In this document: positions 1 to 64,000 of the stretch, in pieces | How the letters are laid out: each line of letters starts with the position of its first letter | Position numbering within the stretch: the stretch's first letter is position 1 | Source: Thermodesulfobacteriota bacterium | Lineage (GTDB): Bacteria > Desulfobacterota > Desulfobacteria > Desulfobacterales > Desulfosudaceae | NCBI GenBank assembly: GCA_040753795.1 | Contig: JBFMDX010000007.1 | Coordinates: forward strand, 62,001-126,000 | DNA length: 64,000 nucleotides | Direction of reading: 5' to 3' | Program-made: the position numbers and the translations under genes | The notes under the pieces: generated by a model | The model's database searches: none | Seen by the model: only the letters and a program-made list of their open reading frames with translations | Told to the model about the DNA's origin: nothing

Positions 1-839
1 AAGGCTTCCCGCTGGCGGGCGTACTTGACCGACTCCTCCAGGGCCAGCTGGGCGGTCATGTTGGCCATGATGGACAACTGCAGCCGTTCCATCTGGAAGT
101 TTCCCATGATGATGTAAAAGCCCTCGTTCTCCTTGCCGATCAGATTTTCAGCCGGGACCCGGCAGTTGTCGAAAAAAATTTCACCGGTATCCGACGCCAG
201 CCAGCCCATTTTTTCCAGCTTCCGGCCGGTGGAATAGCCCGGGGTATTGGATTCGATCAGCAGGAAGCTGATGCCGTGAGCGCCTTCCCCGCCGGTACGC
301 ACGGCGCAGGTGAGCTGATCGGCCCGGATACCGCTGGTAATGAAGGTTTTGCTGCCATTGACGACATAATAATCGCCGTCGCGCACGGCCGTGGTTTTCA
401 GGCTGGCCACGTCCGACCCGCCGCCGGGTTCGGTGATGCCCAGGGCAGCGATGCGTTCCCCGGCGATGACCGGCCGGACAAACCGGTCGATCTGTTCCGG
501 TGTGCCGTGCATGGCGATGGGCGGCAACCCGATTCCGTGGGAGCCGAGGCTGGCCACCACGCCGGCGGCACCGCAGCGCATCATCTCTTCATTAAACACC
601 ACCGTGGTGAAAACATCGCCGCCGCTGCCACCCATGGATTCGGGAAAGCCGATGCCCAGATAGCCGAGGTCGCCCATTTTTTTATACAGCTCCCGGGGGA
701 ACTCACCGGCGGCCTCCCACTCGTTGACAAACGGGGTGATCTCTTTTTTAACAAATTCCCGCAGGGCCTTGCGGAGCATCTCGTGTTCCTTATTGAAATA
801 CTGCTGATAGGTGTGAAACGCCGCTTGTTCGGTCTTCAT
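1..839 (-). CDS. Acyl-CoA dehydrogenase, N-terminal part (gene runs off the left edge)
   Basis: Read on the minus strand from ATG at 839-837, the open frame continues to the window edge, giving about 279 residues without the C-terminus. The protein opens with MKTEQAAFHTYQQYFNKEHE. It then shows the helical N-terminal domain and the flavin/substrate middle domain typical of acyl-CoA dehydrogenases (LGITEPGGGSDVA, then FITSGIRADQ and GISFLLIE). Family knowledge: these flavoproteins oxidise acyl-CoA to 2,3-enoyl-CoA in beta-oxidation and pass electrons to ETF. The catalytic Glu and the C-terminal helical domain lie outside the window, so chain-length preference cannot be judged. The gene is divergent from rubredoxin across a 249-bp AT-rich spacer. 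The family call is firm; the exact substrate is unknown. Confidence 0.93.
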   Translation of the reverse strand, partial: MKTEQAAFHTYQQYFNKEHEMLRKALREFVKKEITPFVNEWEAAGEFPRELYKKMGDLGYLGIGFPESMGGSGGDVFTTVVFNEEMMRCGAAGVVASLGSHGIGLPPIAMHGTPEQIDRFVRPVIAGERIAALGITEPGGGSDVASLKTTAVRDGDYYVVNGSKTFITSGIRADQLTCAVRTGGEGAHGISFLLIESNTPGYSTGRKLEKMGWLASDTGEIFFDNCRVPAENLIGKENEGFYIIMGNFQMERLQLSIMANMTAQLALEESVKYARQREA

Positions 840-1029
840 GATTTTCCCCCTTACCCTTAAATTAAATCCCCGGCCGCCGCTGATCGGACAACCTCAGGAA
901 TGTGCTGCATTGATTTTAAAAGATATAACAAGAGGCACTTGCCGGAGCAACAGTTTTTAAAAATGCTCATCGGATTCAACGCCGTTCGCCTGGCCCTCGG
1001 ATCCTTTATCAAAAAAGCCCTTGCCTTGT

Positions 1030-1057
1030 TTGACATCCTTTTGATAGTTTTTATTAT
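1030..1057 (+). promoter_or_regulatory. Sigma-70-type promoter of the rubredoxin gene
   Basis: TTGACA at 1030-1035 is a perfect -35 box. A 16-bp spacer leads to TATTAT at 1052-1057, one mismatch from TATAAT. Transcription would begin near 1064, some 25 bp before the rubredoxin ATG. The gene then has a strong ribosome site, TAGGAGG, at about 1078-1084. Confidence 0.65.
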
Positions 1058-1071
1058 TTGATAAATAATAA
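1051..1071. promoter_or_regulatory. Perfect 9-bp inverted repeat over the -10 region (operator candidate)
   Basis: Arms TTATTATTT (1051-1059) and AAATAATAA (1063-1071) are exact inverted repeats separated by GAT. The site covers the -10 box and the predicted start of transcription of the rubredoxin gene, where a bound repressor would block transcription. An AT-only dyad of this length resembles Fur/PerR-type sites in general shape. Its identity with any named box is not established here. Confidence 0.5.
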
Positions 1072-1088
1072 CTGTTTTAGGAGGCGCC

Positions 1089-1268
1089 ATGAGCCAGCAG
1101 CCGGATATGTATCGATGCCAGACAACAAGTTGCGGGTATATCTATAATTCCGACCGGGGGGATAAAAAAGGGAAAATCCCCAAGGGGACCCGTTTCGCCG
1201 ATCTTCCCGAAGACTGGAAGTGCCCGGTCTGCGGGGCCAGTAAGAAATCCTTTGAACCCATGATGTGA
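1089..1268 (+). CDS. Rubredoxin, type II (CX4C)
   Basis: A 59-residue protein beginning MSQQPDMYRCQTTSCGYIYN and carrying the CPVCG motif near its end. Cys10, Cys15, Cys47 and Cys50 would hold a single Fe(SCys)4 centre. The first pair is spaced CX4C instead of the usual CX2C, a variant I recall being described for a second rubredoxin of Desulfovibrio desulfuricans. Family role: cytoplasmic one-electron carrier, often feeding rubrerythrin or oxygen-reducing flavoproteins. The neighbouring rubrerythrin-like gene 121 bp downstream fits an oxidative stress role. The start is fixed by a good ribosome site. The gene is too short to be called by simple length filters. Confidence 0.93.
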   Translation: MSQQPDMYRCQTTSCGYIYNSDRGDKKGKIPKGTRFADLPEDWKCPVCGASKKSFEPMM

Positions 1269-1389
1269 TGCCCGAACGGGTGCGGCGATTCAATACAATC
1301 CCCGCAAAAGATAAAAACGCTCTGAAACCGGCAGCGGATACGGAACAAAAATAAACAGATAAAGAAACTGCACAGGAAAGGAAAGAACA

Positions 1390-1863
1390 ATGGCTTTTGA
1401 TTTTAATATCGATGAAATTCTGACGATGGCCGAGGAAATCGAGCGCAACGGCGCCGCCTTTTACCGGAACGCGGCCAGAAACGCTCCTGATCAGATGACC
1501 CGCGATACGCTGGAAGAGCTGGCCCGGATGGAAGATCAGCATGAGAAAACCTTCGCCGGCCTGCGCGCCGATCTGACGGCCGACGAAAAAAAACCCGGGG
1601 CCTTTGACCCGGAAGACGAAACCGCTTTATATCTTAAGGCCCTTGCGGACAGACGGGTGTTTCACCAGAAAACCATTGACATGACCTCCCTGGAAGAGGT
1701 GCTGAAAGCGGCCATGGCCGCCGAAAAGGACTCCATCGCCTTTTACGCGGGCATGTGCGAACTGGTCCGCGGAGACCTTGGAAAAGGCAAGGTCCGGACT
1801 ATTATCAAGGAAGAGATGAGTCACATGGTGATCCTGGCCGGCAAGCTGAAACAGCTGGGATAG
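1390..1863 (+). CDS. Rubrerythrin-like ferritin-fold di-iron protein without rubredoxin domain
   Basis: 157 residues forming a four-helix ferritin-like domain. Probable di-iron ligands are Glu18, Glu48 with His51 (EDQH), Glu112, and Glu142 with His145 (EEMSH), matching the two ExxH half-sites of rubrerythrins. The C-terminal rubredoxin domain of classical rubrerythrin is absent. The separate rubredoxin encoded just upstream could supply electrons, which is an inference from order and strand. Likely role: reduction of hydrogen peroxide or a related oxidative stress function in the cytoplasm. The start ATG follows an AGGAAAGGAAAG ribosome site. Confidence 0.85.
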   Translation: MAFDFNIDEILTMAEEIERNGAAFYRNAARNAPDQMTRDTLEELARMEDQHEKTFAGLRADLTADEKKPGAFDPEDETALYLKALADRRVFHQKTIDMTSLEEVLKAAMAAEKDSIAFYAGMCELVRGDLGKGKVRTIIKEEMSHMVILAGKLKQLG

Positions 1864-1867
1864 GGGC

Positions 1868-1915
1868 AAGGTGCAGGTACAGGGTTTAAGGTGCAGGGTG
1901 AGGTGGATGGGGTTG
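1868..1915. repeat. Degenerate minisatellite of AGGTGCAGGGT-type units
   Basis: The spacer after the rubrerythrin-like gene repeats AAGGTGCAGGTACAGGGTTT and AAGGTGCAGGGTGAGG units. The same kind of unit, read on the other strand, fills 42161-42255. It is non-coding in appearance. Confidence 0.5.
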
Positions 1916-1947
1916 GCTCCGAGGCTTTGCCCTGACGGGGACGAATC

Positions 1948-3294
1948 ATGAAAAACGAAACGCGGGGGAACCGCCTGTTCGGTTTGGCGGTGGCGTTGCT
2001 GTTGACGCTGCTTTTTTCAGGGCATCTTCAGGCGGCGGACCTGATTGAGCCCTCCCGCTTTATCTCCCCTGAAACCTGCGCCGGCTGTCACAGCGATATT
2101 TACAGCCAGTGGGAAAACTCGACCCACAGCCTGGCGCATACTGACCCGATTTACAATGCCGTGGCCGCCTTTTTCTTAAAAGGCCTGACCGAGGCCGGAG
2201 AAATCGAGGAGGCCGAGTCCTGCGTCAAGTGCCATACGCCGGTGGGCGCCGCCGGCGGCAATCCCGGCAAGACATCCGATGATCTGGCGGCGGTGCCGGA
2301 AATCGCCACCTTCGGCGTTCAGTGCGACTTCTGCCATTCCGCCACCGGCACGACCCGCATGTACAACAACGGGATCATTCTTTCTCCCGGAAACGGCGAA
2401 GCGGAGCCCGGCCTAAAGCGGGGACCGCGGAAGGATGCCGAGCCGGAATTCCATGAAGCGGCTTATTCCGAATTTCACGTTAATCCCGGCATCTGCGGCA
2501 CCTGTCATAACGTCCGGCACGTAGCCTTTCACACCGATCTGGAAACCACCTATGATGAATGGGCGGCCAGCCCATACAATGACCGGGATCCGGCCAAACG
2601 GGTCACCTGCCAGGGCTGCCACATGTACCAGCGTCCCGGCGTGCCGGCTACCGGCAGCACGCCCCGGCCGGATAATCCCGGCCAGGCTTCCGACATCGGT
2701 CCGGAACGTCCCCATGTGTTTACCCACAACTTTGTCGGGGCCAATAATTTTCTGCCGGGCCTGTCCGGCGGCCAGGACAAGATAAGCCTGGCCGAAGAAC
2801 GCCTTAAAAACGCCGCCACGCTGGCCATCGACGACAAAAAAATCGGCGACGGCCTGATCACGGTGACCATTACCAACACCGGCGCCGGCCATAAGCTGCC
2901 CACCGGCTTGAGCAACGTGCGCCAGGTGTGGCTGGATGTTGCCGTCACGGATAACAGCAGCGGCCGGGTGGTCTACGCCATCGGACAGCCGGACGCCAAC
3001 GGCTACCTGGCCGATTCCGTTCCGCTCTACCGGACCGTTTTCGGCGACGGAAGCGGCCGGCCGGTGGACAACCTGGCCAAAGCCCGGGAAATTCTATCAG
3101 ACAACCGCATTGCCCCGAAACAATCGGCCTCGCAGACGTTCCGACTTCCACCCGAAACACCGCGTTCGGGGCTGCTCGTCAAGGTCAAGCTCTGCTATCG
3201 GATCTGCGCCCAGCAACTGGTCGACCAGGTCACCGGTAAAGGTGCTTTCGCACTGCCGGTCACCATCATGGCGGAAGCGGAAAAAAGCCTGTAG
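1948..3294 (+). CDS. Pentahaem c-type cytochrome, exported
   Basis: 448 residues. A Sec signal peptide covers roughly residues 1-30 (hydrophobic LFGLAVALLLTLLF, AXA-like cleavage at LQAA). Five CXXCH haem c motifs follow in the N-terminal half: CAGCH (Cys44-His48), CVKCH, CDFCH, CGTCH and CQGCH. The C-terminal half has no haem motif and looks like a beta-rich domain with the TGAGHKLPTG stretch found in multihaem cytochromes of the cytochrome c554 kind. The protein would sit in the periplasm and transfer electrons; the partner and substrate cannot be told. It lies downstream of the rubredoxin/rubrerythrin pair on the same strand, but a repeat-filled spacer suggests a separate unit. Confidence 0.88.
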   Translation: MKNETRGNRLFGLAVALLLTLLFSGHLQAADLIEPSRFISPETCAGCHSDIYSQWENSTHSLAHTDPIYNAVAAFFLKGLTEAGEIEEAESCVKCHTPVGAAGGNPGKTSDDLAAVPEIATFGVQCDFCHSATGTTRMYNNGIILSPGNGEAEPGLKRGPRKDAEPEFHEAAYSEFHVNPGICGTCHNVRHVAFHTDLETTYDEWAASPYNDRDPAKRVTCQGCHMYQRPGVPATGSTPRPDNPGQASDIGPERPHVFTHNFVGANNFLPGLSGGQDKISLAEERLKNAATLAIDDKKIGDGLITVTITNTGAGHKLPTGLSNVRQVWLDVAVTDNSSGRVVYAIGQPDANGYLADSVPLYRTVFGDGSGRPVDNLAKAREILSDNRIAPKQSASQTFRLPPETPRSGLLVKVKLCYRICAQQLVDQVTGKGAFALPVTIMAEAEKSL

Positions 3295-3303
3295 GAGCCG
3301 CTC

Positions 3304-4410
3304 ACGGACAACCCATCCATCGCCGCTTTTCAAAAACGCCTGACCCGCTGGTACCGCTCCAACCGGCGGGATCTTCCCTGGCGTACATCCGCCGATCCCT
3401 ATCACATCTGGGTTTCCGAAGTCATGCTGCAGCAGACCCAGGTGGCCACGGTCATTGACTACTTCAACCGTTTTATCCGCCGTTTTCCTGATATTCCTTC
3501 GCTGGCGGCAGCCGATCCGGACCGGGTACTCAAGGCCTGGGAAGGACTGGGCTATTATTCCCGGGCCCGCCACCTCCAGAAAGCAGCCAGGGAGCTGGTT
3601 GCCTCCGGCACCCCCCGGGTGCCGGATGATCCGGAGCGGTTCGCGCAGCTGCCGGGGGTGGGGGATTATATCAACGCTGCCGTCCAGAGCATCGCCTTCG
3701 GCCATGCCCTGGCGGTGGCGGACGGCAACGTCAAGCGGGTTCTGTCCCGGCTATTGATGAAGGCCGATCCTGTCAACCGGCCGGCCGCGCACAAGATCTT
3801 CCGCTGTCTGGCCGACCGACTGCTGGATTGCCGGGATCCCGGCACCTGGAACCAGGCTATGATGGAACTGGGGGCGTTAATCTGCAGGCCGCGGGCGCCC
3901 CGGTGCGATCAATGCCCGGTCAGCCGAGACTGCGGCGCTTTTCAGCAAGGACAAGTCGGAAAATTTCCGGCACGGGCCGCCGTCGGAGCGGTCCCCCGTC
4001 GGCAGATGGTGGCGGGTGTTGTCATCCGTAAGGGGAAAATGCTCATCGTCAGGCGACCGGCGGAGGGGATGCTGGGCGGGCTCTGGGAGTTTCCCGCCGG
4101 TCCGGTGAAAACCGGCCGGGACACGGAAGCCGCCTGCCGGGAAGCGCTTCTCCGGACGGTGGGGCTGACGGTGACGATTGCCGCTCACCTGGGCCGGGTG
4201 CGCCACGCCTACACCCATTTTACCCTCGACCTGGATGCCTGTCTCTGCCGCCCTCTGGCTGGACGCGTTCGCCTGAACGGGCCGGAAGCCTTTGCCTGGG
4301 TCAGGTTTGATGAACTGTCAAAATATCCGCTGCACAAGGCCGTGCATAAGCTGCTGCCGAAGGTGCGCGCCCTGCCTGTTTTTCGGTTGCCCCCGGTTTT
4401 GCCCTTCTGA
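3304..4410 (+). CDS. mutY: A/G-specific adenine DNA glycosylase MutY, probable ACG start
   Basis: Removes adenine mispaired with 8-oxoguanine. The first ATG in frame (3424) lies inside the catalytic motif EVMLQQTQV, so translation must begin upstream. The frame is open only back to the TAG at 3292. ACG at 3304, six bases after GGAG, is the best candidate. With that start, catalytic Glu39 and Asp140 and the Fe-S cysteines 194, 201, 204 and 210 (C-X6-C-X2-C-X5-C) all sit two residues from the E. coli positions I recall (Glu37, Asp138, 192/199/202/208), which supports it. Further motifs are LPWR (N-terminal), LPGVGDY (helix-hairpin-helix) and a C-terminal Nudix-like domain from about residue 230. 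The ribosome site overlaps the stop of the cytochrome gene. Confidence 0.93.
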   Translation, partial: TDNPSIAAFQKRLTRWYRSNRRDLPWRTSADPYHIWVSEVMLQQTQVATVIDYFNRFIRRFPDIPSLAAADPDRVLKAWEGLGYYSRARHLQKAARELVASGTPRVPDDPERFAQLPGVGDYINAAVQSIAFGHALAVADGNVKRVLSRLLMKADPVNRPAAHKIFRCLADRLLDCRDPGTWNQAMMELGALICRPRAPRCDQCPVSRDCGAFQQGQVGKFPARAAVGAVPRRQMVAGVVIRKGKMLIVRRPAEGMLGGLWEFPAGPVKTGRDTEAACREALLRTVGLTVTIAAHLGRVRHAYTHFTLDLDACLCRPLAGRVRLNGPEAFAWVRFDELSKYPLHKAVHKLLPKVRALPVFRLPPVLPF

Positions 4411-4448
4411 TATATTGATGACAAGTTTTACGACATGAGCATCAACCC

Positions 4449-5240
4449 TTGTCAGCCCTTGAATCCATTATAAATATGACCCTCTTTCTTTATGGCATAT
4501 TAGCGAGCACCCTGGCCGGCCTGGGCACCGGCCTGGGCGCCCTGCCGGTATTGTTTGTCCGTGAACTGTCCCGAAAAACGCTCTGCATCCTGCTGGGTGG
4601 ATCGGCCGGCGTCATGCTGGCGGCCACCTCTTTTTCCCTGATCATCCCGGGCATTGCCCACGGCGAACTGCTCTGGCCGGGCCATGGCGTGTTCGTGGTT
4701 ATGGCCGGCATTCTTTTCGGCGGCATCCTTCTGGATGTAATCGATAAAAAAATGCCCCATGAACATTTTTTCAAGGGTCCGGAAGGTCCTTCATCCCGCC
4801 TGAGAAGAATCTGGCTGTTTGTCATCGCCATCACCATCCACAACTTTCCGGAAGGCATGGCCGTGGGCGTGGGGTTTGGCGCCGGCGACACGGGTGCGGG
4901 CACCAGCCTGGCCATGGGCATCGGCCTGCAGAACATGCCCGAGGGGCTGGCCGTAGCCCTGCCGCTTCTCGGCCTGGGCTACAGCCGCCTAAAGGCCCTG
5001 GGCATTGCCACGGCTACCGGCCTGGTGGAACCGATCGGCGGCCTTCTGGGCGCCGGGGCCGTCACCCTGTTTCATCCGGTGCTGCCCCTGGCCCTGGCCT
5101 TTGCCGCCGGCGCCATGCTGTTTGTTATCAGCGACGAGATCATTCCGGAGACCCATTCCGAAGGCAAATCCCGGCCGGCCACCTACGGCGTGCTGGTCGG
5201 CTTTATCATCATGATGGCACTGGACAATCTGCTGGGATAA
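4449..5240 (+). CDS. ZIP-family divalent metal transporter
   Basis: 263 residues, hydrophobic throughout with about eight membrane segments. HNFPEGMAVGVG in the fourth and QNMPEGLAVALPL in the fifth helix are the paired metal-binding signatures of ZIP proteins (zinc/iron uptake, ZupT-like). A short loop containing HEH (residues near 100) sits between helices three and four. The start is uncertain: TTG at 4449 or ATG at 4476, which would remove nine residues before the first helix; neither has a strong ribosome site. The likely role is import of Zn, Fe or another divalent metal across the cytoplasmic membrane. Confidence 0.9.
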   Translation: MSALESIINMTLFLYGILASTLAGLGTGLGALPVLFVRELSRKTLCILLGGSAGVMLAATSFSLIIPGIAHGELLWPGHGVFVVMAGILFGGILLDVIDKKMPHEHFFKGPEGPSSRLRRIWLFVIAITIHNFPEGMAVGVGFGAGDTGAGTSLAMGIGLQNMPEGLAVALPLLGLGYSRLKALGIATATGLVEPIGGLLGAGAVTLFHPVLPLALAFAAGAMLFVISDEIIPETHSEGKSRPATYGVLVGFIIMMALDNLLG

Positions 5241-5265
5241 CTCGGGATAAGAAAGGAGACAAACC

Positions 5266-6162
5266 ATGAAAATACTGATGACCGGAAGCTCCGGGTTCGT
5301 GGGCGGCGCCCTGTGCGCCGCGCTGCTGGCGGACGGCCATGAAATTATCGGCCTCGGCTTTCATCCCCAGGAGATTGCCAGCGATCGTTTTCAATTTATC
5401 CGGACGGACACCACCCGGCCGGGGGACTGGCAGCAGGCCGGGGCGGACGCGGACGCCGTCATCAACCTGGCCGGCGCCAATATTTTCAAACGCTGGACCG
5501 ACACCTACCGGCAGGCCATTTACGACAGCCGCATCCTGACCACCCGCAACCTGGTGGCGGCCCTGCCTTCCGGAAAAAAAACCGTCTTCTGCAGCACCTC
5601 GGCCGCCGGTTACTACGGTGACCGGGGGGACACCCTGCTGGACGAGACGGCTTCGCCGGGCGACGACTTTCTGGCCCGGGTCTGCGTGGACTGGGAAAAA
5701 GAGGCGCTGGCCGCTGAAGCAAAAGGCGCCCGGGTGGCGCTGACCCGCTTCGGCGTGGTGATGGATAAAACCGGCGGCGCCCTGGCCAAGATGCTGCCCG
5801 CCTACCGGCTGGGGCTGGGAGGAAAAATGGGCTCCGGCCGCCAGTGGTTTCCCTGGATTCACCTGACCGATCTGATCGCGGCCATGCGGTTTGTTCTGAC
5901 CCATGAAACCATCCGGGGCCCGGTCAATTTCTGCGCGCCCCAGGCCGTCACCAACAAGGAATTTTCGGACGCCCTGGCCGCGGCCGTGCGCCGGCCGGCC
6001 TTCTTCACCGTCCCGTCGCTGGCCCTGCGCCTGGCCGCCGGCGAGCTGGGCAGCCTGGTGCTAAACAGCCAGCGGGTGGTCCCGAACAAACTGCTGTCGT
6101 CCGGTTTTGTCTTCCGGTATCCGGATATCCACGGCGCCCTGAAAGCGTCCCTGACCGGCTAA
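5266..6162 (+). CDS. TIGR01777 family NAD(P)-dependent epimerase-like protein
   Basis: 298 residues. The Rossmann nucleotide motif TGSSGFVGGAL is at the extreme N-terminus, followed by VINLAGANIFKRWTD and SAAGYYGDRGD, which are signatures of the TIGR01777/SDR39U1 (YfcH-like) family. The C-terminal DUF1731 segment is present (QRVVPNKLLSSGFVFRYPDI). Family members are putative short-chain-type sugar-nucleotide epimerases whose substrate is unknown. ATG at 5266 follows AAGGAG with a good spacing. It starts 25 bp after the ZIP gene, so co-transcription is likely. Confidence 0.9.
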   Translation: MKILMTGSSGFVGGALCAALLADGHEIIGLGFHPQEIASDRFQFIRTDTTRPGDWQQAGADADAVINLAGANIFKRWTDTYRQAIYDSRILTTRNLVAALPSGKKTVFCSTSAAGYYGDRGDTLLDETASPGDDFLARVCVDWEKEALAAEAKGARVALTRFGVVMDKTGGALAKMLPAYRLGLGGKMGSGRQWFPWIHLTDLIAAMRFVLTHETIRGPVNFCAPQAVTNKEFSDALAAAVRRPAFFTVPSLALRLAAGELGSLVLNSQRVVPNKLLSSGFVFRYPDIHGALKASLTG

Positions 6163-6192
6163 AGCACGATGCATCAGAGGGCTTCAGCCACC

Positions 6193-7821
6193 CTAATAAT
6201 TGATTACATACAGCCCGTCCCGCGTCAGGGTAATGAACGCCCGACGCTTCAAAGGGTCGGTCTTCATGACACGGCAATATTTACCGACATAATACCGATT
6301 CAGGCACCGGCCCGACGCCGGGTCCAGGACTTCCACGTAACCCGTTACAACACTGGCGGCCAGGAGCAGCCCGTTCACATCGTCCGTGGCCAGGGTGCGA
6401 ACGCCGAACTGGGCGGGTATCTTTCGAAGCAAGTTCAGCGAGGGAGTGGCAAACACCCATATGGTTCCCGCTTTGGCGTCAGGCGCATACAGCTCATTCC
6501 GTTTCGCCGACACAACCATCCGTTCACCGCGATGAGGGCCGGTTACGCGGTTGATTTCCCTGCAGGACTGCATATTGACGGCAGCCACCCAAAGTTGTCT
6601 TTCGGAACCAACATAGATCAGAGGGTTTTGTTGGTCCGCCACCAAGCTAACGTTTCCCGGGGCGCCCATGAAAGAACAGGCCAGCGTATGGCCATCTACT
6701 GCAAACAGATTGTCGTTTTCAAATGAGACCAGCAGGCGTCCGGAGCGTTCGTCCAGAGCCAGCTTGGTGCTCCCGGAAGACGGCCGGCTGATCTGACCTT
6801 TCCTGAGAACCTTGAGGCTGTTGGCATCCCAAACGAAAATGGTCTGATTGAATCTGTCGATATGATAGATCTCGCGGGCCTCCTGATCAAGGGCGATGTC
6901 CTCCAGTTCGGCTGAGGGAAGGGAGAACTCCCGCAACACCTCAAGGCGGTCCAGGCTCAACATAAACCCGGTACCGCCGGTCTTGCGCGTCACGATCAAG
7001 CGGCCGGCCGGATAATCCAGTTCGATATCGTACAGGTTCGGCGTGACCAGCAGCGACCGGACCTGCGGCGGCCGGGGTGTTTCCTGATTGGAGTAGACGA
7101 ACAGGGCCAGAAGGGGAAAACTGATCAGGCAGACAGCCAACCTTCCGGCCCGGATTGCGACCTTGTTTAATTCATCTTGCCGTAATGACAGCCGTGACAG
7201 TTTCACAAGCCAGGACAACAGGGGTACCGGCGCCAGAAGCTGCATCACGCCCGTCAGGGAACCCGCCATGAAAAAAACGGATGATAACAACCGTCGTCCC
7301 CCATTGCGAGGTTCTAGATCTGAAAAAGGAATCAAAAAATTCATGGCATAAAGCATCAGGCCGGCGCAGACCAGAAGCATCGGCCAAGGCGCTTCACGCC
7401 AGAGCGTCATGATCGTCAGCAGGATCAGAAAAATCGCCGGTTCAGCCAGACGGTTGCGGCCGGACGGGTTGTATTTCCGCAGGAGGGAACGGGTAATCGG
7501 AATCAGGGCGACCGCGATGGCCGCCCACAGCAGTGCTGGCCCCATGGCATTCCAGGTTTTTGCCACCATATCGATGACAAACCGCTGGCCATACAGCCCC
7601 AGCTCACCCCGGCCAATGGGCAAAGCGCCTTCACCGGCGCCTATGCCGGAATCAAAGCGCAGCCGGGTATATTCCTCCAGCTGGCGTACAACGAATCCGG
7701 GGAAAAACACCAACAGAAGAAAAAGAGACAGAAGCGGTCCAAACAGAATGACGCTGCCCGCGAGAACCGGCTTCAAACGCATAGGGATGACCATCGGCCG
7801 CCCGTAAAGAATATCAGGCAC
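6193..7821 (-). CDS. Membrane protein with C-terminal YncE-like beta-propeller, unknown function
   Basis: About 542 residues. The first 240 contain a leading hydrophobic helix (LAGSVILFGPLLSLFLLLVF) and at least five further membrane segments. The remainder is soluble and repeats short sheets such as GRLIVTRKTGGTGF, REIYHIDRFNQTIFVWDA and GRLLVSFENDNLFAVDG. These resemble blades of a YncE/YVTN-type propeller, presumably outside the cytoplasm. I do not recognise a named family. The start is doubtful: GTG at 7821 overlaps its own AGAGG, and ATGs at 7794 and 7782 are alternatives that keep the first helix. It is convergent with the TIGR01777 gene. Confidence 0.7.
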   Translation of the reverse strand: MPDILYGRPMVIPMRLKPVLAGSVILFGPLLSLFLLLVFFPGFVVRQLEEYTRLRFDSGIGAGEGALPIGRGELGLYGQRFVIDMVAKTWNAMGPALLWAAIAVALIPITRSLLRKYNPSGRNRLAEPAIFLILLTIMTLWREAPWPMLLVCAGLMLYAMNFLIPFSDLEPRNGGRRLLSSVFFMAGSLTGVMQLLAPVPLLSWLVKLSRLSLRQDELNKVAIRAGRLAVCLISFPLLALFVYSNQETPRPPQVRSLLVTPNLYDIELDYPAGRLIVTRKTGGTGFMLSLDRLEVLREFSLPSAELEDIALDQEAREIYHIDRFNQTIFVWDANSLKVLRKGQISRPSSGSTKLALDERSGRLLVSFENDNLFAVDGHTLACSFMGAPGNVSLVADQQNPLIYVGSERQLWVAAVNMQSCREINRVTGPHRGERMVVSAKRNELYAPDAKAGTIWVFATPSLNLLRKIPAQFGVRTLATDDVNGLLLAASVVTGYVEVLDPASGRCLNRYYVGKYCRVMKTDPLKRRAFITLTRDGLYVINY

Positions 7822-7869
7822 CTCTTTAAAAACTTAAAAGAACGCCCCGTTGTAATTGGTAAACGGCCA

Positions 7870-9618
7870 CTACCCGTTTTTCCGCAGCATCCTTCCGGGC
7901 AAATCCCGGTTGATCCGTTTTCCGTTCTCCACCACCTGCCGGCCGTTGATAAAAACCATATCCAGCCCTTCAGCGGCATGCCGGGGATCAGCGAAAGTGG
8001 CTTGGGTCCGGAAATTTTCCGCGTCGATCACCAGTAGATCGGCCTGGAACCCTTCCCGGATCAGGCCCCGGTTTTTAATGCCGAAATGTCCGGCCGGAAT
8101 CGAGGTGCACTTGGCCACGGCGGTCGGCAGGTCCAGCAGATTCTTCTGATAAACATAGCGGTTGATGAACTTGGGATAGCATCCGTAGAACAAATAGGCC
8201 GGACGTCCCATGCCCAGCAGAATGGTGTCGGTGGAAATCATGGTGCGGGGATCGCTGAGTGCCGGAAAGGTATAGCGCTCGGTGAACAGGTCTTCCGGAT
8301 CGCTCATGGTTTCAAAGGAGAGGACCTGGCCGTCCTCTTCCAGCAGCAGGTCGCACATGACGTCAAAGGGGTGCTGGCTCCGCTCCGCCGCTATCTCGGT
8401 AAACCGGCGGCCCTCCAGGGGCTTGTTCTTTTCGCTGTTGACGGCCATTACCAGCAGGGCGTCCCAGCCCATCTGCCGGATCAGGTTAAGCGACCAGGTG
8501 TTCTTGCCCCGGTGGGGCCATATGGGTTTGCCCTGTTCGATGTCGCGGCGCATCTCCTGCCGGACGGCCTTGTCCCGCAGGCGCTGCAATACGGTCTGGC
8601 GGTCTCCGGTCAAAGCCCAGGGCGGGAAAAAGGCCAGCAGGTGGGTAAAGCCGGTGGTGGTGGGCATGATGTCCATGCCCATGCCCACGCCCGACCGCCG
8701 GACCGATTCCACTTTTTTAAGAATACGGTTCATCTCGACGTCCAGCAGGGCGTCCGGGATCAATTGCACGGCGGTCTTGTCGTGGCGGGCCAGCCACTTG
8801 ATCACCTTCAGGGTCAGAGAGTGAAAAGGACCGGTCCAGGGCACCGAAAAAATATGGGAGATCTGCCCCCGGACATTATTATCGGCGGCCACGCGGGCCA
8901 CCTCGTCAATGGCCTTGTCCAGGCAGTTGCTGGTATAGGACCGCAAGTGGCTGGTAAAAATGGCGTCATGGGCGGTCAGGGGACTGGATATCAGGGAAAG
9001 CTCCCGGGTATCCGAATGCAGCCCCGGCGCGTATTGCAGACCGGTGGACAGGCCGAAGGCGCCCGCCTCCAGGGATTCGGCCAGAAGTCTTTGCATCATG
9101 GCGATGGCCTTGTCGTCGGCCGGTTTGTCCGACTGCCCCAGGGCGGAAATGCGCATCACCCCGTGGGGCACAAGCTGGGCGCAGTTGAGCAGGAGTCCTT
9201 TTTTATCCACGTACTCCATGTAGGACGCCATGGTGTCCCATTGGACATCCCGCTCAAAATCCATCTGCGTGAACACTTCCAGATAGGTCTTGATCTCCTC
9301 CCGGTTCTCCTTTGTAATCGGGGCCAGGGCCATGCCGCAGTTGCCGCCCACAAAAGTGGTGATGCCCTGCTCCACCAGTGGCGTCAGCAGGTCGTCATGG
9401 TCGTTTCTGAAAAAAGTCAGGTCGGCGTGAGAGTGGACGTCGATGAATCCCGGGCAGACCGCCCGCCCGCTCACGTTTTTCCGCTGCCCGGCCTGACATT
9501 GTTTCAGGTCGCCCACGGCGGCAATGGTATCGCCCTGCAGGCCAACATCACCTGAAAAAGGTTTTTGGCCGGAACCATCCACGATCAGCGCGTTTTCAAG
9601 AATGGTATCGAGTCTCAT
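7870..9618 (-). CDS. N-acyl-D-amino-acid deacylase-type amidohydrolase
   Basis: 582 residues. The family hallmark is CPGFIDVHSHADLTF, with His62 and His64 as metal ligands, inside an N-terminal small beta domain followed by a TIM barrel. Other D-aminoacylase-family stretches are GNCGMALAPI, FGLSTGLQYAPG, AHDAIFTSHLR and the C-terminal GLIREGFQADLLVIDAENF. Members hydrolyse N-acyl-D-amino acids or related amides, often with one or two zinc ions. The protein is longer than the roughly 480 residues of classical D-aminoacylase and belongs to the large amidohydrolase-3 group, so the substrate is open. No signal peptide; cytoplasmic. The gene stands alone with a long upstream spacer. Confidence 0.85.
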   Translation of the reverse strand: MRLDTILENALIVDGSGQKPFSGDVGLQGDTIAAVGDLKQCQAGQRKNVSGRAVCPGFIDVHSHADLTFFRNDHDDLLTPLVEQGITTFVGGNCGMALAPITKENREEIKTYLEVFTQMDFERDVQWDTMASYMEYVDKKGLLLNCAQLVPHGVMRISALGQSDKPADDKAIAMMQRLLAESLEAGAFGLSTGLQYAPGLHSDTRELSLISSPLTAHDAIFTSHLRSYTSNCLDKAIDEVARVAADNNVRGQISHIFSVPWTGPFHSLTLKVIKWLARHDKTAVQLIPDALLDVEMNRILKKVESVRRSGVGMGMDIMPTTTGFTHLLAFFPPWALTGDRQTVLQRLRDKAVRQEMRRDIEQGKPIWPHRGKNTWSLNLIRQMGWDALLVMAVNSEKNKPLEGRRFTEIAAERSQHPFDVMCDLLLEEDGQVLSFETMSDPEDLFTERYTFPALSDPRTMISTDTILLGMGRPAYLFYGCYPKFINRYVYQKNLLDLPTAVAKCTSIPAGHFGIKNRGLIREGFQADLLVIDAENFRTQATFADPRHAAEGLDMVFINGRQVVENGKRINRDLPGRMLRKNG

Positions 9619-9716
9619 GATTTCCTGTCCCCTCTATCGTTATTGAAATGGTGATACGCCGGACAGGACTATCCTATTGCAACCCGCAAACCCGGGTCAA
9701 GAGGAAGGGAAAAAAT

Positions 9717-9767
9717 GAGTAAGGCGGCGGGGGGGGAAGGGGAAGGGGGGGATACGCCGCCTTACTC
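9717..9767. repeat. 13-bp hairpin with a G-tract loop
   Basis: GAGTAAGGCGGCG (9717-9729) and CGCCGCCTTACTC (9755-9767) are perfect inverted repeats. Counting from the last arm base, the loop consists of G-runs of about 8, 4 and 7 bases separated by AA. The G-runs could form a quadruplex at the tip of the stem. There is no U-tract, so it is not an ordinary terminator. Confidence 0.6.
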
Positions 9768-10260
9768 CGGAAAGAGCAGAGGAGAAGGGCATTATGTCCT
9801 ATGTCGGTATCTAATACTCCACCAGGATGAGAATTCTATCTTGTTCATGCCCGGCGCTTTCCGTTTTCTAAAATGGTTACGATTATCATCATTTCCATTT
9901 CTTTTCTTCTTGATTACGATCAATTCAAGTTCTGTGCCATATTATCAAAACCTGGCAACAAACCTTTTCGTTTTCCATATCTATCCGATTTTTATTTATA
10001 AAAAATTTATCTTCCACCCTTTTCCCAGAGCCGGCGTCTCAATTTTTTATAGAAACAAGCCCGGTTGTATCAAGAAAAAGGAATACATATCTGTTGCGCA
10101 GGACAAATCGACGAGACTTTCCCTTCTTTACCTGTCATCACCTTGTTTGGCCGGATAATCCTGAATAAAACGATTTAACTGCTTGTAACGATCTGTCTCG
10201 GCTGGATCGTCCGGTAAAGCCGGTCGATGACAACTAAAATTAAGTTTGCCGTCAAGTTTA

Positions 10261-10276
10261 TGGCACCTTTTTTGCT
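10261..10276 (+). promoter_or_regulatory. Sigma-54-type promoter upstream of the DUF255 gene
   Basis: TGGCAC (10261-10266), five bases, then TTGCT (10272-10276) matches the -24/-12 consensus with the required ten bases between GG and GC. Transcription would start near 10287, about 80 bp before the ATG. No enhancer-binding protein gene is in the window. Confidence 0.6.
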
Positions 10277-10365
10277 TTTGTATCATTTATTGATGAAGAA
10301 ATTATTAATTCAGCCAGGCTCGGGAGAAAAGGGTTGAACGATAAACCCGGGCAGGAGGAAGGATC

Positions 10366-12552
10366 ATGGACCCGAACCAGAAATTTGAAAACCGGCTGAT
10401 CCACGAGAAAAGCCCCTATCTCCTGCAGCACGCCCACAACCCGGTGGACTGGCATGCCTGGGGAGAAGAAGTGTTCAGTCTGGCCGCGGCAGCGGACAAA
10501 CCGGTTCTGCTTTCCATCGGTTACTCCACCTGTCATTGGTGCCATGTCATGGCTGACGAGTCTTTTTCCGATCCGGCTGTAGCGGAAATAATGAACCGCG
10601 CCTTTTTCTGCATCAAGCTGGACCGGGAGGAGCGGCCGGACATCGATCATATTTATATCACGGCGGTATCGGCCTTGAACGGATCAGCCGGCTGGCCCCT
10701 GAATGTCTTTTTGACTCCGGACGGGCGGCCTTTTTTCGGCGGTACCTATTTTCCGCCGGCCGGGCGGCCGGGACTGCCCTCCTGGAAAGATGTTCTGCTT
10801 CACATTGAACGGGCCTGGAACGATCCGGAAACAAAAAAGAAAATCCTTGCCTCTTCCACCGCCTTGACCGACGTTCTCAAACAGCACCTGTCAAGCCGGG
10901 CCGGGCCCCCGGTCAACGGGCAGCAAGCAAACGACATGCAACTGATTGCCGGGGCGGTAAAGGTATTGGCCGACAATTACGATAACAATTTCGGCGGATT
11001 CAGCCGGGCGCCCAAGTTTCCCATGCCCCCCACCCTGTCCTTTCTGCTGACCGCGGCCCGGCTCGGCCGGATTCAAAAGATCGAGCCCCGGATGGGGCAG
11101 GCCGCCCTGGACATGGTCCGTCACACGTTAAAAACCATGGCCGACGGCGGCATTTTCGACCAGGTGGGCGGCGGGTTTCACCGTTACGCCACGGACGAGC
11201 GATGGCATCTGCCTCACTTTGAAAAAATGCTTTACGACAATGCCCAGCTGGCCTCCGTTTACCTGGACGCGCAGGACCTGATCGATGACCCCTGGCCATC
11301 GGAAAAAGCCGCGGAAATCCTTGACTACATGGTCCGGGATTTGATGCGGCCGGAAGGTGGTTTCTACTCGGCCGAAGACGCGGACAGCTACCCGGGCAAG
11401 CCAGGCGTCGGTCATAAAAAGGAAGGCGCCTTTTACGGCTGGCGGCTTTCCGACGTTCAGTCCGCGCTGCCCCGTCAGGACGCCGACATCATGGCCTATC
11501 ACTTCGGCCTGGAACCGGACGGCAATGTCCGGCACGATCCCTCCGGCGAATTCGGCGGCATCAACGTACCGTTTTGCGCCCATACCCTGGCGGAAACCGC
11601 GGCGCGGTTTGCCCTGTCCGAAGAAGAGGCCGGGCGGATTCTGTCCCGGGGCCGGGATATTCTGTTCGCGGAAAGAAACCGGCGGCCGCGGCCCCACCTG
11701 GACGACAAAATCCTCACCTCATGGAACGGGCTGGCCCTGACGGCATTATCAAAAGGGTTCCTGGTTCTTGGCCGGGAAAAATATCTGGAGGGGGCCCGAA
11801 AAACCGCGGCCTTTATCCATGAGAACCTTTATGACGAGGCCACCGGCAACCTCAGACGGCGCTGGCGGGACGGCGAGGCCGGCATCGACGGCCTGGCCGA
11901 GGATTACATCTTCCTGGTTCAGGGCCTGCTTGATCTGTACCGGGCGGGGCTTGATCCGGACCACCTGGCCTGGGCGCTGGAAATTTCCGACCGGTTTTAC
12001 AACCTCTTCTATGACAACATGTCCGGCTCCTGCTTTGCCGTGGCCGACGGCCATGACCGCCATTTGCTTTTCCGGCCGGCCGATGAAACGGACAACGTCC
12101 TGCCCTCGGTCTCTTCAACGGCTGTTCTGGCCTTCCAGCGGCTGGCCGCCCTGACCGGCAGCGCCAGGTATGAGCAGGCCGCCGGGCGGCTGCTGGCCCG
12201 GGCCCGGGCCGGCCTGGAACAGCACCCGGTTTCCGCGCCCCTGATGCTGGCCGCCCTGGGCAACAGGCTGGCCGGGCACAACCGGATTGTCGTCTTCGGG
12301 AATCTCACCGATGCCGTCACCGGGGCAATGATCCAGGCAGCCCGGTCGAACGCGGCTGTTGGAAACGATGTGTTGCTGATTGACGGCCCGGCCGCCATTG
12401 ACACGCTCGGACCACACATCCCGGACATTCTGTCCTATGTTCCCGGCGATAACAGGCCTGCGGCCTGGGTCTGCGCCGGACACACCTGCCACCCCCCGGT
12501 CAGCGATCCGGACAAAGTAAGGCGGCTCCTGTCGGTGAATGGAAAAGATTGA
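10366..12552 (+). CDS. DUF255 thioredoxin-domain protein (YyaL/SPATA20 family)
   Basis: 728 residues, close to the family's usual length. The N-terminal thioredoxin-like domain carries [10 protein letters not shown] and STCHWCHVM (Cys56, Cys59), then [11 protein letters not shown] and [12 protein letters not shown]. The remaining 500 residues form an (alpha/alpha)6-barrel-like region ([46 protein letters not shown]) resembling sugar epimerases. Family members are widespread and their reaction is not established. The protein has no export signal. ATG at 10366 follows GGAGGAAGG. It stands alone and appears to be under sigma-54 control, which would make it a regulated rather than housekeeping gene. 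Confidence 0.9.
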
Positions 12553-12646
12553 ACGGCCCCGGCCGATAAGTGGAGCCTCGGTATGATTGGGAATATCCTT
12601 AAAGGCTGCCTTAAAATCAACTCGGGAGTCAGAACTATATTAAGGA

Positions 12647-12857
12647 CGCATTCGGGAAGGGGTTCTTGTTCGCTCCCCGATCATTTTGGGCGGGATCAGG
12701 CGCCTTCGCTGAATTTCTCGAACTCGGGCTGTTCAATCTTGCATGAGATGTCCGGACCACACCCTCAAACAGCGAGAAATTCCTGACGCGAAGCCCCCTG
12801 ATCCCTTTTTCCCAAAATGCCCGCAGGTCGCTCGCAAAAACCCCTTTCCCGAATGCG
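12647..12857 (+). repeat. Long palindromic intergenic element, copy A
   Basis: A 211-bp imperfect palindrome. The outer ends CGCATTCGGGAA and TTCCCGAATGCG pair, as do the inner blocks CATTTTGGG/CCCAAAATG, GGGATCAGG/CCTGATCCC and AATTTCTCG/CGAGAAATT. The core TTTCTCGAACTCGGGCTG is at 12714-12731. The same 18-mer occurs in copies B, C and D. It fills most of the 494-bp gap 12553-13046, where I see no gene. Confidence 0.85.
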
Positions 12858-13046
12858 GCGAGTGAATACTCGACAATAGATGGTTGGTTCTCTGACAACT
12901 TTCGCAAGAAAACCCGGCAGATTGACATGCCTTTTAAAACACCATAAAAACTGTTTGAAGGGGTTGGGCGCTTCTTTTATTAGAACCTTTTAGATGAGCC
13001 CCAAGGAAAAACGTCCATTCAATAATCTTTTAGCCGGGAAAAAGCC

Positions 13047-13934
13047 ATGAAAAGGATTCTCTCGTTTATGTTTATCCTGTCCACGATCTGCGGTTTCAGT
13101 ATCGCCGATGAAGTGCCATTATGGATTGGCATTGTCAGAGTCGACGGGATTCTTGTGCCGATTGGCACATATAAAGACAACTGGGTAAAGGCATGGCCTG
13201 AAATATCCATAGATGAACAGCCCGAAGTGGATAAGCTTGCTAAAACGACTAACGGTAAAATGAAACTGCAAGATATTCCTGATGCGTGGAAAGGCGGCAT
13301 AAAGGAAATACCTGCGAAAGTTTTTTTATGGAGCGGAGGACCTGATGCAAAAAATCTGAATGTAGTTGATGCTGAACAGTATAGTTCTCATTGCTCTGGT
13401 GGATGGGGCCTTAAAACAGATTTGCATCCCACAGAAACGGTTGACTGTGCTCCGACGCCCAAAGTGGGAATTGCCGCCAATCTTCAGTCGAATATTATTC
13501 CTTTCGAACATCTAAACAAAGAAAGCGAGATTCCTTCATCTTTGGTCAACGCCATAAAAGCAAAATTTGAGGCAAAAGCCCCGGTTGAACTGACAAAAAT
13601 CTATAGAGTAAAAAATAGAGAGCGGGTGCTGTATTTCATTGAGGCACAGGAAAAACAGCTAGGTTCAGACCCGGACTGCTATAATTTGAATTCCACCAAC
13701 AACTGGGTGTTGGTTAAGGGTGACAAGATATCGTTCTTGAGTTCGGAATTGATTACCACAACTTGTGACAGCGAAGGAATACACGAACTTATCCCTGGCG
13801 TTTTGATATCTGTACGGGGAAAACAATATATCGTATCAGAAAATTATGGTTATGAATGGGGGTTCTATACGATTCACGAACTCCTTGACGAAAGCATGAA
13901 GGAAGTCTTAAACGTTGGCGAAGGCGGGTGTTAG
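13047..13934 (+). CDS. Secreted hypothetical protein, AT-rich gene
   Basis: 295 residues with a clear Sec signal peptide (MKRILSFMFILSTICGFSIA, cleavage near residue 20). I do not recognise the mature protein. It is rich in Lys, Glu and Ile, has several cysteines and no internal membrane segment, and mentions no known catalytic motif. Base composition and codon use are visibly more AT-rich than every neighbour. The gene sits alone between two inverted copies of the long palindromic repeat (A and B), which suggests it arrived as a cassette. A ribosome site is weak (AGCCGGGAAAAAGCC before the ATG). Likely periplasmic or outer-envelope; function unknown. Confidence 0.75.
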   Translation: MKRILSFMFILSTICGFSIADEVPLWIGIVRVDGILVPIGTYKDNWVKAWPEISIDEQPEVDKLAKTTNGKMKLQDIPDAWKGGIKEIPAKVFLWSGGPDAKNLNVVDAEQYSSHCSGGWGLKTDLHPTETVDCAPTPKVGIAANLQSNIIPFEHLNKESEIPSSLVNAIKAKFEAKAPVELTKIYRVKNRERVLYFIEAQEKQLGSDPDCYNLNSTNNWVLVKGDKISFLSSELITTTCDSEGIHELIPGVLISVRGKQYIVSENYGYEWGFYTIHELLDESMKEVLNVGEGGC

Positions 13935-14002
13935 TTTTATCCACTGCATGACCTGCCGGCGTGAAAAGGCACACAAACAGTCAATGGGAGTCTTTCCCGC
14001 AC

Positions 14003-14206
14003 ATTGCCAAAAGTGTGTTTGTAAGCGCCTTTGAGCCTTTTGGGAAATAGCCGGATGGCGTCATCCGCGAAATGCGTTTCTCGCTGTCCGAGGGTGTTGG
14101 CAGATCTCTCAGGGTATGCGGTACAGCCCGAGTTCGAGAAACGCCGCGGATGAGGACATCCGGCCCCAAAAGGGTCAGGACGCGAACAAACATGCTTCTG
14201 GCAACA
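14003..14206 (-). repeat. Long palindromic intergenic element, copy B
   Basis: About 200 bp, opposite in orientation to copy A: CAGCCCGAGTTCGAGAAA at 14124-14141 is the reverse complement of the shared 18-mer. The outer arms ATTGCCAAAAGTGTGTTTG and CAAACATGCTTCTGGCAAC pair with few mismatches. The inner arms CGGATG.CGTCATCCGCG and CGCGGATGAGGACATCCG also pair. The arm sequence differs from copy A. Confidence 0.85.
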
Positions 14207-14235
14207 ACGCATGTATATTCTTTTCCAGAATTACA

Positions 14236-14255
14236 GGGCGACCGGCGGGTCGCCC
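14236..14255. repeat. Hairpin of the GGGCGACC/GGTCGCCC type
   Basis: GGGCGACC and GGTCGCCC flank a four-base loop. A longer hairpin of the same sequence type lies at 42129-42157. These are short REP-like intergenic palindromes and could stop transcription, though there is no U-tract. Confidence 0.5.
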
Positions 14256-14324
14256 CTACAACCTTTCTTCAGGATGACGGGCAGCCATGAAGGCGCCTTG
14301 GGCAGGGGCACGACGCGCCGCTCT

Positions 14325-14342
14325 GGAAGGCTGAAGCCTTCC
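14325..14342. repeat. REP-like 18-bp palindrome GGAAGGCT-GA-AGCCTTCC, copy 1
   Basis: Eight-base arms with a two-base centre, preceded by GGCAGGGGCACGACGCGCCG. Copies 2 and 3 are at 41301-41318 and 43364-43381. It fills part of the 493-bp gap 13935-14427, which has no other gene. Confidence 0.6.
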
Positions 14343-14427
14343 CCGGCAAGAACCCATCATCGGCAGGCCAAAGCAGCCAGACCTCGTCCGGCGGGGCTGA
14401 AGAAAAACCGCTTTAAGGGGAATTGAA

Positions 14428-15966
14428 ATCGATAACCGTCCTGACAACGCCGCCAGCAATGGAGAACAGAGACGCGGGCAGACGGATTTTGACGTCATCG
14501 TCATCGGCACCGGCCTGGGCGGTTCCGCGGCCGGGGCCATCTGCGCCCGCAACGGCCTGAAGACCCTGATCCTGGAAAAGAACCCCCGGCCCGGCGGCTC
14601 CTGCTCCTATTATCTCAAACAGGGCTTTCACGTGGACACCGGCGCCCACCTGTTCATCCGGGGCAACGAAGGCCCCTTCGGCGACTGCACCCGCCGCCTG
14701 GGCATGGGCGACGCCATCCGTTTTCTCTACTGCGACCCGGTGACGCACCTGCGCGGCTTCAACCTGGACCTGGCCCTGCCGGCCGGCCGGATCGCCCGGA
14801 TCTTCTTCCTGCTGCGCTTTATCCTCCAGGCCGAGATCCCCCTGGCCGAATATCCGGCCATTATCCGCATGATCCGCGACATGATCCGCATGACGCCGCC
14901 GGAGATCGAGGCCCTGGACCGCGTCTCCATCGAAGAATTCATGCGGCGCTACACCACCAACATCCAGGTGATCACGGTGCTGGGCTACCTGATGGGGCTC
15001 TATTTCATCCTGCCCATCTGGGAGGCGTCGGCCGGGGAATCGGTCTGGAATTTCCAGAAACTGGCGGCACGGGGGCTGACCGTCTGCTATCCCAGGGGCG
15101 GCACGGTAACCATTCCGAAAACATTTCTGGAAGGGGCCCGGAATTTTTCGGCCGAAGTCCGCATGAACGCGCCGGTCAGACGCATTACCATCGCCGGAGG
15201 GCGGGCCACGGGCGTGGTCCTTAAAAACGGCGAGGCCATCACCGCCCGGGCCGTCATCAGCACTTCCTCGGCCAACGACACCGTCCTGAAGCTGGCCGGC
15301 GAAAAACACTTTCCCGCCCCCTACCTTGAGACCATCCGCGCCCTGACCCCGTCCATGACCGCCTTTCAGGCCAAAATCGGCGTTAAGAAAAAACTCATCA
15401 GGGCCGGCTCCCTGGTGGGCCTCTACCCGCCCCGGCAGGAAGGCAAAGTCAGCGAAGCCCTCATGCGGCGGCTGTACCAGGATGCCCTGCAGGGCAAGTC
15501 GGGCGATTACATTCCCGTTTACATGCCCGTGCCCAGCAACTTTGATCCGGAACTGGCGCCGGAGGGCTGCCAGCTTATAACGGCCGTGGCCGCCGCACCC
15601 CACCTGGGCATTCCGCTGGAAGACCCGCCTTCGGTGTGGATGGACAAAATGATGACGGCCTTCTATCGACTGGTGCCGGGCCTGGAGGATAACATGATGT
15701 TCTGCGACCGCTGGACGGTACGCGCCCTGGCCGCCTGGATCGGCAAGAGCAGCGGGGCCGCCATTTCCACGGCCCAGAGCGTCACCCAGACCGGCGGCAA
15801 CCGCCTGCCTCATGAGACGCCGGTGCGGGGACTTTACCTGGCCGGGGACTGCGCCGGCCCGGCCCGGGGGGTGGGCACGGAACTGGCCTGCCAGAGCGGT
15901 ATGGACGGCGCCGACCTGGTCACCAGGGACCTTGGCGGAATCAGGTCAGGCTTTGAACGTACTTGA
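14428..15966 (+). CDS. Phytoene-desaturase-like FAD-dependent oxidoreductase
   Basis: The dinucleotide-binding motif FDVIVIGTGLGGSAAG near the N-terminus, ARNGLKTLILEKN and the C-terminal FAD motif GLYLAGDCAGPARGVGTE place it in the CrtI/retinol-saturase/amine-oxidase family. These proteins dehydrogenate or isomerise lipophilic polyenes; the substrate here is unknown. No ATG, GTG or TTG lies in frame upstream of the nucleotide-binding motif. ATC at 14428, seven bases after AGGGG, is the best start, giving 512 residues. An ATG at 14459 is in another frame, so a sequencing error or frameshift near the start is an alternative. The 3' end overlaps the convergent gene by 26 bp. Confidence 0.82.
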   Translation: MDNRPDNAASNGEQRRGQTDFDVIVIGTGLGGSAAGAICARNGLKTLILEKNPRPGGSCSYYLKQGFHVDTGAHLFIRGNEGPFGDCTRRLGMGDAIRFLYCDPVTHLRGFNLDLALPAGRIARIFFLLRFILQAEIPLAEYPAIIRMIRDMIRMTPPEIEALDRVSIEEFMRRYTTNIQVITVLGYLMGLYFILPIWEASAGESVWNFQKLAARGLTVCYPRGGTVTIPKTFLEGARNFSAEVRMNAPVRRITIAGGRATGVVLKNGEAITARAVISTSSANDTVLKLAGEKHFPAPYLETIRALTPSMTAFQAKIGVKKKLIRAGSLVGLYPPRQEGKVSEALMRRLYQDALQGKSGDYIPVYMPVPSNFDPELAPEGCQLITAVAAAPHLGIPLEDPPSVWMDKMMTAFYRLVPGLEDNMMFCDRWTVRALAAWIGKSSGAAISTAQSVTQTGGNRLPHETPVRGLYLAGDCAGPARGVGTELACQSGMDGADLVTRDLGGIRSGFERT

Positions 15967-18172
15967 TTTTGGAAACGGCGTGCTCCAGCTCGTAAGCCAT
16001 GGACTTCATGAACAGTTCAACGTTCGGCTTCATTTCCGGGAGAAAAGCGACCACTGATCCGGCCAGAACCACATACAGGCGGATGCCGCCGATTTCAAAC
16101 AGGTGATCGTTCATCAGCTTACTGATTCTTTTTAACGCCACCAGGGCTTTGGCCTTGTCCGTCATCGGCAGGATCATGGACATGGCGCCGGAGTTCAGTT
16201 CGCCAATGAGGTCCGAGGCCCTGGTAATACTGATCAGCTTGCGGTAGGCCTCGGCAAACACCTCGGATTTCCGAATCTTCCTGTTCTCCGCATCCGGGTC
16301 ATTGAGCCGCACGTTCATAATGGTAAAAGAGAGCGTCGACAGGGGCAGGTCGTGGCGTTTGGCCCGGAGGATCTCTTTTTCCAGCAGAAATCTGAACTGG
16401 CTTGTTTTCAGGACACCCGGCGGGACCTCCCGCCTGGCTTCCTGATCGCGCAGGGCTTTTTCATGCTCAACAAAAAAGGCGTAAATCTGTTCAAAGCTGT
16501 TTTCGTCGATCTTATCGGCATCGGTCCGGGAGCGGATGATCCGCAGGGCGTTTTTTAACTGCTCATTGTCCCTAACGCTCTGCTCTATCATTTGCAGCAG
16601 CGTTTTCTCCGTTGGCGGGGGCGAGGAGGCAGCGGGGGAAAAGGCCGCGCCGCCGGCGGCCATCTTCCCGAACAGTTCCCCCATGCGGGCGTTGATCCGC
16701 TCCTCCAGGCGAAGCAGCGCTTCGCCTTTGAGATTCATGCTTTTCAACTGTGCGATCAGGCCGGAACCGACCTCGGCCATGGCGTCGCGGGCCCGGCCCT
16801 CCTCCCCGGCGTCTCCGGCGTCGGCCGCCTCCTGGTGCATCCTGGCGCCCAACTCTTCCACGTAACCGACCAGCATTTCCGTGAAGCCCTTTTCATCACC
16901 GGTGCCTTTACGGATTTCCGCCGCGATAGCCATGAGTTCAGCGGCCCGCTCCGGGTGAGCGCGGATTTCGGCGATCAGTTCCTCACCCTCCACGCCCACC
17001 GATTCGGCGGCCTCCATAAGAAGGGATGACAAGCCTTCATTTTCCAGCTCCCGGCCGAGGTGGCGCACCAGCTGCAGGTAGTCGGCGATCGACATGCCTT
17101 CGAAAATCAGGGCCGCCTTTATTTTCGGCAGCAGCCGCTTGAGGTCCCCGGGTTCTGGAATCAGCCGGCGCAGAATCTGGGCCAGGCGGACCGTCGTTAT
17201 TTTTCCCTGCTGATATTCGCTCCGGATCAGCTTGATAACCACATTGTCCGTCAGGGCGCTCATCTGCCCGAGGAGTTGTTCTTCGTTGGCGTAGGCCTGG
17301 TTGACGGCCTTCTGCGCTTCGATGCCGATGGAAAGCTGCCGTTTCATTTCACAGACGGCATCGGCCACATCCATCATATTGACCGGTTCACCGGTGGCCA
17401 TCTGCCTGTCCACATCGTCATTTAACGCCTGAATCTGATAAAGCAGCGCGGCACCGGCGGCTATCTCTCCGGTCTTTTCCCCGACCGCGTCCCCCTCCTC
17501 CTGCGCGTCGGCCGCCGCCTGCCGGGTCCTGTTTTCAGTTTCCAGCATGGTTCGGGAAAGACCGGCCGGATCCGCCAGAAGATTTTTCAGGGACAGGGTT
17601 TTCCCTGCCTCTTCGGCCAGGACGCTTTCCACCACCATCTTCATGAATTTTTGGGAAACCGCCGGATCAGCCCCGCCCGGGGCCGGCGATGCGGTCGGCC
17701 GCGCCTCCCGGCGGGAAACCACTTCATCGTCCCTGGTGACTTTCTTGTAAAAGACATGATTGATTCTGACATGCCGCACCCCTCGAAAATCCAGCTCCGC
17801 CGCCATTTTATCGCAGTCGCTGAACGTCTGGGGCGCCGTCAGAATATCAATGAGGGCTTGCAGTTCCTCGACGGTGATTCCGGCGTCAAAGGAAACGGAT
17901 TGAACCCGGTTTTTTTTGAACAGGGCGACAATCCGGCCGGCATTGATTCTCGGATCGACCGGCTCCTCGTCCAGAAACAGCTGGTCCCGATTCAGCAGCA
18001 GCACCAGACTGCCGGAATCCGCGAGCATTTCCGTCAACGCCCGGTGAAGATTGCCGATGGCGTCCTTGATGTGAGGGTGATCGGCCTTGTACATCATGGC
18101 CCGGTTCAGCAGCAGGAACATCACCCGGTTGATTCGGGCATAGTCTTCTTTGCTTAATGCCTGCCCGGTCAT
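15941..18172 (-). CDS. Large helical signalling protein with degenerate GGDEF-like C-terminus
   Basis: 743 residues from ATG at 18172, which has AAGGGGA six bases upstream; a longer frame to 18271 would overlap the kinase gene. The first 200 residues resemble an alpha/beta accessory domain (LVLLLNRDQLFLDEEPVD). The centre is long, charged and helical. The last 150 residues follow the GGDEF fold (FRFLLEKEILRAKRHDLPLS, then LIGELNSGAMSMILPMTD), but the GGDEF signature is replaced by ELNSGA, so cyclase activity is unlikely. It is the last gene of an operon with an FHA protein and a Ser/Thr kinase, and is a plausible phosphorylation target. No membrane segment. Function inferred only from context. 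Confidence 0.75.
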   Translation of the reverse strand: MTGQALSKEDYARINRVMFLLLNRAMMYKADHPHIKDAIGNLHRALTEMLADSGSLVLLLNRDQLFLDEEPVDPRINAGRIVALFKKNRVQSVSFDAGITVEELQALIDILTAPQTFSDCDKMAAELDFRGVRHVRINHVFYKKVTRDDEVVSRREARPTASPAPGGADPAVSQKFMKMVVESVLAEEAGKTLSLKNLLADPAGLSRTMLETENRTRQAAADAQEEGDAVGEKTGEIAAGAALLYQIQALNDDVDRQMATGEPVNMMDVADAVCEMKRQLSIGIEAQKAVNQAYANEEQLLGQMSALTDNVVIKLIRSEYQQGKITTVRLAQILRRLIPEPGDLKRLLPKIKAALIFEGMSIADYLQLVRHLGRELENEGLSSLLMEAAESVGVEGEELIAEIRAHPERAAELMAIAAEIRKGTGDEKGFTEMLVGYVEELGARMHQEAADAGDAGEEGRARDAMAEVGSGLIAQLKSMNLKGEALLRLEERINARMGELFGKMAAGGAAFSPAASSPPPTEKTLLQMIEQSVRDNEQLKNALRIIRSRTDADKIDENSFEQIYAFFVEHEKALRDQEARREVPPGVLKTSQFRFLLEKEILRAKRHDLPLSTLSFTIMNVRLNDPDAENRKIRKSEVFAEAYRKLISITRASDLIGELNSGAMSMILPMTDKAKALVALKRISKLMNDHLFEIGGIRLYVVLAGSVVAFLPEMKPNVELFMKSMAYELEHAVSKIKYVQSLT

Positions 18173-18182
18173 GGCCGTCCCC

Positions 18183-19079
18183 TTACCGCTGCGCCTGCAG
18201 ATATCGTGAAGCGTATCCCCGCAGGTCCCGTGAAAAGTCGCGGCAGGCGGCATAACGCTCCCCGGGATCACGGGCCATGGCCTTCAGGACAATGCGGTCC
18301 ATTTCCTCATTCACCGCCGGATTGATCTGTGAAGGGGTCCGGGTCAGCCACTGGCCCTTGAGCTTTAATTTCAGCATCTCTCTGGTGGATTCATGCGTGG
18401 CCAGGGGCAATTCACCCGCCAGCATCTGGAACAGCATGACGCCGGCGGCGTAAATATCGGCCCGGTTATCCAGATTTTCCCGCAAAATCTGTTCCGGCGC
18501 CATGTTTAACGGCGTGCCCATCACTTCCTGTTCACTTTCCTCGGATTCGCGGATGTTTTTGGAAATGCCGAAGTCCATGATGATGGGACGCTTACTGTGC
18601 TTTTCAATCATGATGTTGGCCGGTTTGATGTCCCGGTGGAGAATATCCTGGGTATGGGCGTATTCCAGTCCCTCCAGAACGGCCGAAAACACGCGAATGG
18701 TCGTATGGGGATCAATAAACCGTTTGGATGGAATGACGTGCTTCTGCGCCAGAGCGATAAAATAAGATAGCGGCCGGCCCTGAATCAGCTGCATGGTGAA
18801 ATAGATGAACTCATCCGTGCTGCCGACTTCGTAAATTTGAATGATATTGGGGTGGGACAGGATGGCGGCGGTTTCCGCCTCCTGTTGAAACTGATCCGCT
18901 GCGGCGGCGGTTAGAATAGACCTGGGCAGTATCTTAATAGCAATCTGGCGCTTGAGGGTCCGCTGATAAGCGGTGAAAATCACGGCCATGGCGCCCCGGC
19001 CCAGTTCGCTTAAAAGCGTAGCAGTGCCGACATCCCGGCCGACAAGGTGAGACAGGTCTAAGTCCTTGATGGTCACCAT
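18183..19079 (-). CDS. Cytoplasmic Ser/Thr protein kinase (Hanks type)
   Basis: 298 residues containing one complete kinase domain: glycine loop LGRGAMAVIF (27-35), catalytic Lys49 in IAIKIL, HRDIKPAN with Asp150, and DFGIS with Asp169, followed by GTPLNMAPEQ of the activation segment. The C-terminus ends with the domain, so there is no membrane anchor or sensor domain. Input must come from elsewhere, possibly the FHA protein. Ten-base gaps on both sides place it in one operon with the FHA gene upstream and the GGDEF-like gene downstream. Target proteins are not known. Confidence 0.93.
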   Translation of the reverse strand: MVTIKDLDLSHLVGRDVGTATLLSELGRGAMAVIFTAYQRTLKRQIAIKILPRSILTAAAADQFQQEAETAAILSHPNIIQIYEVGSTDEFIYFTMQLIQGRPLSYFIALAQKHVIPSKRFIDPHTTIRVFSAVLEGLEYAHTQDILHRDIKPANIMIEKHSKRPIIMDFGISKNIRESEESEQEVMGTPLNMAPEQILRENLDNRADIYAAGVMLFQMLAGELPLATHESTREMLKLKLKGQWLTRTPSQINPAVNEEMDRIVLKAMARDPGERYAACRDFSRDLRGYASRYLQAQR

Positions 19080-19088
19080 AGAACGACA

Positions 19089-19769
19089 TTATTTCAGGGC
19101 CAGAATCTTTTCCGCCAGACGGGCGGCGGTTTCCTCGTCCAGAAGAAGGCCGGCTGAAATTCTTACCCACTTGGCCAGATCCTTTTTATCGGAAACCGAT
19201 ATGGTATAGGGGCTTTTCCCCACATGAGCCGAAATCTGCCGGTTTAAAAACCGGTCGGTCATCTGTCCGAAATAGGGTTTGAGCTCTTTTACCGCCAGAT
19301 TGTAGAATTCGGTATAAGTCTTGTCGATATCCATCAGCGCGGGTTGGACCAGGCTCCCGTCATTGAGATCAATTCGAAAATACTTGATAACAATATCACC
19401 GATCCGGATTTCATCCCGATCTTTCAAATCGACGCGTTGGATCTTCGTATCGTTGACATAGGTGCCGTTGGTGCTCCCGAAATCATAAACTTCGGCGTTA
19501 TTGTCAACGGTGACGATTTTGGCGTGCTTCTTGGAAACAAATTTTTTGTTGATAACGATATCGGACTCACTGTCTCGGCCGATAATCATTTTTTCCTTGT
19601 TGATAGGGATGACGTTGCCTTTGTCCGGACCGGTGATAAAAACAACAAAAGACCCTTTTCCCTTGCCGGAATATATTAAATCACTCTCAACCTCTATTTT
19701 TTCTTCTTTAATAAAATCAAGGTCTTTATGATCAAAAAGAATGGTGTCTTCTATGTTTCGTTTTTTCAT
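19089..19769 (-). CDS. FHA-domain protein
   Basis: 226 residues. An FHA fold spans about residues 40-130, with the phosphothreonine-binding signatures IIGRDSESDI (Arg65), SKKHA and YDFGSTNGTYVND. FHA domains dock phosphothreonine peptides, usually on partners of the cognate kinase. The last 90 residues are a small alpha/beta domain that I do not recognise. First gene of the kinase operon. The N-terminal 35 residues are charged and contain threonines (KKRNIEDTI) that could be phosphorylated, as is known for other FHA proteins of this layout; that is inference. Confidence 0.92.
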   Translation of the reverse strand: MKKRNIEDTILFDHKDLDFIKEEKIEVESDLIYSGKGKGSFVVFITGPDKGNVIPINKEKMIIGRDSESDIVINKKFVSKKHAKIVTVDNNAEVYDFGSTNGTYVNDTKIQRVDLKDRDEIRIGDIVIKYFRIDLNDGSLVQPALMDIDKTYTEFYNLAVKELKPYFGQMTDRFLNRQISAHVGKSPYTISVSDKKDLAKWVRISAGLLLDEETAARLAEKILALK

Positions 19770-20115
19770 AAACCGTTCCTTGATTTGATTCTCCGCTGGT
19801 CAGTTTATCCGAAAAGCCTCGACTTTAAATTCAAGCCACCGGTAATGGCGTTTTCAGCGCCCCTGTATTCCCCATCTTTTTATACCAAGGCCATCATAAT
19901 ATGTCAATATTTTCTGGGCTTCTCTGTGGAACAATCGGTCCAGTCCGCTCGATCCCGGTTCAGGCTTGAATGGCGCCGGGGTTTGAGGTATCATCGGGTC
20001 GTCTTTTGGGCGCCTTGTCATCACAACTGTTTGTATCTATAATATTTTCTGTCGGGCCTTGTGACGGCTGCCGTCGCCAGGACAGAAAATCGCTGGTTTA
20101 AGGAAAAACAAGACC
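19770..20115. other. Intergenic region, no gene seen
   Basis: A 346-bp AT-rich gap between the divergent FHA operon and the MBL remnant. It must hold the promoter of the FHA operon on the minus strand. I see no convincing box or structured RNA in it. Confidence 0.4.
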
Positions 20116-20372
20116 ATGCACTGCCGTTTTACGGTTACCATCCTCGGCTCGGGTACCTGCGTGCCGTCGCTGACCAGGAGCGCCTGTTCTCTGCTGATGG
20201 AGATAACCGGGGTAACCGCCTACGAAGTCGCTCTGGTCTATTCCGGAATGAAGCGGCTGGTGCTGACGCATTTTTATCCGGCCCGCGATCAGATGGATGT
20301 TGTACACCGTGCGCCGGAAAATTCAGCGGCGAAATCATCAAGGCCCGGGACCTGATACGGATCGAGTTGTAG
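20116..20372 (+). pseudogene. Remnant of a metallo-beta-lactamase-fold hydrolase
   Basis: The frame starts well (AGGAAAAACAAGACC then ATG) with RFTVTILGSGTCVPSLTRSA, the N-terminal strand and loop of ribonuclease-Z-like MBL proteins. After about 32 residues it jumps to a typical C-terminal segment, GMKRLVLTHFYPARDQMDVV. All the metal-binding core (HXHXDH and later ligands) is missing. A frameshift near 20318 then moves the family's terminal stretch GEIIKARDLIRIEL into another frame ending at 20372. A large internal deletion plus a frameshift means no active enzyme. It lies directly upstream of sirC and may have been part of that operon. Confidence 0.75.
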
Positions 20373-20394
20373 TCAAACGGGCGGGGACAGGAAT

Positions 20395-21057
20395 ATGAAA
20401 TATTACCCGGTCTTTCTGGACGTGAGCAACCGTCAGTGCCTGGTTGTCGGCGGCGGTTCCGTGGGTACCCGAAAAGTCAAATCACTGGTGGAGTGCGGCG
20501 CCCGCGTGACGGTGGTGGCCCTGTCCGCCACGGCGGAGCTGGAGCGAATGGCCGCCGCCGGCATCATTCGCCTGGAAAAACGGGCCTATGCCGCCGCCGA
20601 CATGAACGGCGTGTTTCTTACGTTCGGGGCCACCAGCGACATGACGGTCAACGACCGGGTCCGCCGGGACGCGGAATCGCATAACATCCTCTGCAACATT
20701 GCCGATTATCCGGCGGGCTGCAATTTCATTCTGCCGTCGGTGGTCCAGCGGGGAGACCTGCAGATTGCCGTCTCCACTTCCGGAAAAAGCCCGGCCTTTG
20801 CCCGGGCGTTGAGGAAAGAACTGGAAGGCCGCTACGGAAAGGAATATGATGTCTTCCTCCGATTGATGGGCATGATCCGGGAAAAGCTTCTGGCCGCGGC
20901 TCATGAACCGGAGGCGCACAAGCCCCTGTTTGAACGGCTGATCGCAAGCAGCCTGCCGGAACTGATCCGGCAAAGGCGCCGCGACGAAATCGACCGGGTT
21001 CTGGTCGAAACGCTCGGTCCGGGATTTTCCAGCCGCGACCTCGGGTTTGACTGGTAA
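20395..21057 (+). CDS. Precorrin-2 dehydrogenase / sirohydrochlorin ferrochelatase-type protein
   Basis: 220 residues matching the N-terminal half of CysG or yeast Met8: YPVFLDVSNRQCLVVGGGSV (NAD-binding), ARVTVVA, LTFGATSDMTVNDRV and the central FILPSVVQRGDLQIAVSTSG followed by SPAFARALRKELE. It oxidises precorrin-2 to sirohydrochlorin with NAD; some members also insert iron. Sirohaem serves dissimilatory sulfite reductase in sulfate reducers, and sirohydrochlorin also feeds the alternative haem route. It heads an operon with ccsA- and hemA-type genes (13-bp gap to the next). The methyltransferase that makes precorrin-2 is encoded at 61869-63395. Confidence 0.92.
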   Translation: MKYYPVFLDVSNRQCLVVGGGSVGTRKVKSLVECGARVTVVALSATAELERMAAAGIIRLEKRAYAAADMNGVFLTFGATSDMTVNDRVRRDAESHNILCNIADYPAGCNFILPSVVQRGDLQIAVSTSGKSPAFARALRKELEGRYGKEYDVFLRLMGMIREKLLAAAHEPEAHKPLFERLIASSLPELIRQRRRDEIDRVLVETLGPGFSSRDLGFDW

Positions 21058-21069
21058 GGGATAACCGCT

Positions 21070-21903
21070 ATGAACATTGCCGCGTTTATCATGATGGCCG
21101 GGTACGGCGTCAGCATGGTGCTGTATTTTATTTACCTGATCGCCCAGCGGGAAATTTTTTACAATGCCGGACGATGGGCTCTTTTCAGCGGCTTTCTATG
21201 CCATACCTTTATACTGGGCTTACGGGTCGCGAGCACCGGAAACATCCCGGCGTTTACCCTGGGCCAGGCGCTGTTCGTTTCGGGCTGGGCGCTGGCGGCC
21301 GTGTTTCTGGTCCTGCACCGGAAGTTGAACCTGAAATTCTTTGGCATCTGGGCCGCGCCCCTGGTACTCCTGACCGTACTGGTGGCGCTGATACTGCCGG
21401 ACACACCCCGCCAAGAGATAACCGCACTCAAAGGTCAGGCCGGAAGCGTCTGGCTGATGGCGCATATCATCACGATTTTTATCGGTGACGCCGCCCTGGC
21501 CCTGGCCTGCGGCTGCGGCGTCTTTTACCTTATCCAGGAACGGGCCATAAAGGACAAGAAACGGGGATTCTTCTACCGGCGGCTGCCGCCGCTGGAGATG
21601 CTCGACAGGGCCGGCTACGCCTGCCTGGTACTGGGATTCATCATGCTGACCCTGGGACTGATCACGGGTATCGTTTATGCCGGACTGGTCTGGGGACGTT
21701 TCTGGGCCTGGGATCCCAAGGAAGTCTGGTCGGGCATTACCTGGCTGGTTTATGCCGCCCTGCTCCATGAACGGCTGGTGGTCGGCTGGCGGGGAAGGCG
21801 CGCCGCCATCATGACCATTATCGGGTTTGCGGTACTGCTGTTCACCTTCCTGGGGGTGAATTTCCTTCTGGAAGGACATCACGGGGTGTTTACGGGAATA
21901 TAA
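21070..21903 (+). CDS. CcsA/HemX-type integral membrane protein
   Basis: 277 residues with about eight membrane helices. The tryptophan-rich haem-handling motif GRFWAWDPKEVWSGITWLVY near residue 215 is the WWD signature of the cytochrome c assembly family (CcsA/CcmC/ResC). Proteins of this size next to hemA are often called HemX and are thought to affect HemA level or haem transport. Its stop overlaps the hemA start (TAATG at 21901-21905), implying translational coupling. It may act in cytochrome c maturation or in haem-pathway control; the sequence alone does not decide. Confidence 0.87.
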   Translation: MNIAAFIMMAGYGVSMVLYFIYLIAQREIFYNAGRWALFSGFLCHTFILGLRVASTGNIPAFTLGQALFVSGWALAAVFLVLHRKLNLKFFGIWAAPLVLLTVLVALILPDTPRQEITALKGQAGSVWLMAHIITIFIGDAALALACGCGVFYLIQERAIKDKKRGFFYRRLPPLEMLDRAGYACLVLGFIMLTLGLITGIVYAGLVWGRFWAWDPKEVWSGITWLVYAALLHERLVVGWRGRRAAIMTIIGFAVLLFTFLGVNFLLEGHHGVFTGI

Positions 21904-23186
21904 TGGACGAAACAAAGCCTGATACCATCATCCTGACGGGCGTCAACCACCGAAGCGCGCCTGTAACCATCAGGGAAAAACTCGCCTTTTCCGACGATGA
22001 AGTGCTGGCGGCCCTGGACGCGCTGATCGCCCTGCCGCCGGTTCATGAGGTGATTCTGTTTTCCACCTGCAACCGGGTGGAAGTGCTGTTTGCAACGGAT
22101 GACGCGCACGCGGCCGGGGATGCCGTGGTTTCAGCCGTCTGCAACATGAAAAGCATCTCCCCCGACGAACTGACCCCCGTGCTTTACCATCATGAAAAAG
22201 ACGCGGCCGTGCGTCATCTTTTCCGGGTGGCCTCGGGCCTGGACTCCATGGTCATGGGTGAGCCCCAGATTTTCGGCCAGGTGAAGAAGGCCTACCGCCA
22301 GGCACTCAACCGCGGCACCTCCGGCGTCATTCTCAACCGGCTCATTCACCGGACCTTTTTCGTGGCCAAACGGGTCCGCAGCGAAACCGGCATCGGCGAC
22401 AGCGCCGTCTCCATCAGCTACGCCGCCATTGAGCTGGCGCGCAAGATATTCGGATCCCTGGAAGGCCGGCGGGTGCTCCTGGTGGGTGCCGGCGAAATGG
22501 CCGAACTGGCCGTGGAACATCTGGCCGGGAACCGGGCCGGCACCATCTGGGTGGCCAACCGGACCCTGGAGCGGGCCGTCGCCCTGGCCCGGGCCTTTCA
22601 CGGCACGGCGGTCAGTTTTGACGAGATCCCCGGGCTGCTGGCCCAGGCCGACATCGTCATCAGCTCCACCGGCGCGCCCGGCCTGGTCATCACCCGGGAC
22701 CAGGTCAAGGCGGTCATGCGCAGCCGCAAAAACCGACCCCTTTTCTTCATCGACATCGCCGTTCCCCGGGACATCGACCCGGACATCAACAAGCTTGAAA
22801 ACGCCTTTGTGTACGACATCGACGACCTGCAGGGCATTGTCGACGGCAACATGGAGGAACGCCGCAAGGAGGCGATCAGGGCGGAACGGATTGTGGACGA
22901 GTCGGTTATCCAGTTCCGCTCATGGTATGACAGCCTGGACGTGGTGCCGACGGTGGTGTCCCTGCGGGAAAAGATGTCGGCCATCGCCCGGTCGGAAACC
23001 GAGAAAACCCTGGCAACCTTGAAAGGCCTTGACAGCAGCGACCGGGAAGCGGTGATCCGCATGACCGATGCCATTGTCAGTAAAATCATGCACGACCCCA
23101 CCGGTTTCCTGAAAGGCCGGACCGACCGGAAAAGCAAGCACCAGTATCTGGACATGGTCAGGCGGCTGTTCAACCTGGACGAGTGA
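21903..23186 (+). CDS. hemA: Glutamyl-tRNA reductase
   Basis: 427 residues, usual family length. It reduces glutamyl-tRNA to glutamate-1-semialdehyde, the first committed step of C5 tetrapyrrole synthesis. Diagnostic motifs are TGVNHRSAPVTIREKLAFS at the N-terminus, STCNRVEVLF with catalytic Cys56, ASGLDSMVMGEPQIFGQVK, the NADPH-binding GAGEMAELA, and a C-terminal dimerisation helix. It is coupled to the upstream HemX-like gene by an overlapping start. Downstream hemC is not adjacent, so the pathway genes are dispersed in this genome. Confidence 0.97.
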   Translation: MDETKPDTIILTGVNHRSAPVTIREKLAFSDDEVLAALDALIALPPVHEVILFSTCNRVEVLFATDDAHAAGDAVVSAVCNMKSISPDELTPVLYHHEKDAAVRHLFRVASGLDSMVMGEPQIFGQVKKAYRQALNRGTSGVILNRLIHRTFFVAKRVRSETGIGDSAVSISYAAIELARKIFGSLEGRRVLLVGAGEMAELAVEHLAGNRAGTIWVANRTLERAVALARAFHGTAVSFDEIPGLLAQADIVISSTGAPGLVITRDQVKAVMRSRKNRPLFFIDIAVPRDIDPDINKLENAFVYDIDDLQGIVDGNMEERRKEAIRAERIVDESVIQFRSWYDSLDVVPTVVSLREKMSAIARSETEKTLATLKGLDSSDREAVIRMTDAIVSKIMHDPTGFLKGRTDRKSKHQYLDMVRRLFNLDE

Positions 23187-23236
23187 TACCCCGCGTTTCA
23201 GGCACCATCATATCATTTATTACATCAGGTGACGTC

Positions 23237-23830
23237 ATGAACCGAACTCGCTTACAGCAGCAGGTTGACTTTATTCTGGAAATAGACCGGCTGAAAACCA
23301 TTAATCGCCGCACGTATCTAACCGATACCAGCCGTTTTGAAAATTCCGCCGAACACTCCTGGCACATCGCGGTCATGGCGCTGATCCTGGCCGAGCATGC
23401 CGATGACGCGAATATCGATTTGCTGAAGGTAATCCGCATGCTGCTGATCCATGACCTGGTGGAAATAGACGCCGGCGACACCTTTATCTATGATCAGGCT
23501 GCCCACAGTGATAAACAGGCCCGGGAGCAGGCCGCGGCGGAACGGCTTTTTCAGATGCTGCCGCCCGACCAGGCCGCCGATCTGCGGGCCGCATGGGAAG
23601 AATTCGAAGCCCGCCTGACGCCGGAGGCCAGGTTCGCCGGCGCACTGGACCGGTTTCAGCCCATGCTGCACAATATCCATACCCGGGGGCGGGCCTGGCG
23701 GGAAAACGGCATACACAAGGCTCAGGTCCTGGCCGTAAACCGTCACATGGCCGAAGGAGCGCCGTCCCTGTGGGATTTTGCCGTCTCGGGAGTAGAGCAG
23801 GCCGCCAGTCACGGCGATCTGCCGGAATAA
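23237..23830 (+). CDS. HD-domain phosphohydrolase (YfbR/HDDC2-like)
   Basis: 197 residues from ATG at 23237, which has AGGTGA upstream; an upstream GTG at 23183 would overlap hemA and is less likely. Metal ligands of the HD fold are visible: ENSAEHSWHIAVMA, then LLIHDLVEIDAGD. The signature with the extra DLVEIDAGD is that of 5'-nucleotidase-like HD proteins (YfbR, HDDC2), which hydrolyse deoxynucleoside monophosphates. It follows hemA on the same strand by 50 bp and may be co-transcribed, but no functional link is evident. Confidence 0.88.
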   Translation: MNRTRLQQQVDFILEIDRLKTINRRTYLTDTSRFENSAEHSWHIAVMALILAEHADDANIDLLKVIRMLLIHDLVEIDAGDTFIYDQAAHSDKQAREQAAAERLFQMLPPDQAADLRAAWEEFEARLTPEARFAGALDRFQPMLHNIHTRGRAWRENGIHKAQVLAVNRHMAEGAPSLWDFAVSGVEQAASHGDLPE

Positions 23831-23955
23831 AAGTAACGGGCGAATATCTGTTGTAAAAACAATGCGCCGGCAAGCCCGGTAAAAACACCATGAAATTAGC
23901 CGAACCCCTCTTTTCACGCCTGCCATTATAAACGAAACCCACAAAAAAATCATCC

Positions 23956-23985
23956 TTGACTTTTTTAAATCCATTATTGTATAAA
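23956..23985 (+). promoter_or_regulatory. Sigma-70-type promoter before the TetR gene
   Basis: TTGACT (23956-23961), an 18-bp spacer and TATAAA (23980-23985) in a strongly AT-rich tract. It would drive the TetR gene and possibly the following corrinoid methyltransferase operon. Confidence 0.5.
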
Positions 23986-24082
23986 AAACTCATATTTTTT
24001 TGTTTTTGTTGCTATAAAAAAGTCTTTTGTGACTTTTAATAAATCGGCAATCAGGGCCCGGAAGACAAAAAGGACTCATCAG

Positions 24083-24742
24083 ATGGCAGAAAAAGCCCCT
24101 TCGGAAACAATCAAGATGCAGAAACGGGCCGTGGCCACGCGCCAGCGTTTTCTGGAGGCGACCCTCCAGTCCCTGGCGGAAAAGGGGTACGCCGCCACCA
24201 CCGCCCAGGAGGTCTGCCGCCGACTCGGCGCCTCCCGCGGGACCCTGTTGCACCACTTTGCCACCCGCGAGGAACTCATCATCGAAGCAGTGGAATACAT
24301 CCTGGGGGAAAATGTCCGGCACTTTAAAAAAACCATGGCGGATATCCCGGCGGACGGCCTGAGCCTGGCCGATATTTCGCGCCTCCTCTGGAAGGAACAT
24401 TGGACTAGTAACACATACTACGCCTGGCTGGAACTGGTGGTCGCCTCCCGGACCGACCCCGTCCTCAACAAACAGGTCCGTTCCCTGTCGGAACGGTGGA
24501 CGGAAAAGTTCCACGCCGCTTTCCGGGAAGTCATGGGTTATGAACCGGAAGGGGTGTTCTGGCTGTTCTTTCTGATGCTCAACGCGCTTTCCATTGAAAT
24601 CATCCATACCACGCCGGAACGTGTCAACAGCGCTCTGAACGACCTGCTGGCGTTTGTGGACATATCCGACCGGTTTTTCATCCGGTTCGGCAAACAGAGG
24701 GAAAAATCGTCCGAAAAGAAAACAGCAACCGGAACCGATTAA
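24083..24742 (+). CDS. TetR-family transcriptional regulator
   Basis: 219 residues from ATG at 24083, preceded by AGGA at a fair distance; a GTG at 24029 in the same frame lacks a ribosome site. The helix-turn-helix is TTAQEVCRRLGASRGTLLHHFATREELI. The C-terminal ligand domain is about 140 residues and not recognised. It is 19 bp upstream of the methyltransferase genes on the same strand, so it probably senses the substrate of that operon or a product of it. TetR proteins usually repress until the ligand binds. Confidence 0.9.
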   Translation: MAEKAPSETIKMQKRAVATRQRFLEATLQSLAEKGYAATTAQEVCRRLGASRGTLLHHFATREELIIEAVEYILGENVRHFKKTMADIPADGLSLADISRLLWKEHWTSNTYYAWLELVVASRTDPVLNKQVRSLSERWTEKFHAAFREVMGYEPEGVFWLFFLMLNALSIEIIHTTPERVNSALNDLLAFVDISDRFFIRFGKQREKSSEKKTATGTD

Positions 24743-24761
24743 TATAAGGAAGGAGATTTCC

Positions 24762-25571
24762 ATGATCGTAATCGCAGAAAAAATCAACGCCACCCGCAAA
24801 GGTGTGGCCCGGGCCATCCAGGAACGGGACGAGGCCGCCATCGTCGACCTGGTCAAAACCCAGGATGAAGCTGGGGCCGATGTCATTGACGTAAACGCCG
24901 GCACCGGCCGGGGGGACACGGCCACGTCCCTGGACGACCTGCGCTGGCTGATCGAAATCGCCATGAAGAACACCGCCAAACCCCTGGCGGTGGACTCCGA
25001 GCAGCCGGAGCTCATTGACGGCGGCCTGGCTGCGATTTCCGGCCGGGCCGCCTGGATCAACTCCATCTCCGCCGAGAGCCGCCGCCTGGAAAGCGTCCTG
25101 CCCCTGGCCAAACAGTACGGCGCGCCGGTGGTGGCCCTGTGCATGAGCGACGACGGCATCCCCAGGGACGTGGCCGGCCGGATGAAGGCCGCCGAGGCCA
25201 TCTACCGCCGGGCCCAAGAGGCCGGGGTCGATCCGGCCAAACTCTACTTCGACCCCCTGGTCATGCCCGTGGCTGCCGATCCCATGGCCGGCACCATGGC
25301 GATAGAGTCCATCCGGGCCATTAAGACAGCCTTTCCGGAGGTCAAAACCGTCATGGGGTTGAGCAATGTCAGCTTCGGCCTGCCCCTGCGGGCCACCCTC
25401 AACACCACCTTCCTGATCCTCAGCCTGGGCGCGGGCCTGGACGCGGCCATTCTCGATCCCTGCAACGACAACCTCATGATGGGCCTCTACGCGGCCGAGG
25501 CCCTGCTGGGAAAAGACACCTACTGCCGGCGCTTTATCGGCGCCCATCGCAAACGGACACAGAAAGGATAA
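24762..25571 (+). CDS. Methyltetrahydrofolate:corrinoid methyltransferase (MT2, AcsE/MtvA-like)
   Basis: 269 residues from ATG at 24762 with an ideal AAGGAGG-type ribosome site; a longer frame overlaps the TetR gene and is rejected. It has the pterin-binding (DHPS-like) TIM barrel: IAEKINATRKGV at the N-terminus, ADVIDVNAGTGRGD, LAVDSEQPELIDGGL, INSISAE and VMGLSNVSFGLP. Proteins of this family transfer a methyl group between a corrinoid protein and tetrahydrofolate. With the next two genes it completes the three-component O-demethylase arrangement known from acetogens (MtvABC, OdmABD). The released methyl-THF can enter the Wood-Ljungdahl pathway. Confidence 0.9.
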   Translation: MIVIAEKINATRKGVARAIQERDEAAIVDLVKTQDEAGADVIDVNAGTGRGDTATSLDDLRWLIEIAMKNTAKPLAVDSEQPELIDGGLAAISGRAAWINSISAESRRLESVLPLAKQYGAPVVALCMSDDGIPRDVAGRMKAAEAIYRRAQEAGVDPAKLYFDPLVMPVAADPMAGTMAIESIRAIKTAFPEVKTVMGLSNVSFGLPLRATLNTTFLILSLGAGLDAAILDPCNDNLMMGLYAAEALLGKDTYCRRFIGAHRKRTQKG

Positions 25572-25575
25572 GTCA

Positions 25576-26712
25576 ATGACCATTCAAAAACCGTTTAAAC
25601 AGGGCGCTGATTTTGAATACCTGCGAAAGGTGCTGATGCGGGAGACATCCGGCGGCCCGGTGCCGATCATCGAACTGGCGGTGGACGGCGACCCCATGTC
25701 CGAGGTGACGGGACTGCCCACACCCTTCAGCAGCCTGCTGGACATGACTGACTTCGTTGAAGGCGACGGCTCCATAAACCAGGATTCAATGAGAAAAGGG
25801 ATACAGATCTATAACCTCTCCCTGGCCTTTGCCCGGGCGGTGGGCTACGATTATGTGACGATCATTCCCGCCATTCTCTTACCGCGCACCAAGGCGAATA
25901 TCAGCCAGGCGATTCCCGGCCAAGTCAAGCAGCGTTCCTGGCAGAACGAGCACGCCGGCCTGATTCCTGACCGGGCCGCCTTTGAGGCTTTCCCCTGGCC
26001 GGAAGCAAGCGGGCTTGGCCTGGTGAGTATCGACTATATTGCACCCCAGATGCCGGAAGGCGCCAAAATCATGGTGTTTTACATGGGCATATTTGAAGAC
26101 CTGCGGGCGCTGATGGGGTTTGAGCAGATGGCCATCAAGAGCATCCGTGACCCCGGGTTGATCGGCGACATCCTGGAAAAATTGACGGTCATTGCCGAAA
26201 CGGAACTGGATAAATTAGCCGCCCATCCCGCGGTGGGCGCGGTATTTTATGCCGAAGACATGGGCTTTAACACCGGCACCATGCTGTCGCCGGCCTTCTT
26301 TAAAGAATGGGTCATTCCCCGCCAGAAACGCATCGCCGACATCGTCCACAAGCACGGCAAGCCTTTCCTGCTGCACGCCTGCGGCCAGATCGAGGCCCTG
26401 ATGGAGGACCTGATCGAGACCGTGGGCATCGACGGCTATCACAGTTTTGAAGACAACATCGAACCGGTGGAGGAATTCTACAAGCGGTATCATGACCGCA
26501 TATCCATCCTGGGCGGCCTGGATGTCAATTTGCTGACCCATGGCACCGAGGCCGAAGTGCGGGCCCGATGCCGCCAGATTTTAGATGTCTGCGGACCGGG
26601 CGGGGGATTTGCCATGGGCTCCGGCAACTCGATCACCAACTACTGCAAGATCGAAAACTACTACGCCATGATCGATGAAACCCGCAAATGGAACGAAGAG
26701 CACGGCTTCTAA
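25576..26712 (+). CDS. UroD-family methyltransferase, likely substrate:corrinoid methyltransferase (MT1)
   Basis: 378 residues of the uroporphyrinogen decarboxylase fold. The zinc-site pattern of methyltransferases in this family is present: His267-X-Cys269 in LLHACGQIEAL and Cys339 in DVCGPGGGFAMGSGNSI, so it is a MtaA/MtvB-like methyltransferase, not a haem enzyme. Four bases separate it from the MT2 gene and 18 from the corrinoid gene. In three-component systems this protein takes the methyl group from the growth substrate and gives it to cob(I)alamin. What the substrate is cannot be read from the motif; the following sugar-metabolism genes suggest an O-methylated sugar or glycoside. Confidence 0.88.
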   Translation: MTIQKPFKQGADFEYLRKVLMRETSGGPVPIIELAVDGDPMSEVTGLPTPFSSLLDMTDFVEGDGSINQDSMRKGIQIYNLSLAFARAVGYDYVTIIPAILLPRTKANISQAIPGQVKQRSWQNEHAGLIPDRAAFEAFPWPEASGLGLVSIDYIAPQMPEGAKIMVFYMGIFEDLRALMGFEQMAIKSIRDPGLIGDILEKLTVIAETELDKLAAHPAVGAVFYAEDMGFNTGTMLSPAFFKEWVIPRQKRIADIVHKHGKPFLLHACGQIEALMEDLIETVGIDGYHSFEDNIEPVEEFYKRYHDRISILGGLDVNLLTHGTEAEVRARCRQILDVCGPGGGFAMGSGNSITNYCKIENYYAMIDETRKWNEEHGF

Positions 26713-26730
26713 TAAAAGGAGAAAGGACAT

Positions 26731-27357
26731 ATGGAACAACTCAAAAAAATGATCATCGCCGGGCAGGACGAGCAGGCGGCCGAGCGGGTCCGCGCCCTTT
26801 TGAAGGATAACGTTGATGTTGAAGCGATTATGAAGCAGGCCCTGATCCCGGCCATGGACGAGGTGGGCGCCCAGTTTCAGGCCGGCAAGATCTACCTGCC
26901 GGAGATGCTGGTGGCGGCCCAGGCCATGAAGAGCGGCCTGGCCGTGCTGGAGCCGCTGATCAAGGGCAGCGGCATTGCGCCCACCGACCGGGCCGTCATG
27001 GGCACCATGCGCGGGGACATGCACGACATCGGCAAGAACCTGGTCATCATGTCCCTGGAAGGCGCCGGTTTTGAGGTCATCGACCTGGGCATGGATGTCC
27101 CGCCGGAAAAGTTCGTCGAGGCCATTAACACCCACCAGCCCCGGGTGGTGGGCATGAGCGCCCTGCTGAGCACCACCATGCCGGGCATGGAGCAGACCAT
27201 CAAGGCCATTGAGGCCGCCGGACTCCGGAACCGGGTCAGGATCATGGTCGGCGGCGCGCCGGTCAACCAGGCCTTTGCCGACAAGATCGGGGCCGATTTT
27301 TACGGCAGGGATTCCGTTTCCGCCAAGGTGTTCGCGGTGAACTCGCTGCAGCAATAA
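26731..27357 (+). CDS. Corrinoid protein of the methyltransferase system (MtaC/MtvC-like)
   Basis: 208 residues in two domains. Residues 1-85 are the helical cap (EVGAQFQAGKIYLPEMLVAA). Residues 90-208 are the Rossmann-like B12 domain with DMHDIGKNLV, in which His98 would be the lower cobalt ligand, followed by GMSALLSTTM and VGGAPVNQAFADKIGAD. It carries the methyl group from the MT1 protein to the MT2 protein as methyl-Co(III). Such systems need a reductive activase (RamA/RACo type) to rescue Co(II); none is encoded in this window. The ribosome site AAAGGAGAAAGG is strong, in keeping with the high amounts these carriers need. Confidence 0.93.
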   Translation: MEQLKKMIIAGQDEQAAERVRALLKDNVDVEAIMKQALIPAMDEVGAQFQAGKIYLPEMLVAAQAMKSGLAVLEPLIKGSGIAPTDRAVMGTMRGDMHDIGKNLVIMSLEGAGFEVIDLGMDVPPEKFVEAINTHQPRVVGMSALLSTTMPGMEQTIKAIEAAGLRNRVRIMVGGAPVNQAFADKIGADFYGRDSVSAKVFAVNSLQQ

Positions 27358-27372
27358 AAAAAGAGGGAAATC

Positions 27373-28503
27373 ATGACACAGCCATCCTTTCACAGCCTCT
27401 GCGCCTGGACGTTCAACGCCGGCAAGGGCGGATTCACACCGCCGGACACCCGTCCCGGCTGGTCCGCGGACCGCCTGGACACCTGCGGCAAGATCGACCT
27501 GATCCGGGAAAAGATCGCGCCCCGGCTGCCGGCCCATATCCGGCTGGGCCTGGAAATCCATTACGACTATGAATACAGCGAAGCCGACGCCGGCGCCATC
27601 GCCGACCGGCTGAAGGCCTCGGGGATCGCCCTGGCCATGACCACCCCCGGGGCCCACCGGCATTTTGCCTACGGCGGGCCGGCCTCGCCGGACCCCAAGG
27701 AACGGGAGGCGGCCCGGGCATACAGCCGTCGGGCACTGGAGCTGACCTATGGCCCTCTGAAAAAGGCCTGGGATCCGGCGGCGCCGCCGTGCTTTGTCAT
27801 CTGGAACGGCTCCTTCGGCTACGACCTGGCCACGACCGGCATCCGAGATATGTACCGGCATCTCAAGGAGAGCGTGGCGGAATTATGCCGCCGGGAAGCG
27901 GAACTGGGCGGCGCCCTGCATATCGCCATCGAGCCCAAGCCCAACGAAGGCCACCCGGCCATGCTCCTGCCCACGGTGGCCTCGGCCATCGTCTTCTGGA
28001 AGCGGCTGCGTGAGGAGTACGGCATCAGCCTGGACAAAAAGGGCGTCAACAAGGAGTTCGGCCATTCGGAGATGATCGGCCTGGACCATGTCTACGACAC
28101 GGTCGAGGAGATCGACAACCACATGCTCTGCCACATGCACATCAACAGCCAGGGGTACAATGACGGCCTGATTTTGGGCGGCCCGGGAAAATATGACATC
28201 GATAACGGCGCCCGGATCAACGGCATGAACATTGCCATTGCCGGGCTGATTCAGCAGGCCGGGTATGGCCGCTGGAAGGGCCACGACATGCAGGTGCGGG
28301 CCCACGACACCGAGGAGCAGGGGATCGACCGCGTCGTCCGCAGCATCTTAAGCTGGGAGGCCTGCGAGCAGGCGGCGGCCGGGCTTGATTACGCCGCCCT
28401 GAACAGCCACCTTGAAAACCGGGAAACAGCCCAAGCCGAAGACCTGATGCGCCGGGCGGTCATGCGTGCCTGTGAACTATTTTATCAGATGTACGAAACG
28501 TAA
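27373..28503 (+). CDS. Xylose-isomerase-like TIM-barrel sugar isomerase
   Basis: 376 residues. The pattern IAIEPKPNEGHP corresponds to the metal-binding EPKPNEP of xylose isomerase. GVNKEFGHSEMIGLDHVYD corresponds to its NIEANHATLAGH region, CFVIWNGSFGYDL to its WGGREGY loop, and HMHINSQ to the final metal-binding strand. It is thus a distant XylA/rhamnose-isomerase relative that interconverts an aldose and ketose with two divalent metals. It is 15 bp after the corrinoid gene and is probably in the same operon. The substitutions around the sugar-binding loop suggest a substrate other than plain xylose. Confidence 0.82.
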   Translation: MTQPSFHSLCAWTFNAGKGGFTPPDTRPGWSADRLDTCGKIDLIREKIAPRLPAHIRLGLEIHYDYEYSEADAGAIADRLKASGIALAMTTPGAHRHFAYGGPASPDPKEREAARAYSRRALELTYGPLKKAWDPAAPPCFVIWNGSFGYDLATTGIRDMYRHLKESVAELCRREAELGGALHIAIEPKPNEGHPAMLLPTVASAIVFWKRLREEYGISLDKKGVNKEFGHSEMIGLDHVYDTVEEIDNHMLCHMHINSQGYNDGLILGGPGKYDIDNGARINGMNIAIAGLIQQAGYGRWKGHDMQVRAHDTEEQGIDRVVRSILSWEACEQAAAGLDYAALNSHLENRETAQAEDLMRRAVMRACELFYQMYET

Positions 28504-28624
28504 TGAGAATATAATAAAGGATGTTAAAAGTCGTTTTGTTCGCTTCTTGATCATTTTTGAGAAAGCTGGCTAATCGTAGCTTATAAAAACGCATCAACAT
28601 TATTGAACTGAAGAAAATTTATAA

Positions 28625-28805
28625 AACCGGTAGAAAATTATTTTCTTCGCCCCTTGTCCCATTTGGTGGCGGTTACCACCGGCTGCTACATTTCTCGAAC
28701 TCGGGCTGACGCCCTCAGACAGCGAGAAATGTTAAACGCAGCCGATGGCAACCGCCTTATTCCCAAATGGCTCAAACGGCGCTCAAAAAACAATTTTCAC
28801 CGGTT
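28625..28805 (+). repeat. Long palindromic intergenic element, copy C
   Basis: 181 bp. The outer arms AACCGGTAGAAAATT and CAATTTTCACCGGTT pair, then CCCATTTGG/CCAAATGG, GCGGTTACCACCGGCTGC with GCAGCCGATGGCAACCGC, and ACATTTCTCG/CGAGAAATGT. The shared 18-mer is at 28691-28708. The terminal loop between the two core arms is only about ten bases, the shortest of the four copies. Confidence 0.87.
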
Positions 28806-29086
28806 CATCTTACACAAGCGACCTGAGCTCCCGACAGGACGTTTGTTGAGAAGGGGATTCTCGCCGCTCCCGCCCTTGCAGCGCCGCCGAGCGCGGGCGG
28901 TTTTTTCGGAAAAAGCGGGCAGGCTGTTTGAGCGTCGTATCCTGAAGAAGGCATAACCACGCGTGGGAAAGCATGCCACCCGGATCGAATTTTATGCGCA
29001 AAGAAAAAACGAGTTCCTGTCCGCACCGAAAAAAGCGTTCGCGCGAGGGAAGCCGAAGGCCAAGCTGCGGGGCAATGTTTCTTTTG

Positions 29087-29115
29087 GTACTTTTCTTTGC
29101 GCCAAAGAAAAGTAC
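29087..29115. repeat. Perfect 13-bp hairpin before the GH3 gene
   Basis: GTACTTTTCTTTG and CAAAGAAAAGTAC with loop CGC. Sequences of this type recur between genes in many proteobacteria. It ends 40 bp before the GH3 start and could be a terminator-like element or repeat. Confidence 0.6.
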
Positions 29116-29155
29116 ATATAAAATAAACACTTAAAGCATAATAAAAGCATAAACG

Positions 29156-31237
29156 ATGACCGGAACTGAAAAAAAACTATTTCCCCGCCTGGTAGAGCGA
29201 CTCAAAAGCGCCACAGAAAAATCCGCCCTGGAAAGGGCGACACAAGAACTCCTTGCCGCCATGTCCCTGGCCGAGAAGATCGGCCAGATGTCCGGCAACG
29301 CCACGCAGCTTGACGTCGCCATCATGCTGGTCCGCTACAACCTGAAGACCTACGATTCCGGTGAGAACCGGCGCCTGGGCATTCCGGCCATCCGGTTCAC
29401 CGACGGCCCCCGCGGCATCACCGTGGGCCGTTCCACCTGCTTTCCCGCGGCCATGGCCCGGGGCGCCGCCTGGGACCCGGCCCTGGAGGAACGGGTGGGC
29501 CAGGTCATGGGCGTGGAAGCCCGAGCCCAGGGCGCCAACTTTTTCGCCGGAGTCTGCATAAATGTCCTCAGGCACCCGGGCTGGGGACGGGCCCAGGAAA
29601 CCTTCGGCGAAGACCCCCATCTTCTCGGAGAGATGGGCAGCGCCACCATCCGGGGGGCAAAGCCTCACGTCATGACCTGCGTCAAGCATTTTGCCTGCAA
29701 CAGCATCGAGGAGTCCCGTTTTTATGTGGACGTGCGCATCGACGAGCGCGCCCTGCGAGAAATCTATCTGCCCCATTTCAAAAAGTGCGTGGCGGCCGGA
29801 GCCGACAGCGTCATGAGCGCCTATAACCGCGTCAACGGCAAGCACTGCGGCCACAACCGGCATTTGTTGTCCGACATCCTGAAAAGCGAATGGGGCTTTG
29901 ACGGCCTGGTCATGTCCGATTTCTGCTACGGGGTATACGACGGCAAGGCGGGCGTGACCGCGGGACTGGACGTGGAAATGCCCCAGACCAAATGTTACGG
30001 GAAAAAACTGCGAAAACTGGTCGAACAGGGCGAAGTGCCGGAAGCGGCCGTCGACCGGGCGGTGTCGCGGATCCTCCGGGCAAAGCTGGCCTTCGCCCTG
30101 CGGGATGCGGCCGACGCGTATCCGCCGGAAAAAATCGCCTGCCCGGAGCACACGCGCCTGGCCTGGGAAGTCGCCTGCAAAAGCATGGTCCTGCTCAAAA
30201 ACGAAAACCGCGTCCTTCCCCTGGACCGGACAAAAATAAGGCGGATCGCCGTTCTGGGACGACTGGCCGGCAAGGCCAACCTGGGCGACAGGGGCAGCAG
30301 CCTGGTCCGGCCGCCCTACGCCGTGACGCCCCTGGCCGGGATAAGAAACCGGGCGGGAAACGAGATCGCGGTTCTGTCTTACACCGGCAGCAGCCTGGAA
30401 AAGGCCCGGCGGATTGCCGCCCGGGCCGACGTGACCATTATCGTGGCCGGCCTGACCGGCCGGGAGGAAGGCGAATACTTTCCCCGCATCCGGGGCGGCG
30501 ACCGCCTGGAACTTGGCCTCGGAGAACAGGACCGGGCGATGATAAAAGCGGTCTGCGGCCAGGGCTCGCCCTGCGTGGTCGTGCTCGAGGGCGGCTCCGT
30601 CATTGCCATGGACGGCTGGAAGGATGCGGTAGACGCCATCCTCATGGCCTGGTACCCGGGCATGGAAGGCGGCAATGCCCTGGCGGACATTCTCTTTGGC
30701 AACGTCAATCCCGGCGGCCGTCTGCCCGTCACCTTCTTTGAATCAGCCGATCAGCTTTTTGCTTTTGACAAAAAGGCCCGGCGCGTCACCTACGATCATT
30801 ATCATGGTTACCGTTACGCGGATTTCAAAACAATACGACCGGCCTTTTACTTCGGGTTCGGGCTGAGCTACGCCGGATTTTCCTATGCCGATCTGCGGCT
30901 CGCCGACTCCTGCCTGCCGGCGGACGGGACGCTGACGGCCGCGGTGGATGTCACCAATACCGGAAGCAGAGCTGGCGACGAGGTGGTCCAGCTCTATGTG
31001 GAATACCCGGCCGCCGGCCCGCCCCGGCCGGTAAGGGAGCTGAAAGCCTTCCAGCGGATATCTCTTGCCCCGGGGGAAACAAGGACCGTGGAACTGACCG
31101 TGCCGATCAGCGACCTGGCCTTTTATTCGGAAGACCAGGAAAGGTGGCAGGTCGCCCGGGGAGATTATACCGTCCGGGTGGGGCCGTCAGCGGATCCGGC
31201 TGCCCTGACTCTATCACGTTCAGTAACCGTATGTTAA
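29156..31237 (+). CDS. Glycoside hydrolase family 3 beta-glycosidase, cytoplasmic
   Basis: 693 residues with the full GH3 layout: N-terminal TIM barrel (RLGIPAIRFTDGPRGI; HPGWGRAQETFGEDP; CVKHFACNS), catalytic nucleophile Asp255 in GLVMSDF, the alpha/beta sandwich domain (SMVLLKNENRVLPLD; AWYPGMEGGNALADILFGN), and a C-terminal fibronectin-like domain (YFGFGLSYAGFSY onward). Members release glucose or xylose from the non-reducing end of beta-glycosides. There is no signal peptide, so the substrate must be imported as a small glycoside; no transporter is nearby. It stands between the isomerase and xylulokinase genes on the same strand, which suggests it supplies the sugar for them. Confidence 0.93.
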   Translation: MTGTEKKLFPRLVERLKSATEKSALERATQELLAAMSLAEKIGQMSGNATQLDVAIMLVRYNLKTYDSGENRRLGIPAIRFTDGPRGITVGRSTCFPAAMARGAAWDPALEERVGQVMGVEARAQGANFFAGVCINVLRHPGWGRAQETFGEDPHLLGEMGSATIRGAKPHVMTCVKHFACNSIEESRFYVDVRIDERALREIYLPHFKKCVAAGADSVMSAYNRVNGKHCGHNRHLLSDILKSEWGFDGLVMSDFCYGVYDGKAGVTAGLDVEMPQTKCYGKKLRKLVEQGEVPEAAVDRAVSRILRAKLAFALRDAADAYPPEKIACPEHTRLAWEVACKSMVLLKNENRVLPLDRTKIRRIAVLGRLAGKANLGDRGSSLVRPPYAVTPLAGIRNRAGNEIAVLSYTGSSLEKARRIAARADVTIIVAGLTGREEGEYFPRIRGGDRLELGLGEQDRAMIKAVCGQGSPCVVVLEGGSVIAMDGWKDAVDAILMAWYPGMEGGNALADILFGNVNPGGRLPVTFFESADQLFAFDKKARRVTYDHYHGYRYADFKTIRPAFYFGFGLSYAGFSYADLRLADSCLPADGTLTAAVDVTNTGSRAGDEVVQLYVEYPAAGPPRPVRELKAFQRISLAPGETRTVELTVPISDLAFYSEDQERWQVARGDYTVRVGPSADPAALTLSRSVTVC

Positions 31238-31326
31238 ATAACGGGTTCTTCTCCATTTGTTCTGACAGGAAGGATTCAAGGGGTTGTTGTTCCACCATTT
31301 GATCAAATACTGATGGGGCACAGGCA

Positions 31327-32850
31327 ATGAGCATCTATTTTCTCGGCATCGACAGCGGCACCCAATCAACCAAAGCCCTGCTGGTGGATGAAAGCGGCGC
31401 GGTCGCGGGAGAGGGGCGGCAGGAGCATGGCCTGATCGAGGGACTGGGGACGGGCCACAAGGAGCAGGATCCCCGGACATGGATAGACGCCCTTGTTGCG
31501 GCGGTTCATGACGCTCTCCGGCACTCCGGCGTGGAAGCCCGCCAGGTCGTGGCCATAGGCGTGTCCGGCCAGCAGCACGGCTTTGTGCCCCTGGACGCGG
31601 CCGGCGGGGTGATCCGGCCGGCCAAGCTCTGGTGCGACACTGCCACCGCGGCCCAGGCCGGGAAAATTGTCGGCGCCCTGGGCGGTCCGGACGCCATGAT
31701 CGCCCTGACCGGCAACGCCCTGCCGGCCGGGTTCACGGCCTCCAAGATTCTTTACATGAAAGAGCGCGAACCGGAAAATTATGAGCGGCTGGCCGCCGTC
31801 CTGCTTCCCCATGACTACATCAACTTCTGGCTGACCGGCGAGCGCCGCATGGAGTGGGGGGACGCCTCCGGCACCGGCCTGCTGGACATCCGCTCAAGGC
31901 AGTTCTGTCGGCCGGCTGTTGCCGCCGTCGACCCGCTGCTGGATAGCCGCCTGCCGGGACTCTTCCCATCATGGGAGCCCTGCGGCCAGCTGCGGGTCGA
32001 GGCTGCCGAAGCCCTGGGCCTGGACCGGGGCGTTCTGGTCAGCGCCGGCGGCGGCGACAACATGATGGGTGCCATCGGCACTGGCAACGTCCGGCCGGGA
32101 ATCGTCACCGCCAGCATCGGCACCTCCGGAACGATTTACGCCTTCAGCCCGTCACCGGTCATTGATCCCGGCGGTGAGATCGCCGCCTTCTGCGACAGCA
32201 CCGGCCACTGGCTGCCCCTGCTGTGCGTCATGAATGCCACCGTGGCCACGGAACTGGTGAAAAAACTGTTTTCCCTTTCCACCGACGAATTGAACCGGCT
32301 GGCCGGGCAGGTACCGCCGGGTTCGGCCGGGTTGATGCTGCTGCCCTATTTTGAAGGCGAGCGCGTGCCGGATGTTCCGGACGGGTCGGGGGTGTGGTTC
32401 GGCCAGAGCCAGGCCAACGCCACACCCGCCCATTTCGCGCGGGCCGCCATGGAAGGGGTGGCCCTGGGCATGGGCTACGGCCTGTCACGGTTAAAGGCCC
32501 TGGGCATAAAGCCGGCGGAAATCCGGCTGACCGGCGGGGGCGGGAACAGCCCGGTCTGGCGGCAAATCATGGCGGACGTGTTTCAGACCGAAGTCGTGTG
32601 CACCACCCAGAATGAAAGCGCGGCTCTGGGCGCGGCCATCCAGGCGGCCTGGGCCTGGCATTCGCAACCAGGGCAACACGCCTCCATAGCCGATATCACC
32701 GATGCCTGGGTGGGACTTGACGAATCGACGCGCTGTTGCCCGCGTTCAGGAAACAGGCTTGTCTACGAAGAAATGCAGGATTGCCACGACACCCTGTCCC
32801 GGTCCCTGCGGGATGTGTTTGCCCGCCACCGCCGCCTGTTTGCGTCATAG
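31327..32850 (+). CDS. xylB: Xylulokinase (FGGY family)
   Basis: 507 residues, usual XylB length. Two actin-like domains: FLGIDSGTQSTKALLVD (phosphate loop), IGVSGQQHGFVPLD with the substrate-binding residues of xylulokinases, WCDTATAAQA, and in the second domain IGTSGTIYAF and IRLTGGGGNSPVWRQIMADVF. It phosphorylates D-xylulose or a close ketose with ATP to feed the pentose phosphate route. With the isomerase-like protein at 27373-28503 it would make a XylA-XylB pathway. A 12-bp palindrome ATTTGATCAAAT lies about 20 bp before the start and may be a regulator site. Confidence 0.92.
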   Translation: MSIYFLGIDSGTQSTKALLVDESGAVAGEGRQEHGLIEGLGTGHKEQDPRTWIDALVAAVHDALRHSGVEARQVVAIGVSGQQHGFVPLDAAGGVIRPAKLWCDTATAAQAGKIVGALGGPDAMIALTGNALPAGFTASKILYMKEREPENYERLAAVLLPHDYINFWLTGERRMEWGDASGTGLLDIRSRQFCRPAVAAVDPLLDSRLPGLFPSWEPCGQLRVEAAEALGLDRGVLVSAGGGDNMMGAIGTGNVRPGIVTASIGTSGTIYAFSPSPVIDPGGEIAAFCDSTGHWLPLLCVMNATVATELVKKLFSLSTDELNRLAGQVPPGSAGLMLLPYFEGERVPDVPDGSGVWFGQSQANATPAHFARAAMEGVALGMGYGLSRLKALGIKPAEIRLTGGGGNSPVWRQIMADVFQTEVVCTTQNESAALGAAIQAAWAWHSQPGQHASIADITDAWVGLDESTRCCPRSGNRLVYEEMQDCHDTLSRSLRDVFARHRRLFAS

Positions 32851-32868
32851 GATCACAGGCGCCGGCAA

Positions 32869-33669
32869 TCATTTCCATCCGTGCACGTGATCGCCGATGC
32901 GGCGGACACGGGCGGCCTCTTCGGCTGACAGGGGGCCTGCCTGGAGGGCCCGGAGGCCTTGTTCCATTTCCTCCTCAGTCCTCGGGCCGGCCAGGCACAG
33001 GTCCACCGCCGGGTGAGAGAGCGCGAACCGGTAGCACTCCGCGGCTGTCAGCGGCTTTTCCCCGGGCGGCATGCTGCCGGCATTGAGAAGCTTGCCCCAG
33101 CGGGTGGCCGTGTAGGTGGTGATGCCGGGCCGGACCGGCGGCAGGTTTGCGAACACTTCGGTTTCCGCGCCGCGGTGCGCGGCATTGTACCGGACCTGGT
33201 GAACGTCAAAGGGCGAATCCGGGCGCCGGATCATCTCGCCGTGAAAGGCCCGGTTGTGGCCGGTCACGCCGAGAAAGCGGAACTTGCCCTGTTCCTTGAG
33301 CCTGGCCGCCTCCTCGAGCACCTTTTTCCAGGGCATACGGTTGAACCAGCCCAGGAAGAAAATATCCGCGCACTCTATCTTCAAGGCGCGCAGCGCTTTT
33401 TCCAATGAGTGCTTCAGCCAGAAGCCAAAATGATCGTAAGACTGGACGGCGATCACCATCTGGTCCCGCCGGGATTTGGCGAGGTTGAGGAGCGCCTGCT
33501 TCATCCCCGGCCGGCGCATCTCCCAGTAGAAGTAGTTGATGCCATACTCGTGAAAAGCGCGCTCTACGGCATGTTCCGGCACCTTGTACCCGCCGGCAAG
33601 CCCGATGCGGCTCACTTTCAGCCCGGTCCGGCCGAGCGTCACGCGTTCTGAAAAGGTCTCTTTGCTCAT
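32869..33669 (-). CDS. Aldo/keto reductase-like protein lacking the usual catalytic tetrad
   Basis: 266 residues with the family's opening VTLGRTGLKVSRIGLAGG and an (alpha/beta)8 layout (SLEKALRALKIECADIFFLG; FRFLGVTGHNRAF; PFDVHQVRYNAAH). The conserved catalytic residues are altered: the region that normally reads INFFDTADXY is INYFYWEMRR, the Lys strand reads VIAVQSYD, and the His strand reads FFLGWFN. Asp, Tyr, Lys and His of the tetrad therefore seem absent, so ordinary NADPH-dependent carbonyl reduction is doubtful. A related subfamily is common in Desulfobacterota. It is convergent with xylB, so a link to sugar use is possible but unproved. Confidence 0.8.
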   Translation of the reverse strand: MSKETFSERVTLGRTGLKVSRIGLAGGYKVPEHAVERAFHEYGINYFYWEMRRPGMKQALLNLAKSRRDQMVIAVQSYDHFGFWLKHSLEKALRALKIECADIFFLGWFNRMPWKKVLEEAARLKEQGKFRFLGVTGHNRAFHGEMIRRPDSPFDVHQVRYNAAHRGAETEVFANLPPVRPGITTYTATRWGKLLNAGSMPPGEKPLTAAECYRFALSHPAVDLCLAGPRTEEEMEQGLRALQAGPLSAEEAARVRRIGDHVHGWK

Positions 33670-33673
33670 CGTG

Positions 33674-34270
33674 TCATGTCCTCCCGGCAGCGGAATCCCG
33701 GCGCCTGAATAATTCCCTTAAGCTCTGCAGCTCCAGCATGAGAAACCCGGCGTGGAGATAAGCCGCGAAGAGCCACAGCGGAACGTTGAAGATGTCGGTG
33801 TAATGGTAGTCAAAGTAGCCGAGCTTGGATGTGGCCCCTTCCCAGAAGCAGCCCAGAAAGCCCATGAGCAGGCCGGCTTTGATCGCCGTTGCCCGGTGCT
33901 CGCGCTCAAACAGGATGCGCCCTGTCCAGACCGCCAGGACGATCCAGAAGTAGACCATCGGATGCGAATTTCCCATTACCCCTGATCCGTAATACGCCAG
34001 GGTACACACGATGATATTGATCGCCAGGGCAAGATAACCTGGATTCTGCTTCCATGAAGCGGCCAATGGCCGGGTGGCCAGGAAAAAGCCGGCAGTGGCA
34101 CAGAAGAAGATGGGGAACGTCCACAGGGACTGGCCCTTGAAAATGACGTCCAGGGGCCTGGCGTAATAAATGAGAATATTGTTGTCGATGTGAAAGAACT
34201 TATCACAGAGGGTAAACCAGGCGGCGGCGCCGATGATGCCGCCTGCCGTAAGCATATTGTGCCGTTTCAT
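33674..34270 (-). CDS. Integral membrane protein, unknown function
   Basis: 198 residues with about six hydrophobic segments (AGGIIGAAAWFTL; LWTFPIFFCATAGFFLA; LALAINIIVCTLAYY; MVYFWIVLAVWTGRILF; AGLLMGFLGCFWEG; VPLWLFAAYLHAGFLMLEL) and a basic C-terminal tail. I recognise no family or catalytic motif. It starts just four bases after the aldo/keto-reductase-like gene's upstream end on the same strand, so the two are probably transcribed together, membrane gene first. ATG at 34270 is preceded by AGAGAGG. Confidence 0.72.
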   Translation of the reverse strand: MKRHNMLTAGGIIGAAAWFTLCDKFFHIDNNILIYYARPLDVIFKGQSLWTFPIFFCATAGFFLATRPLAASWKQNPGYLALAINIIVCTLAYYGSGVMGNSHPMVYFWIVLAVWTGRILFEREHRATAIKAGLLMGFLGCFWEGATSKLGYFDYHYTDIFNVPLWLFAAYLHAGFLMLELQSLRELFRRRDSAAGRT

Positions 34271-34369
34271 CCAGCCTCTCTTTCATGGACGCTTCAAAGG
34301 ATTGCCGTTTGGCCCGAAGGCGGCGTGTGCTCAGATTGTAATCCGGATCCGGCTACCGGTATTCAGAAA

Positions 34370-34753
34370 CTACTCATCCTCGTCCCCGGCCAGCGCCTGG
34401 CGCTGCATGGCGTCAAGATACCGGTCCATCTCGGCGATGTTTTCAAATATCTGCACGGAAGGCATGGCGTTGATGATTTCAAACACCTTTTTGATCTGGG
34501 GCTGCAGGTTGACCAGCACGAGTTCGCCCTTGATGGTGTTGAGGGCTTTTAAGGCAGCCAGTATGACGCGGATACCCATGCTGCTTATGTAATCGACACC
34601 GGTCATATCCAGCACGACCTTGACAGGCGACTTTTTTATGACGCGCTGGGTTTCTTTTTCCAGAACAGGGTAGGTGTCGTAGCTAATGGGTCCCACAGGA
34701 GCTATGATATAAACGTCTTTGACTGGGTTGATGGTCTTGATTTTAAGCGACAT
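34370..34753 (-). CDS. STAS-domain protein (anti-sigma factor antagonist type)
   Basis: 127 residues from ATG at 34753, six bases after AAGGAG; longer frames lack a ribosome site. The STAS fold is seen in VYIIAPVGPISYDTYPVLEK, VVLDMTGVDYISSMGIRVIL and ELVLVNLQPQIKKVFEI. The serine that is phosphorylated in SpoIIAA-like antagonists would be one of the pair in DYISSMG. Such proteins switch partners between phosphorylated and free forms. No RsbW-type kinase or PP2C phosphatase gene is nearby, so its partner is elsewhere. Confidence 0.88.
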   Translation of the reverse strand: MSLKIKTINPVKDVYIIAPVGPISYDTYPVLEKETQRVIKKSPVKVVLDMTGVDYISSMGIRVILAALKALNTIKGELVLVNLQPQIKKVFEIINAMPSVQIFENIAEMDRYLDAMQRQALAGDEDE

Positions 34754-34810
34754 ATGCTCTCCTTGATCACGCTTCCGAGTTGAAAGCGGCCTGGTTATTA
34801 TTTTCAATTC

Positions 34811-35674
34811 TCAAGCCAGCGGCGCGTTAGCGTTAATCTTCGCGCCCCGGTCGTGAACGTCAACGATAGTCTTCAGCGCGCCGATCTTTGCGGGCGGGCC
34901 GAACGCCCTGATCAGTTCGCACACCTTGAATTCAGCGTCGCGTCGGGTGTAGTCGGCCTCCCACTGCCGGAAGACGGCTTCCTCTTTGGGGCTATCCCAG
35001 GGAAAAGCGCTGGGCGGGCGGGGAATGCCGCAGCGCCATGGCTTAACGGTCAGCCGGGCGCGGAAGCATTCCTGCTTCTGAGTGAGCCGGACATACAGGG
35101 GGTCGGCTTCCAGTTCAGCGAGGATGGCGGCGGTTTCTTCAGAGGCGGGATCGTACAGCCGGTCCGTGAACAGCAGGCGGAGGCCCTCTTTGGTGCGGTA
35201 AAGTCGGAAACCGCGGCCGGGGTTGCGGCCGGCCCACGCTTCCACCTTGCGGATCCCGGCTACATTGGAACCCGGCGCCTCCACCTGACCTCTCCTGCGC
35301 CTGAAAGCCCAAACGATATTCGACAGCAGGCCGGACAGGGACGGCTTTGGAAAGTCCACATCAACAAAAAGGGCATTGGCGCAGTTTAAGACCAGGGCGC
35401 CGTACCGGTTGCGCGTTATAACCGCAACCGGCTCACCAGCATCTTTGATCTCCTCGATGATCTCCTCCTTGATGGGCCGGTCGTGGTATTCGTAGAAATC
35501 CGGTTTCTGCCCGGCGGAGAAGAGCTCGAAAATCCGCTTCACCCGCGCCGACGCCTGGTTCCTGGCCTCCAGAAGCGACGAAAACGACCAGCCGCAGGCG
35601 ACATACTGCCGGAAATCCCCCTGCCGGTCTCTTCCCTCGTATCGCGCCCTGGCCCAGTATGGTGGAATCTTCAT
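34811..35674 (-). CDS. Conserved hypothetical protein with VDVDFP segment
   Basis: 287 residues from ATG at 35674, which has GGAG six bases upstream; a second ATG at 35686 is possible. The N-terminus MKIPPYWARARYEGRDRQGD and the strings LVLNCANALFVDVDFPKPSL, GFRLYRTKEGLRLLFTDRLY and CFRARLTVKPWRCGIPRPP look like a compact globular enzyme or nucleic-acid protein, rich in Arg. I do not recognise the family, although similar proteins occur in other bacteria. The acidic VDVD and two invariant-looking arginine motifs would be the first residues to test. It is 57 bp upstream of the STAS gene on the same strand. Confidence 0.75.
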   Translation of the reverse strand: MKIPPYWARARYEGRDRQGDFRQYVACGWSFSSLLEARNQASARVKRIFELFSAGQKPDFYEYHDRPIKEEIIEEIKDAGEPVAVITRNRYGALVLNCANALFVDVDFPKPSLSGLLSNIVWAFRRRRGQVEAPGSNVAGIRKVEAWAGRNPGRGFRLYRTKEGLRLLFTDRLYDPASEETAAILAELEADPLYVRLTQKQECFRARLTVKPWRCGIPRPPSAFPWDSPKEEAVFRQWEADYTRRDAEFKVCELIRAFGPPAKIGALKTIVDVHDRGAKINANAPLA

Positions 35675-35796
35675 GTCGTGCTCCATGCGAAGAATTTACA
35701 TAACCTGCGCGGGTGGCCCCCGCCCCGCTTTGGCGGGGTTACCGGGGCCCCGGTCAAATTCTTGAAAACAGCCAGGCAGACCTCTTGCCCTTCGGG

Positions 35797-35818
35797 CACG
35801 GGCAACCAGTTGCCCGTG
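35797..35818 (-). terminator. Hairpin after the SMP-30-like gene
   Basis: CACGGGCAA and TTGCCCGTG with a four-base loop start immediately after the stop codon of the minus-strand gene. There is no U-tract. A second GC-rich hairpin lies at about 35730-35760. Confidence 0.45.
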
Positions 35819-36703
35819 TCACCCCTTAACAGGTCGTGTCACCCCGTCAGGCAGTATCTCATAGATCAGCCCGTTTAATGTGTTTGATACAAATACGTTG
35901 TCCTTGGAATCAATGGCTATATTATCGATACCAATACAGCCGACATCCGCTACCAGTTCTTTGGCGCCGGTTGCAGGTTCTATTTTCCAGATATTGCCCA
36001 GAAATGTGGATGCATACATTTCCCCTTTTGAATTGAATTTAATACCTGCCACCGTCGGTAAACCCGTAGCCACCGTTTTAATATCGCATTCAAGGTCAGT
36101 TGTCGCCGGATTGTCGGCATCAACATTGGTGGAAATAATCTTTCCGGCAAGGTTTAAGGCTGTATATAAACGGCCGTCCGGCCCGAAATCCGATCCATTA
36201 AATTGTCCCCGGGGTCCGGAAATAAGACGAGGCGGCCTTTTCAAATCAGGATCGACTTCATATAAAGAATCACCTAAAATTGCCAGTCCGACAAAAACCC
36301 GGCCCTCTTTTGATAGCGCAATTGAGTTTACCCCGATTGCGATATGCTGTTTTGTAACGTCACCGTTGGCTTTACGACGACAAATGTTCCCCTGCAAAAT
36401 GTCCGTATAATATTTGTCGCCATCGGGTGTAACTTCCACATCATCAGGCCCGTCAACACCTTCTTCTTTATCCAGGGTTTCCAGAATCTTTCCGGTTTTG
36501 GTATCCATAACATGAATAGCACCACCCAAAAAGGAGGCAATGTATAGACGGTCATGCCTGTCGAAAAAAATGCCGTTTGCGCCTCCTTTTATTCCGATGG
36601 TCAGATACAGGATGTTTACAACCCCTATTGTCACCAGAATAACCGTAAGCCCAATGAAGACAAAAACAGACATAATGGCGATTCTTATTGGTTTTTTTAA
36701 CAT
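35819..36703 (-). CDS. Membrane-anchored SMP-30/NHL-type beta-propeller protein
   Basis: 294 residues from ATG at 36703; a TTG at 36739 would overlap the upstream gene by four bases and add 12 residues. One N-terminal membrane helix (IMSVFVFIGLTVILVTIGVV) is followed by repeated propeller strands: GIFFDRHDRLYIASFLGGAI, DVEVTPDGDKYYTD, SIALSKEGRVFVGLA, NGSDFGPDGRLYTALNLAG, IKFNSKGEMYASTFLGNIW and NIAIDSKDNVFVSNTLNGLI. The pattern resembles SMP-30/gluconolactonase and NHL proteins, which act as lactonases or binding proteins. The catalytic Asp/Glu of true lactonases cannot be assigned. Lower GC than most neighbours, like the next two genes. Confidence 0.8.
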   Translation of the reverse strand: MLKKPIRIAIMSVFVFIGLTVILVTIGVVNILYLTIGIKGGANGIFFDRHDRLYIASFLGGAIHVMDTKTGKILETLDKEEGVDGPDDVEVTPDGDKYYTDILQGNICRRKANGDVTKQHIAIGVNSIALSKEGRVFVGLAILGDSLYEVDPDLKRPPRLISGPRGQFNGSDFGPDGRLYTALNLAGKIISTNVDADNPATTDLECDIKTVATGLPTVAGIKFNSKGEMYASTFLGNIWKIEPATGAKELVADVGCIGIDNIAIDSKDNVFVSNTLNGLIYEILPDGVTRPVKG

Positions 36704-36735
36704 GCTGTTTTCTCTTGCTGCTGATATGTCTAAGG

Positions 36736-37725
36736 TCAAAGCAAATTGTTCCTGACCCAGGCATAAAAACGTTGCAGCCCTTCTTCACGCGAAATCTTTG
36801 GCTCATAACCCAAATCGGAACGGGCACGATCTATGGAATAGCTGTGATTTTTTGCGAGTTCGGCAGCGGAATAACGGGTAATGGTCGGCTCGCCGGCTAA
36901 CTTCAGCGCTGTCCATAGTGCCTCTTGAGCGGCGCCAAGGGCATACGCAAGCGGGTAAGGAATTCTGGCTCTGATTGGTGGCAAACCCAAATCGTTAATA
37001 ATACGTCTTAAAAAATCCCACAGATTGACGGTGTCTTTATCCGTCACAAAATAGGCCTTACCCGGTGCTCTATCAGCGGTGGCCGCCAGTATCAGGGCAT
37101 CGGCACCGTTTTCAACATAAAGCGTACTGATGATATTGGTCCCGTCTCCTACCTGAACGAGACGGCGAGATTTGGCCCTCTCGATAATGCGCGGAAACAG
37201 GGTGCGGTCTCTTGGCCCCCAGATCGCATGTGGTCTGATCGCGACGGTTTCAATGTCTTTACCATTAGCCGCCAGGACGCGCTTTTCGCTTTCAGCTTTG
37301 GTCGCGGAATAATAGTTCAGAAACTTTTTCGGGTAGGGAAGCGTCTCGTCAGCGTTGAAGTGGTCACTGCCATCAAAAACAGCAGAGGGAGAACTGACAT
37401 GCACCAGGCGCTTGACGCCCGACTTTTTACAACCCGCTATTACATTTTCGACAAGTTCGACGTTGATCGACCAGAACCGTTTCCATGGACCGAGGGGTGC
37501 GGCCAGGGCGGCGGGATTAAAGACAACATCCATGCCCTCGCAGGTCCGCGCGGCAAGGTCTGGATCGCATAAATCCCCGGGTATAATTTCCACATCCAGG
37601 CCTTCCAGTCGCTGGACATCCCGCCCCGGAAGCTCAACCGCCCGGACAAAGTGTCCGGCGGTTACCAGTTTATCGATCAAGTGCCCGGCCAGAAAACCAC
37701 CTCCGCCTGTAACCATTGCTTTCAT
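36736..37725 (-). CDS. NAD-dependent epimerase/dehydratase (3-beta-HSD-like SDR)
   Basis: 329 residues from ATG at 37725 with AAGGGTG upstream. Nucleotide-binding motif MVTGGGGFLAGHL, DVVFNPAALAAP, catalytic YSATK (in FLNYYSATKAESEK) and VAIRPHAIWGPRD are those of extended SDRs related to 3-beta-hydroxysteroid dehydrogenase and NSDHL. They oxidise a hydroxyl next to a carboxyl or epimerise sugar nucleotides; the lipid-like substrate class is a guess. It is coupled to the downstream propeller gene (stop at 36736, putative TTG at 36739). Confidence 0.87.
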   Translation of the reverse strand: MKAMVTGGGGFLAGHLIDKLVTAGHFVRAVELPGRDVQRLEGLDVEIIPGDLCDPDLAARTCEGMDVVFNPAALAAPLGPWKRFWSINVELVENVIAGCKKSGVKRLVHVSSPSAVFDGSDHFNADETLPYPKKFLNYYSATKAESEKRVLAANGKDIETVAIRPHAIWGPRDRTLFPRIIERAKSRRLVQVGDGTNIISTLYVENGADALILAATADRAPGKAYFVTDKDTVNLWDFLRRIINDLGLPPIRARIPYPLAYALGAAQEALWTALKLAGEPTITRYSAAELAKNHSYSIDRARSDLGYEPKISREEGLQRFYAWVRNNLL

Positions 37726-37777
37726 ATTGGGCACCCTTCTCTTATGCAAATCTGAATGAGAAATGATCAATCAGGAA

Positions 37778-38143
37778 TTACGAATTAGAAATTTTGGACT
37801 TTGTGGTTCGGATTATGGAGCCGGAAAGCCTGAGAAGCTCGTTACACTCTTCGATCACTGAATCAGCGTGTTCGGCACCAATAATGTCTGAATCACGGAG
37901 CGACCGCAGCCAGTAATGCGTTTCGCGGGCTTCCTTGTAGGCAATGCTCATCTTAGAGAGAAAGTCCTTCTTTGACTGACCGCCGATGGCCTCTTCAATA
38001 TTCGCACCAATCGACGTACCGCTGCGCACCATCTGTTTCGAAAGAACAAACTCCCTCTTTTCATCGCATAGATATCGATACAGCTTCACGATCCGCAAAG
38101 CAAACGCGTAAGCTTTTGTCTGTACTGGATTGTCGGTCTTCAT
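37778..38143 (-). CDS. Four-helix bundle protein (23S rRNA intervening sequence family)
   Basis: 121 residues of the TIGR02436 family: TKAYAFALRIVKLYRYL, FVLSKQMVRSGTSIGANIEE, KDFLSKMSIAYKEARETHYW and SVIEECNELLRLSGSIIRT. Members form pentameric four-helix bundles and are often encoded in mobile or intervening sequences; their role is unknown. It is embedded in AT-rich spacer with heptamer repeats, frequent surroundings for this family. The C-terminus SKISNS overlaps such repeat-like sequence. Confidence 0.9.
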   Translation of the reverse strand: MKTDNPVQTKAYAFALRIVKLYRYLCDEKREFVLSKQMVRSGTSIGANIEEAIGGQSKKDFLSKMSIAYKEARETHYWLRSLRDSDIIGAEHADSVIEECNELLRLSGSIIRTTKSKISNS

Positions 38144-38169
38144 CCCTGATCCCTCCTCCCCAAATCTCC

Positions 38170-38223
38170 ATTCCTAATTCCTAATTCCTAATTTTTAATT
38201 CTCCATTCTTAATTCTTAATTCC
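38170..38223. repeat. Tandem AT-rich heptamer repeat (ATTCCTA/ATTCTTA)
   Basis: About seven and a half units of seven bases: ATTCCTA three times, ATTTTTA, ATTCTCC, ATTCTTA twice and a partial. It spans the end of the hipA-type gene, whose last codons read through it. A looser version is at 37774-37795. Confidence 0.8.
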
Positions 38224-39503
38224 CTTTGTATTTTATCCCGCTGCTCCGGAATCACGCGCGACTCTTCCGCATAGTCTTGCCATCGCGCGACGACAGCCCT
38301 CACCTCATTTATGATCGTTTCCGCACGCCCGCGCTTCATTGAAGCGCTCCTGGCACACGCCTTGAAATCCTCCAGCGCAAACTCACTCCGCTTGCCGTTC
38401 ATCGTCATTTGATGGCTCGACGTCCATTTTCCGCTTGGTTGATAGCTGTAGGTCATGTCGAACGCGGGCGAGAGAGACCAGTTTCCCGACCGGTCCATCA
38501 GGAAAGCAATATTTTTTACGTGGTCATCCTGGTTGCGGGCCACGATATTGAATACCATCCGCCGGAACTGCTCCTCGACGGCGGCCATGGGCAGGCCCAG
38601 CCGGCGGATGACCTGCAACGCCTGCTCGTAGCCGTATTCGCCCGCCTGGTTGAAATCATAATGCGCCATACCGCAAAGCGACAGCATGTGCAGCTTGCCG
38701 CCGCCATCCAGCCGGTCGAACCGCCTGGTCATGAAATGACGGCGCCCGTTCTCCTCAAACAGGCGGCACGGACTCATGGTGATTCCCGCGTCTGTCGCCA
38801 TCCGGTAATAAGCATGCTCAATGGCGCCGTATCCCCTGGGGTCCTCCAGCTCCTTGTCCTTGTTGCCGCTGACCCCGTCAAACTTCATCAGCCAGTATTC
38901 AAACCCGCTGCCCGCCTTCACCTGCCCGGAGCGGACTTCGTTCGTTTTCGGATTCCAGGCAATCACCGCCTTGGCCCGCGCTCCGCCCGCGGAAGTGCCG
39001 ACCCGCAGGATGTCCCGCAACGCCGTTTCCTTCCCCTCTTTGTCGAGCCATCCCCGCAGGTTGTTGCGGTGGGTCAACACCTCCGAAGCCAGCTTTACCA
39101 GTTGGTCGACTTCGATACGGAAGGCGCCGGGTCCTCCCAACCGGGTTGCCGGCGCATACTCCAGCGCGCCCATGCCGCGCGTACCCGTATAGCAGAGTCG
39201 CTCCACCGCGTTGAACGATTCCGGCCCGCGCCCGGACCGGGCCAGCCAGGCATCGATCAAGGCATTGCCGAATCGGTCCGGCAGAGAATCCGCCAGAAGT
39301 CCCGGAAGACCGTGGAAGGTTTCCGGTCGCAGCGACGGGAAGGAGTAGAGCCGGCTGGATAGCGGCATCATCAGCGGGGCCACCTCGATACCGCTGCTGA
39401 TAAACGCCGGGTCGTATTCAAACGTCGCGGCCGCGGCGTTGTCTGCCAGCGCCACCGCGCCGATCGTGCGTCCCCACAGGTTGACTTTTGCCGTTGTGCT
39501 CAC
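38181..39503 (-). CDS. hipA: HipA-family Ser/Thr kinase toxin
   Basis: 440 residues. HipA kinase motifs are present: GTSAGGARAKAVIAW (nucleotide loop), YWLMKFDG, FNIVARNQDDHVKNIAFL (catalytic loop with Asp and Asn) and FDMTYSY (metal-binding Asp). HipA in E. coli phosphorylates glutamyl-tRNA synthetase and causes growth arrest; targets of other members differ. It overlaps the HTH antitoxin gene by four bases (39500-39503). The final residues RIKNGELKIRN are encoded by the heptamer repeat, so the native C-terminus has probably been replaced by repeat sequence. The core looks intact. Confidence 0.93.
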   Translation of the reverse strand: MSTTAKVNLWGRTIGAVALADNAAAATFEYDPAFISSGIEVAPLMMPLSSRLYSFPSLRPETFHGLPGLLADSLPDRFGNALIDAWLARSGRGPESFNAVERLCYTGTRGMGALEYAPATRLGGPGAFRIEVDQLVKLASEVLTHRNNLRGWLDKEGKETALRDILRVGTSAGGARAKAVIAWNPKTNEVRSGQVKAGSGFEYWLMKFDGVSGNKDKELEDPRGYGAIEHAYYRMATDAGITMSPCRLFEENGRRHFMTRRFDRLDGGGKLHMLSLCGMAHYDFNQAGEYGYEQALQVIRRLGLPMAAVEEQFRRMVFNIVARNQDDHVKNIAFLMDRSGNWSLSPAFDMTYSYQPSGKWTSSHQMTMNGKRSEFALEDFKACARSASMKRGRAETIINEVRAVVARWQDYAEESRVIPEQRDKIQRELRIKNGELKIRN

Positions 39504-39847
39504 GTTTCGTCACCCCATTGCCACGGCCCCGCATCCGTGGACTTCCGCTTGCCGCTGGCCCGCTTCCGAGCCTTGCCTTTCAGTTTGATCAAATCCATGG
39601 GCCGCGGTCCGGCCTCGGGCACCAGTATTTCCAGCCGATCCAACAGCTCCAGTACCCGCAGAATCCGGATCATCGTGGACATCTGCGTCGTGGCCCCGGC
39701 CTCTATGCGCTCCACGGTCCGCTTTGACACGCCCGCCTGCTCCGCCAGCATCTCCTGGGTAAGCTGAAGTTCCAGCCGGCGCTGGGCCAGGCGCCCGCCC
39801 AGCTCCGCCAGAATCGCCTCGTCCGTCAATAATCCTTCAATCTTCAT
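39500..39847 (-). CDS. hipB: HipB-like XRE-family antitoxin
   Basis: 115 residues from ATG at 39847, eight bases after AGGAG; a GTG three codons upstream overlaps the ribosome site. The helix-turn-helix is LTQEMLAEQAGVSKRTVERIEAG, typical of Xre/Cro. The last 25 residues are basic and flexible (LKGKARKRASGKRKS), longer than in E. coli HipB. It binds DNA as a dimer to repress the hip operon and neutralises HipA. Operator-like dyads lie just upstream. Confidence 0.92.
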   Translation of the reverse strand: MKIEGLLTDEAILAELGGRLAQRRLELQLTQEMLAEQAGVSKRTVERIEAGATTQMSTMIRILRVLELLDRLEILVPEAGPRPMDLIKLKGKARKRASGKRKSTDAGPWQWGDET

Positions 39848-39876
39848 CCAAAACACTCCTTTAATAGGAGCTCATA

Positions 39877-39896
39877 TATCGTAAATTATGACGATA
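39877..39896. promoter_or_regulatory. Operator-like palindrome upstream of hipB
   Basis: TATCGT and ACGATA arms with an eight-base centre. It sits 30 bp before the hipB start, where a HipB dimer would be expected to bind. Confidence 0.5.
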
Positions 39897-39929
39897 TGCA
39901 ATAATATTTTCTTTTTTTTCGTCATAAAC

Positions 39930-39957
39930 GACGACTTGCATAATCTATTATGTCGTC
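39930..39957. promoter_or_regulatory. Second operator-like dyad upstream of hipB
   Basis: GACGAC...CATAAT and ATTATG...CGTC arms form an imperfect dyad. GTCATAAACGAC just before it at 39921-39932 repeats the motif. The 458-bp gap 39848-40305 otherwise contains no gene I can support. Confidence 0.42.
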
Positions 39958-40305
39958 AAAGAGAAGCGATAACGAAGGGCGGGTTTTCCCGGGCAATAGC
40001 CCGCATGTGGGTGGTGAAGCCTTCATCGATCTTGTCCGCGAGCTAACGGATGAAGGACCAGGCCGGCTGCATAATAAGTGGAAAGTTGAGAGGCCAGCCA
40101 TTGCGGCCAACCCCACCCCCATGAATTGAACGAAAATTTATCGCATTTGGCCGTTGGTGTCAATTTTTCGGCCCTATGATTTCAATAATGGAGGAAGGCT
40201 CCCCTGCGAGGTCGCTGGATTCATCGGCCGGCGGGCATTGAATGCGGGCAGCGGGTGTGATATCGTAACCCCGTATTTAGAACATCAATCTGCCGGCCAA
40301 AAACC

Positions 40306-41259
40306 ATGAACGAAAACCCGATTGCCCTGGAAAAGGAACACCCGCCTACCGACGACCCTTTCTGGCAGGAGTCCTGGTATTTTAATTTCGCCGACGCCCA
40401 GCGGAACGTGTACGGCCTGACCCGCATCGGCTATCGGCCGTCCCGGAACCGGGCCGACGGCCTGCTGCTGGCTTCAGTCAACGGCAAGCCGGCCCTGCTT
40501 TACCCGGCCCTGGGCAGAAAGCTCTCGTCCCCGGCCGTGGCCATCCGGCCGCCGCACCAGCTCCGCACGGGCGGGCTCTGTTTTGTCTGCCGTTCGCCCA
40601 TGGAGGAGTGGCGGCTGTCGTTGAAAACCCGGCGGGTGGACCTGGACCTGACCTATGCGGCCGAAACGCCGCCCTACTTCTACCCGGAGGTCGCCATGGA
40701 GACGGGACCGTCCGCCGCGGCCAGCCACTATGAACAGGCCGGCCGGATATCCGGCCGGATCCGTTTCGGCCGGACGGACCTGTCTATCAGCGGCCGGGGG
40801 CAGCGGGACCACAGCTGGGGCCCACGGCACTGGGCCGGGGTGGGTTCCTGGACCTGGATCAGCGCCCAGTTCGAATCCGGCTGGGCGTTTAATTACTGGC
40901 GCCTGGGTTCCGGCCCGCCGGCCGCGACCTGCGGGTTTGTGGCCGACGCCGGCAGCACCCGGGACCTGGTCGGCGCAAATATCGAGTGGCAGGGCGATCC
41001 CCTGGGAAGAAAGCCTTCCGGCGCCCGGATGGAAATCGTTCCCGCGGGCGGACCGGCCAGAACGGTGACGCTTACCGCCGCCGCCTGGTGGCCGCTGTAC
41101 AAGGACGGCGCCATGATCACCGAGACCTTCGGCGCCTGTACGTGTGACGGTGAGAAAGGCGTAGGGGTGATAGAACGCCTTTTTATCCCCCGGCTGGGGC
41201 CCCTGGCCCTGATCCCGCATGTGCCGAGAATGGCGGCCATGGCGCTTTACAGCATGTAG
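40306..41259 (+). CDS. CrtC/AttH-like lipocalin-fold protein (DUF7064/7065 type)
   Basis: 317 residues. The diagnostic string is GRGQRDHSWGPRHWAGVGSW, seen in proteins related to hydroxyneurosporene synthase (CrtC) and AttH. The rest is beta-rich (GLTRIGYRPSRNRADGLLLA; WYFNFADAQRNVYG) and matches a double lipocalin-like barrel for a hydrophobic ligand. No signal peptide. Relatives are found near SDR and lipid or steroid catabolism genes; their activity is unknown. No strong ribosome site precedes ATG at 40306. It is followed by a TetR gene. Confidence 0.78.
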   Translation: MNENPIALEKEHPPTDDPFWQESWYFNFADAQRNVYGLTRIGYRPSRNRADGLLLASVNGKPALLYPALGRKLSSPAVAIRPPHQLRTGGLCFVCRSPMEEWRLSLKTRRVDLDLTYAAETPPYFYPEVAMETGPSAAASHYEQAGRISGRIRFGRTDLSISGRGQRDHSWGPRHWAGVGSWTWISAQFESGWAFNYWRLGSGPPAATCGFVADAGSTRDLVGANIEWQGDPLGRKPSGARMEIVPAGGPARTVTLTAAAWWPLYKDGAMITETFGACTCDGEKGVGVIERLFIPRLGPLALIPHVPRMAAMALYSM

Positions 41260-41300
41260 GGGGGTGCCGGCAGGGGCACGGCGCGCCGTGCCGTGCTTCT

Positions 41301-41318
41301 GGAAGGCTAAAGCCTTCC
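41301..41318. repeat. REP-like palindrome, copy 2
   Basis: GGAAGGCTAAAGCCTTCC with the flanking GCAGGGGCACGGCGCGCCG that also precedes copy 1. It lies in the 259-bp gap between the CrtC-like and TetR genes. Confidence 0.6.
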
Positions 41319-41518
41319 CCTACATTGGCCCGGACATTTGCCGCCGGCGGCACCGTGGGGAACGCGCGGAATCGGACGGAGACGGTTGACACGGATCAAG
41401 CCTTTTTGTTATTGCTTCTAAGAGGAATTACCCCTGTTGGTCGCCATGTCATTTCGACCAAAAGGAGAAATCTCTTTTTTCAAGAAATACCCTGCGGATA
41501 ACTTTTGGATATGAATTG

Positions 41519-42127
41519 ATGCCCGGAGAAAAGCTCACTAAACGGAAACTTCAGGGAAGAGAAACCCGCCAGAAACTCTTCGAGACGTCGCTGGCGCTTT
41601 TTAACGAGCGCGGCTATGAAAACGTCACCATCGACGATATCTGCGAGAGAATAGGCGTTTCCAAGGGCGCCTTTTACACCCACTTCAAGTCAAAAGACCA
41701 GGTCATTGTCGAAAATTTCATGTATCTTGACGCCAGTTACGATGAAGTCCTGGCGGATTCTAAAAAGGCCAAAAGCGTTTTCGATAAGATGTATGCCTTT
41801 CAACTGTATGCCATGCGCAAGCTGGAGGAGATCGGGTGGAAGGCGGTTAAGCTGGTGTATCACGTGGAAACCGGCGCGGGTAAAAACAAATCGTTCCTGA
41901 CCTCGAAGAGTTTCAGCCTCTACAAGATCATCCTCTCTTTAGTAAAGGAAGGGCAGAAAAGCGGCGATATCCGCAAAGACCAGAGCGCCGACACCATCAC
42001 GGAAACACTGGTGCAGTTGTACCGGGGCGTTATCTTCGACTGGTGCCTGAACAACGGGGCCTACAGCCTGGTTGAGGCGGCCAACAGCAAGGCGCTGTTT
42101 GTCTTTGAGGGGATACGAACACGATAA
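41519..42127 (+). CDS. TetR-family transcriptional regulator
   Basis: 202 residues. HTH: VTIDDICERIGVSKGAFYTHFKSKDQVI. The ligand domain includes KMYAFQLYAMRKLEEIGWKAVKLVYHVE and ends VFEGIRTR. It is placed between a CrtC-like gene and an oppositely directed hydrolase/SDR pair, which are plausible targets. ATG at 41519 has only a poor ribosome site. An AAAGGAGAAA is 50 bp further upstream. Confidence 0.9.
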   Translation: MPGEKLTKRKLQGRETRQKLFETSLALFNERGYENVTIDDICERIGVSKGAFYTHFKSKDQVIVENFMYLDASYDEVLADSKKAKSVFDKMYAFQLYAMRKLEEIGWKAVKLVYHVETGAGKNKSFLTSKSFSLYKIILSLVKEGQKSGDIRKDQSADTITETLVQLYRGVIFDWCLNNGAYSLVEAANSKALFVFEGIRTR

Positions 42128-42128
42128 C

Positions 42129-42157
42129 CGATGGGGCGACCGCCGGTCGCCCCATCG
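42129..42157. terminator. 13-bp perfect hairpin after the TetR gene
   Basis: CGATGGGGCGACC and GGTCGCCCCATCG with a GCC loop begin two bases after the stop codon. No U-tract. The same GGCGACC core as the hairpin at 14236-14255 shows it is a dispersed repeat that may also end transcription. Confidence 0.5.
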
Positions 42158-42160
42158 TTG

Positions 42161-42255
42161 CACCCATTACACCTTATACCCTGAACCTTACACCCTATAC
42201 CTCACACCTTGTACCCTGCACCTTATACCCTGAACCCTAAACCTTTCACCTTGTT
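42161..42255. repeat. Degenerate minisatellite (ACACCTTATACCCTGAACCT type)
   Basis: Alternating units such as ACCTTATACCCTGA, ACCTTACACCCTAT, ACCTCACACCTTGT and ACCCTGCACCTTAT fill the gap between TetR and the hydrolase gene. The opposite strand has the units seen at 1868-1915. Confidence 0.65.
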
Positions 42256-42258
42256 CCC

Positions 42259-43335
42259 TTACCCCCCGGCTTTTCCATCCAGGAACCCCATGTCCTCGAG
42301 AAACGCATACCAGGCCCGGCCCCGCTCCTGGCGGTTGAAGATGAGCCAGTGCCCGCCGGTGAGAAAATGCCTGTTTTTTACACCCCACTTGTCGCACAGG
42401 GCCTGCACGTATTCAAAGGGACACAACCGGTCGCTGCGGGAGGCCACCACCAGGATTTTTTCAGCCGGAATTTTGGGCATGAAATTCAGGGGCGAGTGCA
42501 GTTCCCAGACGCTTTGAATCTTTTGCCGGAGGCGGTCGTCAACGGCAAAGGCGTGCCGGGCCGTGTCCGGTCCCAGGGGCATGCTGAAATTAACGGCCGG
42601 AACGATCATGGCGCCGAAGGCGGGAACGTCCGTCAGGCTGATGAACAGGGCTGTGTTGTAACCGCCCAGGCTGGCGCCGATCAGGCCGGTTTTCGAGGAG
42701 CCCAGGTCCGACAGGATCCGGAAGGCGCCGTACAGGTCATGCATGTTCTGCCCGACGCACTCGCAGGTCATGACCACGTTGTCCGGCTGCAGGTAAATGC
42801 CCCGCTGCATCAGGGGCCCGGCGCTCCGCTTCCAGTGAAAAGGAGCGATGAAGAGAACCACGTCCAGGCCCGTTGAGAACAGTTGCCGGACCTTGAACAT
42901 TCTTCTCGCCTGCCGGGGCTCTCCGAGCATGTAGCCGTGATGGCACAGGACGGTCTTGCGCCCCCGTTCGCCGTGGGTCCAGCGCACCAGGTACCCTGTC
43001 CGGTTGGCGTCGAAGGCATGATACTTTTCCCGGATCAGGGGGTTTCTGGCCGTGTACCCGCTTTCATACCGGATGAGCTGGCTCTCGCCGTCATAATAGG
43101 GCCGCCGGTCCACAATGGTATAGGCGGGCGTGCCCGCCGGGAAGGTGAAAAAAGTTTCCGGGCGGTCGACGTATCCGCTGGTGATGTAAAAATCCAGTTG
43201 CCGCTCATAGGCCTCGCGGCTGATTCTCCTGCGCGGCCGGAAAGGATTGGCAATTCTCGGCGGAAGCAGGAAAATGTCGTCCACCATGCTACCGGCGGAA
43301 CCCATGAGCCGTTCTTTTAAATGGGTTTTGCTCAT
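42259..43335 (-). CDS. Alpha/beta hydrolase of the ABHD18 (DUF2048) type
   Basis: 358 residues. Nucleophile elbow GASLGG (in TGLIGASLGGYNTALF), oxyanion-side LCHHGYMLGEP, acid region ILVVASRSDRLCP and catalytic His in TGGHWLIFN give a complete Ser-Asp-His triad. The N-terminal RRRISREAYERQLDFYITSG is typical of the ABHD18-like group. Substrate unknown, probably an ester of a lipid or small acid. The gene's start at 43335 is close to the SDR gene's end on the same strand (48 bp), with a REP-like hairpin between. Confidence 0.83.
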   Translation of the reverse strand: MSKTHLKERLMGSAGSMVDDIFLLPPRIANPFRPRRRISREAYERQLDFYITSGYVDRPETFFTFPAGTPAYTIVDRRPYYDGESQLIRYESGYTARNPLIREKYHAFDANRTGYLVRWTHGERGRKTVLCHHGYMLGEPRQARRMFKVRQLFSTGLDVVLFIAPFHWKRSAGPLMQRGIYLQPDNVVMTCECVGQNMHDLYGAFRILSDLGSSKTGLIGASLGGYNTALFISLTDVPAFGAMIVPAVNFSMPLGPDTARHAFAVDDRLRQKIQSVWELHSPLNFMPKIPAEKILVVASRSDRLCPFEYVQALCDKWGVKNRHFLTGGHWLIFNRQERGRAWYAFLEDMGFLDGKAGG

Positions 43336-43363
43336 TTTGTATCGGTCCTTACGATTTTATTCT

Positions 43364-43381
43364 GGAAGGCTGAAGCCTTCC
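43364..43381. repeat. REP-like palindrome, copy 3
   Basis: GGAAGGCTGAAGCCTTCC lies between the SDR stop and the hydrolase start on the minus strand. Confidence 0.6.
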
Positions 43382-43382
43382 G

Positions 43383-44243
43383 CTACTCTCGTATCCTGGC
43401 TTTGGAAAAAAAATGCATCAGCAGATTGTTCATCTGGATCATGGTGATGTGATAGGCGATGAAAAATTTTCTTTTCAGCCAGTAAATCAGTTTGATGTCC
43501 GGGGAGGTAATCACCATGAACCGGTTTTTCCGTATCCCGCTGATGATGTCCCGGGCCACTTTTTCCGGGGTGACAGCGTGTTTTTCAAATCGCCCCACCA
43601 GCTTTTTCACTTCCGGGTGGTTCCGTTCGATGCCGAGGATCTGGACCGTTGCCACCAGGGGCGTTTTCACCGCGCCCGGGCAGACCACGGTGACCCCGAT
43701 CCGGTATCGGCGCAGGTCATAGCGCAGCACCTCGGAAACGCCCCGCAGGCCGAACTTGCTGGCGCTGTAGGCGGCATGCCAGGGCATGGCGATCAGGCCC
43801 GCGGCCGAGGAAACATTGACCAGGTGCCCGCCCTTTTTCGCCGCCACCATGGCCGGCAGCAGGCACTCGATAACGTTTATCGGCCCCATCAGGTTAATGT
43901 CAATCATCTTTTTCCAGTGCTCATGCTTCAAGCTGGAAACCGATCCCCAGGTGGACGTGCCGGCGATATTCATGACAATGTCCATGGGACCGGACTCCTG
44001 CTGGATTTTCTCGGCAAACTGCCGGACCGCGTCATGGTCCGATATGTCGAAAGCGTCCCAGGCGACAACGGTTCCTCCCTTTTCTTTTATCGACGCGACC
44101 ACCGATTCCAGCTGGGCCCGGTTGATGTCGGTCAGAAACAGGCGGGCGCCCAGCCCGGCAAAAACCGTAGCCGTGGCCTTGCCGATGCCGCTGGCCGCGC
44201 CGGTGATGAAACATTTCTTACCCGTAAAATCTTTGATGGTCAT
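43383..44243 (-). CDS. Short-chain dehydrogenase/reductase (classical SDR)
   Basis: 286 residues from ATG at 44243 with AGGGGAGGG upstream; longer frames start in AT-rich DNA. Motifs: CFITGAASGIGKATA (NAD(P) binding), MNIAGTS, and the catalytic Ser and YSASK in VNVSSAAGLIAMPWHAAYSA. The C-terminal 60 residues include a hydrophobic helix region (LIYWLKRKFFIAYHITMIQM), as in membrane-associated steroid or long-chain-alcohol SDRs. The start lies opposite the RPH-like gene at 44433, giving a divergent promoter region. Confidence 0.9.
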   Translation of the reverse strand: MTIKDFTGKKCFITGAASGIGKATATVFAGLGARLFLTDINRAQLESVVASIKEKGGTVVAWDAFDISDHDAVRQFAEKIQQESGPMDIVMNIAGTSTWGSVSSLKHEHWKKMIDINLMGPINVIECLLPAMVAAKKGGHLVNVSSAAGLIAMPWHAAYSASKFGLRGVSEVLRYDLRRYRIGVTVVCPGAVKTPLVATVQILGIERNHPEVKKLVGRFEKHAVTPEKVARDIISGIRKNRFMVITSPDIKLIYWLKRKFFIAYHITMIQMNNLLMHFFSKARIRE

Positions 44244-44432
44244 ATGCCCTCCCCTGATACGAATTATACATACCCAAGTCAGATACTTTAGTATGTGTAT
44301 TTCCTGTCCCCCTGTCAACAAATTTATTCCACCTTCATTTTTTTAAAAAGCCCGTTTTGTTTTTGCGTGGATAATTTGTCCAGAAGGAATATGATAATAC
44401 CATAATTTCCTCTTTACTTTTAACCCGGCGGC

Positions 44433-46916
44433 ATGCCGGCGGACGACACCATGACGGCTGACAAGGAAGGCCCTTTCTGGCTGCCTCTTTCACCGGATAC
44501 GCCTCCGGACATATCCCTGCTGGGCGGCAAGGGCGCCAACCTGGTCCGGCTCATGCGGGCCGGATTCGACGTTCCGGCCGGGGCGGTGCTGCCGACGACC
44601 CTGCTCAATGATCTGGACTGGATCGAGATTCCCGAAGTCAAACGATTCATCGAGCGGGCCATCAAACCCCACGACCGGCCGGACCTGTTGTGGGCGGTGC
44701 GCTCCTCGGCCGCGGATGAAGACGGGGCCGAGGCCTCCTTTGCCGGCCAGCACGACACCTTTCTCAATGTTCCCGCTGCCGGAATTTTCGAGTGCGTGAC
44801 CAAATGCCGGGAATCGGTCTATTCCACCCGGGCCGAGTCCTACCGAGCGGACCTGGGCCGTGACGGCAAACCCTCCCTGGCGGTCATCCTCCAGAAAATG
44901 GTGCCGGCAAGGTGCGCCGGCGTTCTCTTCACGCGGCACCCCGTCCGTCCGGACCAGGACCGCATCGTGGTAGAGGGCGTGCCGGGCTTGGGCGAAGACC
45001 TGGTGGCCGGCCGCCGGGCGCCGGACCGCCTGGAGCTGTCCCGGGGCGGGAAGATCATGTCGGAGCGGACGGCCAACCCGGTCAACTGCCTCAACCAGGT
45101 CGGACAGGAAGCCTTTGCCCGCCTGGCCCGCGAACTGGAACGGTTCTTCGGGTCGCCTCAGGACGCGGAATGGGCCTTTGACGGCGAAACCCTCTGGCTG
45201 CTCCAGACCCGGCCCATTACCACCATCCGCCGGCCGGCCAAAGTCTGGACCCGGGCCTGGGGGGACGAGTTCTGGGCCGAGGCCACCACCGACCTGCAGT
45301 ACACCTTCCTGGGCCGCTGGATCCGGGAAGATTACATGGCCGACCTGGCCCGGATCAACGGCTGGAATTTTCTCCGGGACGTGACGCCCTTTGCCCGGAT
45401 TCACAGTCATGTGTACTTCAATTCCGAATACATGTACCGGCTGCTGACCCTGGTTCCTCCGCCGCTGCGGATCGAAAGAATGCTTGGCTGGATTCCGCCC
45501 TACTGGCGGCCCGAGCTGCCGGATTTGAAGTTCCGCCCCCTGGTCCTGATGGCCAGCGCCGTCCGGTCCCGGCTGGCCGACCGCCACGCTTCCATTCTTT
45601 CCCATTACAAAAAGCTGCCCGGATATACCCGGCGCGTCCGAAAAAAACTGAAGCCGCGGCTTTCCGACGACCTGACCCGTCTGGATGACCGGGCCCTGTG
45701 GAAGCGGCTCAAGGCCGGCGACAGGATGGGCCGCGCGCATTTTCGTTTTATCCGCTGGGGCCTGGCCTCGTACCTGATGGCCACCAAGCTGGCCTGCGCC
45801 TGGATCACGGAAAAGTGGACCTCCTTTGACGCCTTTTCCGACCCGGAAGGCCATTTCCTGGAAATGCTTTTGATCGACCCGGCCGGCAACACCACCCGAC
45901 GGGTAAATGAAGAAATGAAGGCTCTCGGCCGTGAAGCAGCGCAGGTGCCGGCCCTGATGGCCCTGGCCGCCGGCCGCCCGGCCACGCCGACGCTGGATGA
46001 AATCCAGGCCCTGCCCGGGGCCGGAGATTTTGCAGCCCGCCTGGAGAAGTTCATCGCCGAGCACGGCCATCGCGGCAGCTCCCGGGAACTGCATCTGCCC
46101 CGCTGGATGGACGACCCTTCCCTGGTCATCGGGCCGGTTCTGGCCCTGGCCGCCTCCGGCAAAGCCGCGGATGAAAAGCCCCATCACAACGACTTTGAAG
46201 CCCGCTGGCTGGACGAGATCGGTCAGAACCCCGGCGGCTGGTGGAAACGAGCGGCTGCCCGGCGCCTTCTGAAGCTGGCCCGGGCCTATACCCAGTACCG
46301 GGAAAATCAGCGATACGCCCTGGATTACATTTTAACGGACATGCGGCATGTGCTGCTAGAAGTCGCCAACCGGCTGGTCAAAAGAAGCGTCCTGCGGCAG
46401 CCCGACGACATTTTCTTTTTAACTTATGACGAACTGGGGAAAACCTGGACCGGAAAAGCGGCTGCCCCGGACGGACTGGACCGTCGCCGGGCCCGGTTCG
46501 AGGCGGATTCCAAAACCCTGCCGCCGGAATGGATCATGGACGACAAGCCCTGCCCGCCCCCGGAGGAGCCCCTTCATCCCCCGGCCGGCATCCTTTCCGG
46601 AACCGGAGCCTCGCCCGGCCTTGCCCGGGGCCCGGCAAGGATCGTCCGCTCCGTGGATGAACTTCGGACCGTGCGCGCCGGGGATATCCTGGTGGCGCCC
46701 AACACCGATCCGGGCTGGACGCCGGTCTTCGGCCTGATCGCCGGCCTGGTGGTTCAGACCGGCGGCATGCTCTCCCACGCCGCCATCGTGGCCAGGGAGT
46801 ACGGCATCCCGGCCGTCACCGGCGTGGCCAACGCCTGCGCCCTGATGGCGCCTGATGAAATGATCGAAGTCAATGGAGACGCCGGGCGGATACAAAGGCA
46901 ACAGGATTTTAAATAA
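44433..46916 (+). CDS. PEP/pyruvate-binding phosphotransferase, RPH-like architecture
   Basis: 827 residues in three parts. The N-terminal ATP-grasp domain has LGGKGANLVRLMRAGFDVPA, WAVRSSAADEDGAEASFAGQ and ILQKMVPARCAGVLFTRHP. A helical middle spans roughly residues 280-690. The C-terminal swivelling domain has His782 in GGMLSHAAIVAREYGIPAV. The order and length match rifampicin phosphotransferase rather than PEP synthase, which has a TIM barrel after the His domain. The likely reaction is transfer of the ATP beta-phosphate, by way of His782, to a substrate bound by the middle domain. That substrate is unknown. It heads the plus-strand row ending with the geranylgeranyl-reductase gene. Start 44433 or 44451. 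Confidence 0.87.
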   Translation: MPADDTMTADKEGPFWLPLSPDTPPDISLLGGKGANLVRLMRAGFDVPAGAVLPTTLLNDLDWIEIPEVKRFIERAIKPHDRPDLLWAVRSSAADEDGAEASFAGQHDTFLNVPAAGIFECVTKCRESVYSTRAESYRADLGRDGKPSLAVILQKMVPARCAGVLFTRHPVRPDQDRIVVEGVPGLGEDLVAGRRAPDRLELSRGGKIMSERTANPVNCLNQVGQEAFARLARELERFFGSPQDAEWAFDGETLWLLQTRPITTIRRPAKVWTRAWGDEFWAEATTDLQYTFLGRWIREDYMADLARINGWNFLRDVTPFARIHSHVYFNSEYMYRLLTLVPPPLRIERMLGWIPPYWRPELPDLKFRPLVLMASAVRSRLADRHASILSHYKKLPGYTRRVRKKLKPRLSDDLTRLDDRALWKRLKAGDRMGRAHFRFIRWGLASYLMATKLACAWITEKWTSFDAFSDPEGHFLEMLLIDPAGNTTRRVNEEMKALGREAAQVPALMALAAGRPATPTLDEIQALPGAGDFAARLEKFIAEHGHRGSSRELHLPRWMDDPSLVIGPVLALAASGKAADEKPHHNDFEARWLDEIGQNPGGWWKRAAARRLLKLARAYTQYRENQRYALDYILTDMRHVLLEVANRLVKRSVLRQPDDIFFLTYDELGKTWTGKAAAPDGLDRRRARFEADSKTLPPEWIMDDKPCPPPEEPLHPPAGILSGTGASPGLARGPARIVRSVDELRTVRAGDILVAPNTDPGWTPVFGLIAGLVVQTGGMLSHAAIVAREYGIPAVTGVANACALMAPDEMIEVNGDAGRIQRQQDFK

Positions 46917-46967
46917 AGAGGCAAGCGCGATAAAACGCGAAACGCCTTTGACACAACGCCTCTTTTT
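46915..46967 (+). terminator. Terminator-like stem after the RPH-like gene
   Basis: AAAGAGGC (46915-46922) pairs with GCCTCTTTTT (46958-46967), ending in a T-run. The 35-base loop contains a smaller CGCG...CGCG stem. It could be a terminator or attenuator before the radical SAM gene. Confidence 0.45.
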
Positions 46968-47030
46968 AGTTAAAATGTACATTCATTTCAGCAGTATCCT
47001 TCTATCTCATCAGGCGTCCGGAGGATAATC

Positions 47031-49715
47031 ATGACCACCGTACTGCTCACCAATGCCATCGGCCCCTATGATCTCGGCTGGGGCGAAGACATGACCGATC
47101 TTTTCGGGGCCCGCCTGACCCGGGGCCAGGGGCCTTTTTCTCTGCGGGGCTTCTTTTCCACCTTTGCGTTCTATCTCATCGCCGAAAACATCAAGGTTCC
47201 GGCGGTGATTCTCGAACATCCCGACGAAGCCGTCTTCCGGAAGGAGCTTCAGAAAGGATATGATTATATCGGGCTCCAGGTAGTGACGGTCCATATTCCC
47301 CGGATCGCGAAAATGGTCCGGATCATCAAAGAAATTTCCCCCAAAAGCAAAATCGTGCTGGGCGGATACGGGGTATCCACCCTGTACCATCCCCCGCCCC
47401 ATGATCCGGACAATGACGCGCAATTCATCCTGGACAATGCCGATTATGTCTGCCGGGAGGAAGGGGTCGGTTTTTTCCGGAATATTCTCGGCCAGGACCC
47501 CGGCGAGCCCATCACCCAGCTGCATATGCCGCCGGCCCTGTCGACGGTAAGAGGCATGGAAAATATCGCCGCCATGCCCACCACCTCCACCCTGGTGGCC
47601 CTGGGCTGTCCCAACGCCTGTGAATTCTGCAACACCTCGGCCTTTTTCCGGTTTAAAAAGATATTCGTGTCCACGCCCGAACAAACCGTGGAAACACTCA
47701 AGACCGTCATGAAAAAGTACACCCGGGACCGGTTCGTTTATAACATGCTCTGGAATGAAGACTTTCTGCTCGACCGGCCCTACGTGATGCGTTTCGCCCG
47801 GCTCTTACAGGAAGCAGGCCTCATCGGCAAGGTGAACATTTCCTCCTTTGCCAGTATCCGCTCCGTGTCCCAGTACACCACCGAGGAGCTGATCATGGCC
47901 GGCATCGGCGCCCTGTGGATCGGCGTGGAATCCAAGTTCGACGATGTGGTCACCTCCGTTCACCAGTTTCAGAAACGCGCCGGGAAAGATATCCGTGAAG
48001 TTTTTGAAGACCTGCATCGCTACGGCATCAAGATCATCGCTTCCAGCATTCTGGGGCTGGACTTTCACACTCCGGAGAACATTGAGGAGGACATCGATTA
48101 TTTTGTTTCTTTAAAGCCCGATTTTTACCAGGTCGCCCCCCTGACCCCCTGTCCCGGGACCATGCTGTACGACCGCATGATGGAGGAAAACAGGCTGTAC
48201 GACAACTTCTCCTTTGAGCATGTGCAGATCTGGAGCGACCGGATTTTCAAGCATGCCAACTTCGATGACGGCCGGATCCGGCACTATTTTGATCTGTGCC
48301 ACAAAAAGCTGTACGAAACCAACGGCCCCTCCCTGCTCAACATCAGCGACGTGCTGATGCAGGGATACAAAACCATGGTGCACTCGACCAATCCGTTTCT
48401 CCAGGCCGCGGCCGACCGGTGCTACTTTGAGTCCAAATACATGCAGGGCGATCTCTATTACAGCCTGAAAGAACTGGCGCCCAACGAAACGGTCAGAAAA
48501 CGGGCGGAGGCCGTGGAAAAAGAGTTTTTAAAATATTGCGGCGATTACCGGCCGGTCAACCGGCTGATTCAGAAATTCATCTACCGCCGTCTGCTTCGGG
48601 AATCGACAAACACCGCCCGGGAATCGGATCCGCCCTGGGAGATCATCCGGTTTGCCGGGGACAAGTCCGCCCCCAAAGTGGTGGCGCGGCGCGATCCGGT
48701 AAAAAGTTTTCTGCGACAAAGCGCTCATGGCCTGATCAGGCGGTCACTCCGGATCGGGGTCGAGCCGGACCGCGCCATCCGGCTGGCCGACATCGACGAT
48801 TTTCCCGTAACCTTTCATTATATCGACATCGAAGGCGACCGGATCAATTACGTGGATGAGGGCGCGGGCGAGACGATTCTCATGATCCACGGCAACGCCA
48901 CCTGGTCATATCTCTATCGCCATCTGATCCGTGATTTAAAGAAGAATTTCCGCTGCGTGGCCATCGATCTTCTGGGTTACGGCCTTTCGGACAAGCCGCC
49001 CCGGGCCGACTATTCCATGGAGGCCCACATCCGCCGGCTGGAAATATTCGTGGACCGGCTCGGCCTGAAAGATATCACCCTGGTATGCCAGGACTGGGGC
49101 GGCATCATCGGATTGAGTTACGCCGCGGCCAATAAAGAGAGATTTAAACGACTGATTCCCATGAACACCACCGGCTTTCTGCCGGAAACCCCGGCCGAGG
49201 TGATGCAATGCCTGGGGGCCCATGCCTTTCCCTATCTGTGGTCATACAAAATTCCGGTGCTGGGAAAACGCATGGCCATGGACTGGAATCTTTTTTTAAG
49301 GTCATCCATGCGGCTGGGCATTCACAACAAAAACCGGCTGAACGAAAAAGCCATGGCCGGGTACCTTTATCCCTTCCAGCGGCCCCACGAACGGACCGCC
49401 ATCATGAAATCCGTGCGCCAGATTCCCGTCGGGCCCTTCGGCCCCATTGCCCGTCTGCTGAAACAAACCCGCCGGAACCTGGACGGCTGGGATGTCCGCA
49501 CCCGGGTGATCTGGGGTATGAAAGACCCGGTCTTCGTACCCTGGTTCATCAAAAAATTCGAAGAACTGCTGCCGAATCACGCGCCGTCGGTCAAAATCGC
49601 CACGGCCAGCCATTATCTTCAGGATGATGAACCGGACCGGATTATTGCCGGGATCCGGGAGTTCATGACGGAAGATGCCATGCCAAACGCCATTCCGACA
49701 GCGGCGGCGGGATGA
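47031..49715 (+). CDS. B12-binding radical SAM protein fused to haloalkane-dehalogenase-like hydrolase
   Basis: 894 residues. Residues 1-150 resemble the B12-binding domain of class B radical SAM enzymes (no DXHXXG). The radical SAM barrel follows with Cys193, Cys197 and Cys200 in LGCPNACEFCNTSAFF. From about residue 600 an alpha/beta hydrolase starts: HGNATWSYLYRHL (His620, Asn622), AIDLLGYGLSDKP, nucleophile Asp688 in VCQDWGG, acid Asp in VIWGMKDPVF, and His in ASHYLQDD. HGN and QDWGG are haloalkane dehalogenase signatures, including the halide-binding Asn and Trp. This joins two catalytic modules in one frame without a stop. No leader. It is followed by the chelatase genes with a 23-bp gap. 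Confidence 0.88.
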   Translation: MTTVLLTNAIGPYDLGWGEDMTDLFGARLTRGQGPFSLRGFFSTFAFYLIAENIKVPAVILEHPDEAVFRKELQKGYDYIGLQVVTVHIPRIAKMVRIIKEISPKSKIVLGGYGVSTLYHPPPHDPDNDAQFILDNADYVCREEGVGFFRNILGQDPGEPITQLHMPPALSTVRGMENIAAMPTTSTLVALGCPNACEFCNTSAFFRFKKIFVSTPEQTVETLKTVMKKYTRDRFVYNMLWNEDFLLDRPYVMRFARLLQEAGLIGKVNISSFASIRSVSQYTTEELIMAGIGALWIGVESKFDDVVTSVHQFQKRAGKDIREVFEDLHRYGIKIIASSILGLDFHTPENIEEDIDYFVSLKPDFYQVAPLTPCPGTMLYDRMMEENRLYDNFSFEHVQIWSDRIFKHANFDDGRIRHYFDLCHKKLYETNGPSLLNISDVLMQGYKTMVHSTNPFLQAAADRCYFESKYMQGDLYYSLKELAPNETVRKRAEAVEKEFLKYCGDYRPVNRLIQKFIYRRLLRESTNTARESDPPWEIIRFAGDKSAPKVVARRDPVKSFLRQSAHGLIRRSLRIGVEPDRAIRLADIDDFPVTFHYIDIEGDRINYVDEGAGETILMIHGNATWSYLYRHLIRDLKKNFRCVAIDLLGYGLSDKPPRADYSMEAHIRRLEIFVDRLGLKDITLVCQDWGGIIGLSYAAANKERFKRLIPMNTTGFLPETPAEVMQCLGAHAFPYLWSYKIPVLGKRMAMDWNLFLRSSMRLGIHNKNRLNEKAMAGYLYPFQRPHERTAIMKSVRQIPVGPFGPIARLLKQTRRNLDGWDVRTRVIWGMKDPVFVPWFIKKFEELLPNHAPSVKIATASHYLQDDEPDRIIAGIREFMTEDAMPNAIPTAAAG

Positions 49716-49738
49716 CTTTGAAGGGTTAAAGATAAACC

Positions 49739-50755
49739 ATGCTTCCCACCTTCCCCTTTTCCGCCCTCGTTGGCCAGGACCAGATGAAGCTGGGCCTGAT
49801 CCTTAACGCCGTCAACCCGGCCATCGGCGGCATGCTGATCCGGGGCGAAAAGGGAACGGCCAAGAGCACGGCCGTCCGTGCCCTGGCGGCCCTTCTGCCG
49901 GAAGTGACCGTGGTCAAAGACTGCCCCTTTAACTGCGATCCGGACGACCGGGACCATCTTTGCGCCCAGTGCCTGTCCCGCGGCGGTAATCTACCGCGGA
50001 TGACCCGGCCGGGCCGGGTGGTGGAACTGCCCATCAACGCCACCGAGGACCGGGTGGCCGGCACTCTGGACCTGACCCATGCCCTGCAAACCGGTGAAAA
50101 ACGTTTTGAACCCGGCCTGCTGGCCGAGGCCCACCGCGCCATTCTTTATGTTGACGAGGTCAACCTGCTGGATGACCATATCGTGGATATTTTATTGGAC
50201 AGCGCCGCCATGGGGGTGAACATCGTCGAGCGCGAAGGCGTCAGCGTTTCCCATCCGGCCCGTTTCATCCTGGTGGGCACCATGAACCCGGAGGAAGGCG
50301 ATCTGCGGCCACAGCTCCTGGACCGGTTCGGCCTGTGCGCCGCCATTACCGGCCTGAAGGAAAGATCGGAACGGGTGGAACTGGTCAGGCGCCGCCACGA
50401 CTTTGAGGTCGACCCGGACGCTTTCCTGAAACGGTTCGCGGAAGACGAGCTGCGCCTGAAAACAAAAATCGCGGAAGCAAGGGGCCGCCTTTCCCGGGTA
50501 ACCATTTCCGATCGGATGCTTTCCCGGATTTCCAATATCGCTCTGGAAGTCGGCGTTGACGGCCACCGGGCCGACCTGATCATGATGAAGGCGGCCGTCA
50601 CCCGCGCCGCTCTGGAGGGACGGACCGAAGTGGGCCTGGAAGACGTTTTGAGTACCGCCTCCCTGGCCCTGTATCACCGGGCGCGGCGCCATCCGTTTGA
50701 CGAAACCGGCCTGGACATGGACCGGGTCCGGGCAGCGGCGGAAACGGACTCATGA
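49739..50755 (+). CDS. Magnesium/cobalt chelatase AAA+ subunit I-type
   Basis: 338 residues. Walker A GEKGTAKSTAVRAL, Walker B ILYVDEVNLLDDHIVDILLD, sensor RFILVGTMNPEEGDLRPQLL and arginine-finger DRFGLCA are those of BchI/ChlI. A CX4CX9CX2C-like cysteine cluster (CPFNCDPDDRDHLCAQC) sits after the P-loop, as in several non-phototroph chelatases. BchI with BchD powers metal insertion by a large BchH/CobN catalytic subunit, which is not encoded in this window. The ATGA overlap with the next gene shows translational coupling. The metal is unknown; cobalt is the more likely choice in a corrinoid-using anaerobe. Confidence 0.9.
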   Translation: MLPTFPFSALVGQDQMKLGLILNAVNPAIGGMLIRGEKGTAKSTAVRALAALLPEVTVVKDCPFNCDPDDRDHLCAQCLSRGGNLPRMTRPGRVVELPINATEDRVAGTLDLTHALQTGEKRFEPGLLAEAHRAILYVDEVNLLDDHIVDILLDSAAMGVNIVEREGVSVSHPARFILVGTMNPEEGDLRPQLLDRFGLCAAITGLKERSERVELVRRRHDFEVDPDAFLKRFAEDELRLKTKIAEARGRLSRVTISDRMLSRISNIALEVGVDGHRADLIMMKAAVTRAALEGRTEVGLEDVLSTASLALYHRARRHPFDETGLDMDRVRAAAETDS

Positions 50756-52695
50756 CCCGGGGCCGCGACCATCGTCAAGTATTTCCCTTTACCGCCATCG
50801 TCGGTCAGGACCACCTCAAGCGCGCCTTGATCATCAATGCCATTGTGCCCGGTGGTGTCGGGGTTCTGATCCGGGGAGAGAAGGGCACGGCCAAGAGCAC
50901 CTGCGCCCGGGCCCTGGCCTGTCTGCTGTCGGATATCTCATCCGGCCCGTTTCCGTTCGTCACCCTGCCGGTCAATGCTTCCGAAGACAACCTGGTCGGC
51001 GGGCTGGATTTTGAATACGCCCTGGCCGCGGGCCAAAAGCGATTCAACCCGGGAATCCTGGCCCGGGCCCACGGAGGCATCCTGTACGTGGATGAGGTCA
51101 ACCTTCTGGATGACCACCTGGCGGATCTGATCACCGATACCGTCGCCGCCGGAACCAACCGGGTAGAACGCGAGGGCGTCAGCCTCCTCCACGCCGCGCG
51201 ATTCTCCATGGTGGCCACCATGAATCCGGAAGAGGGGGAGTTGCGGCCACAGCTGCTGGACCGTTTCGGACTGTGCGTGAATGTTGCCGGCATCCGGGAT
51301 CTGTCCCTCAGGGTGGAACTGCTGCGGCGGCGGGAGGCCTTTGACCGCGACCCGGCCGCTTTTGAGGCCGTGTGGGAAGAGGAGCAACGCCGGGAAGCGC
51401 GGCGCCTCGCTGAGGCGATGCGGCTTTACGATTCCGTGACGGTCTCAAATCAACAAATCGATTTTGTTGTTGCCGCCTGTATCCGGGCCGGCGCGGCCGG
51501 GCACCGGGCGGAAATTGTCGCGGTCAAGGCGGCCCGGGCCCTGACCGCCTATGCCGGCCGGCCGGCTGTAACCGACAGGGACATAAAGGCCGCTCTCCTG
51601 ATGGCGCTGGTCCATCGGGCAAGGTCCTCAGACAATGGAACCGATCACCTGGTCACGGAACCGCGTCCGGAAAGTATTGGCCACGCCGATGCGCCGGGAC
51701 ATGCCGCCCGGCCCCGTCACCTGGCACCGGATAAGGGAGCGGACACCTCAGCCTCTCCCTGTCCGGCGGCAACCGGCGGCGAAGGGAGTGCGAAAGAGCA
51801 TTTTCCCCCGCCGGCCTCGAGCGGACAGGGCGTGATGTTCGGCATTGACGAATCCATAACCGTTTCCACCCGGGAGATCAGGCATACGGCGGCCCGGCAA
51901 AGGCAAAAGGCGGGCCGGCGTCACCGGTCCGTGGCGGATGACAAACGGGGCCGATACATCCGCTTTACCTCATGCCGGACCGGCCATGATATCGCCCTGG
52001 ACGCCACCATCCGCGCCGCCGCCGTCCACCAGAAAAACCGGCCGCGGGGACCCCTGGCCGTCACCATCGCTCCGGAGGACATCCGGGAAAAAATCCGGGA
52101 GCACAAAACCCGGACCCTGTTGATCTTCGTGGTGGACGCGTCCGGGTCCATGGGTACGCGCCTGATGAAAGAAACCAAGGGGGCCGTTCTGAGCCTGCTG
52201 CTGGAGGCCTATCAGAAACGGGACCGGGTCGCCATGATCGCTTTCAGGGACCGGAAGGGAGAAATCCTGCTCCCGCCCACGGACAGCGTTGACCTGGCCA
52301 GGAGGAAGCTTCGCGACCTGCCGGCCGGCGGCAAGACCCCCCTGGCGGCCGGGCTGATGCAGGGATACCGGCTGGCCAGGTCCGGAGACCGGCGAAAAGG
52401 CGGAACACTTCCTCTCCTGATCCTGGTCAGTGACGGCCGGGCCAATGTCGGGGCAAACCCGGGCGTTTCCTACTCCATGGAAAGGGCCGGCCGGATATAT
52501 GACGAAATTTTTTCCCTGGCCCGGATCATTAAAAACGACCTCCGCATCAAAACGATGGTCATCAACACCGAACATGAAACCAGGGGCGGATTCGGCATGG
52601 CGGAAAGGATCGCGGAAGAGCTGGGCGGAAGGTATGTTTCCCCCGCCCGGATCCGCGCCGACTCCATCACCCGGGCCGTCCGCGCGTTTATATAA
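50752..52695 (+). CDS. Chelatase subunit D-type: AAA+ domain plus VWA domain
   Basis: 647 residues. The AAA+ part repeats the I-subunit pattern (GEKGTAKSTCARAL; ILYVDEVNLLDDHLADLITD; MVATMNPEEGELRPQLLDRF) with an intact Walker A, whereas many BchD proteins have lost it. A low-complexity Pro/Ala/Gly linker (about 295-350) leads to a VWA domain with MIDAS motif VDASGSMG and later ILVSDGRANVG. The D subunit bridges the I ring and the catalytic subunit. Coupled to the I-type gene by four bases. The intact nucleotide site means it may itself hydrolyse ATP. Confidence 0.9.
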   Translation: MTRGRDHRQVFPFTAIVGQDHLKRALIINAIVPGGVGVLIRGEKGTAKSTCARALACLLSDISSGPFPFVTLPVNASEDNLVGGLDFEYALAAGQKRFNPGILARAHGGILYVDEVNLLDDHLADLITDTVAAGTNRVEREGVSLLHAARFSMVATMNPEEGELRPQLLDRFGLCVNVAGIRDLSLRVELLRRREAFDRDPAAFEAVWEEEQRREARRLAEAMRLYDSVTVSNQQIDFVVAACIRAGAAGHRAEIVAVKAARALTAYAGRPAVTDRDIKAALLMALVHRARSSDNGTDHLVTEPRPESIGHADAPGHAARPRHLAPDKGADTSASPCPAATGGEGSAKEHFPPPASSGQGVMFGIDESITVSTREIRHTAARQRQKAGRRHRSVADDKRGRYIRFTSCRTGHDIALDATIRAAAVHQKNRPRGPLAVTIAPEDIREKIREHKTRTLLIFVVDASGSMGTRLMKETKGAVLSLLLEAYQKRDRVAMIAFRDRKGEILLPPTDSVDLARRKLRDLPAGGKTPLAAGLMQGYRLARSGDRRKGGTLPLLILVSDGRANVGANPGVSYSMERAGRIYDEIFSLARIIKNDLRIKTMVINTEHETRGGFGMAERIAEELGGRYVSPARIRADSITRAVRAFI

Positions 52696-52712
52696 GCAAA
52701 TAGCAGGGGATA

Positions 52713-54083
52713 ATGCCGAAACGATACGATGTGATTATCGCCGGCGCCGGAAATGCCGGTCTTGCCTGCGCCAGGGCAGCGGCTGCCGGCGGGCTGAACG
52801 TCCTGCTGATCGACAAACGCCGACGCGGGAACCCCGGTCGTGACTGGTGCGATGTGGTGGAAAAAGATGTTTTTCAGCGCCTCGGCCTGGGCCTGCCGCC
52901 GCCGGCGTTATGGCGCCCGGTATCCCTGCCGGTCTTTTTCACGCCGGACATGAAGGATAGGATCGACCCGGGCAATCTCGAAAACCGACCCTGTCCCCAC
53001 CTGTACATTGACCGGAGCCGGATGAGCCAGTGGCTGTTTGATCTTGTCGAGCCGCATCCCCATGTGGAAGTCCGAACTGAAACCACGATCCTGGGGCCGG
53101 AATTGTCTGGAACGCGGGTTACCGGCGTCCGTATCGCCGGCGCCAATAACGGCGCGACGGATGTCATCAAAGGCGATGTCGTCGTCGATGCCAGCGGTCT
53201 GCATTCCGTAATCGATTCACGGGTTCCTTACGACTATCCCTTCCGGGCCGATCCGGTCAATCCCGGTGATGTTTTCATCGGGATAAAAGAGATCATCTCC
53301 GTCAATGATGCGGATACCCTGCGCCGCACCGGCAACCGGATCCTTATGGGATATGGCGGCGGCATGGCCTGGACGATGATTTACCGGGAGAATATGATCG
53401 ATGTAGGCGTTGCCGTTCCGCGGACGCAGAGAGCCGGCGGCATCAAAAAGCTTTTAAGCGGCCTCAAAGACAGGCTGGGGCTATCCTCTTTTGCGCCGGT
53501 TCGCCGTGGTGGCGGGCTGTTGCCCGCCAGGCGCTGCCGGACCCGGCTGGCGGGTGAGGGCTACCTGGTCGCGGGCGACGCGGCCTGTCAGATCAACCCG
53601 GCCAACGGCGGCGGCATTTCACCGGCCCTGCTGGCCGGTCATATGGCCGGAGAGGCTATCGTTCATGCCGGCCGGTCCGGCGGCAATGGTCCCGCCTCTT
53701 TATGGGATTATCCGCGGCGCTATATTACCGGCCAGGGCGCCGCTTTCGCCGGCCTGGATATGATGCGGATCTGCTTTCAGTCGCTCTCGGCCAGTGACAT
53801 CTCCTGGCTGTTCAGAAAAGGGGTTATTCAAATCCATGACCTGGCAGTGCCCTTTATTGCTGGCGAACGACCGCCATTTCAGGTAATCACTGGGCTGCAA
53901 AGTGCCGTCAGAGGCAGGTCCCGTCCCGGCCTGCTGTTAAAACTGGCCCGGGCGCTGCTGGACGCCCGGGCGATCGAAACGGCCTATCGTGACATACCGG
54001 CAACCTATCATCCGGCGACCGTTGCCCGCTGGGAGAATAAAATCAGGGGGATAGCCGAGAGAGCCGGGAGAAAACGGTCGTAG
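52713..54083 (+). CDS. Geranylgeranyl reductase family flavoprotein
   Basis: 456 residues. FAD-binding GAGNAGLACARAAAAGGLNV, NPGRDWCDVVEKDVF with the cysteine typical of the ChlP/BchP and archaeal geranylgeranyl reductases, and EGYLVAGDAACQINPANGGG in the second FAD motif. Members reduce isoprenoid double bonds of chlorophyll side chains, archaeal lipids or quinones. The C-terminal helical part (FAGLDMMRICFQSLSASDIS) is family-like. 17 bp after the chelatase D gene with AGGGGATA as ribosome site, so probably the last gene of the unit beginning at 44433 or 47031. Substrate unknown. Confidence 0.88.
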   Translation: MPKRYDVIIAGAGNAGLACARAAAAGGLNVLLIDKRRRGNPGRDWCDVVEKDVFQRLGLGLPPPALWRPVSLPVFFTPDMKDRIDPGNLENRPCPHLYIDRSRMSQWLFDLVEPHPHVEVRTETTILGPELSGTRVTGVRIAGANNGATDVIKGDVVVDASGLHSVIDSRVPYDYPFRADPVNPGDVFIGIKEIISVNDADTLRRTGNRILMGYGGGMAWTMIYRENMIDVGVAVPRTQRAGGIKKLLSGLKDRLGLSSFAPVRRGGGLLPARRCRTRLAGEGYLVAGDAACQINPANGGGISPALLAGHMAGEAIVHAGRSGGNGPASLWDYPRRYITGQGAAFAGLDMMRICFQSLSASDISWLFRKGVIQIHDLAVPFIAGERPPFQVITGLQSAVRGRSRPGLLLKLARALLDARAIETAYRDIPATYHPATVARWENKIRGIAERAGRKRS

Positions 54084-54092
54084 CCCGACCTT

Positions 54093-54737
54093 CTACCTTT
54101 TTTTCGCCATGATCTGAAATATGGCCGCCCGGCTGCCGTTCATGGTCAGCACTTCTCTGTTTTCTTCCATGATGATATCAAACGGCGGCAGCAGTTCGTA
54201 AATCCAGGCCATGTCGTGATGCCGGAGAACGGCGCCTTCGGAAAGCCGGAAAACGCCGTATCTTCCGAATTCAGCTTCAAAACGGCGGTACCGCTCCGTG
54301 TTCCTGGCGTCCTTCTGGAAGGGATAATCGCTGAGATAAAGAATACCTCCCGGCCGCAAAACCCTGACCAGTTCGCGCACCAGTTCTCTCTGGCCATGAT
54401 CCGTGGGAATGCAGTTGAGGACCGCCAGGAGAATGCAGGCATCAAAGGAAGCGTCCGGAAAAGGCAGCGGCCCGCCCTGGATGTGCCGCAGGTCCAGTCC
54501 GGGATGGAGGCGAAGCCCCTGGCGGATCATCTCCGACGAAATATCGACCCCGACCACGTCCCGAAAACCGTTTTCCCGCAGCAGAGCGCAGGTCCGGCCG
54601 TAGCCGCATCCGTAATCCAGGATTTTCCCTGCCGGCGGAACATGTTCACGCAACCGCTCTGTCCGCAGGGGATGGGTGAAGGTTTTCTTTGCCGCCACGC
54701 CGTCCCAGTACTCCCGCTGGCAATCGAGCCGATCCAT
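54093..54737 (-). CDS. SAM-dependent methyltransferase, class I
   Basis: 214 residues. SAM motif [21 protein letters not shown], motif [13 protein letters not shown], then [20 protein letters not shown] and [16 protein letters not shown]. The family (Methyltransf_11/25) covers small molecules, quinones and tetrapyrroles. It follows the CrtI-like lipoprotein gene by 25 bp on the same strand and is convergent with the geranylgeranyl-reductase gene by nine bases. The sequence does not show the substrate. Confidence 0.92.
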
Positions 54738-54762
54738 GACGATGTTCCCGTCGTTCTCCGGT

Positions 54763-56376
54763 CTACATTTTTTTCAAGACCTTGTCCGCCGCCAGGATGC
54801 CGGACATGATCACCGCCGACTGCCCGCCGCAGGGAAAGGTCCAGGCCCCGGCCAGGTAAAGATTTTCTATGGGTGTTTCCTGGGGCAGCCGATTGAGCAT
54901 GCTCTGCTGCGGGGTATTGGCCCAGCCCAGGATGGAGCCTTTGGGGTTTAAGGTGTAATGGTTCATGGTACGCGGCGATCCGACTTCCATGACTTCGATC
55001 CGGGAGTTCAGGCCCGGCAGGTAAGTTTCGGCCTGGGCGATCAGTTTTTCGCCTATGAAATTTTTGAAAGCCGTGTATTTGCTGTGCCCTTCGTCTTCAT
55101 GCCAGCCTTTAAGCCAGTCATAGGGAAGGACCGTCGTCAGGGTAATGACGTTTTTACCCGCCGGCGCCGCCCCGGGGTCCACCATGGAGTAGTTGGTGAT
55201 GGCGTATGGCACTTTTTCGATCTTTCCTTCCCGCATTCCTTGAGTGTTGGTCACCGGGTCTTCGGAAATGTTGATCATCAGTTCATGGACCCTGGCCGGA
55301 AACTCAGGCGTATAGTCGGCTTCCACTCCCAGATAGACCACAAAGGCGGAAGCGGCGATCTCCATGGCTTCCACTTTTTTCGCGTAATCCTCCGGCAGAT
55401 GATCACGACCGGCCAGCTTGAGCAGGGTGTCGGGCGCGTTGGCGTTGGATATCACGCAACGGCTCCGCCAGACCTGGTTGTTTTTGGTCCGGACACCGAC
55501 CGCCCGCCCGTCTTCGATCAGTATTTTTTTCACCAGGGTGTTGAGCCGGATTTCCCCGCCGTGCTCCCGGATCACCGCCGCCAGGGCGTCGGAAACGGAC
55601 TGGGAGCCGCCCTCAAAATAGTAATAGCCGTGGCGGTGGTAGCTGTTCCACATGGCCGCGAACACCAGGGCCGAAATCCGGTCCGGACCGTCACCCAGAA
55701 AATAGGAGAGCTGCGTGAAGACAGACCGCAGCCGCTGGTCCGAAATAAACTCATCCAGCAGTTGGGTCAGGGTGACATCCCAGTATTTGCGCATGGTGCG
55801 AATCGCCCGGGGATGCTTCAGGCCTTCCCACATGGCGCCCCAGGTATTGCCTTTCATGTATTGCAAGCCGGCGGAGGAGGTCAGTTCGATCCGGTCCAGG
55901 GTTTCAAACAGCCGGTCAATACCGGCGGCCTCAAGAGGAAACTTTTCCTTCAGCAGTTTCCGGTACTGTTCAATGTCCGCGGGAACATCCAGGGCAAATC
56001 CGGGAAAGGCGGCCCGGTACATGGGGTCCAGCCGGACCGGCTTGAGGCGCCGGTAAATGTCCAGTTCCTGGAACCATCCATGGGTAAGGCCGCCGGGATC
56101 AAGGCCGTCCATGGCGTGGAGGGATACGTCAAAAGTATAATCCCCGCGGGAAAAACCGGTCATGTACCCGCCCACTTTATCATGCTGCTCAAAAACCAGC
56201 ACTTTTTTCCCCGCCAGGGCCAGCCTGGCCGCGGCCCCGAGACCGCCGCCGCCGGCGCCGATCACGATCACATCGTAATCCGCCGCCTGGTCCGACGCCG
56301 TTTTCACCTCAGCCGGCGAACAGGCGAACAGCAGGCACAGTCCGGCCAGCAGAACCCACTGGATCATTTTTTTCAA
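54763..56376 (-). CDS. Lipoprotein CrtI-like FAD-dependent oxidoreductase
   Basis: 537 residues from TTG at 56376, seven bases after AGGAGG; an ATG at 56367 is nine bases too far and a longer frame starts before the ribosome site. N-terminus [20 protein letters not shown] is a lipoprotein signal with lipobox LFAC, so Cys would be lipidated and the protein exported. It then shows a FAD motif [40 protein letters not shown] and a C-terminal [20 protein letters not shown], a phytoene desaturase / retinol saturase pattern. An exported flavin enzyme of this family is unusual, since the cofactor must be inserted before Sec or after export. Operon with the methyltransferase downstream. Confidence 0.88.
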
Positions 56377-56654
56377 AATTTCTCCTCCTGTAAATGATGG
56401 GGATCCCGTTTTCGCCATTGAATATCATTCTTGCCAGGGAAACGTCAATCAGGGGAATGTTTTCCGGAAACCGTCTGTCCTGCTGCTGACATTGAGCCGT
56501 CTCCCCCCGGCCATTCTTTCATCGATCGGCAGAACAACCGGCTTGAGACGTCATGATCGACCGGCGAAACGCGGGAGCGGTTTACAAATTCCGGGAGTTG
56601 CTATATCGTTACGGCTGCGGTTCAGATCATATTGTTTTCAAATACGGAGGCAAC

Positions 56655-57830
56655 ATGAAACAGGCGGCCCTGGCGATCAAAGACAAGCTGGTTGAATTAC
56701 GGCAGTGGGACAAAACCTATAAAGCCCTGCGGAAGCACCTGGACACCCTGCCGGTGGGAATGCCGGCCACTTTTTCCGGGGTGGAGCGACGGCTGCTCAA
56801 GGCCATGTTCAGCATTGACGACGCCCGGCTGGCGGTTTACATGGACTGGCATTTTGAAACCGCGGACGCGATTTTCGCCAGGGCCGGCGCGCCCCTGGGC
56901 CTGTCCCGGGAAGAAATAAGCGACCGGCTCTCGGCCATGGAAAAAAAAGGAATCATTTTTGCCCGGCAGACGGACGGTGTGTGGGAGTACGCCCTGCATC
57001 CGCTGATCATCGGCATGTACGAAATGCAGTTAAACCGCATGAACCCGGGCTTCTACCTGGATCTGCGGGAATACGTGACCAAGATCTGGGGTATCGAATA
57101 CCTGACATCGGCCATTCCCCAGATGCGGGTCGTCCCGGTGGAAAAAAGCATCACGCCGGAGCACCCCATCGCCACCTATGATGAAATCAGAAAGATCATC
57201 CAAAACACGGAAAAGGGGATTTCCATCGCCGAGTGCATCTGCCGCAAGGCCAAGGAGATGGTGGGCGAACCGTGCAAAAAAACGGATCGCAAGGAAATAT
57301 GCCTGGGGTTTCGCGATTTCGGGGACATGTACACCCGAAACGGCTGGGGACGCCCGATTACCAAAGAAGAGGCCCTGGCCCATCTGGACCAGGCGGAAAA
57401 AGAAGGGCTGGTGATTCAGCCGTCCAACGAGAAGGAGCCCCAGTTCATCTGCCTGTGCTGCGGCTGCTGCTGCGGCATCCTGGAAATGATGCGCACCATG
57501 CCCCGGCCGGCGGATTTTACGGCCTCCAACTATTACGTCGCGCTGGACCTCGAATCCTGCAACGGCTGCGGCAAGTGCGTCCGGCGCTGCCAGATGGGCG
57601 CCTTTGAAATTAAGGACAAAAAAGCCGTCCTGAATCTGGACAAATGCATCGGCTGCGGCCTGTGCGTGACCACCTGCAAGACCCAATCGCTGAAGCTGGT
57701 CAAAAAGGATATGGAAACCGTGCCGCCGGAATCAACCGAGGCGATGTTTGAAACCATCATGGCCGGGAAAAAGGGCGGCGTCGGCCGCCTGGTGGCCGCG
57801 GCTAAAGGGGCCATGGGGATGAAGCCTTAA
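56655..57830 (+). CDS. Iron-sulfur protein with 2[4Fe-4S] ferredoxin domain and Cys-rich segments
   Basis: 391 residues from ATG at 56655 (GGAGG just upstream). The N-terminal 200 residues are helical without cysteines (winged-helix-like RLLKAMFSIDDARLAVYMDW). Then come AECICRKAKEMVGEPCKK and an unusual cysteine cluster starting at Cys266, CLCCGCCCGILEMMR. Two classical [4Fe-4S] motifs follow: CNGCGKCVRRCQMGAF (from Cys302) and CIGCGLCVTTCKTQ. It is a redox protein of a family seen in other Desulfobacterota; partner unknown. Relatives with the N-terminal domain have been annotated as 4Fe-4S binding proteins. It does not share an operon with its convergent neighbour. Confidence 0.87.
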   Translation: MKQAALAIKDKLVELRQWDKTYKALRKHLDTLPVGMPATFSGVERRLLKAMFSIDDARLAVYMDWHFETADAIFARAGAPLGLSREEISDRLSAMEKKGIIFARQTDGVWEYALHPLIIGMYEMQLNRMNPGFYLDLREYVTKIWGIEYLTSAIPQMRVVPVEKSITPEHPIATYDEIRKIIQNTEKGISIAECICRKAKEMVGEPCKKTDRKEICLGFRDFGDMYTRNGWGRPITKEEALAHLDQAEKEGLVIQPSNEKEPQFICLCCGCCCGILEMMRTMPRPADFTASNYYVALDLESCNGCGKCVRRCQMGAFEIKDKKAVLNLDKCIGCGLCVTTCKTQSLKLVKKDMETVPPESTEAMFETIMAGKKGGVGRLVAAAKGAMGMKP

Positions 57831-59095
57831 GGACGCTCCGGTTCCCTGACAAAGCACAGCAGCACGCCGCCGGCGATAAACAGAAGTAAAATGGACAGCA
57901 CCCCGTGGCGGGACGACCCGGTGGCCAGGGTGGTCAGGCCCATCAGGGCCGGTCCGATGATGGCCGCGAATTTTCCGAAGATGTTGTAAAACCCGAAGAA
58001 CTCCGCCGCCTGCTCCTTGGGAATCATGCGACCGAAAAAGGAGCGGCTCAGGGACTGGATGCCGCCCTGGGCCAGGGCGATGAGAAATCCCATGGCAAAA
58101 AAGACCGCCACCTTGAGACCGGGGTCTTCAATTACCGGCAGCATGTAACCGACAAACGTCAGCAGGCAGTAAACGCCGATCCCCGCCAGGATCATGCGCT
58201 TGGCGGAAATCCGGGCGGCCAGCAGGCCGAAGGCAATGGCGCAGGGCCAGCCCAGGACCTGGATGAACAGCACCACGCCGATCAGGACGGTCTGGTTCAG
58301 CTTCTGGTCCAGCCCGTAGGCCAGGGACATGCTGATGATGGTGTCCACGCCGTCGATATAAAAAAAATAGGCCAGCAGAAACAGGGCGATGTTTTTATAG
58401 AGCCCGATTTTTCTGATGGTGGTGATCAGGGCGGCCAGGGAATCGGCCAGGGGCCGGGACGACGCCGGCGTAAAATGGGCCTGCCGGACGTTCCTGAAGA
58501 TCGGTATGGAGAACAGCCCCCACCAGGCGGCGGTCAGCAGAAAAGCCGCTGAAAATCCCGGAGCCGGGAACTGATCGGCGGCGGCAAGGCTTTTGAATAA
58601 AAAGAGAAGGGCGATGGCGGCCAGAAAAGGCGCGACGCTGCCGATGTACCCCCAGCCGTACCCGTAAGCGGAAATCCGGTCCATGCGCTCATCCGTGGTC
58701 ACGTCCACCAGAAAGGCGTCATAGAAAATATTGGCCCCGGAAAACCCGATCCGGGCCAGGCCATACAGGGCCAGGCAGAGCAGCCACTGGCCGGGCCGGA
58801 CCAGGGACAGCATCAGGGTGGCGGTCACCCCGATGGCCACGGCCCAGGACAGAAACCGCCGCTTGTTGCCTTCAAAGTCGGCCAGGGCCCCCAGAAACGG
58901 CGCCAACAGCGCCAACAGCAACGAAGAGGCGGCCACGGTGAACCCCCAGTACGCCGTGGCCGTGTCCGGCGTCACCTCCCGGGCCGCGTGGGTTTTGAAA
59001 AAAATCGGCATCAGGGTGGTGGTGACGATGAGGACAAAGGCGGAATTGGCCACATCGTAAAGGATCCAGCTTTTTTCCGTGCGGGTCAGGGCCAA
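57827..59095 (-). CDS. MFS transporter, UMF1/Atg22-like
   Basis: 422 residues and about 12 membrane segments. The start MALTRTEKSWILYDVANSAFVLIVTTTLMP has the YDVANSAF signature of the UMF1/Atg22 family. GALADFEGNKRRFL follows as the MFS loop 2-3 motif. Family members in bacteria have been linked to nutrient or effector export, but the substrate is unknown. The 3' end overlaps the iron-sulfur gene by four bases. Its start is only five bases from the phosphopantetheinyl transferase stop, so the two belong to one minus-strand unit. Confidence 0.9.
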   Translation of the reverse strand: MALTRTEKSWILYDVANSAFVLIVTTTLMPIFFKTHAAREVTPDTATAYWGFTVAASSLLLALLAPFLGALADFEGNKRRFLSWAVAIGVTATLMLSLVRPGQWLLCLALYGLARIGFSGANIFYDAFLVDVTTDERMDRISAYGYGWGYIGSVAPFLAAIALLFLFKSLAAADQFPAPGFSAAFLLTAAWWGLFSIPIFRNVRQAHFTPASSRPLADSLAALITTIRKIGLYKNIALFLLAYFFYIDGVDTIISMSLAYGLDQKLNQTVLIGVVLFIQVLGWPCAIAFGLLAARISAKRMILAGIGVYCLLTFVGYMLPVIEDPGLKVAVFFAMGFLIALAQGGIQSLSRSFFGRMIPKEQAAEFFGFYNIFGKFAAIIGPALMGLTTLATGSSRHGVLSILLLFIAGGVLLCFVREPERP

Positions 59096-59099
59096 CGTT

Positions 59100-59714
59100 T
59101 CAGTCTTTCATTTTATCGAGCGGGATGTCTTTCCCATTCTCGTCCAGCAGGGCCCATACAACGCGATCCTCCTCTTTTTTCGCCACGGCCGCCAGGTGGC
59201 CACTGAAAAAGCACTGCTCCACGGACCAGAGGTAGCAGTCAAAGGAAACGGCCAGTTCCATATGGTTCATCACCGCTTCCACCCGGCACCGGGAAAGGCC
59301 GGCCAGCCCCCGGCCGGTGGCCTTGAGGACGGCCTCCTTGGCGGTCCAGCAGCGGAACAGGATATCCGCCGAATCGGCGTCAAACAGGCGCGCTTCCTCC
59401 GGGCTGACGATTTTCTTCATCAGGGCCGGTGAGTATGGGGCAATCTTCTCGATATCAATGCCGGTTTTTTCCGTGGAAACAATGCCGCCGGCAAACTCGG
59501 GCTTGTGGGTTACCGACCACCACAGGCCGTCGGCCGGAAGAGGCGCGCCCCGGCGATCCTTTTCCAGGAGAGCCGGCAGGGTCAACCCGGCTTTGTCCGC
59601 GGAAACGGTCAGGGGTTCCCGTGCGAAACGGCTCAAGGCGCGCTGTCGTTCGGCCCGGCGCAGGCCGGACACCGCCGCCGGCACGGTCATAATGACGGGA
59701 TAAAGATATTTCAT
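59100..59714 (-). CDS. 4'-phosphopantetheinyl transferase (Sfp/AcpT type)
   Basis: 204 residues. Signature motifs are VSTEKTGIDIEKI (magnesium-binding Asp and Glu) and FRCWTAKEAVLKATGRGL. WSVTHKPEFAGG carries the substrate-binding His-Lys. The enzyme moves 4'-phosphopantetheine from CoA to an acyl-carrier domain. Its short length between AcpS and full Sfp is usual for bacterial members. It overlaps the acyl-CoA synthetase gene by four bases (ATGA), implying translational coupling. No polyketide or non-ribosomal synthetase gene is in the window. Confidence 0.9.
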   Translation of the reverse strand: MKYLYPVIMTVPAAVSGLRRAERQRALSRFAREPLTVSADKAGLTLPALLEKDRRGAPLPADGLWWSVTHKPEFAGGIVSTEKTGIDIEKIAPYSPALMKKIVSPEEARLFDADSADILFRCWTAKEAVLKATGRGLAGLSRCRVEAVMNHMELAVSFDCYLWSVEQCFFSGHLAAVAKKEEDRVVWALLDENGKDIPLDKMKD

Positions 59715-61858
59715 GGCCGCAAGTCCGATCGACTCTTGTCCGGCGGGTCGATGATGATCCGCACGTCCGCCACGGTGGCGCCCCGGCCCTCTTCATGGAC
59801 CATCAGGGGGTTGATATCCAGTTCCACGATGGACGGGTTGTCCACCACCATGTCCGACAGGCTGACCAGCATTTTCTGCAGGGCCAGCACATCCCGTTTC
59901 GGCTTTCCCCGAAATCCGTCCAGCATGGGAAAGGAGTGAATGCTTCTGATCATCCGCACGGCATTGTTGCGGCCGATGGGCGCCAGACGGAAGACCACGT
60001 CCTTGAACAGCTCCACAAAAATACCGCCCAGGCCGAACATGATCAGATGGCCGAAATCCGGATAGCGGTTGACGCCGAGGATAACCTCCTCCCCCAGGGG
60101 GGCCAGTTTCTGCACCAGGACGCCCCGGATCGTGGCCCGGGAATCGTAATTGCGGGCGTTGGCGACGATGGTCTCAAACGCGGCCCGGACCTCATCTTCG
60201 GTTTTCAGCCAGACCCGCACGCCGTCCGCCTCGGACTTGTGAATGATCTGCGGAGAAACGATCTTCATGACCACCGGATACCCTGTTGCTTCGGCGATCT
60301 CCACGGCCTGGTCGGCGGTTTCGGCCAGCCGGGTGGGCAGGACGTTAAATCCGTAACAGGCCAGCAGTTCGTTTCCTTCCAGTTCGCCAAGATAGGTCTG
60401 CCCTTTTTTCCGGCAGGCGTTGATGATTTCTCTGGCCCGTTTTTTGTTGTGTGTCAGCTTGAACTGAGCCAGGTGCTGGCGATGCACCCACTGCTCCGAG
60501 CGGTACAGGGCGCCGATGGCCTTGGCGGCGTTTTCCGGGAAACGGTAGACCGGAATATGGTTTTCCTGAAGGTGCCGGACCCCTTCGGACACGTCGATGA
60601 CGCCCATGAAGGCGCAGACCACCGGCTTGGGTGTCCGCCGGGCGATCTTGGAAATCACCCGGGCGGTCTTGATGGCGTTGGTCATGGACTGGGGCGTCAA
60701 TATGACCAGGGCGCTGTCCGTGTTTTCATCCTTGATGACGGCATCCAGGGCGTTATGGTAGCGGTCCGGGTCGGCGTCGCCGATGACGTCCACCGGGTTG
60801 TTGATATTGGCCGTGGGCGGCAGGTGGCTGGCCAGGACCTCGGTGGTCTCCGGGGAAAAGCGGGCCAGTTCCAGGCCGCTGACTTCAGTCATGTCCGTGG
60901 CCACGATGCCCGGTCCGCCGGCATTGGTGACGATGGCGATGCGCTTGCCCCGGGGAAATTTTTTGGCGGCAAAGGCGCCGGCGTAATCAAACAGTTCATT
61001 GACCGACTCCACCCGGATGATGCCGGTCTCGGCGAAGATGGCGTCATACACGCCTTCAGACCCGGCAATGGAACCGGTATGGGAAGAGGCGGCGGCAGCG
61101 CCGGCGCCGGTCCGGCCCGATTTGATGGCCAGGATGGGGGTGGGATTTTTCCCGGAGGTGATCTCCCGCACGGTCTCGACAAACTCCTGGCCGCCCCGCT
61201 TGAGCTGCTCCAGGTACATCATGATGACGTCGGTGTCGGCGTCCTTGTGAAGGTACTTGAGCAGGTCCAGCTCGTCCACGTCGGCCTTGTTGCCGGTGGA
61301 GATGAACTTGGAGAACCCCACCCCCATGTCGGCGGCGAAATCCAGGACCGCCGTGCACAGGGCGCCGCTCTGGGAGATAAAAGAGATGTTGCCGGTTTTG
61401 GGCATGCGGGCGGAAAAGCTGGCATTGAGGCGGACCTTGTCCTTGGGATTGATCACGCCCAAGCAGTTGGGTCCCACCAGGGGGATGCCGGCTTTGCGGC
61501 AGCGCCGGGCGATCTCCTCCTCGATCTCCTTGCCCCTGCCGCCGACCTCCTTGAACCCGGCCGAGACGATGACCACCCCTTTGACCTTTTTGGTGATGCA
61601 TTCATCGATGGCGATCAGGGCCGCCTCGGGCGGCAGAATGATCATGGCCAGGTCCACCGGGTCGGTTATGGCCAGCACGCTGGGATAGGTTTTGACGCAG
61701 AGAATGGCCTCCGCCCTGGGGTTGACCGGATAGAGGGTTCCCTGGAAATGGCCGTCGAGAATGTTTTCAAACAGGTCATGGCCCACCTTGCCGGGGGTGG
61801 TGGAGGCGCCGATCACGGCCACGGATTTGGGGGAGAATATCGCGTCAAGTTTGTCCAT
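59711..61858 (-). CDS. ADP-forming acetyl/acyl-CoA synthetase
   Basis: 715 residues, fusing the alpha and beta parts. CoA-binding domain with FSPKSVAVIGASTTPGKVGH; succinyl-CoA-ligase-like domains with GPNCLGVINP and the phospho-His segment SSHTGSIAGSEGVYDAIFAE; C-terminal ATP-grasp with GYPVVMKIVSPQIIHKSEAD and ELDINPLMVHEEG. It converts acyl-CoA, ADP and phosphate to acid, CoA and ATP, saving energy from acyl-CoA in anaerobes. The chain order is domains 1-2-5-3-4. It may serve the beta-oxidation products suggested by the acyl-CoA dehydrogenase, though that gene is 60 kb away. Confidence 0.93.
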   Translation of the reverse strand: MDKLDAIFSPKSVAVIGASTTPGKVGHDLFENILDGHFQGTLYPVNPRAEAILCVKTYPSVLAITDPVDLAMIILPPEAALIAIDECITKKVKGVVIVSAGFKEVGGRGKEIEEEIARRCRKAGIPLVGPNCLGVINPKDKVRLNASFSARMPKTGNISFISQSGALCTAVLDFAADMGVGFSKFISTGNKADVDELDLLKYLHKDADTDVIMMYLEQLKRGGQEFVETVREITSGKNPTPILAIKSGRTGAGAAAASSHTGSIAGSEGVYDAIFAETGIIRVESVNELFDYAGAFAAKKFPRGKRIAIVTNAGGPGIVATDMTEVSGLELARFSPETTEVLASHLPPTANINNPVDVIGDADPDRYHNALDAVIKDENTDSALVILTPQSMTNAIKTARVISKIARRTPKPVVCAFMGVIDVSEGVRHLQENHIPVYRFPENAAKAIGALYRSEQWVHRQHLAQFKLTHNKKRAREIINACRKKGQTYLGELEGNELLACYGFNVLPTRLAETADQAVEIAEATGYPVVMKIVSPQIIHKSEADGVRVWLKTEDEVRAAFETIVANARNYDSRATIRGVLVQKLAPLGEEVILGVNRYPDFGHLIMFGLGGIFVELFKDVVFRLAPIGRNNAVRMIRSIHSFPMLDGFRGKPKRDVLALQKMLVSLSDMVVDNPSIVELDINPLMVHEEGRGATVADVRIIIDPPDKSRSDLRP

Positions 61859-61868
61859 ATTTGTCTCC

Positions 61869-63395
61869 TTATCGGGAAAAGTAATCCCGTATCGCTTCGG
61901 TCAATCCATCGATCGTATACTCCCCGGCCGTTACATCCACCGTAAACCCCTCCTGCTGCGCGGTCTCCGTGGTGATGGGCCCGATGGAGGCAATGGTCAC
62001 GCCTTGCAGCAGGCGGCCGGCTTCGGCCGGATCGGCCGGCAGCAGGGCGCGGAAATTCTTGACGGTGGAGGAGCTGGTAAAGGTGATCATGTCCACCTGT
62101 TTCTCTTTTAACGCCGCCAGCAATTCATCGGCGGCCGAGGTGTCCTGCCGGGTAAAATAGACCGGGATTTCATCCACCTGCGCCCCCATGGCCGCAAGTT
62201 CCCTGGGAAGGACGAAACGCGCCTCGGCGGCCCGGGGCAGAAGCACCTTTTTGCCGTTCATGTCCCGGCCGCGGAAAGCCTCCACCACCGACTCGGCCCG
62301 GTAGCTGTCGGGCATGATGTCGGAGCGGAGCCCGAAGGCCAGCAGGCGGTCCCGGGTGGCCGGCCCGATGACGGCGGTTTGCACCTGATGCAGTGCCCGC
62401 ACGTCCAGCCCTTTTTCAAACAGCCGCGAAAAGAAGAACTCCACGCCGTTGACGCTGGTGAACACCAGCCAGTCGTAGGCGGCCAGGTTGTCCAGGGCCG
62501 CGTCCAGGGCCGAGAAATCCTCCGGCGCCTCGATGCGGATGGTGGGGCACTCCAGGCAGGCCGCGCCCAGATCGGTCAGCAGCTTGACCAGTTCGCTGGC
62601 CTGGGCCCGGGCCCGGGTAACGACGATTCTTTTGCCGAACAAAGGCCGGTTCTCAAACCAGCCGATGGTTTCCCGCAGGCGGATGACCTCGCCGACCACG
62701 ATGATGCAGGGCGCCTGCAGGCCCGCCTGCCGCGCTTTTTCCACGATGTCGGCCAGGGTGCCGGTGACGGTCTTCTGTTCCGGCGTGGTTCCCCAGCGGA
62801 CCAGGGCCACCGGCGTGCCGGCCGCGAGGCCGTTGGCCATGAGCTGTCCGGTGATGTGGGGCAGGTTTTTCACGCCCATGAAAAAGACCAGGGTGCCGCC
62901 CAGGGAGGCCAGGGCCGGCCAGTTGATGCTGGAGACTTCCTTGTCCGGTTTTTCATGGCCCGTCACCAGGCAGACCGAGGAGGTGAAGTCCCGGTGGGTC
63001 AAAGGGATGCCGGCATAGGCGGGTGCGGCAATGGCCGAGGTGACGCCGGGAACGATCTCAAAAGCAATTCCCCGCTCGACCAGGTACTCGGCTTCCTCGC
63101 CGCCGCGGCCGAAGATGAAGGGGTCGCCGCCTTTCAGGCGTGCGACAGTCTTGCCGCCGGCCGCCTTGTCGGCGATCAGGGCGTTGATCCCCTCCTGGGG
63201 CAGAGTGTGGTCCCCGCCCTTCTTGCCCACATAGATGATTTCCGCGTCCTGGCGGGCATAGGCCAGAAGCTGGTCGGCGGCCAGGTAATCGTAGACCACC
63301 ACGTCCGCGTTGCGGATGCATTCAACCCCTTTGACCGTGATCAGGCCCGGATCTCCCGGCCCCGCTCCGATAAGATAGACTTTACCTGTCGCCAT
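61869..63395 (-). CDS. Fused uroporphyrinogen-III C-methyltransferase / uroporphyrinogen-III synthase
   Basis: 508 residues. Residues 1-245 are CobA/SumT: VYLIGAGPGDPGLITVKGVE, ARLKGGDPFIFGRGGEEAEY, AYAGIPLTHRDFTSSVCLVTGH (split here as two motifs) and IIVVGEVIRLRE. Residues 255-508 are HemD: GKRIVVTRARAQASELVKLL, WLVFTSVNGVEFFF and MITFTSSSTVKNFRALLP. The first converts uroporphyrinogen III to precorrin-2, the second makes uroporphyrinogen III from hydroxymethylbilane. With SirC-like protein at 20395-21057 it gives sirohydrochlorin. CobA-HemD fusions are common in sulfate reducers and clostridia. It starts at ATG 63395, ten bases before the synthetase start region. Confidence 0.95.
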   Translation of the reverse strand: MATGKVYLIGAGPGDPGLITVKGVECIRNADVVVYDYLAADQLLAYARQDAEIIYVGKKGGDHTLPQEGINALIADKAAGGKTVARLKGGDPFIFGRGGEEAEYLVERGIAFEIVPGVTSAIAAPAYAGIPLTHRDFTSSVCLVTGHEKPDKEVSSINWPALASLGGTLVFFMGVKNLPHITGQLMANGLAAGTPVALVRWGTTPEQKTVTGTLADIVEKARQAGLQAPCIIVVGEVIRLRETIGWFENRPLFGKRIVVTRARAQASELVKLLTDLGAACLECPTIRIEAPEDFSALDAALDNLAAYDWLVFTSVNGVEFFFSRLFEKGLDVRALHQVQTAVIGPATRDRLLAFGLRSDIMPDSYRAESVVEAFRGRDMNGKKVLLPRAAEARFVLPRELAAMGAQVDEIPVYFTRQDTSAADELLAALKEKQVDMITFTSSSTVKNFRALLPADPAEAGRLLQGVTIASIGPITTETAQQEGFTVDVTAGEYTIDGLTEAIRDYFSR

Positions 63396-63440
63396 GCGAT
63401 TGTTTTTCTCCCTTTTTTGACGGCTTCGTAAAAAACCGCG

Positions 63441-63496
63441 TCGTCATGCCGGGCAAGCCTGTCCCGGACTTGATCCGGGAACCCGGCATCCAGAAA
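63441..63496. repeat. GTCATGCCGGGC...CCCGGCATCCAG repeat, copy 1
   Basis: CGTCATGCCGGGC at the left pairs with ACCCGGCATCCAG at the right; the interior TCCCGGACTTGATCCGGGA is itself palindromic. Such dispersed repeats are frequent in alpha- and deltaproteobacterial genomes. A shorter copy is at 63791-63826. Confidence 0.7.
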
Positions 63497-63536
63497 ATAA
63501 GTCTGCATGCCTTATTATTATGGTTGATGGCTTGAT

Positions 63537-63730
63537 AAAAAGTGTGCTTGTTCGCTCCCCGATCCTTTTGGGCGGGCGCGACGCTCTTCGCGGAATTTCT
63601 CGAACTCGGGCTGTTCAATGGTTCAAAAAATGTCCGAATTTCACCCTCAGACAACGAGAAATTCTTATCGCGAAGACCGCCGCGCCCTTTCTTCCCAAAA
63701 TGATCGCAGGTCGCTCACAACCAACTTTTT
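63537..63730 (+). repeat. Long palindromic intergenic element, copy D
   Basis: 194 bp. The outer arms AAAAAGTGTGCTTG and CAACCAACTTTTT pair imperfectly, then GCTCCCCGATC with GATCGCAGGTCGC, TTTTGGG/CCCAAAA, GGGCGCGACGCTCTTCGCG with CGCGAAGACCGCCGCGCCC, and AATTTCTCG/CGAGAAATT. The shared 18-mer is at 63596-63613. The loop shares TTCAAT...ATGTCCG with copy A. Confidence 0.87.
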
Positions 63731-63790
63731 ACCGGCCATTCATCGTTAAACGTCCTGCTGCTACCCTACTTTAAGGTTTTTCCCAGTGCC

Positions 63791-63826
63791 GCGTCATGCC
63801 GGGCTCCGACCCGGCATCCAGAAAAA
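63791..63826. repeat. GTCATGCCGGGC...CCCGGCATCCAG repeat, copy 2
   Basis: GCGTCATGCCGGGCTCCGAC followed by CCGGCATCCAGAAAA, the short form of the repeat at 63441-63496 and in the same orientation. Confidence 0.7.
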
Positions 63827-63870
63827 AACTGCATAACGTGTTTGCTAATCGTCAGACCTTGCGCATTATG

Positions 63871-63999
63871 TCACCACCACCAGCGCCATAGCCAAGACCA
63901 TCGGCTGAGGTGCTCCCAAAACGAATCTCCAAAATGCATGGCCAACAAGCCACACGCAATTGCCACCAGCACTGCTGCTGCCAAGTATCCGTAGCCACC
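63871..63999 (-). CDS. Possible C-terminal end of a membrane protein running off the right edge
   Basis: On the minus strand the last 43 codons end in TGA at 63873-63871. They encode GGYGYLAAAVLVAIACGLLA and then a Trp-rich tail (FWEHLSRWSWLWRWWW). This looks like a final membrane helix and an aromatic C-terminus. Too little is present to name it, and two other frames are also open over this short stretch. Confidence 0.3.
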   Translation of the reverse strand, partial: GGYGYLAAAVLVAIACGLLAMHFGDSFWEHLSRWSWLWRWWW

Positions 64000-64000
64000 T

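Follow-up and report, generated by a model that had tools for sequence, protein, structure and literature searches.

Why should a single gene in a Thermodesulfobacteriota genome encode both a radical SAM protein and a hydrolase resembling haloalkane dehalogenases (HLDs), and what might the two halves do together? The window analysed here, a 64,000-nucleotide stretch of contig JBFMDX010000007.1 (assembly GCA_040753795.1), carries such a gene in one frame, from an ATG at 47031 to a stop ending at 49715, with 894 codons uninterrupted by a stop, just as a first-pass annotation of the sequence had described it. The radical SAM half occupies residues 1–560, followed by a linker (561–588) and an alpha/beta hydrolase (Table 1). 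Pfam places Radical_SAM (37 bits, cut-off 29.5) and Abhydrolase_1 (99 bits, cut-off 25.8) above their thresholds and B12-binding (27.4 bits, cut-off 32.1) below, so that two labels are secure, 'radical SAM' and 'HLD-like', whereas 'B12' is fold-based only. The original description of a radical SAM/B12 protein fused to an HLD-type hydrolase therefore holds for the radical SAM part, including its CX3CX2C motif (C193-C197-C200), and for the hydrolase with its complete catalytic set (N622, D688/W689, D832, H861); its B12 component falls short at the level of Pfam.

Table 1. Positions of the fusion gene, its parts and its neighbours, numbered from the first base of the window.
Feature	Position	Strand	Evidence
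PEP-synthase/RedH-like dikinase-type enzyme	44433..46916	+	114 bases upstream of fusion; PPDK_N + PEP-utilizers
Fusion gene, 894 aa: radical SAM half + HLD-III-type hydrolase half	47031..49715	+	Single open frame; same fusion at 8 further loci
Candidate cobalamin-type Rossmann domain, residues 1–175	47031..47555	+	Pfam B12-binding 27.4 bits (sub-cut-off), predicted strands, fold matches TsrM/OxsB
CX3CX2C motif for [4Fe-4S] cluster, C193-C197-C200 (GCPNACEFC)	47607..47630	+	Invariant in 21/21 aligned sequences
C-terminal helices of radical SAM half, residues 415–526	48273..48608	+	Predicted structure
Fusion-only linker, residues 561–588	48711..48794	+	Alignment comparison
HLD-III-type alpha/beta hydrolase, residues 589–880	48795..49670	+	Pfam; DhmeA match
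N622 (HGN), first halide-binding position	48894..48896	+	N in 9/9 fusions, 31/31 OleB rows
D688 nucleophile + W689 (QDWGG)	49092..49097	+	D and W in 9/9 fusions, 31/31 OleB rows
D832 catalytic acid, subfamily III position (WGMKDP)	49524..49526	+	D in 9/9 fusions, 31/31 OleB rows
H861 catalytic base (SHYLQ)	49611..49613	+	H in 9/9 fusions, 31/31 OleB rows
chlI-like AAA+ ATPase, 338 aa	49739..50755	+	23 bases past fusion; TIGR02442 493 bits (cut-off 779), BchI-ChlI 433 bits (cut-off 467)
chlD-like AAA+/VWA protein, 647 aa	50752..52695	+	Overlaps chlI by 4 bases; TIGR02442 662 bits, BchD-ChlD 437 bits, both sub-cut-off
Geranylgeranyl-reductase-like FAD enzyme	52713..54083	+	17 bases past chlD; DGGGPL_reductase 193 bits (cut-off 580), GG-red-SF 116 bits (cut-off 159)

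In any assembled genome, two genes may be joined in error, a concern that the first-pass annotation had itself raised. The same domain order was, however, found in one frame and at full length at eight loci in seven genomes (G000, G069, G140, G110, G146, G241 and G206, the last with two loci). A ninth locus, in G274, is interrupted by a contig break; as 138 bases are shared between the two contig ends, with 99.3% identity, it was counted as one gene, bringing the total to nine loci in eight genomes. Recurrence at nine loci rules out misassembly, and we regard it as virtually certain that the fusion is real. Across the seven other full-length fusions, alignment gives 56–62% identity to the window protein overall, 56–63% in the radical SAM core (1–470) and 70–73% in the hydrolase half (589–880), which is thus the better conserved of the two. 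The linker is 25–39% identical in these fusions, and no more than seven of its residues align in the 13 separate radical SAM proteins with which it was compared.

Membership of the radical SAM superfamily, with its cluster motif and barrel, is indicated by Pfam, by fold and by cysteines C193, C197 and C200, which are unchanged in all 21 aligned sequences. The structure model of this half (pLDDT 90.1, pTM 0.90) matches AprD4 (6fd2, Z 22.8), TsrM (6wte, Z 18.2) and OxsB (5ul4, Z 17.7), which similarly combine a Rossmann domain with a radical SAM barrel but share only 12–15% identity with the fusion and are without a hydrolase domain. Strands are predicted at residues 4–7, 38–41, 58–62, 79–83, 107–111 and 169–173 of the first 175, and the modelled order of elements (a five-strand N-terminal Rossmann domain, the barrel and a helical C-terminus) would fit class 1 of the cobalamin-dependent radical SAM enzymes, the layout of which (OxsB, TsrM, TokK) was compared by description in the available part of PMC13331322. 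Where a beta-hairpin would follow strand 5, there is one predicted strand (169–173); the next (182–188) precedes the CX3CX2C motif and is probably the first strand of the modelled barrel. From the predicted fold we infer that the N-terminal half may bind cobalamin; AprD4, the closest solved structure by fold, is not known to use it. Named families are distant: the best-scoring NCBIfam models, HpnJ (63 bits, cut-off 577.6) and BchE (TIGR02026, 42.2 bits, cut-off 481.35), lie far under their cut-offs, and a sequence search against solved structures returned one marginal match, MgmA (9ccb, E 0.0035), with a second at E 0.78 being taken as chance.

The best sequence match of the hydrolase half among solved structures is DhmeA (8ckp, 8ooh), a member of HLD subfamily III which, unlike the fused domain, is a stand-alone protein, and which is 33–35% identical to it. 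The pentad N622, D688, W689, D832 and H861, kept in all nine fusions, corresponds to the N-D-W-D-H pentad given for DhmeA in the available part of PMC10503415. The full-length model reaches pLDDT 87.9 and pTM 0.85, and by fold the hydrolase half matches DhmeA with Z 35.8 and 35.6 (rmsd 1.8 over 277 residues for 8ooh), scores that tie within one Z unit with those of other HLDs (DpcA 35.6, DmrA 35.3, AncHLD5 35.0). Curated NCBIfam haloalkane dehalogenase models score 175, 170 and 151 bits against cut-offs of 241, 265 and 466. An HLD fold and a full pentad, N622/W689 included, would suit a genuine organohalide enzyme in which the radical SAM half functionalises a substrate and the HLD half removes a halogen by hydrolysis. 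This is nonetheless quite unlikely: the available part of PMC10503415 portrays subfamily III enzymes as poor dehalogenases with low activity, no halogenase was named among the subset of neighbour proteins run against Pfam, and the hydrolase adjacent to a separate radical SAM relative (locus L054) is without the N/W pair. Dehalogenation proper by the hydrolase half is unlikely too, and is just one option among the hydrolase chemistries.

One such option is set by OleB, the beta-lactone decarboxylase of oleABCD, which shares the subfamily III pentad (identical in 31 OleB rows) at 32–34% identity and is itself, in the available part of PMC10503415, assigned putatively to subfamily III and described as decarboxylating beta-lactones. 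Were the hydrolase half of OleB type, the fusion would make or tailor long-chain hydrocarbons. The window's genome does carry oleABCD, on a different contig and near radical SAM genes; in G069, G140 and G110 the fusion is all that an OleB query matches at 1e-30; and six of the seven fusion genomes in family f68 hold an OleA-like gene (38–40%), accompanied within a few kb by a 29% OleC-like ligase in G274 and a 26% OleD-like gene in G110. Two lines of evidence make this reading very unlikely. Firstly, the hydrolase tree places the fusions in a clade (100/100) apart from that of OleB (98/95). Secondly, no oleA, oleC or oleD match was found around the eight other fusion loci (1e-6, six frames) or among the annotated neighbours in the window, and the f68 fusion genomes are without an OleC orthologue, their best E-values of 1e-22 to 1e-25 (against 1e-293 in G002) being the level of ordinary ligases in most genomes searched, so that the G274 ligase is not telling. 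The tree and the missing OleC orthologue also weaken the idea of the fusion as an OleB replacement in G069, G140 and G110. The fork of that tree which unites fusions, OleB and DhmeA against the DhaA231 side, and which would place them in the subfamily III branch, has support of 40/10. The OleB group of the tree comprised 31 rows with adjacent oleA or oleC; the qualifying loci L070, L071, L078, L079, L082, L083, L086 and L110 were omitted, L096 and L092 are one and the same gene, and no row was obtained from L072, L105, L113, L115 and L119 or from L185 and L188, which were retrieved for the same tree. OleA-like genes occur at L174 and L178.

Do relatives keep the two activities in separate genes? 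In part they do: distant relatives of the radical SAM half stand as separate genes, and an HLD-type hydrolase lies close by at just two of 36 such loci (L054 and L039). These two narrowly exclude the view, entertained in the first-pass annotation, that relatives might always have separate proteins with unrelated neighbours. At L039 the radical SAM protein, ChlI, ChlD and the hydrolase each have a gene of their own, with two genes lying between those for the radical SAM protein and the hydrolase; this locus is the only one of the 36 with ChlI/ChlD. At L054 the hydrolase and radical SAM genes overlap by 4 bases; the hydrolase has I and V in place of N and W and sits on a long branch, distant from the fused hydrolase. 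We rejected L054 as an orthologous split pair, its hydrolase being a different alpha/beta hydrolase; judged by sequence, the pair shows linkage of the same kind and is not taken as the ancestor of the fusion. A shared pathway was likewise rejected for the radical SAM relatives L054–L058, whose neighbours (penicillin amidase, amidohydrolase, CoA transferase, kinases, ABC transporter) are of mixed content with no theme.

Downstream of the fusion lies a ChlI/ChlD pair that the first-pass annotation had not included. The ChlI-like protein has Walker A and B motifs and a CX3C...CX2C motif, and the ChlD-like protein a MIDAS motif (DASGS at 462), the combination expected of a Mg/Co chelatase motor. 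Six-frame searches, on which all motor and neighbour counts are based, place such a motor 3' of the fusion at eight of the nine loci, and in each of the eight genomes it adjoins at least one fusion. The exception, L031 in G206, has no ChlI/ChlD within 6.4 kb downstream; the motor of that genome stands beside its other fusion, L059, where, as at L190, a gap of about 1 kb separates fusion from motor. In a 37-row ChlI tree that includes L059 and L190, the ChlI-type rows that neighbour radical SAM genes, L039 among them, form a group of nine (SH-aLRT 98), outside which two ChlD rows (window and L039) pair; in an earlier 35-row tree the ChlI-type group had support of 91 and all nine labelled rows together 5.

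ChlI/ChlD adjoining the fusion might suggest a tetrapyrrole module akin to that for bacteriochlorophyll, with a BchE-like radical SAM half, a hydrolase in the role of BchO and a BchP-like reductase. Weak HMM scores for BchE (42 bits) and BchO (39.5 bits) agree with this, and the order ChlI, ChlD, hydrolase at L039 recalls the bchI-bchD-bchO order of bacteriochlorophyll synthesis. The proposal is improbable all the same: both scores are far off their cut-offs (481 and 172.6), the hydrolase is HLD-like (175 bits), the geranylgeranyl reductase is unmatched beside other fusions, and a search of G000 for ChlH/CobN (PF02514; the BchH/CobN subunit) gave 0 matches. Six of the eight fusion genomes have no ChlH/CobN match (G206 and G274 being only 86 and 83% complete); CobN is matched twice at full length in G069 and once in part in G140, and in these two genomes the motor could therefore be serving a chelatase. 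More widely, PF02514 is present in 17 of 25 ChlI genomes, ChlI/ChlD stands near a CobN at L179, L180 and L181, and among the 34 ChlI loci read, matches to the radical SAM half occur at L123, L124, L126, L127 and L130 only; that chelatase motors are always radical SAM partners was rejected. Five of the eight CobN-less ChlI genomes (G014, G025, G027, G056, G061) gave no match to either half in short flanks, some of them cut by contig ends.

Systems of ChlI/ChlD without ChlH/CobN, fs-chlD among them, have a function termed unexplored in the available part of PMC9227772. The window motor resembles them as an AAA+ and AAA+/VWA pair, and in seven fusion loci the motor is, like fs-chlD, a single gene with a slip site (A9, at the same codons in 7/7), but the motor here differs from the systems described in that part of the paper in being tied to a radical SAM/hydrolase gene. 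Gene order offers a concrete candidate client for such motors, and, if true, the first for an orphan ChlI/ChlD. There is in our view an even chance that the motor acts on the fusion. Related AAA+/VWA pairs are activases or cofactor loaders of other metalloenzymes, and by analogy ChlI/ChlD would use ATP to activate the radical SAM half or to load its cofactor. That a motor taken from tetrapyrrole chelation loads or remodels a compound-making fusion is a tentative suggestion, which we hold at somewhat below even; we know of no other radical SAM enzyme with a dedicated AAA+ activase, and the fusion would, if this is true, be the first. The hydrolase half could instead be a non-catalytic docking or structural module for the motor, the fusion fixing stoichiometry only, as its conservation above the radical SAM half, the motor at eight of nine fusion loci and the hydrolase adjoining ChlD at L039 might imply. 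With all five catalytic positions kept in nine of nine fusions, the motor-less L031 included, this is highly doubtful.

The explanation that we prefer, tentatively and as a whole a little short of an even chance, is a conserved bifunctional radical SAM/hydrolase enzyme serviced by the motor. The N-terminal half would cleave SAM at the [4Fe-4S] cluster to yield a 5'-deoxyadenosyl radical, possibly with cobalamin, and the radical would serve to modify an unactivated carbon in a small molecule, probably of acyl or lipid type. In the C-terminal half D688 would next attack a C-O bond (lactone, epoxide or ester) or a C-X bond, and the covalent alkyl- or acyl-enzyme would be resolved by D832/H861 through hydrolysis or decarboxylation. 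Alkyl- or acyl-enzyme chemistry at D688 is quite likely, and the two halves probably act within one pathway. One gene here links two families with obscure natural roles, namely HLD-like hydrolases of subfamily III and an uncharacterised radical SAM family; the product of either half can therefore help to identify what the other acts on. Among the titles and abstract openings returned by targeted literature searches, neither the fusion nor its pairing with the motor is described. As for the remaining neighbours, the geranylgeranyl-reductase-like and PEP-synthase-like genes went unmatched at 1e-6 in the stretches around the other fusions and are not claimed as core, and acyl-CoA dehydrogenase-like genes follow the motor at L037, L038, L061, L060 and L190.

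The frame at positions 47031-49715 (+ strand) runs for 894 codons without an internal stop, as the first-pass annotation had claimed in proposing a B12 radical SAM enzyme fused to a haloalkane-dehalogenase (HLD)-like hydrolase, and the motifs behind that proposal are borne out: the cluster cysteines are C193, C197 and C200, and the full HLD-type catalytic set comprises N622, D688, W689, D832 and H861.

Domains of the fusion, genes that follow it, and the ole cluster of the same genome (G000)
Feature	Position	Detail
Radical_SAM	fusion residues 191-357	Pfam 37 bits, cut-off 29.5
Abhydrolase_1	fusion residues 615-868	Pfam 99 bits, cut-off 25.8
B12-binding match	fusion residues 64-119	Pfam 27.4 bits, under cut-off 32.1
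ChlI-like ATPase	49739-50755	23 bases after fusion
ChlD-like AAA+/VWA protein	50752-52695	overlaps ChlI-like gene by 4 bases
geranylgeranyl-reductase-like FAD enzyme		17 bases after ChlD-like gene
oleABCD cluster of G000	L032 (G000:C14:82000-101000) 3426-14624	

The fusion is conserved: a search for the same domain order elsewhere, as the annotation had proposed, places it at nine loci in eight genomes, with L031 and G206:C4 counted as one locus. Whole-protein queries returned full-length, one-frame matches in G069, G140 and G110 (146 genomes, G000 included) and, in a set of 389 genomes from the class, in G146, G241 and G206 (two copies); in G274 two parts lie at the ends of two contigs and are read as one gene because those ends overlap by 138 bases at 99.3%. 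A set of 395 genomes from the phylum yielded no additional fusion at E 1e-90 and had separate radical SAM proteins at 43-46% instead. Family f68 has the fusion in seven of nine genomes; within the family to which the window belongs, G001 and G002 lack it at 1e-90. The distribution of the window copy is therefore patchy, and it may be a product of horizontal transfer. When the seven other full-length fusions are aligned with the window protein, they are 56-63% identical to it over residues 1-470, 25-39% in the linker (561-588) and 70-73% over residues 589-880.

A predicted model of residues 1-563 (pLDDT 90.1, pTM 0.90; 21 sequences) has AprD4 as its best structural match (Z 22.8, rmsd 2.9 over 381), followed by TsrM (Z 18.2), OxsB (17.7) and MgmA (17.4). 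By its modelled fold the radical SAM half has a cobalamin-type Rossmann domain; cobalamin use is kept as a candidate property, since AprD4, the nearest fold, has such a domain and is not known to use cobalamin. The hairpin after strand 5 is indistinct in the model, and scores for the named families HpnJ and BchE fall far under their cut-offs. A Rossmann domain, barrel and helical C-terminus follow in the same order as in class 1 cobalamin-dependent enzymes, as described in a review (PMC13331322) in which AprD4 has 0 occurrences.

For the hydrolase half, the subfamily III enzyme DhmeA tops the fold matches (Z 35.8 for 8ckp; 35.6 for 8ooh, rmsd 1.8 over 277 residues), but because it ties with other HLDs, fold does not settle the subfamily. 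The DhmeA pentad (N63, D129, W130, D258, H286; PMC10503415) is matched in 9/9 fusion rows and 31/31 OleB rows. A tree of 57 rows, with OleB labelled by gene context, groups the fusion domains in a clade of their own (100/100) and places the 31 labelled OleB rows, plus one unlabelled row, in a separate clade (98/95); the node joining fusion, OleB and DhmeA against the DhaA231 side is poorly supported (40/10). Given the shared pentad and the separate clades, the hydrolase half is HLD-III-like in these residues and outside the OleB clade. According to PMC10503415, subfamily III enzymes dehalogenate weakly and OleB decarboxylates beta-lactones. The hydrolase half stays below the NCBIfam cut-offs for haloalkane dehalogenases.

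A related question is whether the fusion stands in for OleB. Of the 146 genomes searched in the order, 114 match OleB at 1e-30, fusion genomes among them, and G069, G140 and G110 match solely through the fusion; contig C14 of G000 carries all of oleA-oleB-oleC-oleD in one cluster. An OleA-like gene (38-40%) is present in six of the seven f68 fusion genomes, G206 being the exception. These thiolase loci (L173-L178) have no adjoining oleB. Within a few kb there is a 29% OleC-like ligase in G274 and a 26% OleD-like gene in G110, and neither kind at the other four loci. OleC orthologues are missing from the f68 fusion genomes, where the best hits reach E 1e-22 to 1e-25, the level of ordinary ligases. 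The fusion is judged not to be a drop-in OleB, though a reaction related to that of OleB, on a lactone, is possible.

The annotation had also suggested looking in relatives for a hydrolase gene split from the radical SAM gene. Six-frame searches covered 13 separate relatives with wider neighbourhoods (L032-L035, L039-L041, L048, L054-L058; L048 and L040 being short contigs) and 23 with at most 1.5 kb per side (L007, L008, L010-L030): an HLD-type hydrolase lies nearby at two of the 36 loci, L054 and L039, and at none of the other 34. At L054 (G458; 559-3179) a 296-aa alpha/beta hydrolase without the halide pair overlaps by 4 bases the start of a radical SAM gene whose product is 45% identical to the window's. 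It retains the nucleophile, but I and V replace N622 and W689 and its branch is long, so by sequence it is judged a different hydrolase beside the same kind of enzyme, in a pairing apparently independent of the fusion. L039 (G106) reads TetR, radical SAM (31%), ChlI (66%), ChlD (46%), hydrolase (26%). The relative at L032 was scored as unlinked to oleA, which is about 5 kb away with other genes intervening. Three radical SAM genes adjoin oleABCD there (8244-9656 +, 9688-11217 -, 13038-14624 -), the last related at 30% to the first half of the fusion. Besides the fusion itself, G000 has four radical SAM paralogues of that half (31-33%; C5 176092, C14 94974, C20 32316, C3 62438), none of them fused.

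The first-pass annotation did not mention the gene pair downstream, a ChlI/ChlD chelatase-type motor, which accompanies the fusion at eight of nine loci and in all eight genomes. One gene (ChlID, 668-674 codons) spans both proteins and directly follows the fusion at L036, L037, L038, L060 and L061; at L059 (675 codons) and L190 of G274 (677 codons) it lies about 1 kb downstream. G206 carries two fusion genes (L031, L059), and the motor adjoins only the latter; downstream of L031 there is no motor in the 6.4 kb before the contig ends. In a 37-row ChlI tree (quick method), the ChlI-type domains encoded next to radical SAM genes, that of L039 among them, cluster as a group of nine apart from other rows (SH-aLRT 98); the window and L039 ChlD domains pair with each other in another part of the tree, on long branches (97). 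The large subunit ChlH/CobN (PF02514) has no match in G000, G110, G146, G206, G241, G274, G106 and G458 (G206 and G274 being incomplete); G069 has two full-length matches and G140 a partial one. Of 25 genomes in the order that match ChlI at 1e-60, 17 have this subunit; among the eight that lack it, the motor adjoins a radical SAM gene in G000, G106 and G110, and neither fusion half is matched in the short flanks covered in G014, G025, G027, G056 and G061. Five of 34 ChlI loci match the radical SAM half (G000, G106, G140, G069, G110).

All seven single-gene motors (L036, L037, L038, L059, L060, L061, L190) have a run of nine A at codons 346-348, kept although flanking residues vary, and both other frames stop there within 1 to 9 codons. 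Eight such runs occur across the first five loci (87 kb), and five of them are these sites. The run is probably the site of a programmed frameshift of the kind described for fs-chlD (PMC9227772), which would give a product of about 350 residues, the size of ChlI, for which the window carries a gene of its own. The same paper calls the role of ChlI and ChlD unexplored where the large subunit is absent. Such sites are not peculiar to fusions, since ChlD genes elsewhere (L180, L181, L134, L142, L152) have runs of eight to thirteen A.

With the fusion architecture, conserved catalytic residues and conserved gene order established, a reaction course can be proposed in which the N-terminal half would perform a radical step first, and a C-O or C-X bond would then be opened, with D688 forming a covalent intermediate. 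Downstream of the motor there are acyl-CoA dehydrogenase-like genes (two each at L037, L038 and L061, one at L060, one cut by the contig end at L190), and one such gene lies close to the L057 radical SAM gene. These genes hint at an acyl-type substrate; L036 has none after the motor, and the L059 stretch ends too early. From gene order, and from the parallels that other AAA+/VWA pairs offer, the motor would be an activase or loader. Titles and abstract openings of open-licence literature on radical SAM with haloalkane dehalogenase, on fused cobalamin radical SAM architectures, and on radical SAM with magnesium chelatase/AAA/VWA describe neither the fusion nor the motor pairing, which leaves absence unproven; the finding is rated as a new, conserved arrangement of domains already known, with an unexpected motor adjoining.

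Elsewhere in the window, 37778-39503 has what looks, by eye from motifs in the translation, like a small four-helix protein of the S23 type next to a HipA-like kinase gene. Upstream of the fusion, 40306-44321 encodes an Rv3169-family-like protein (DUF7064/7065), a TetR regulator, an ABHD18-like hydrolase and an SDR that exceeds its NCBIfam cut-off (PRK07832), possibly a lipid-related gene group.
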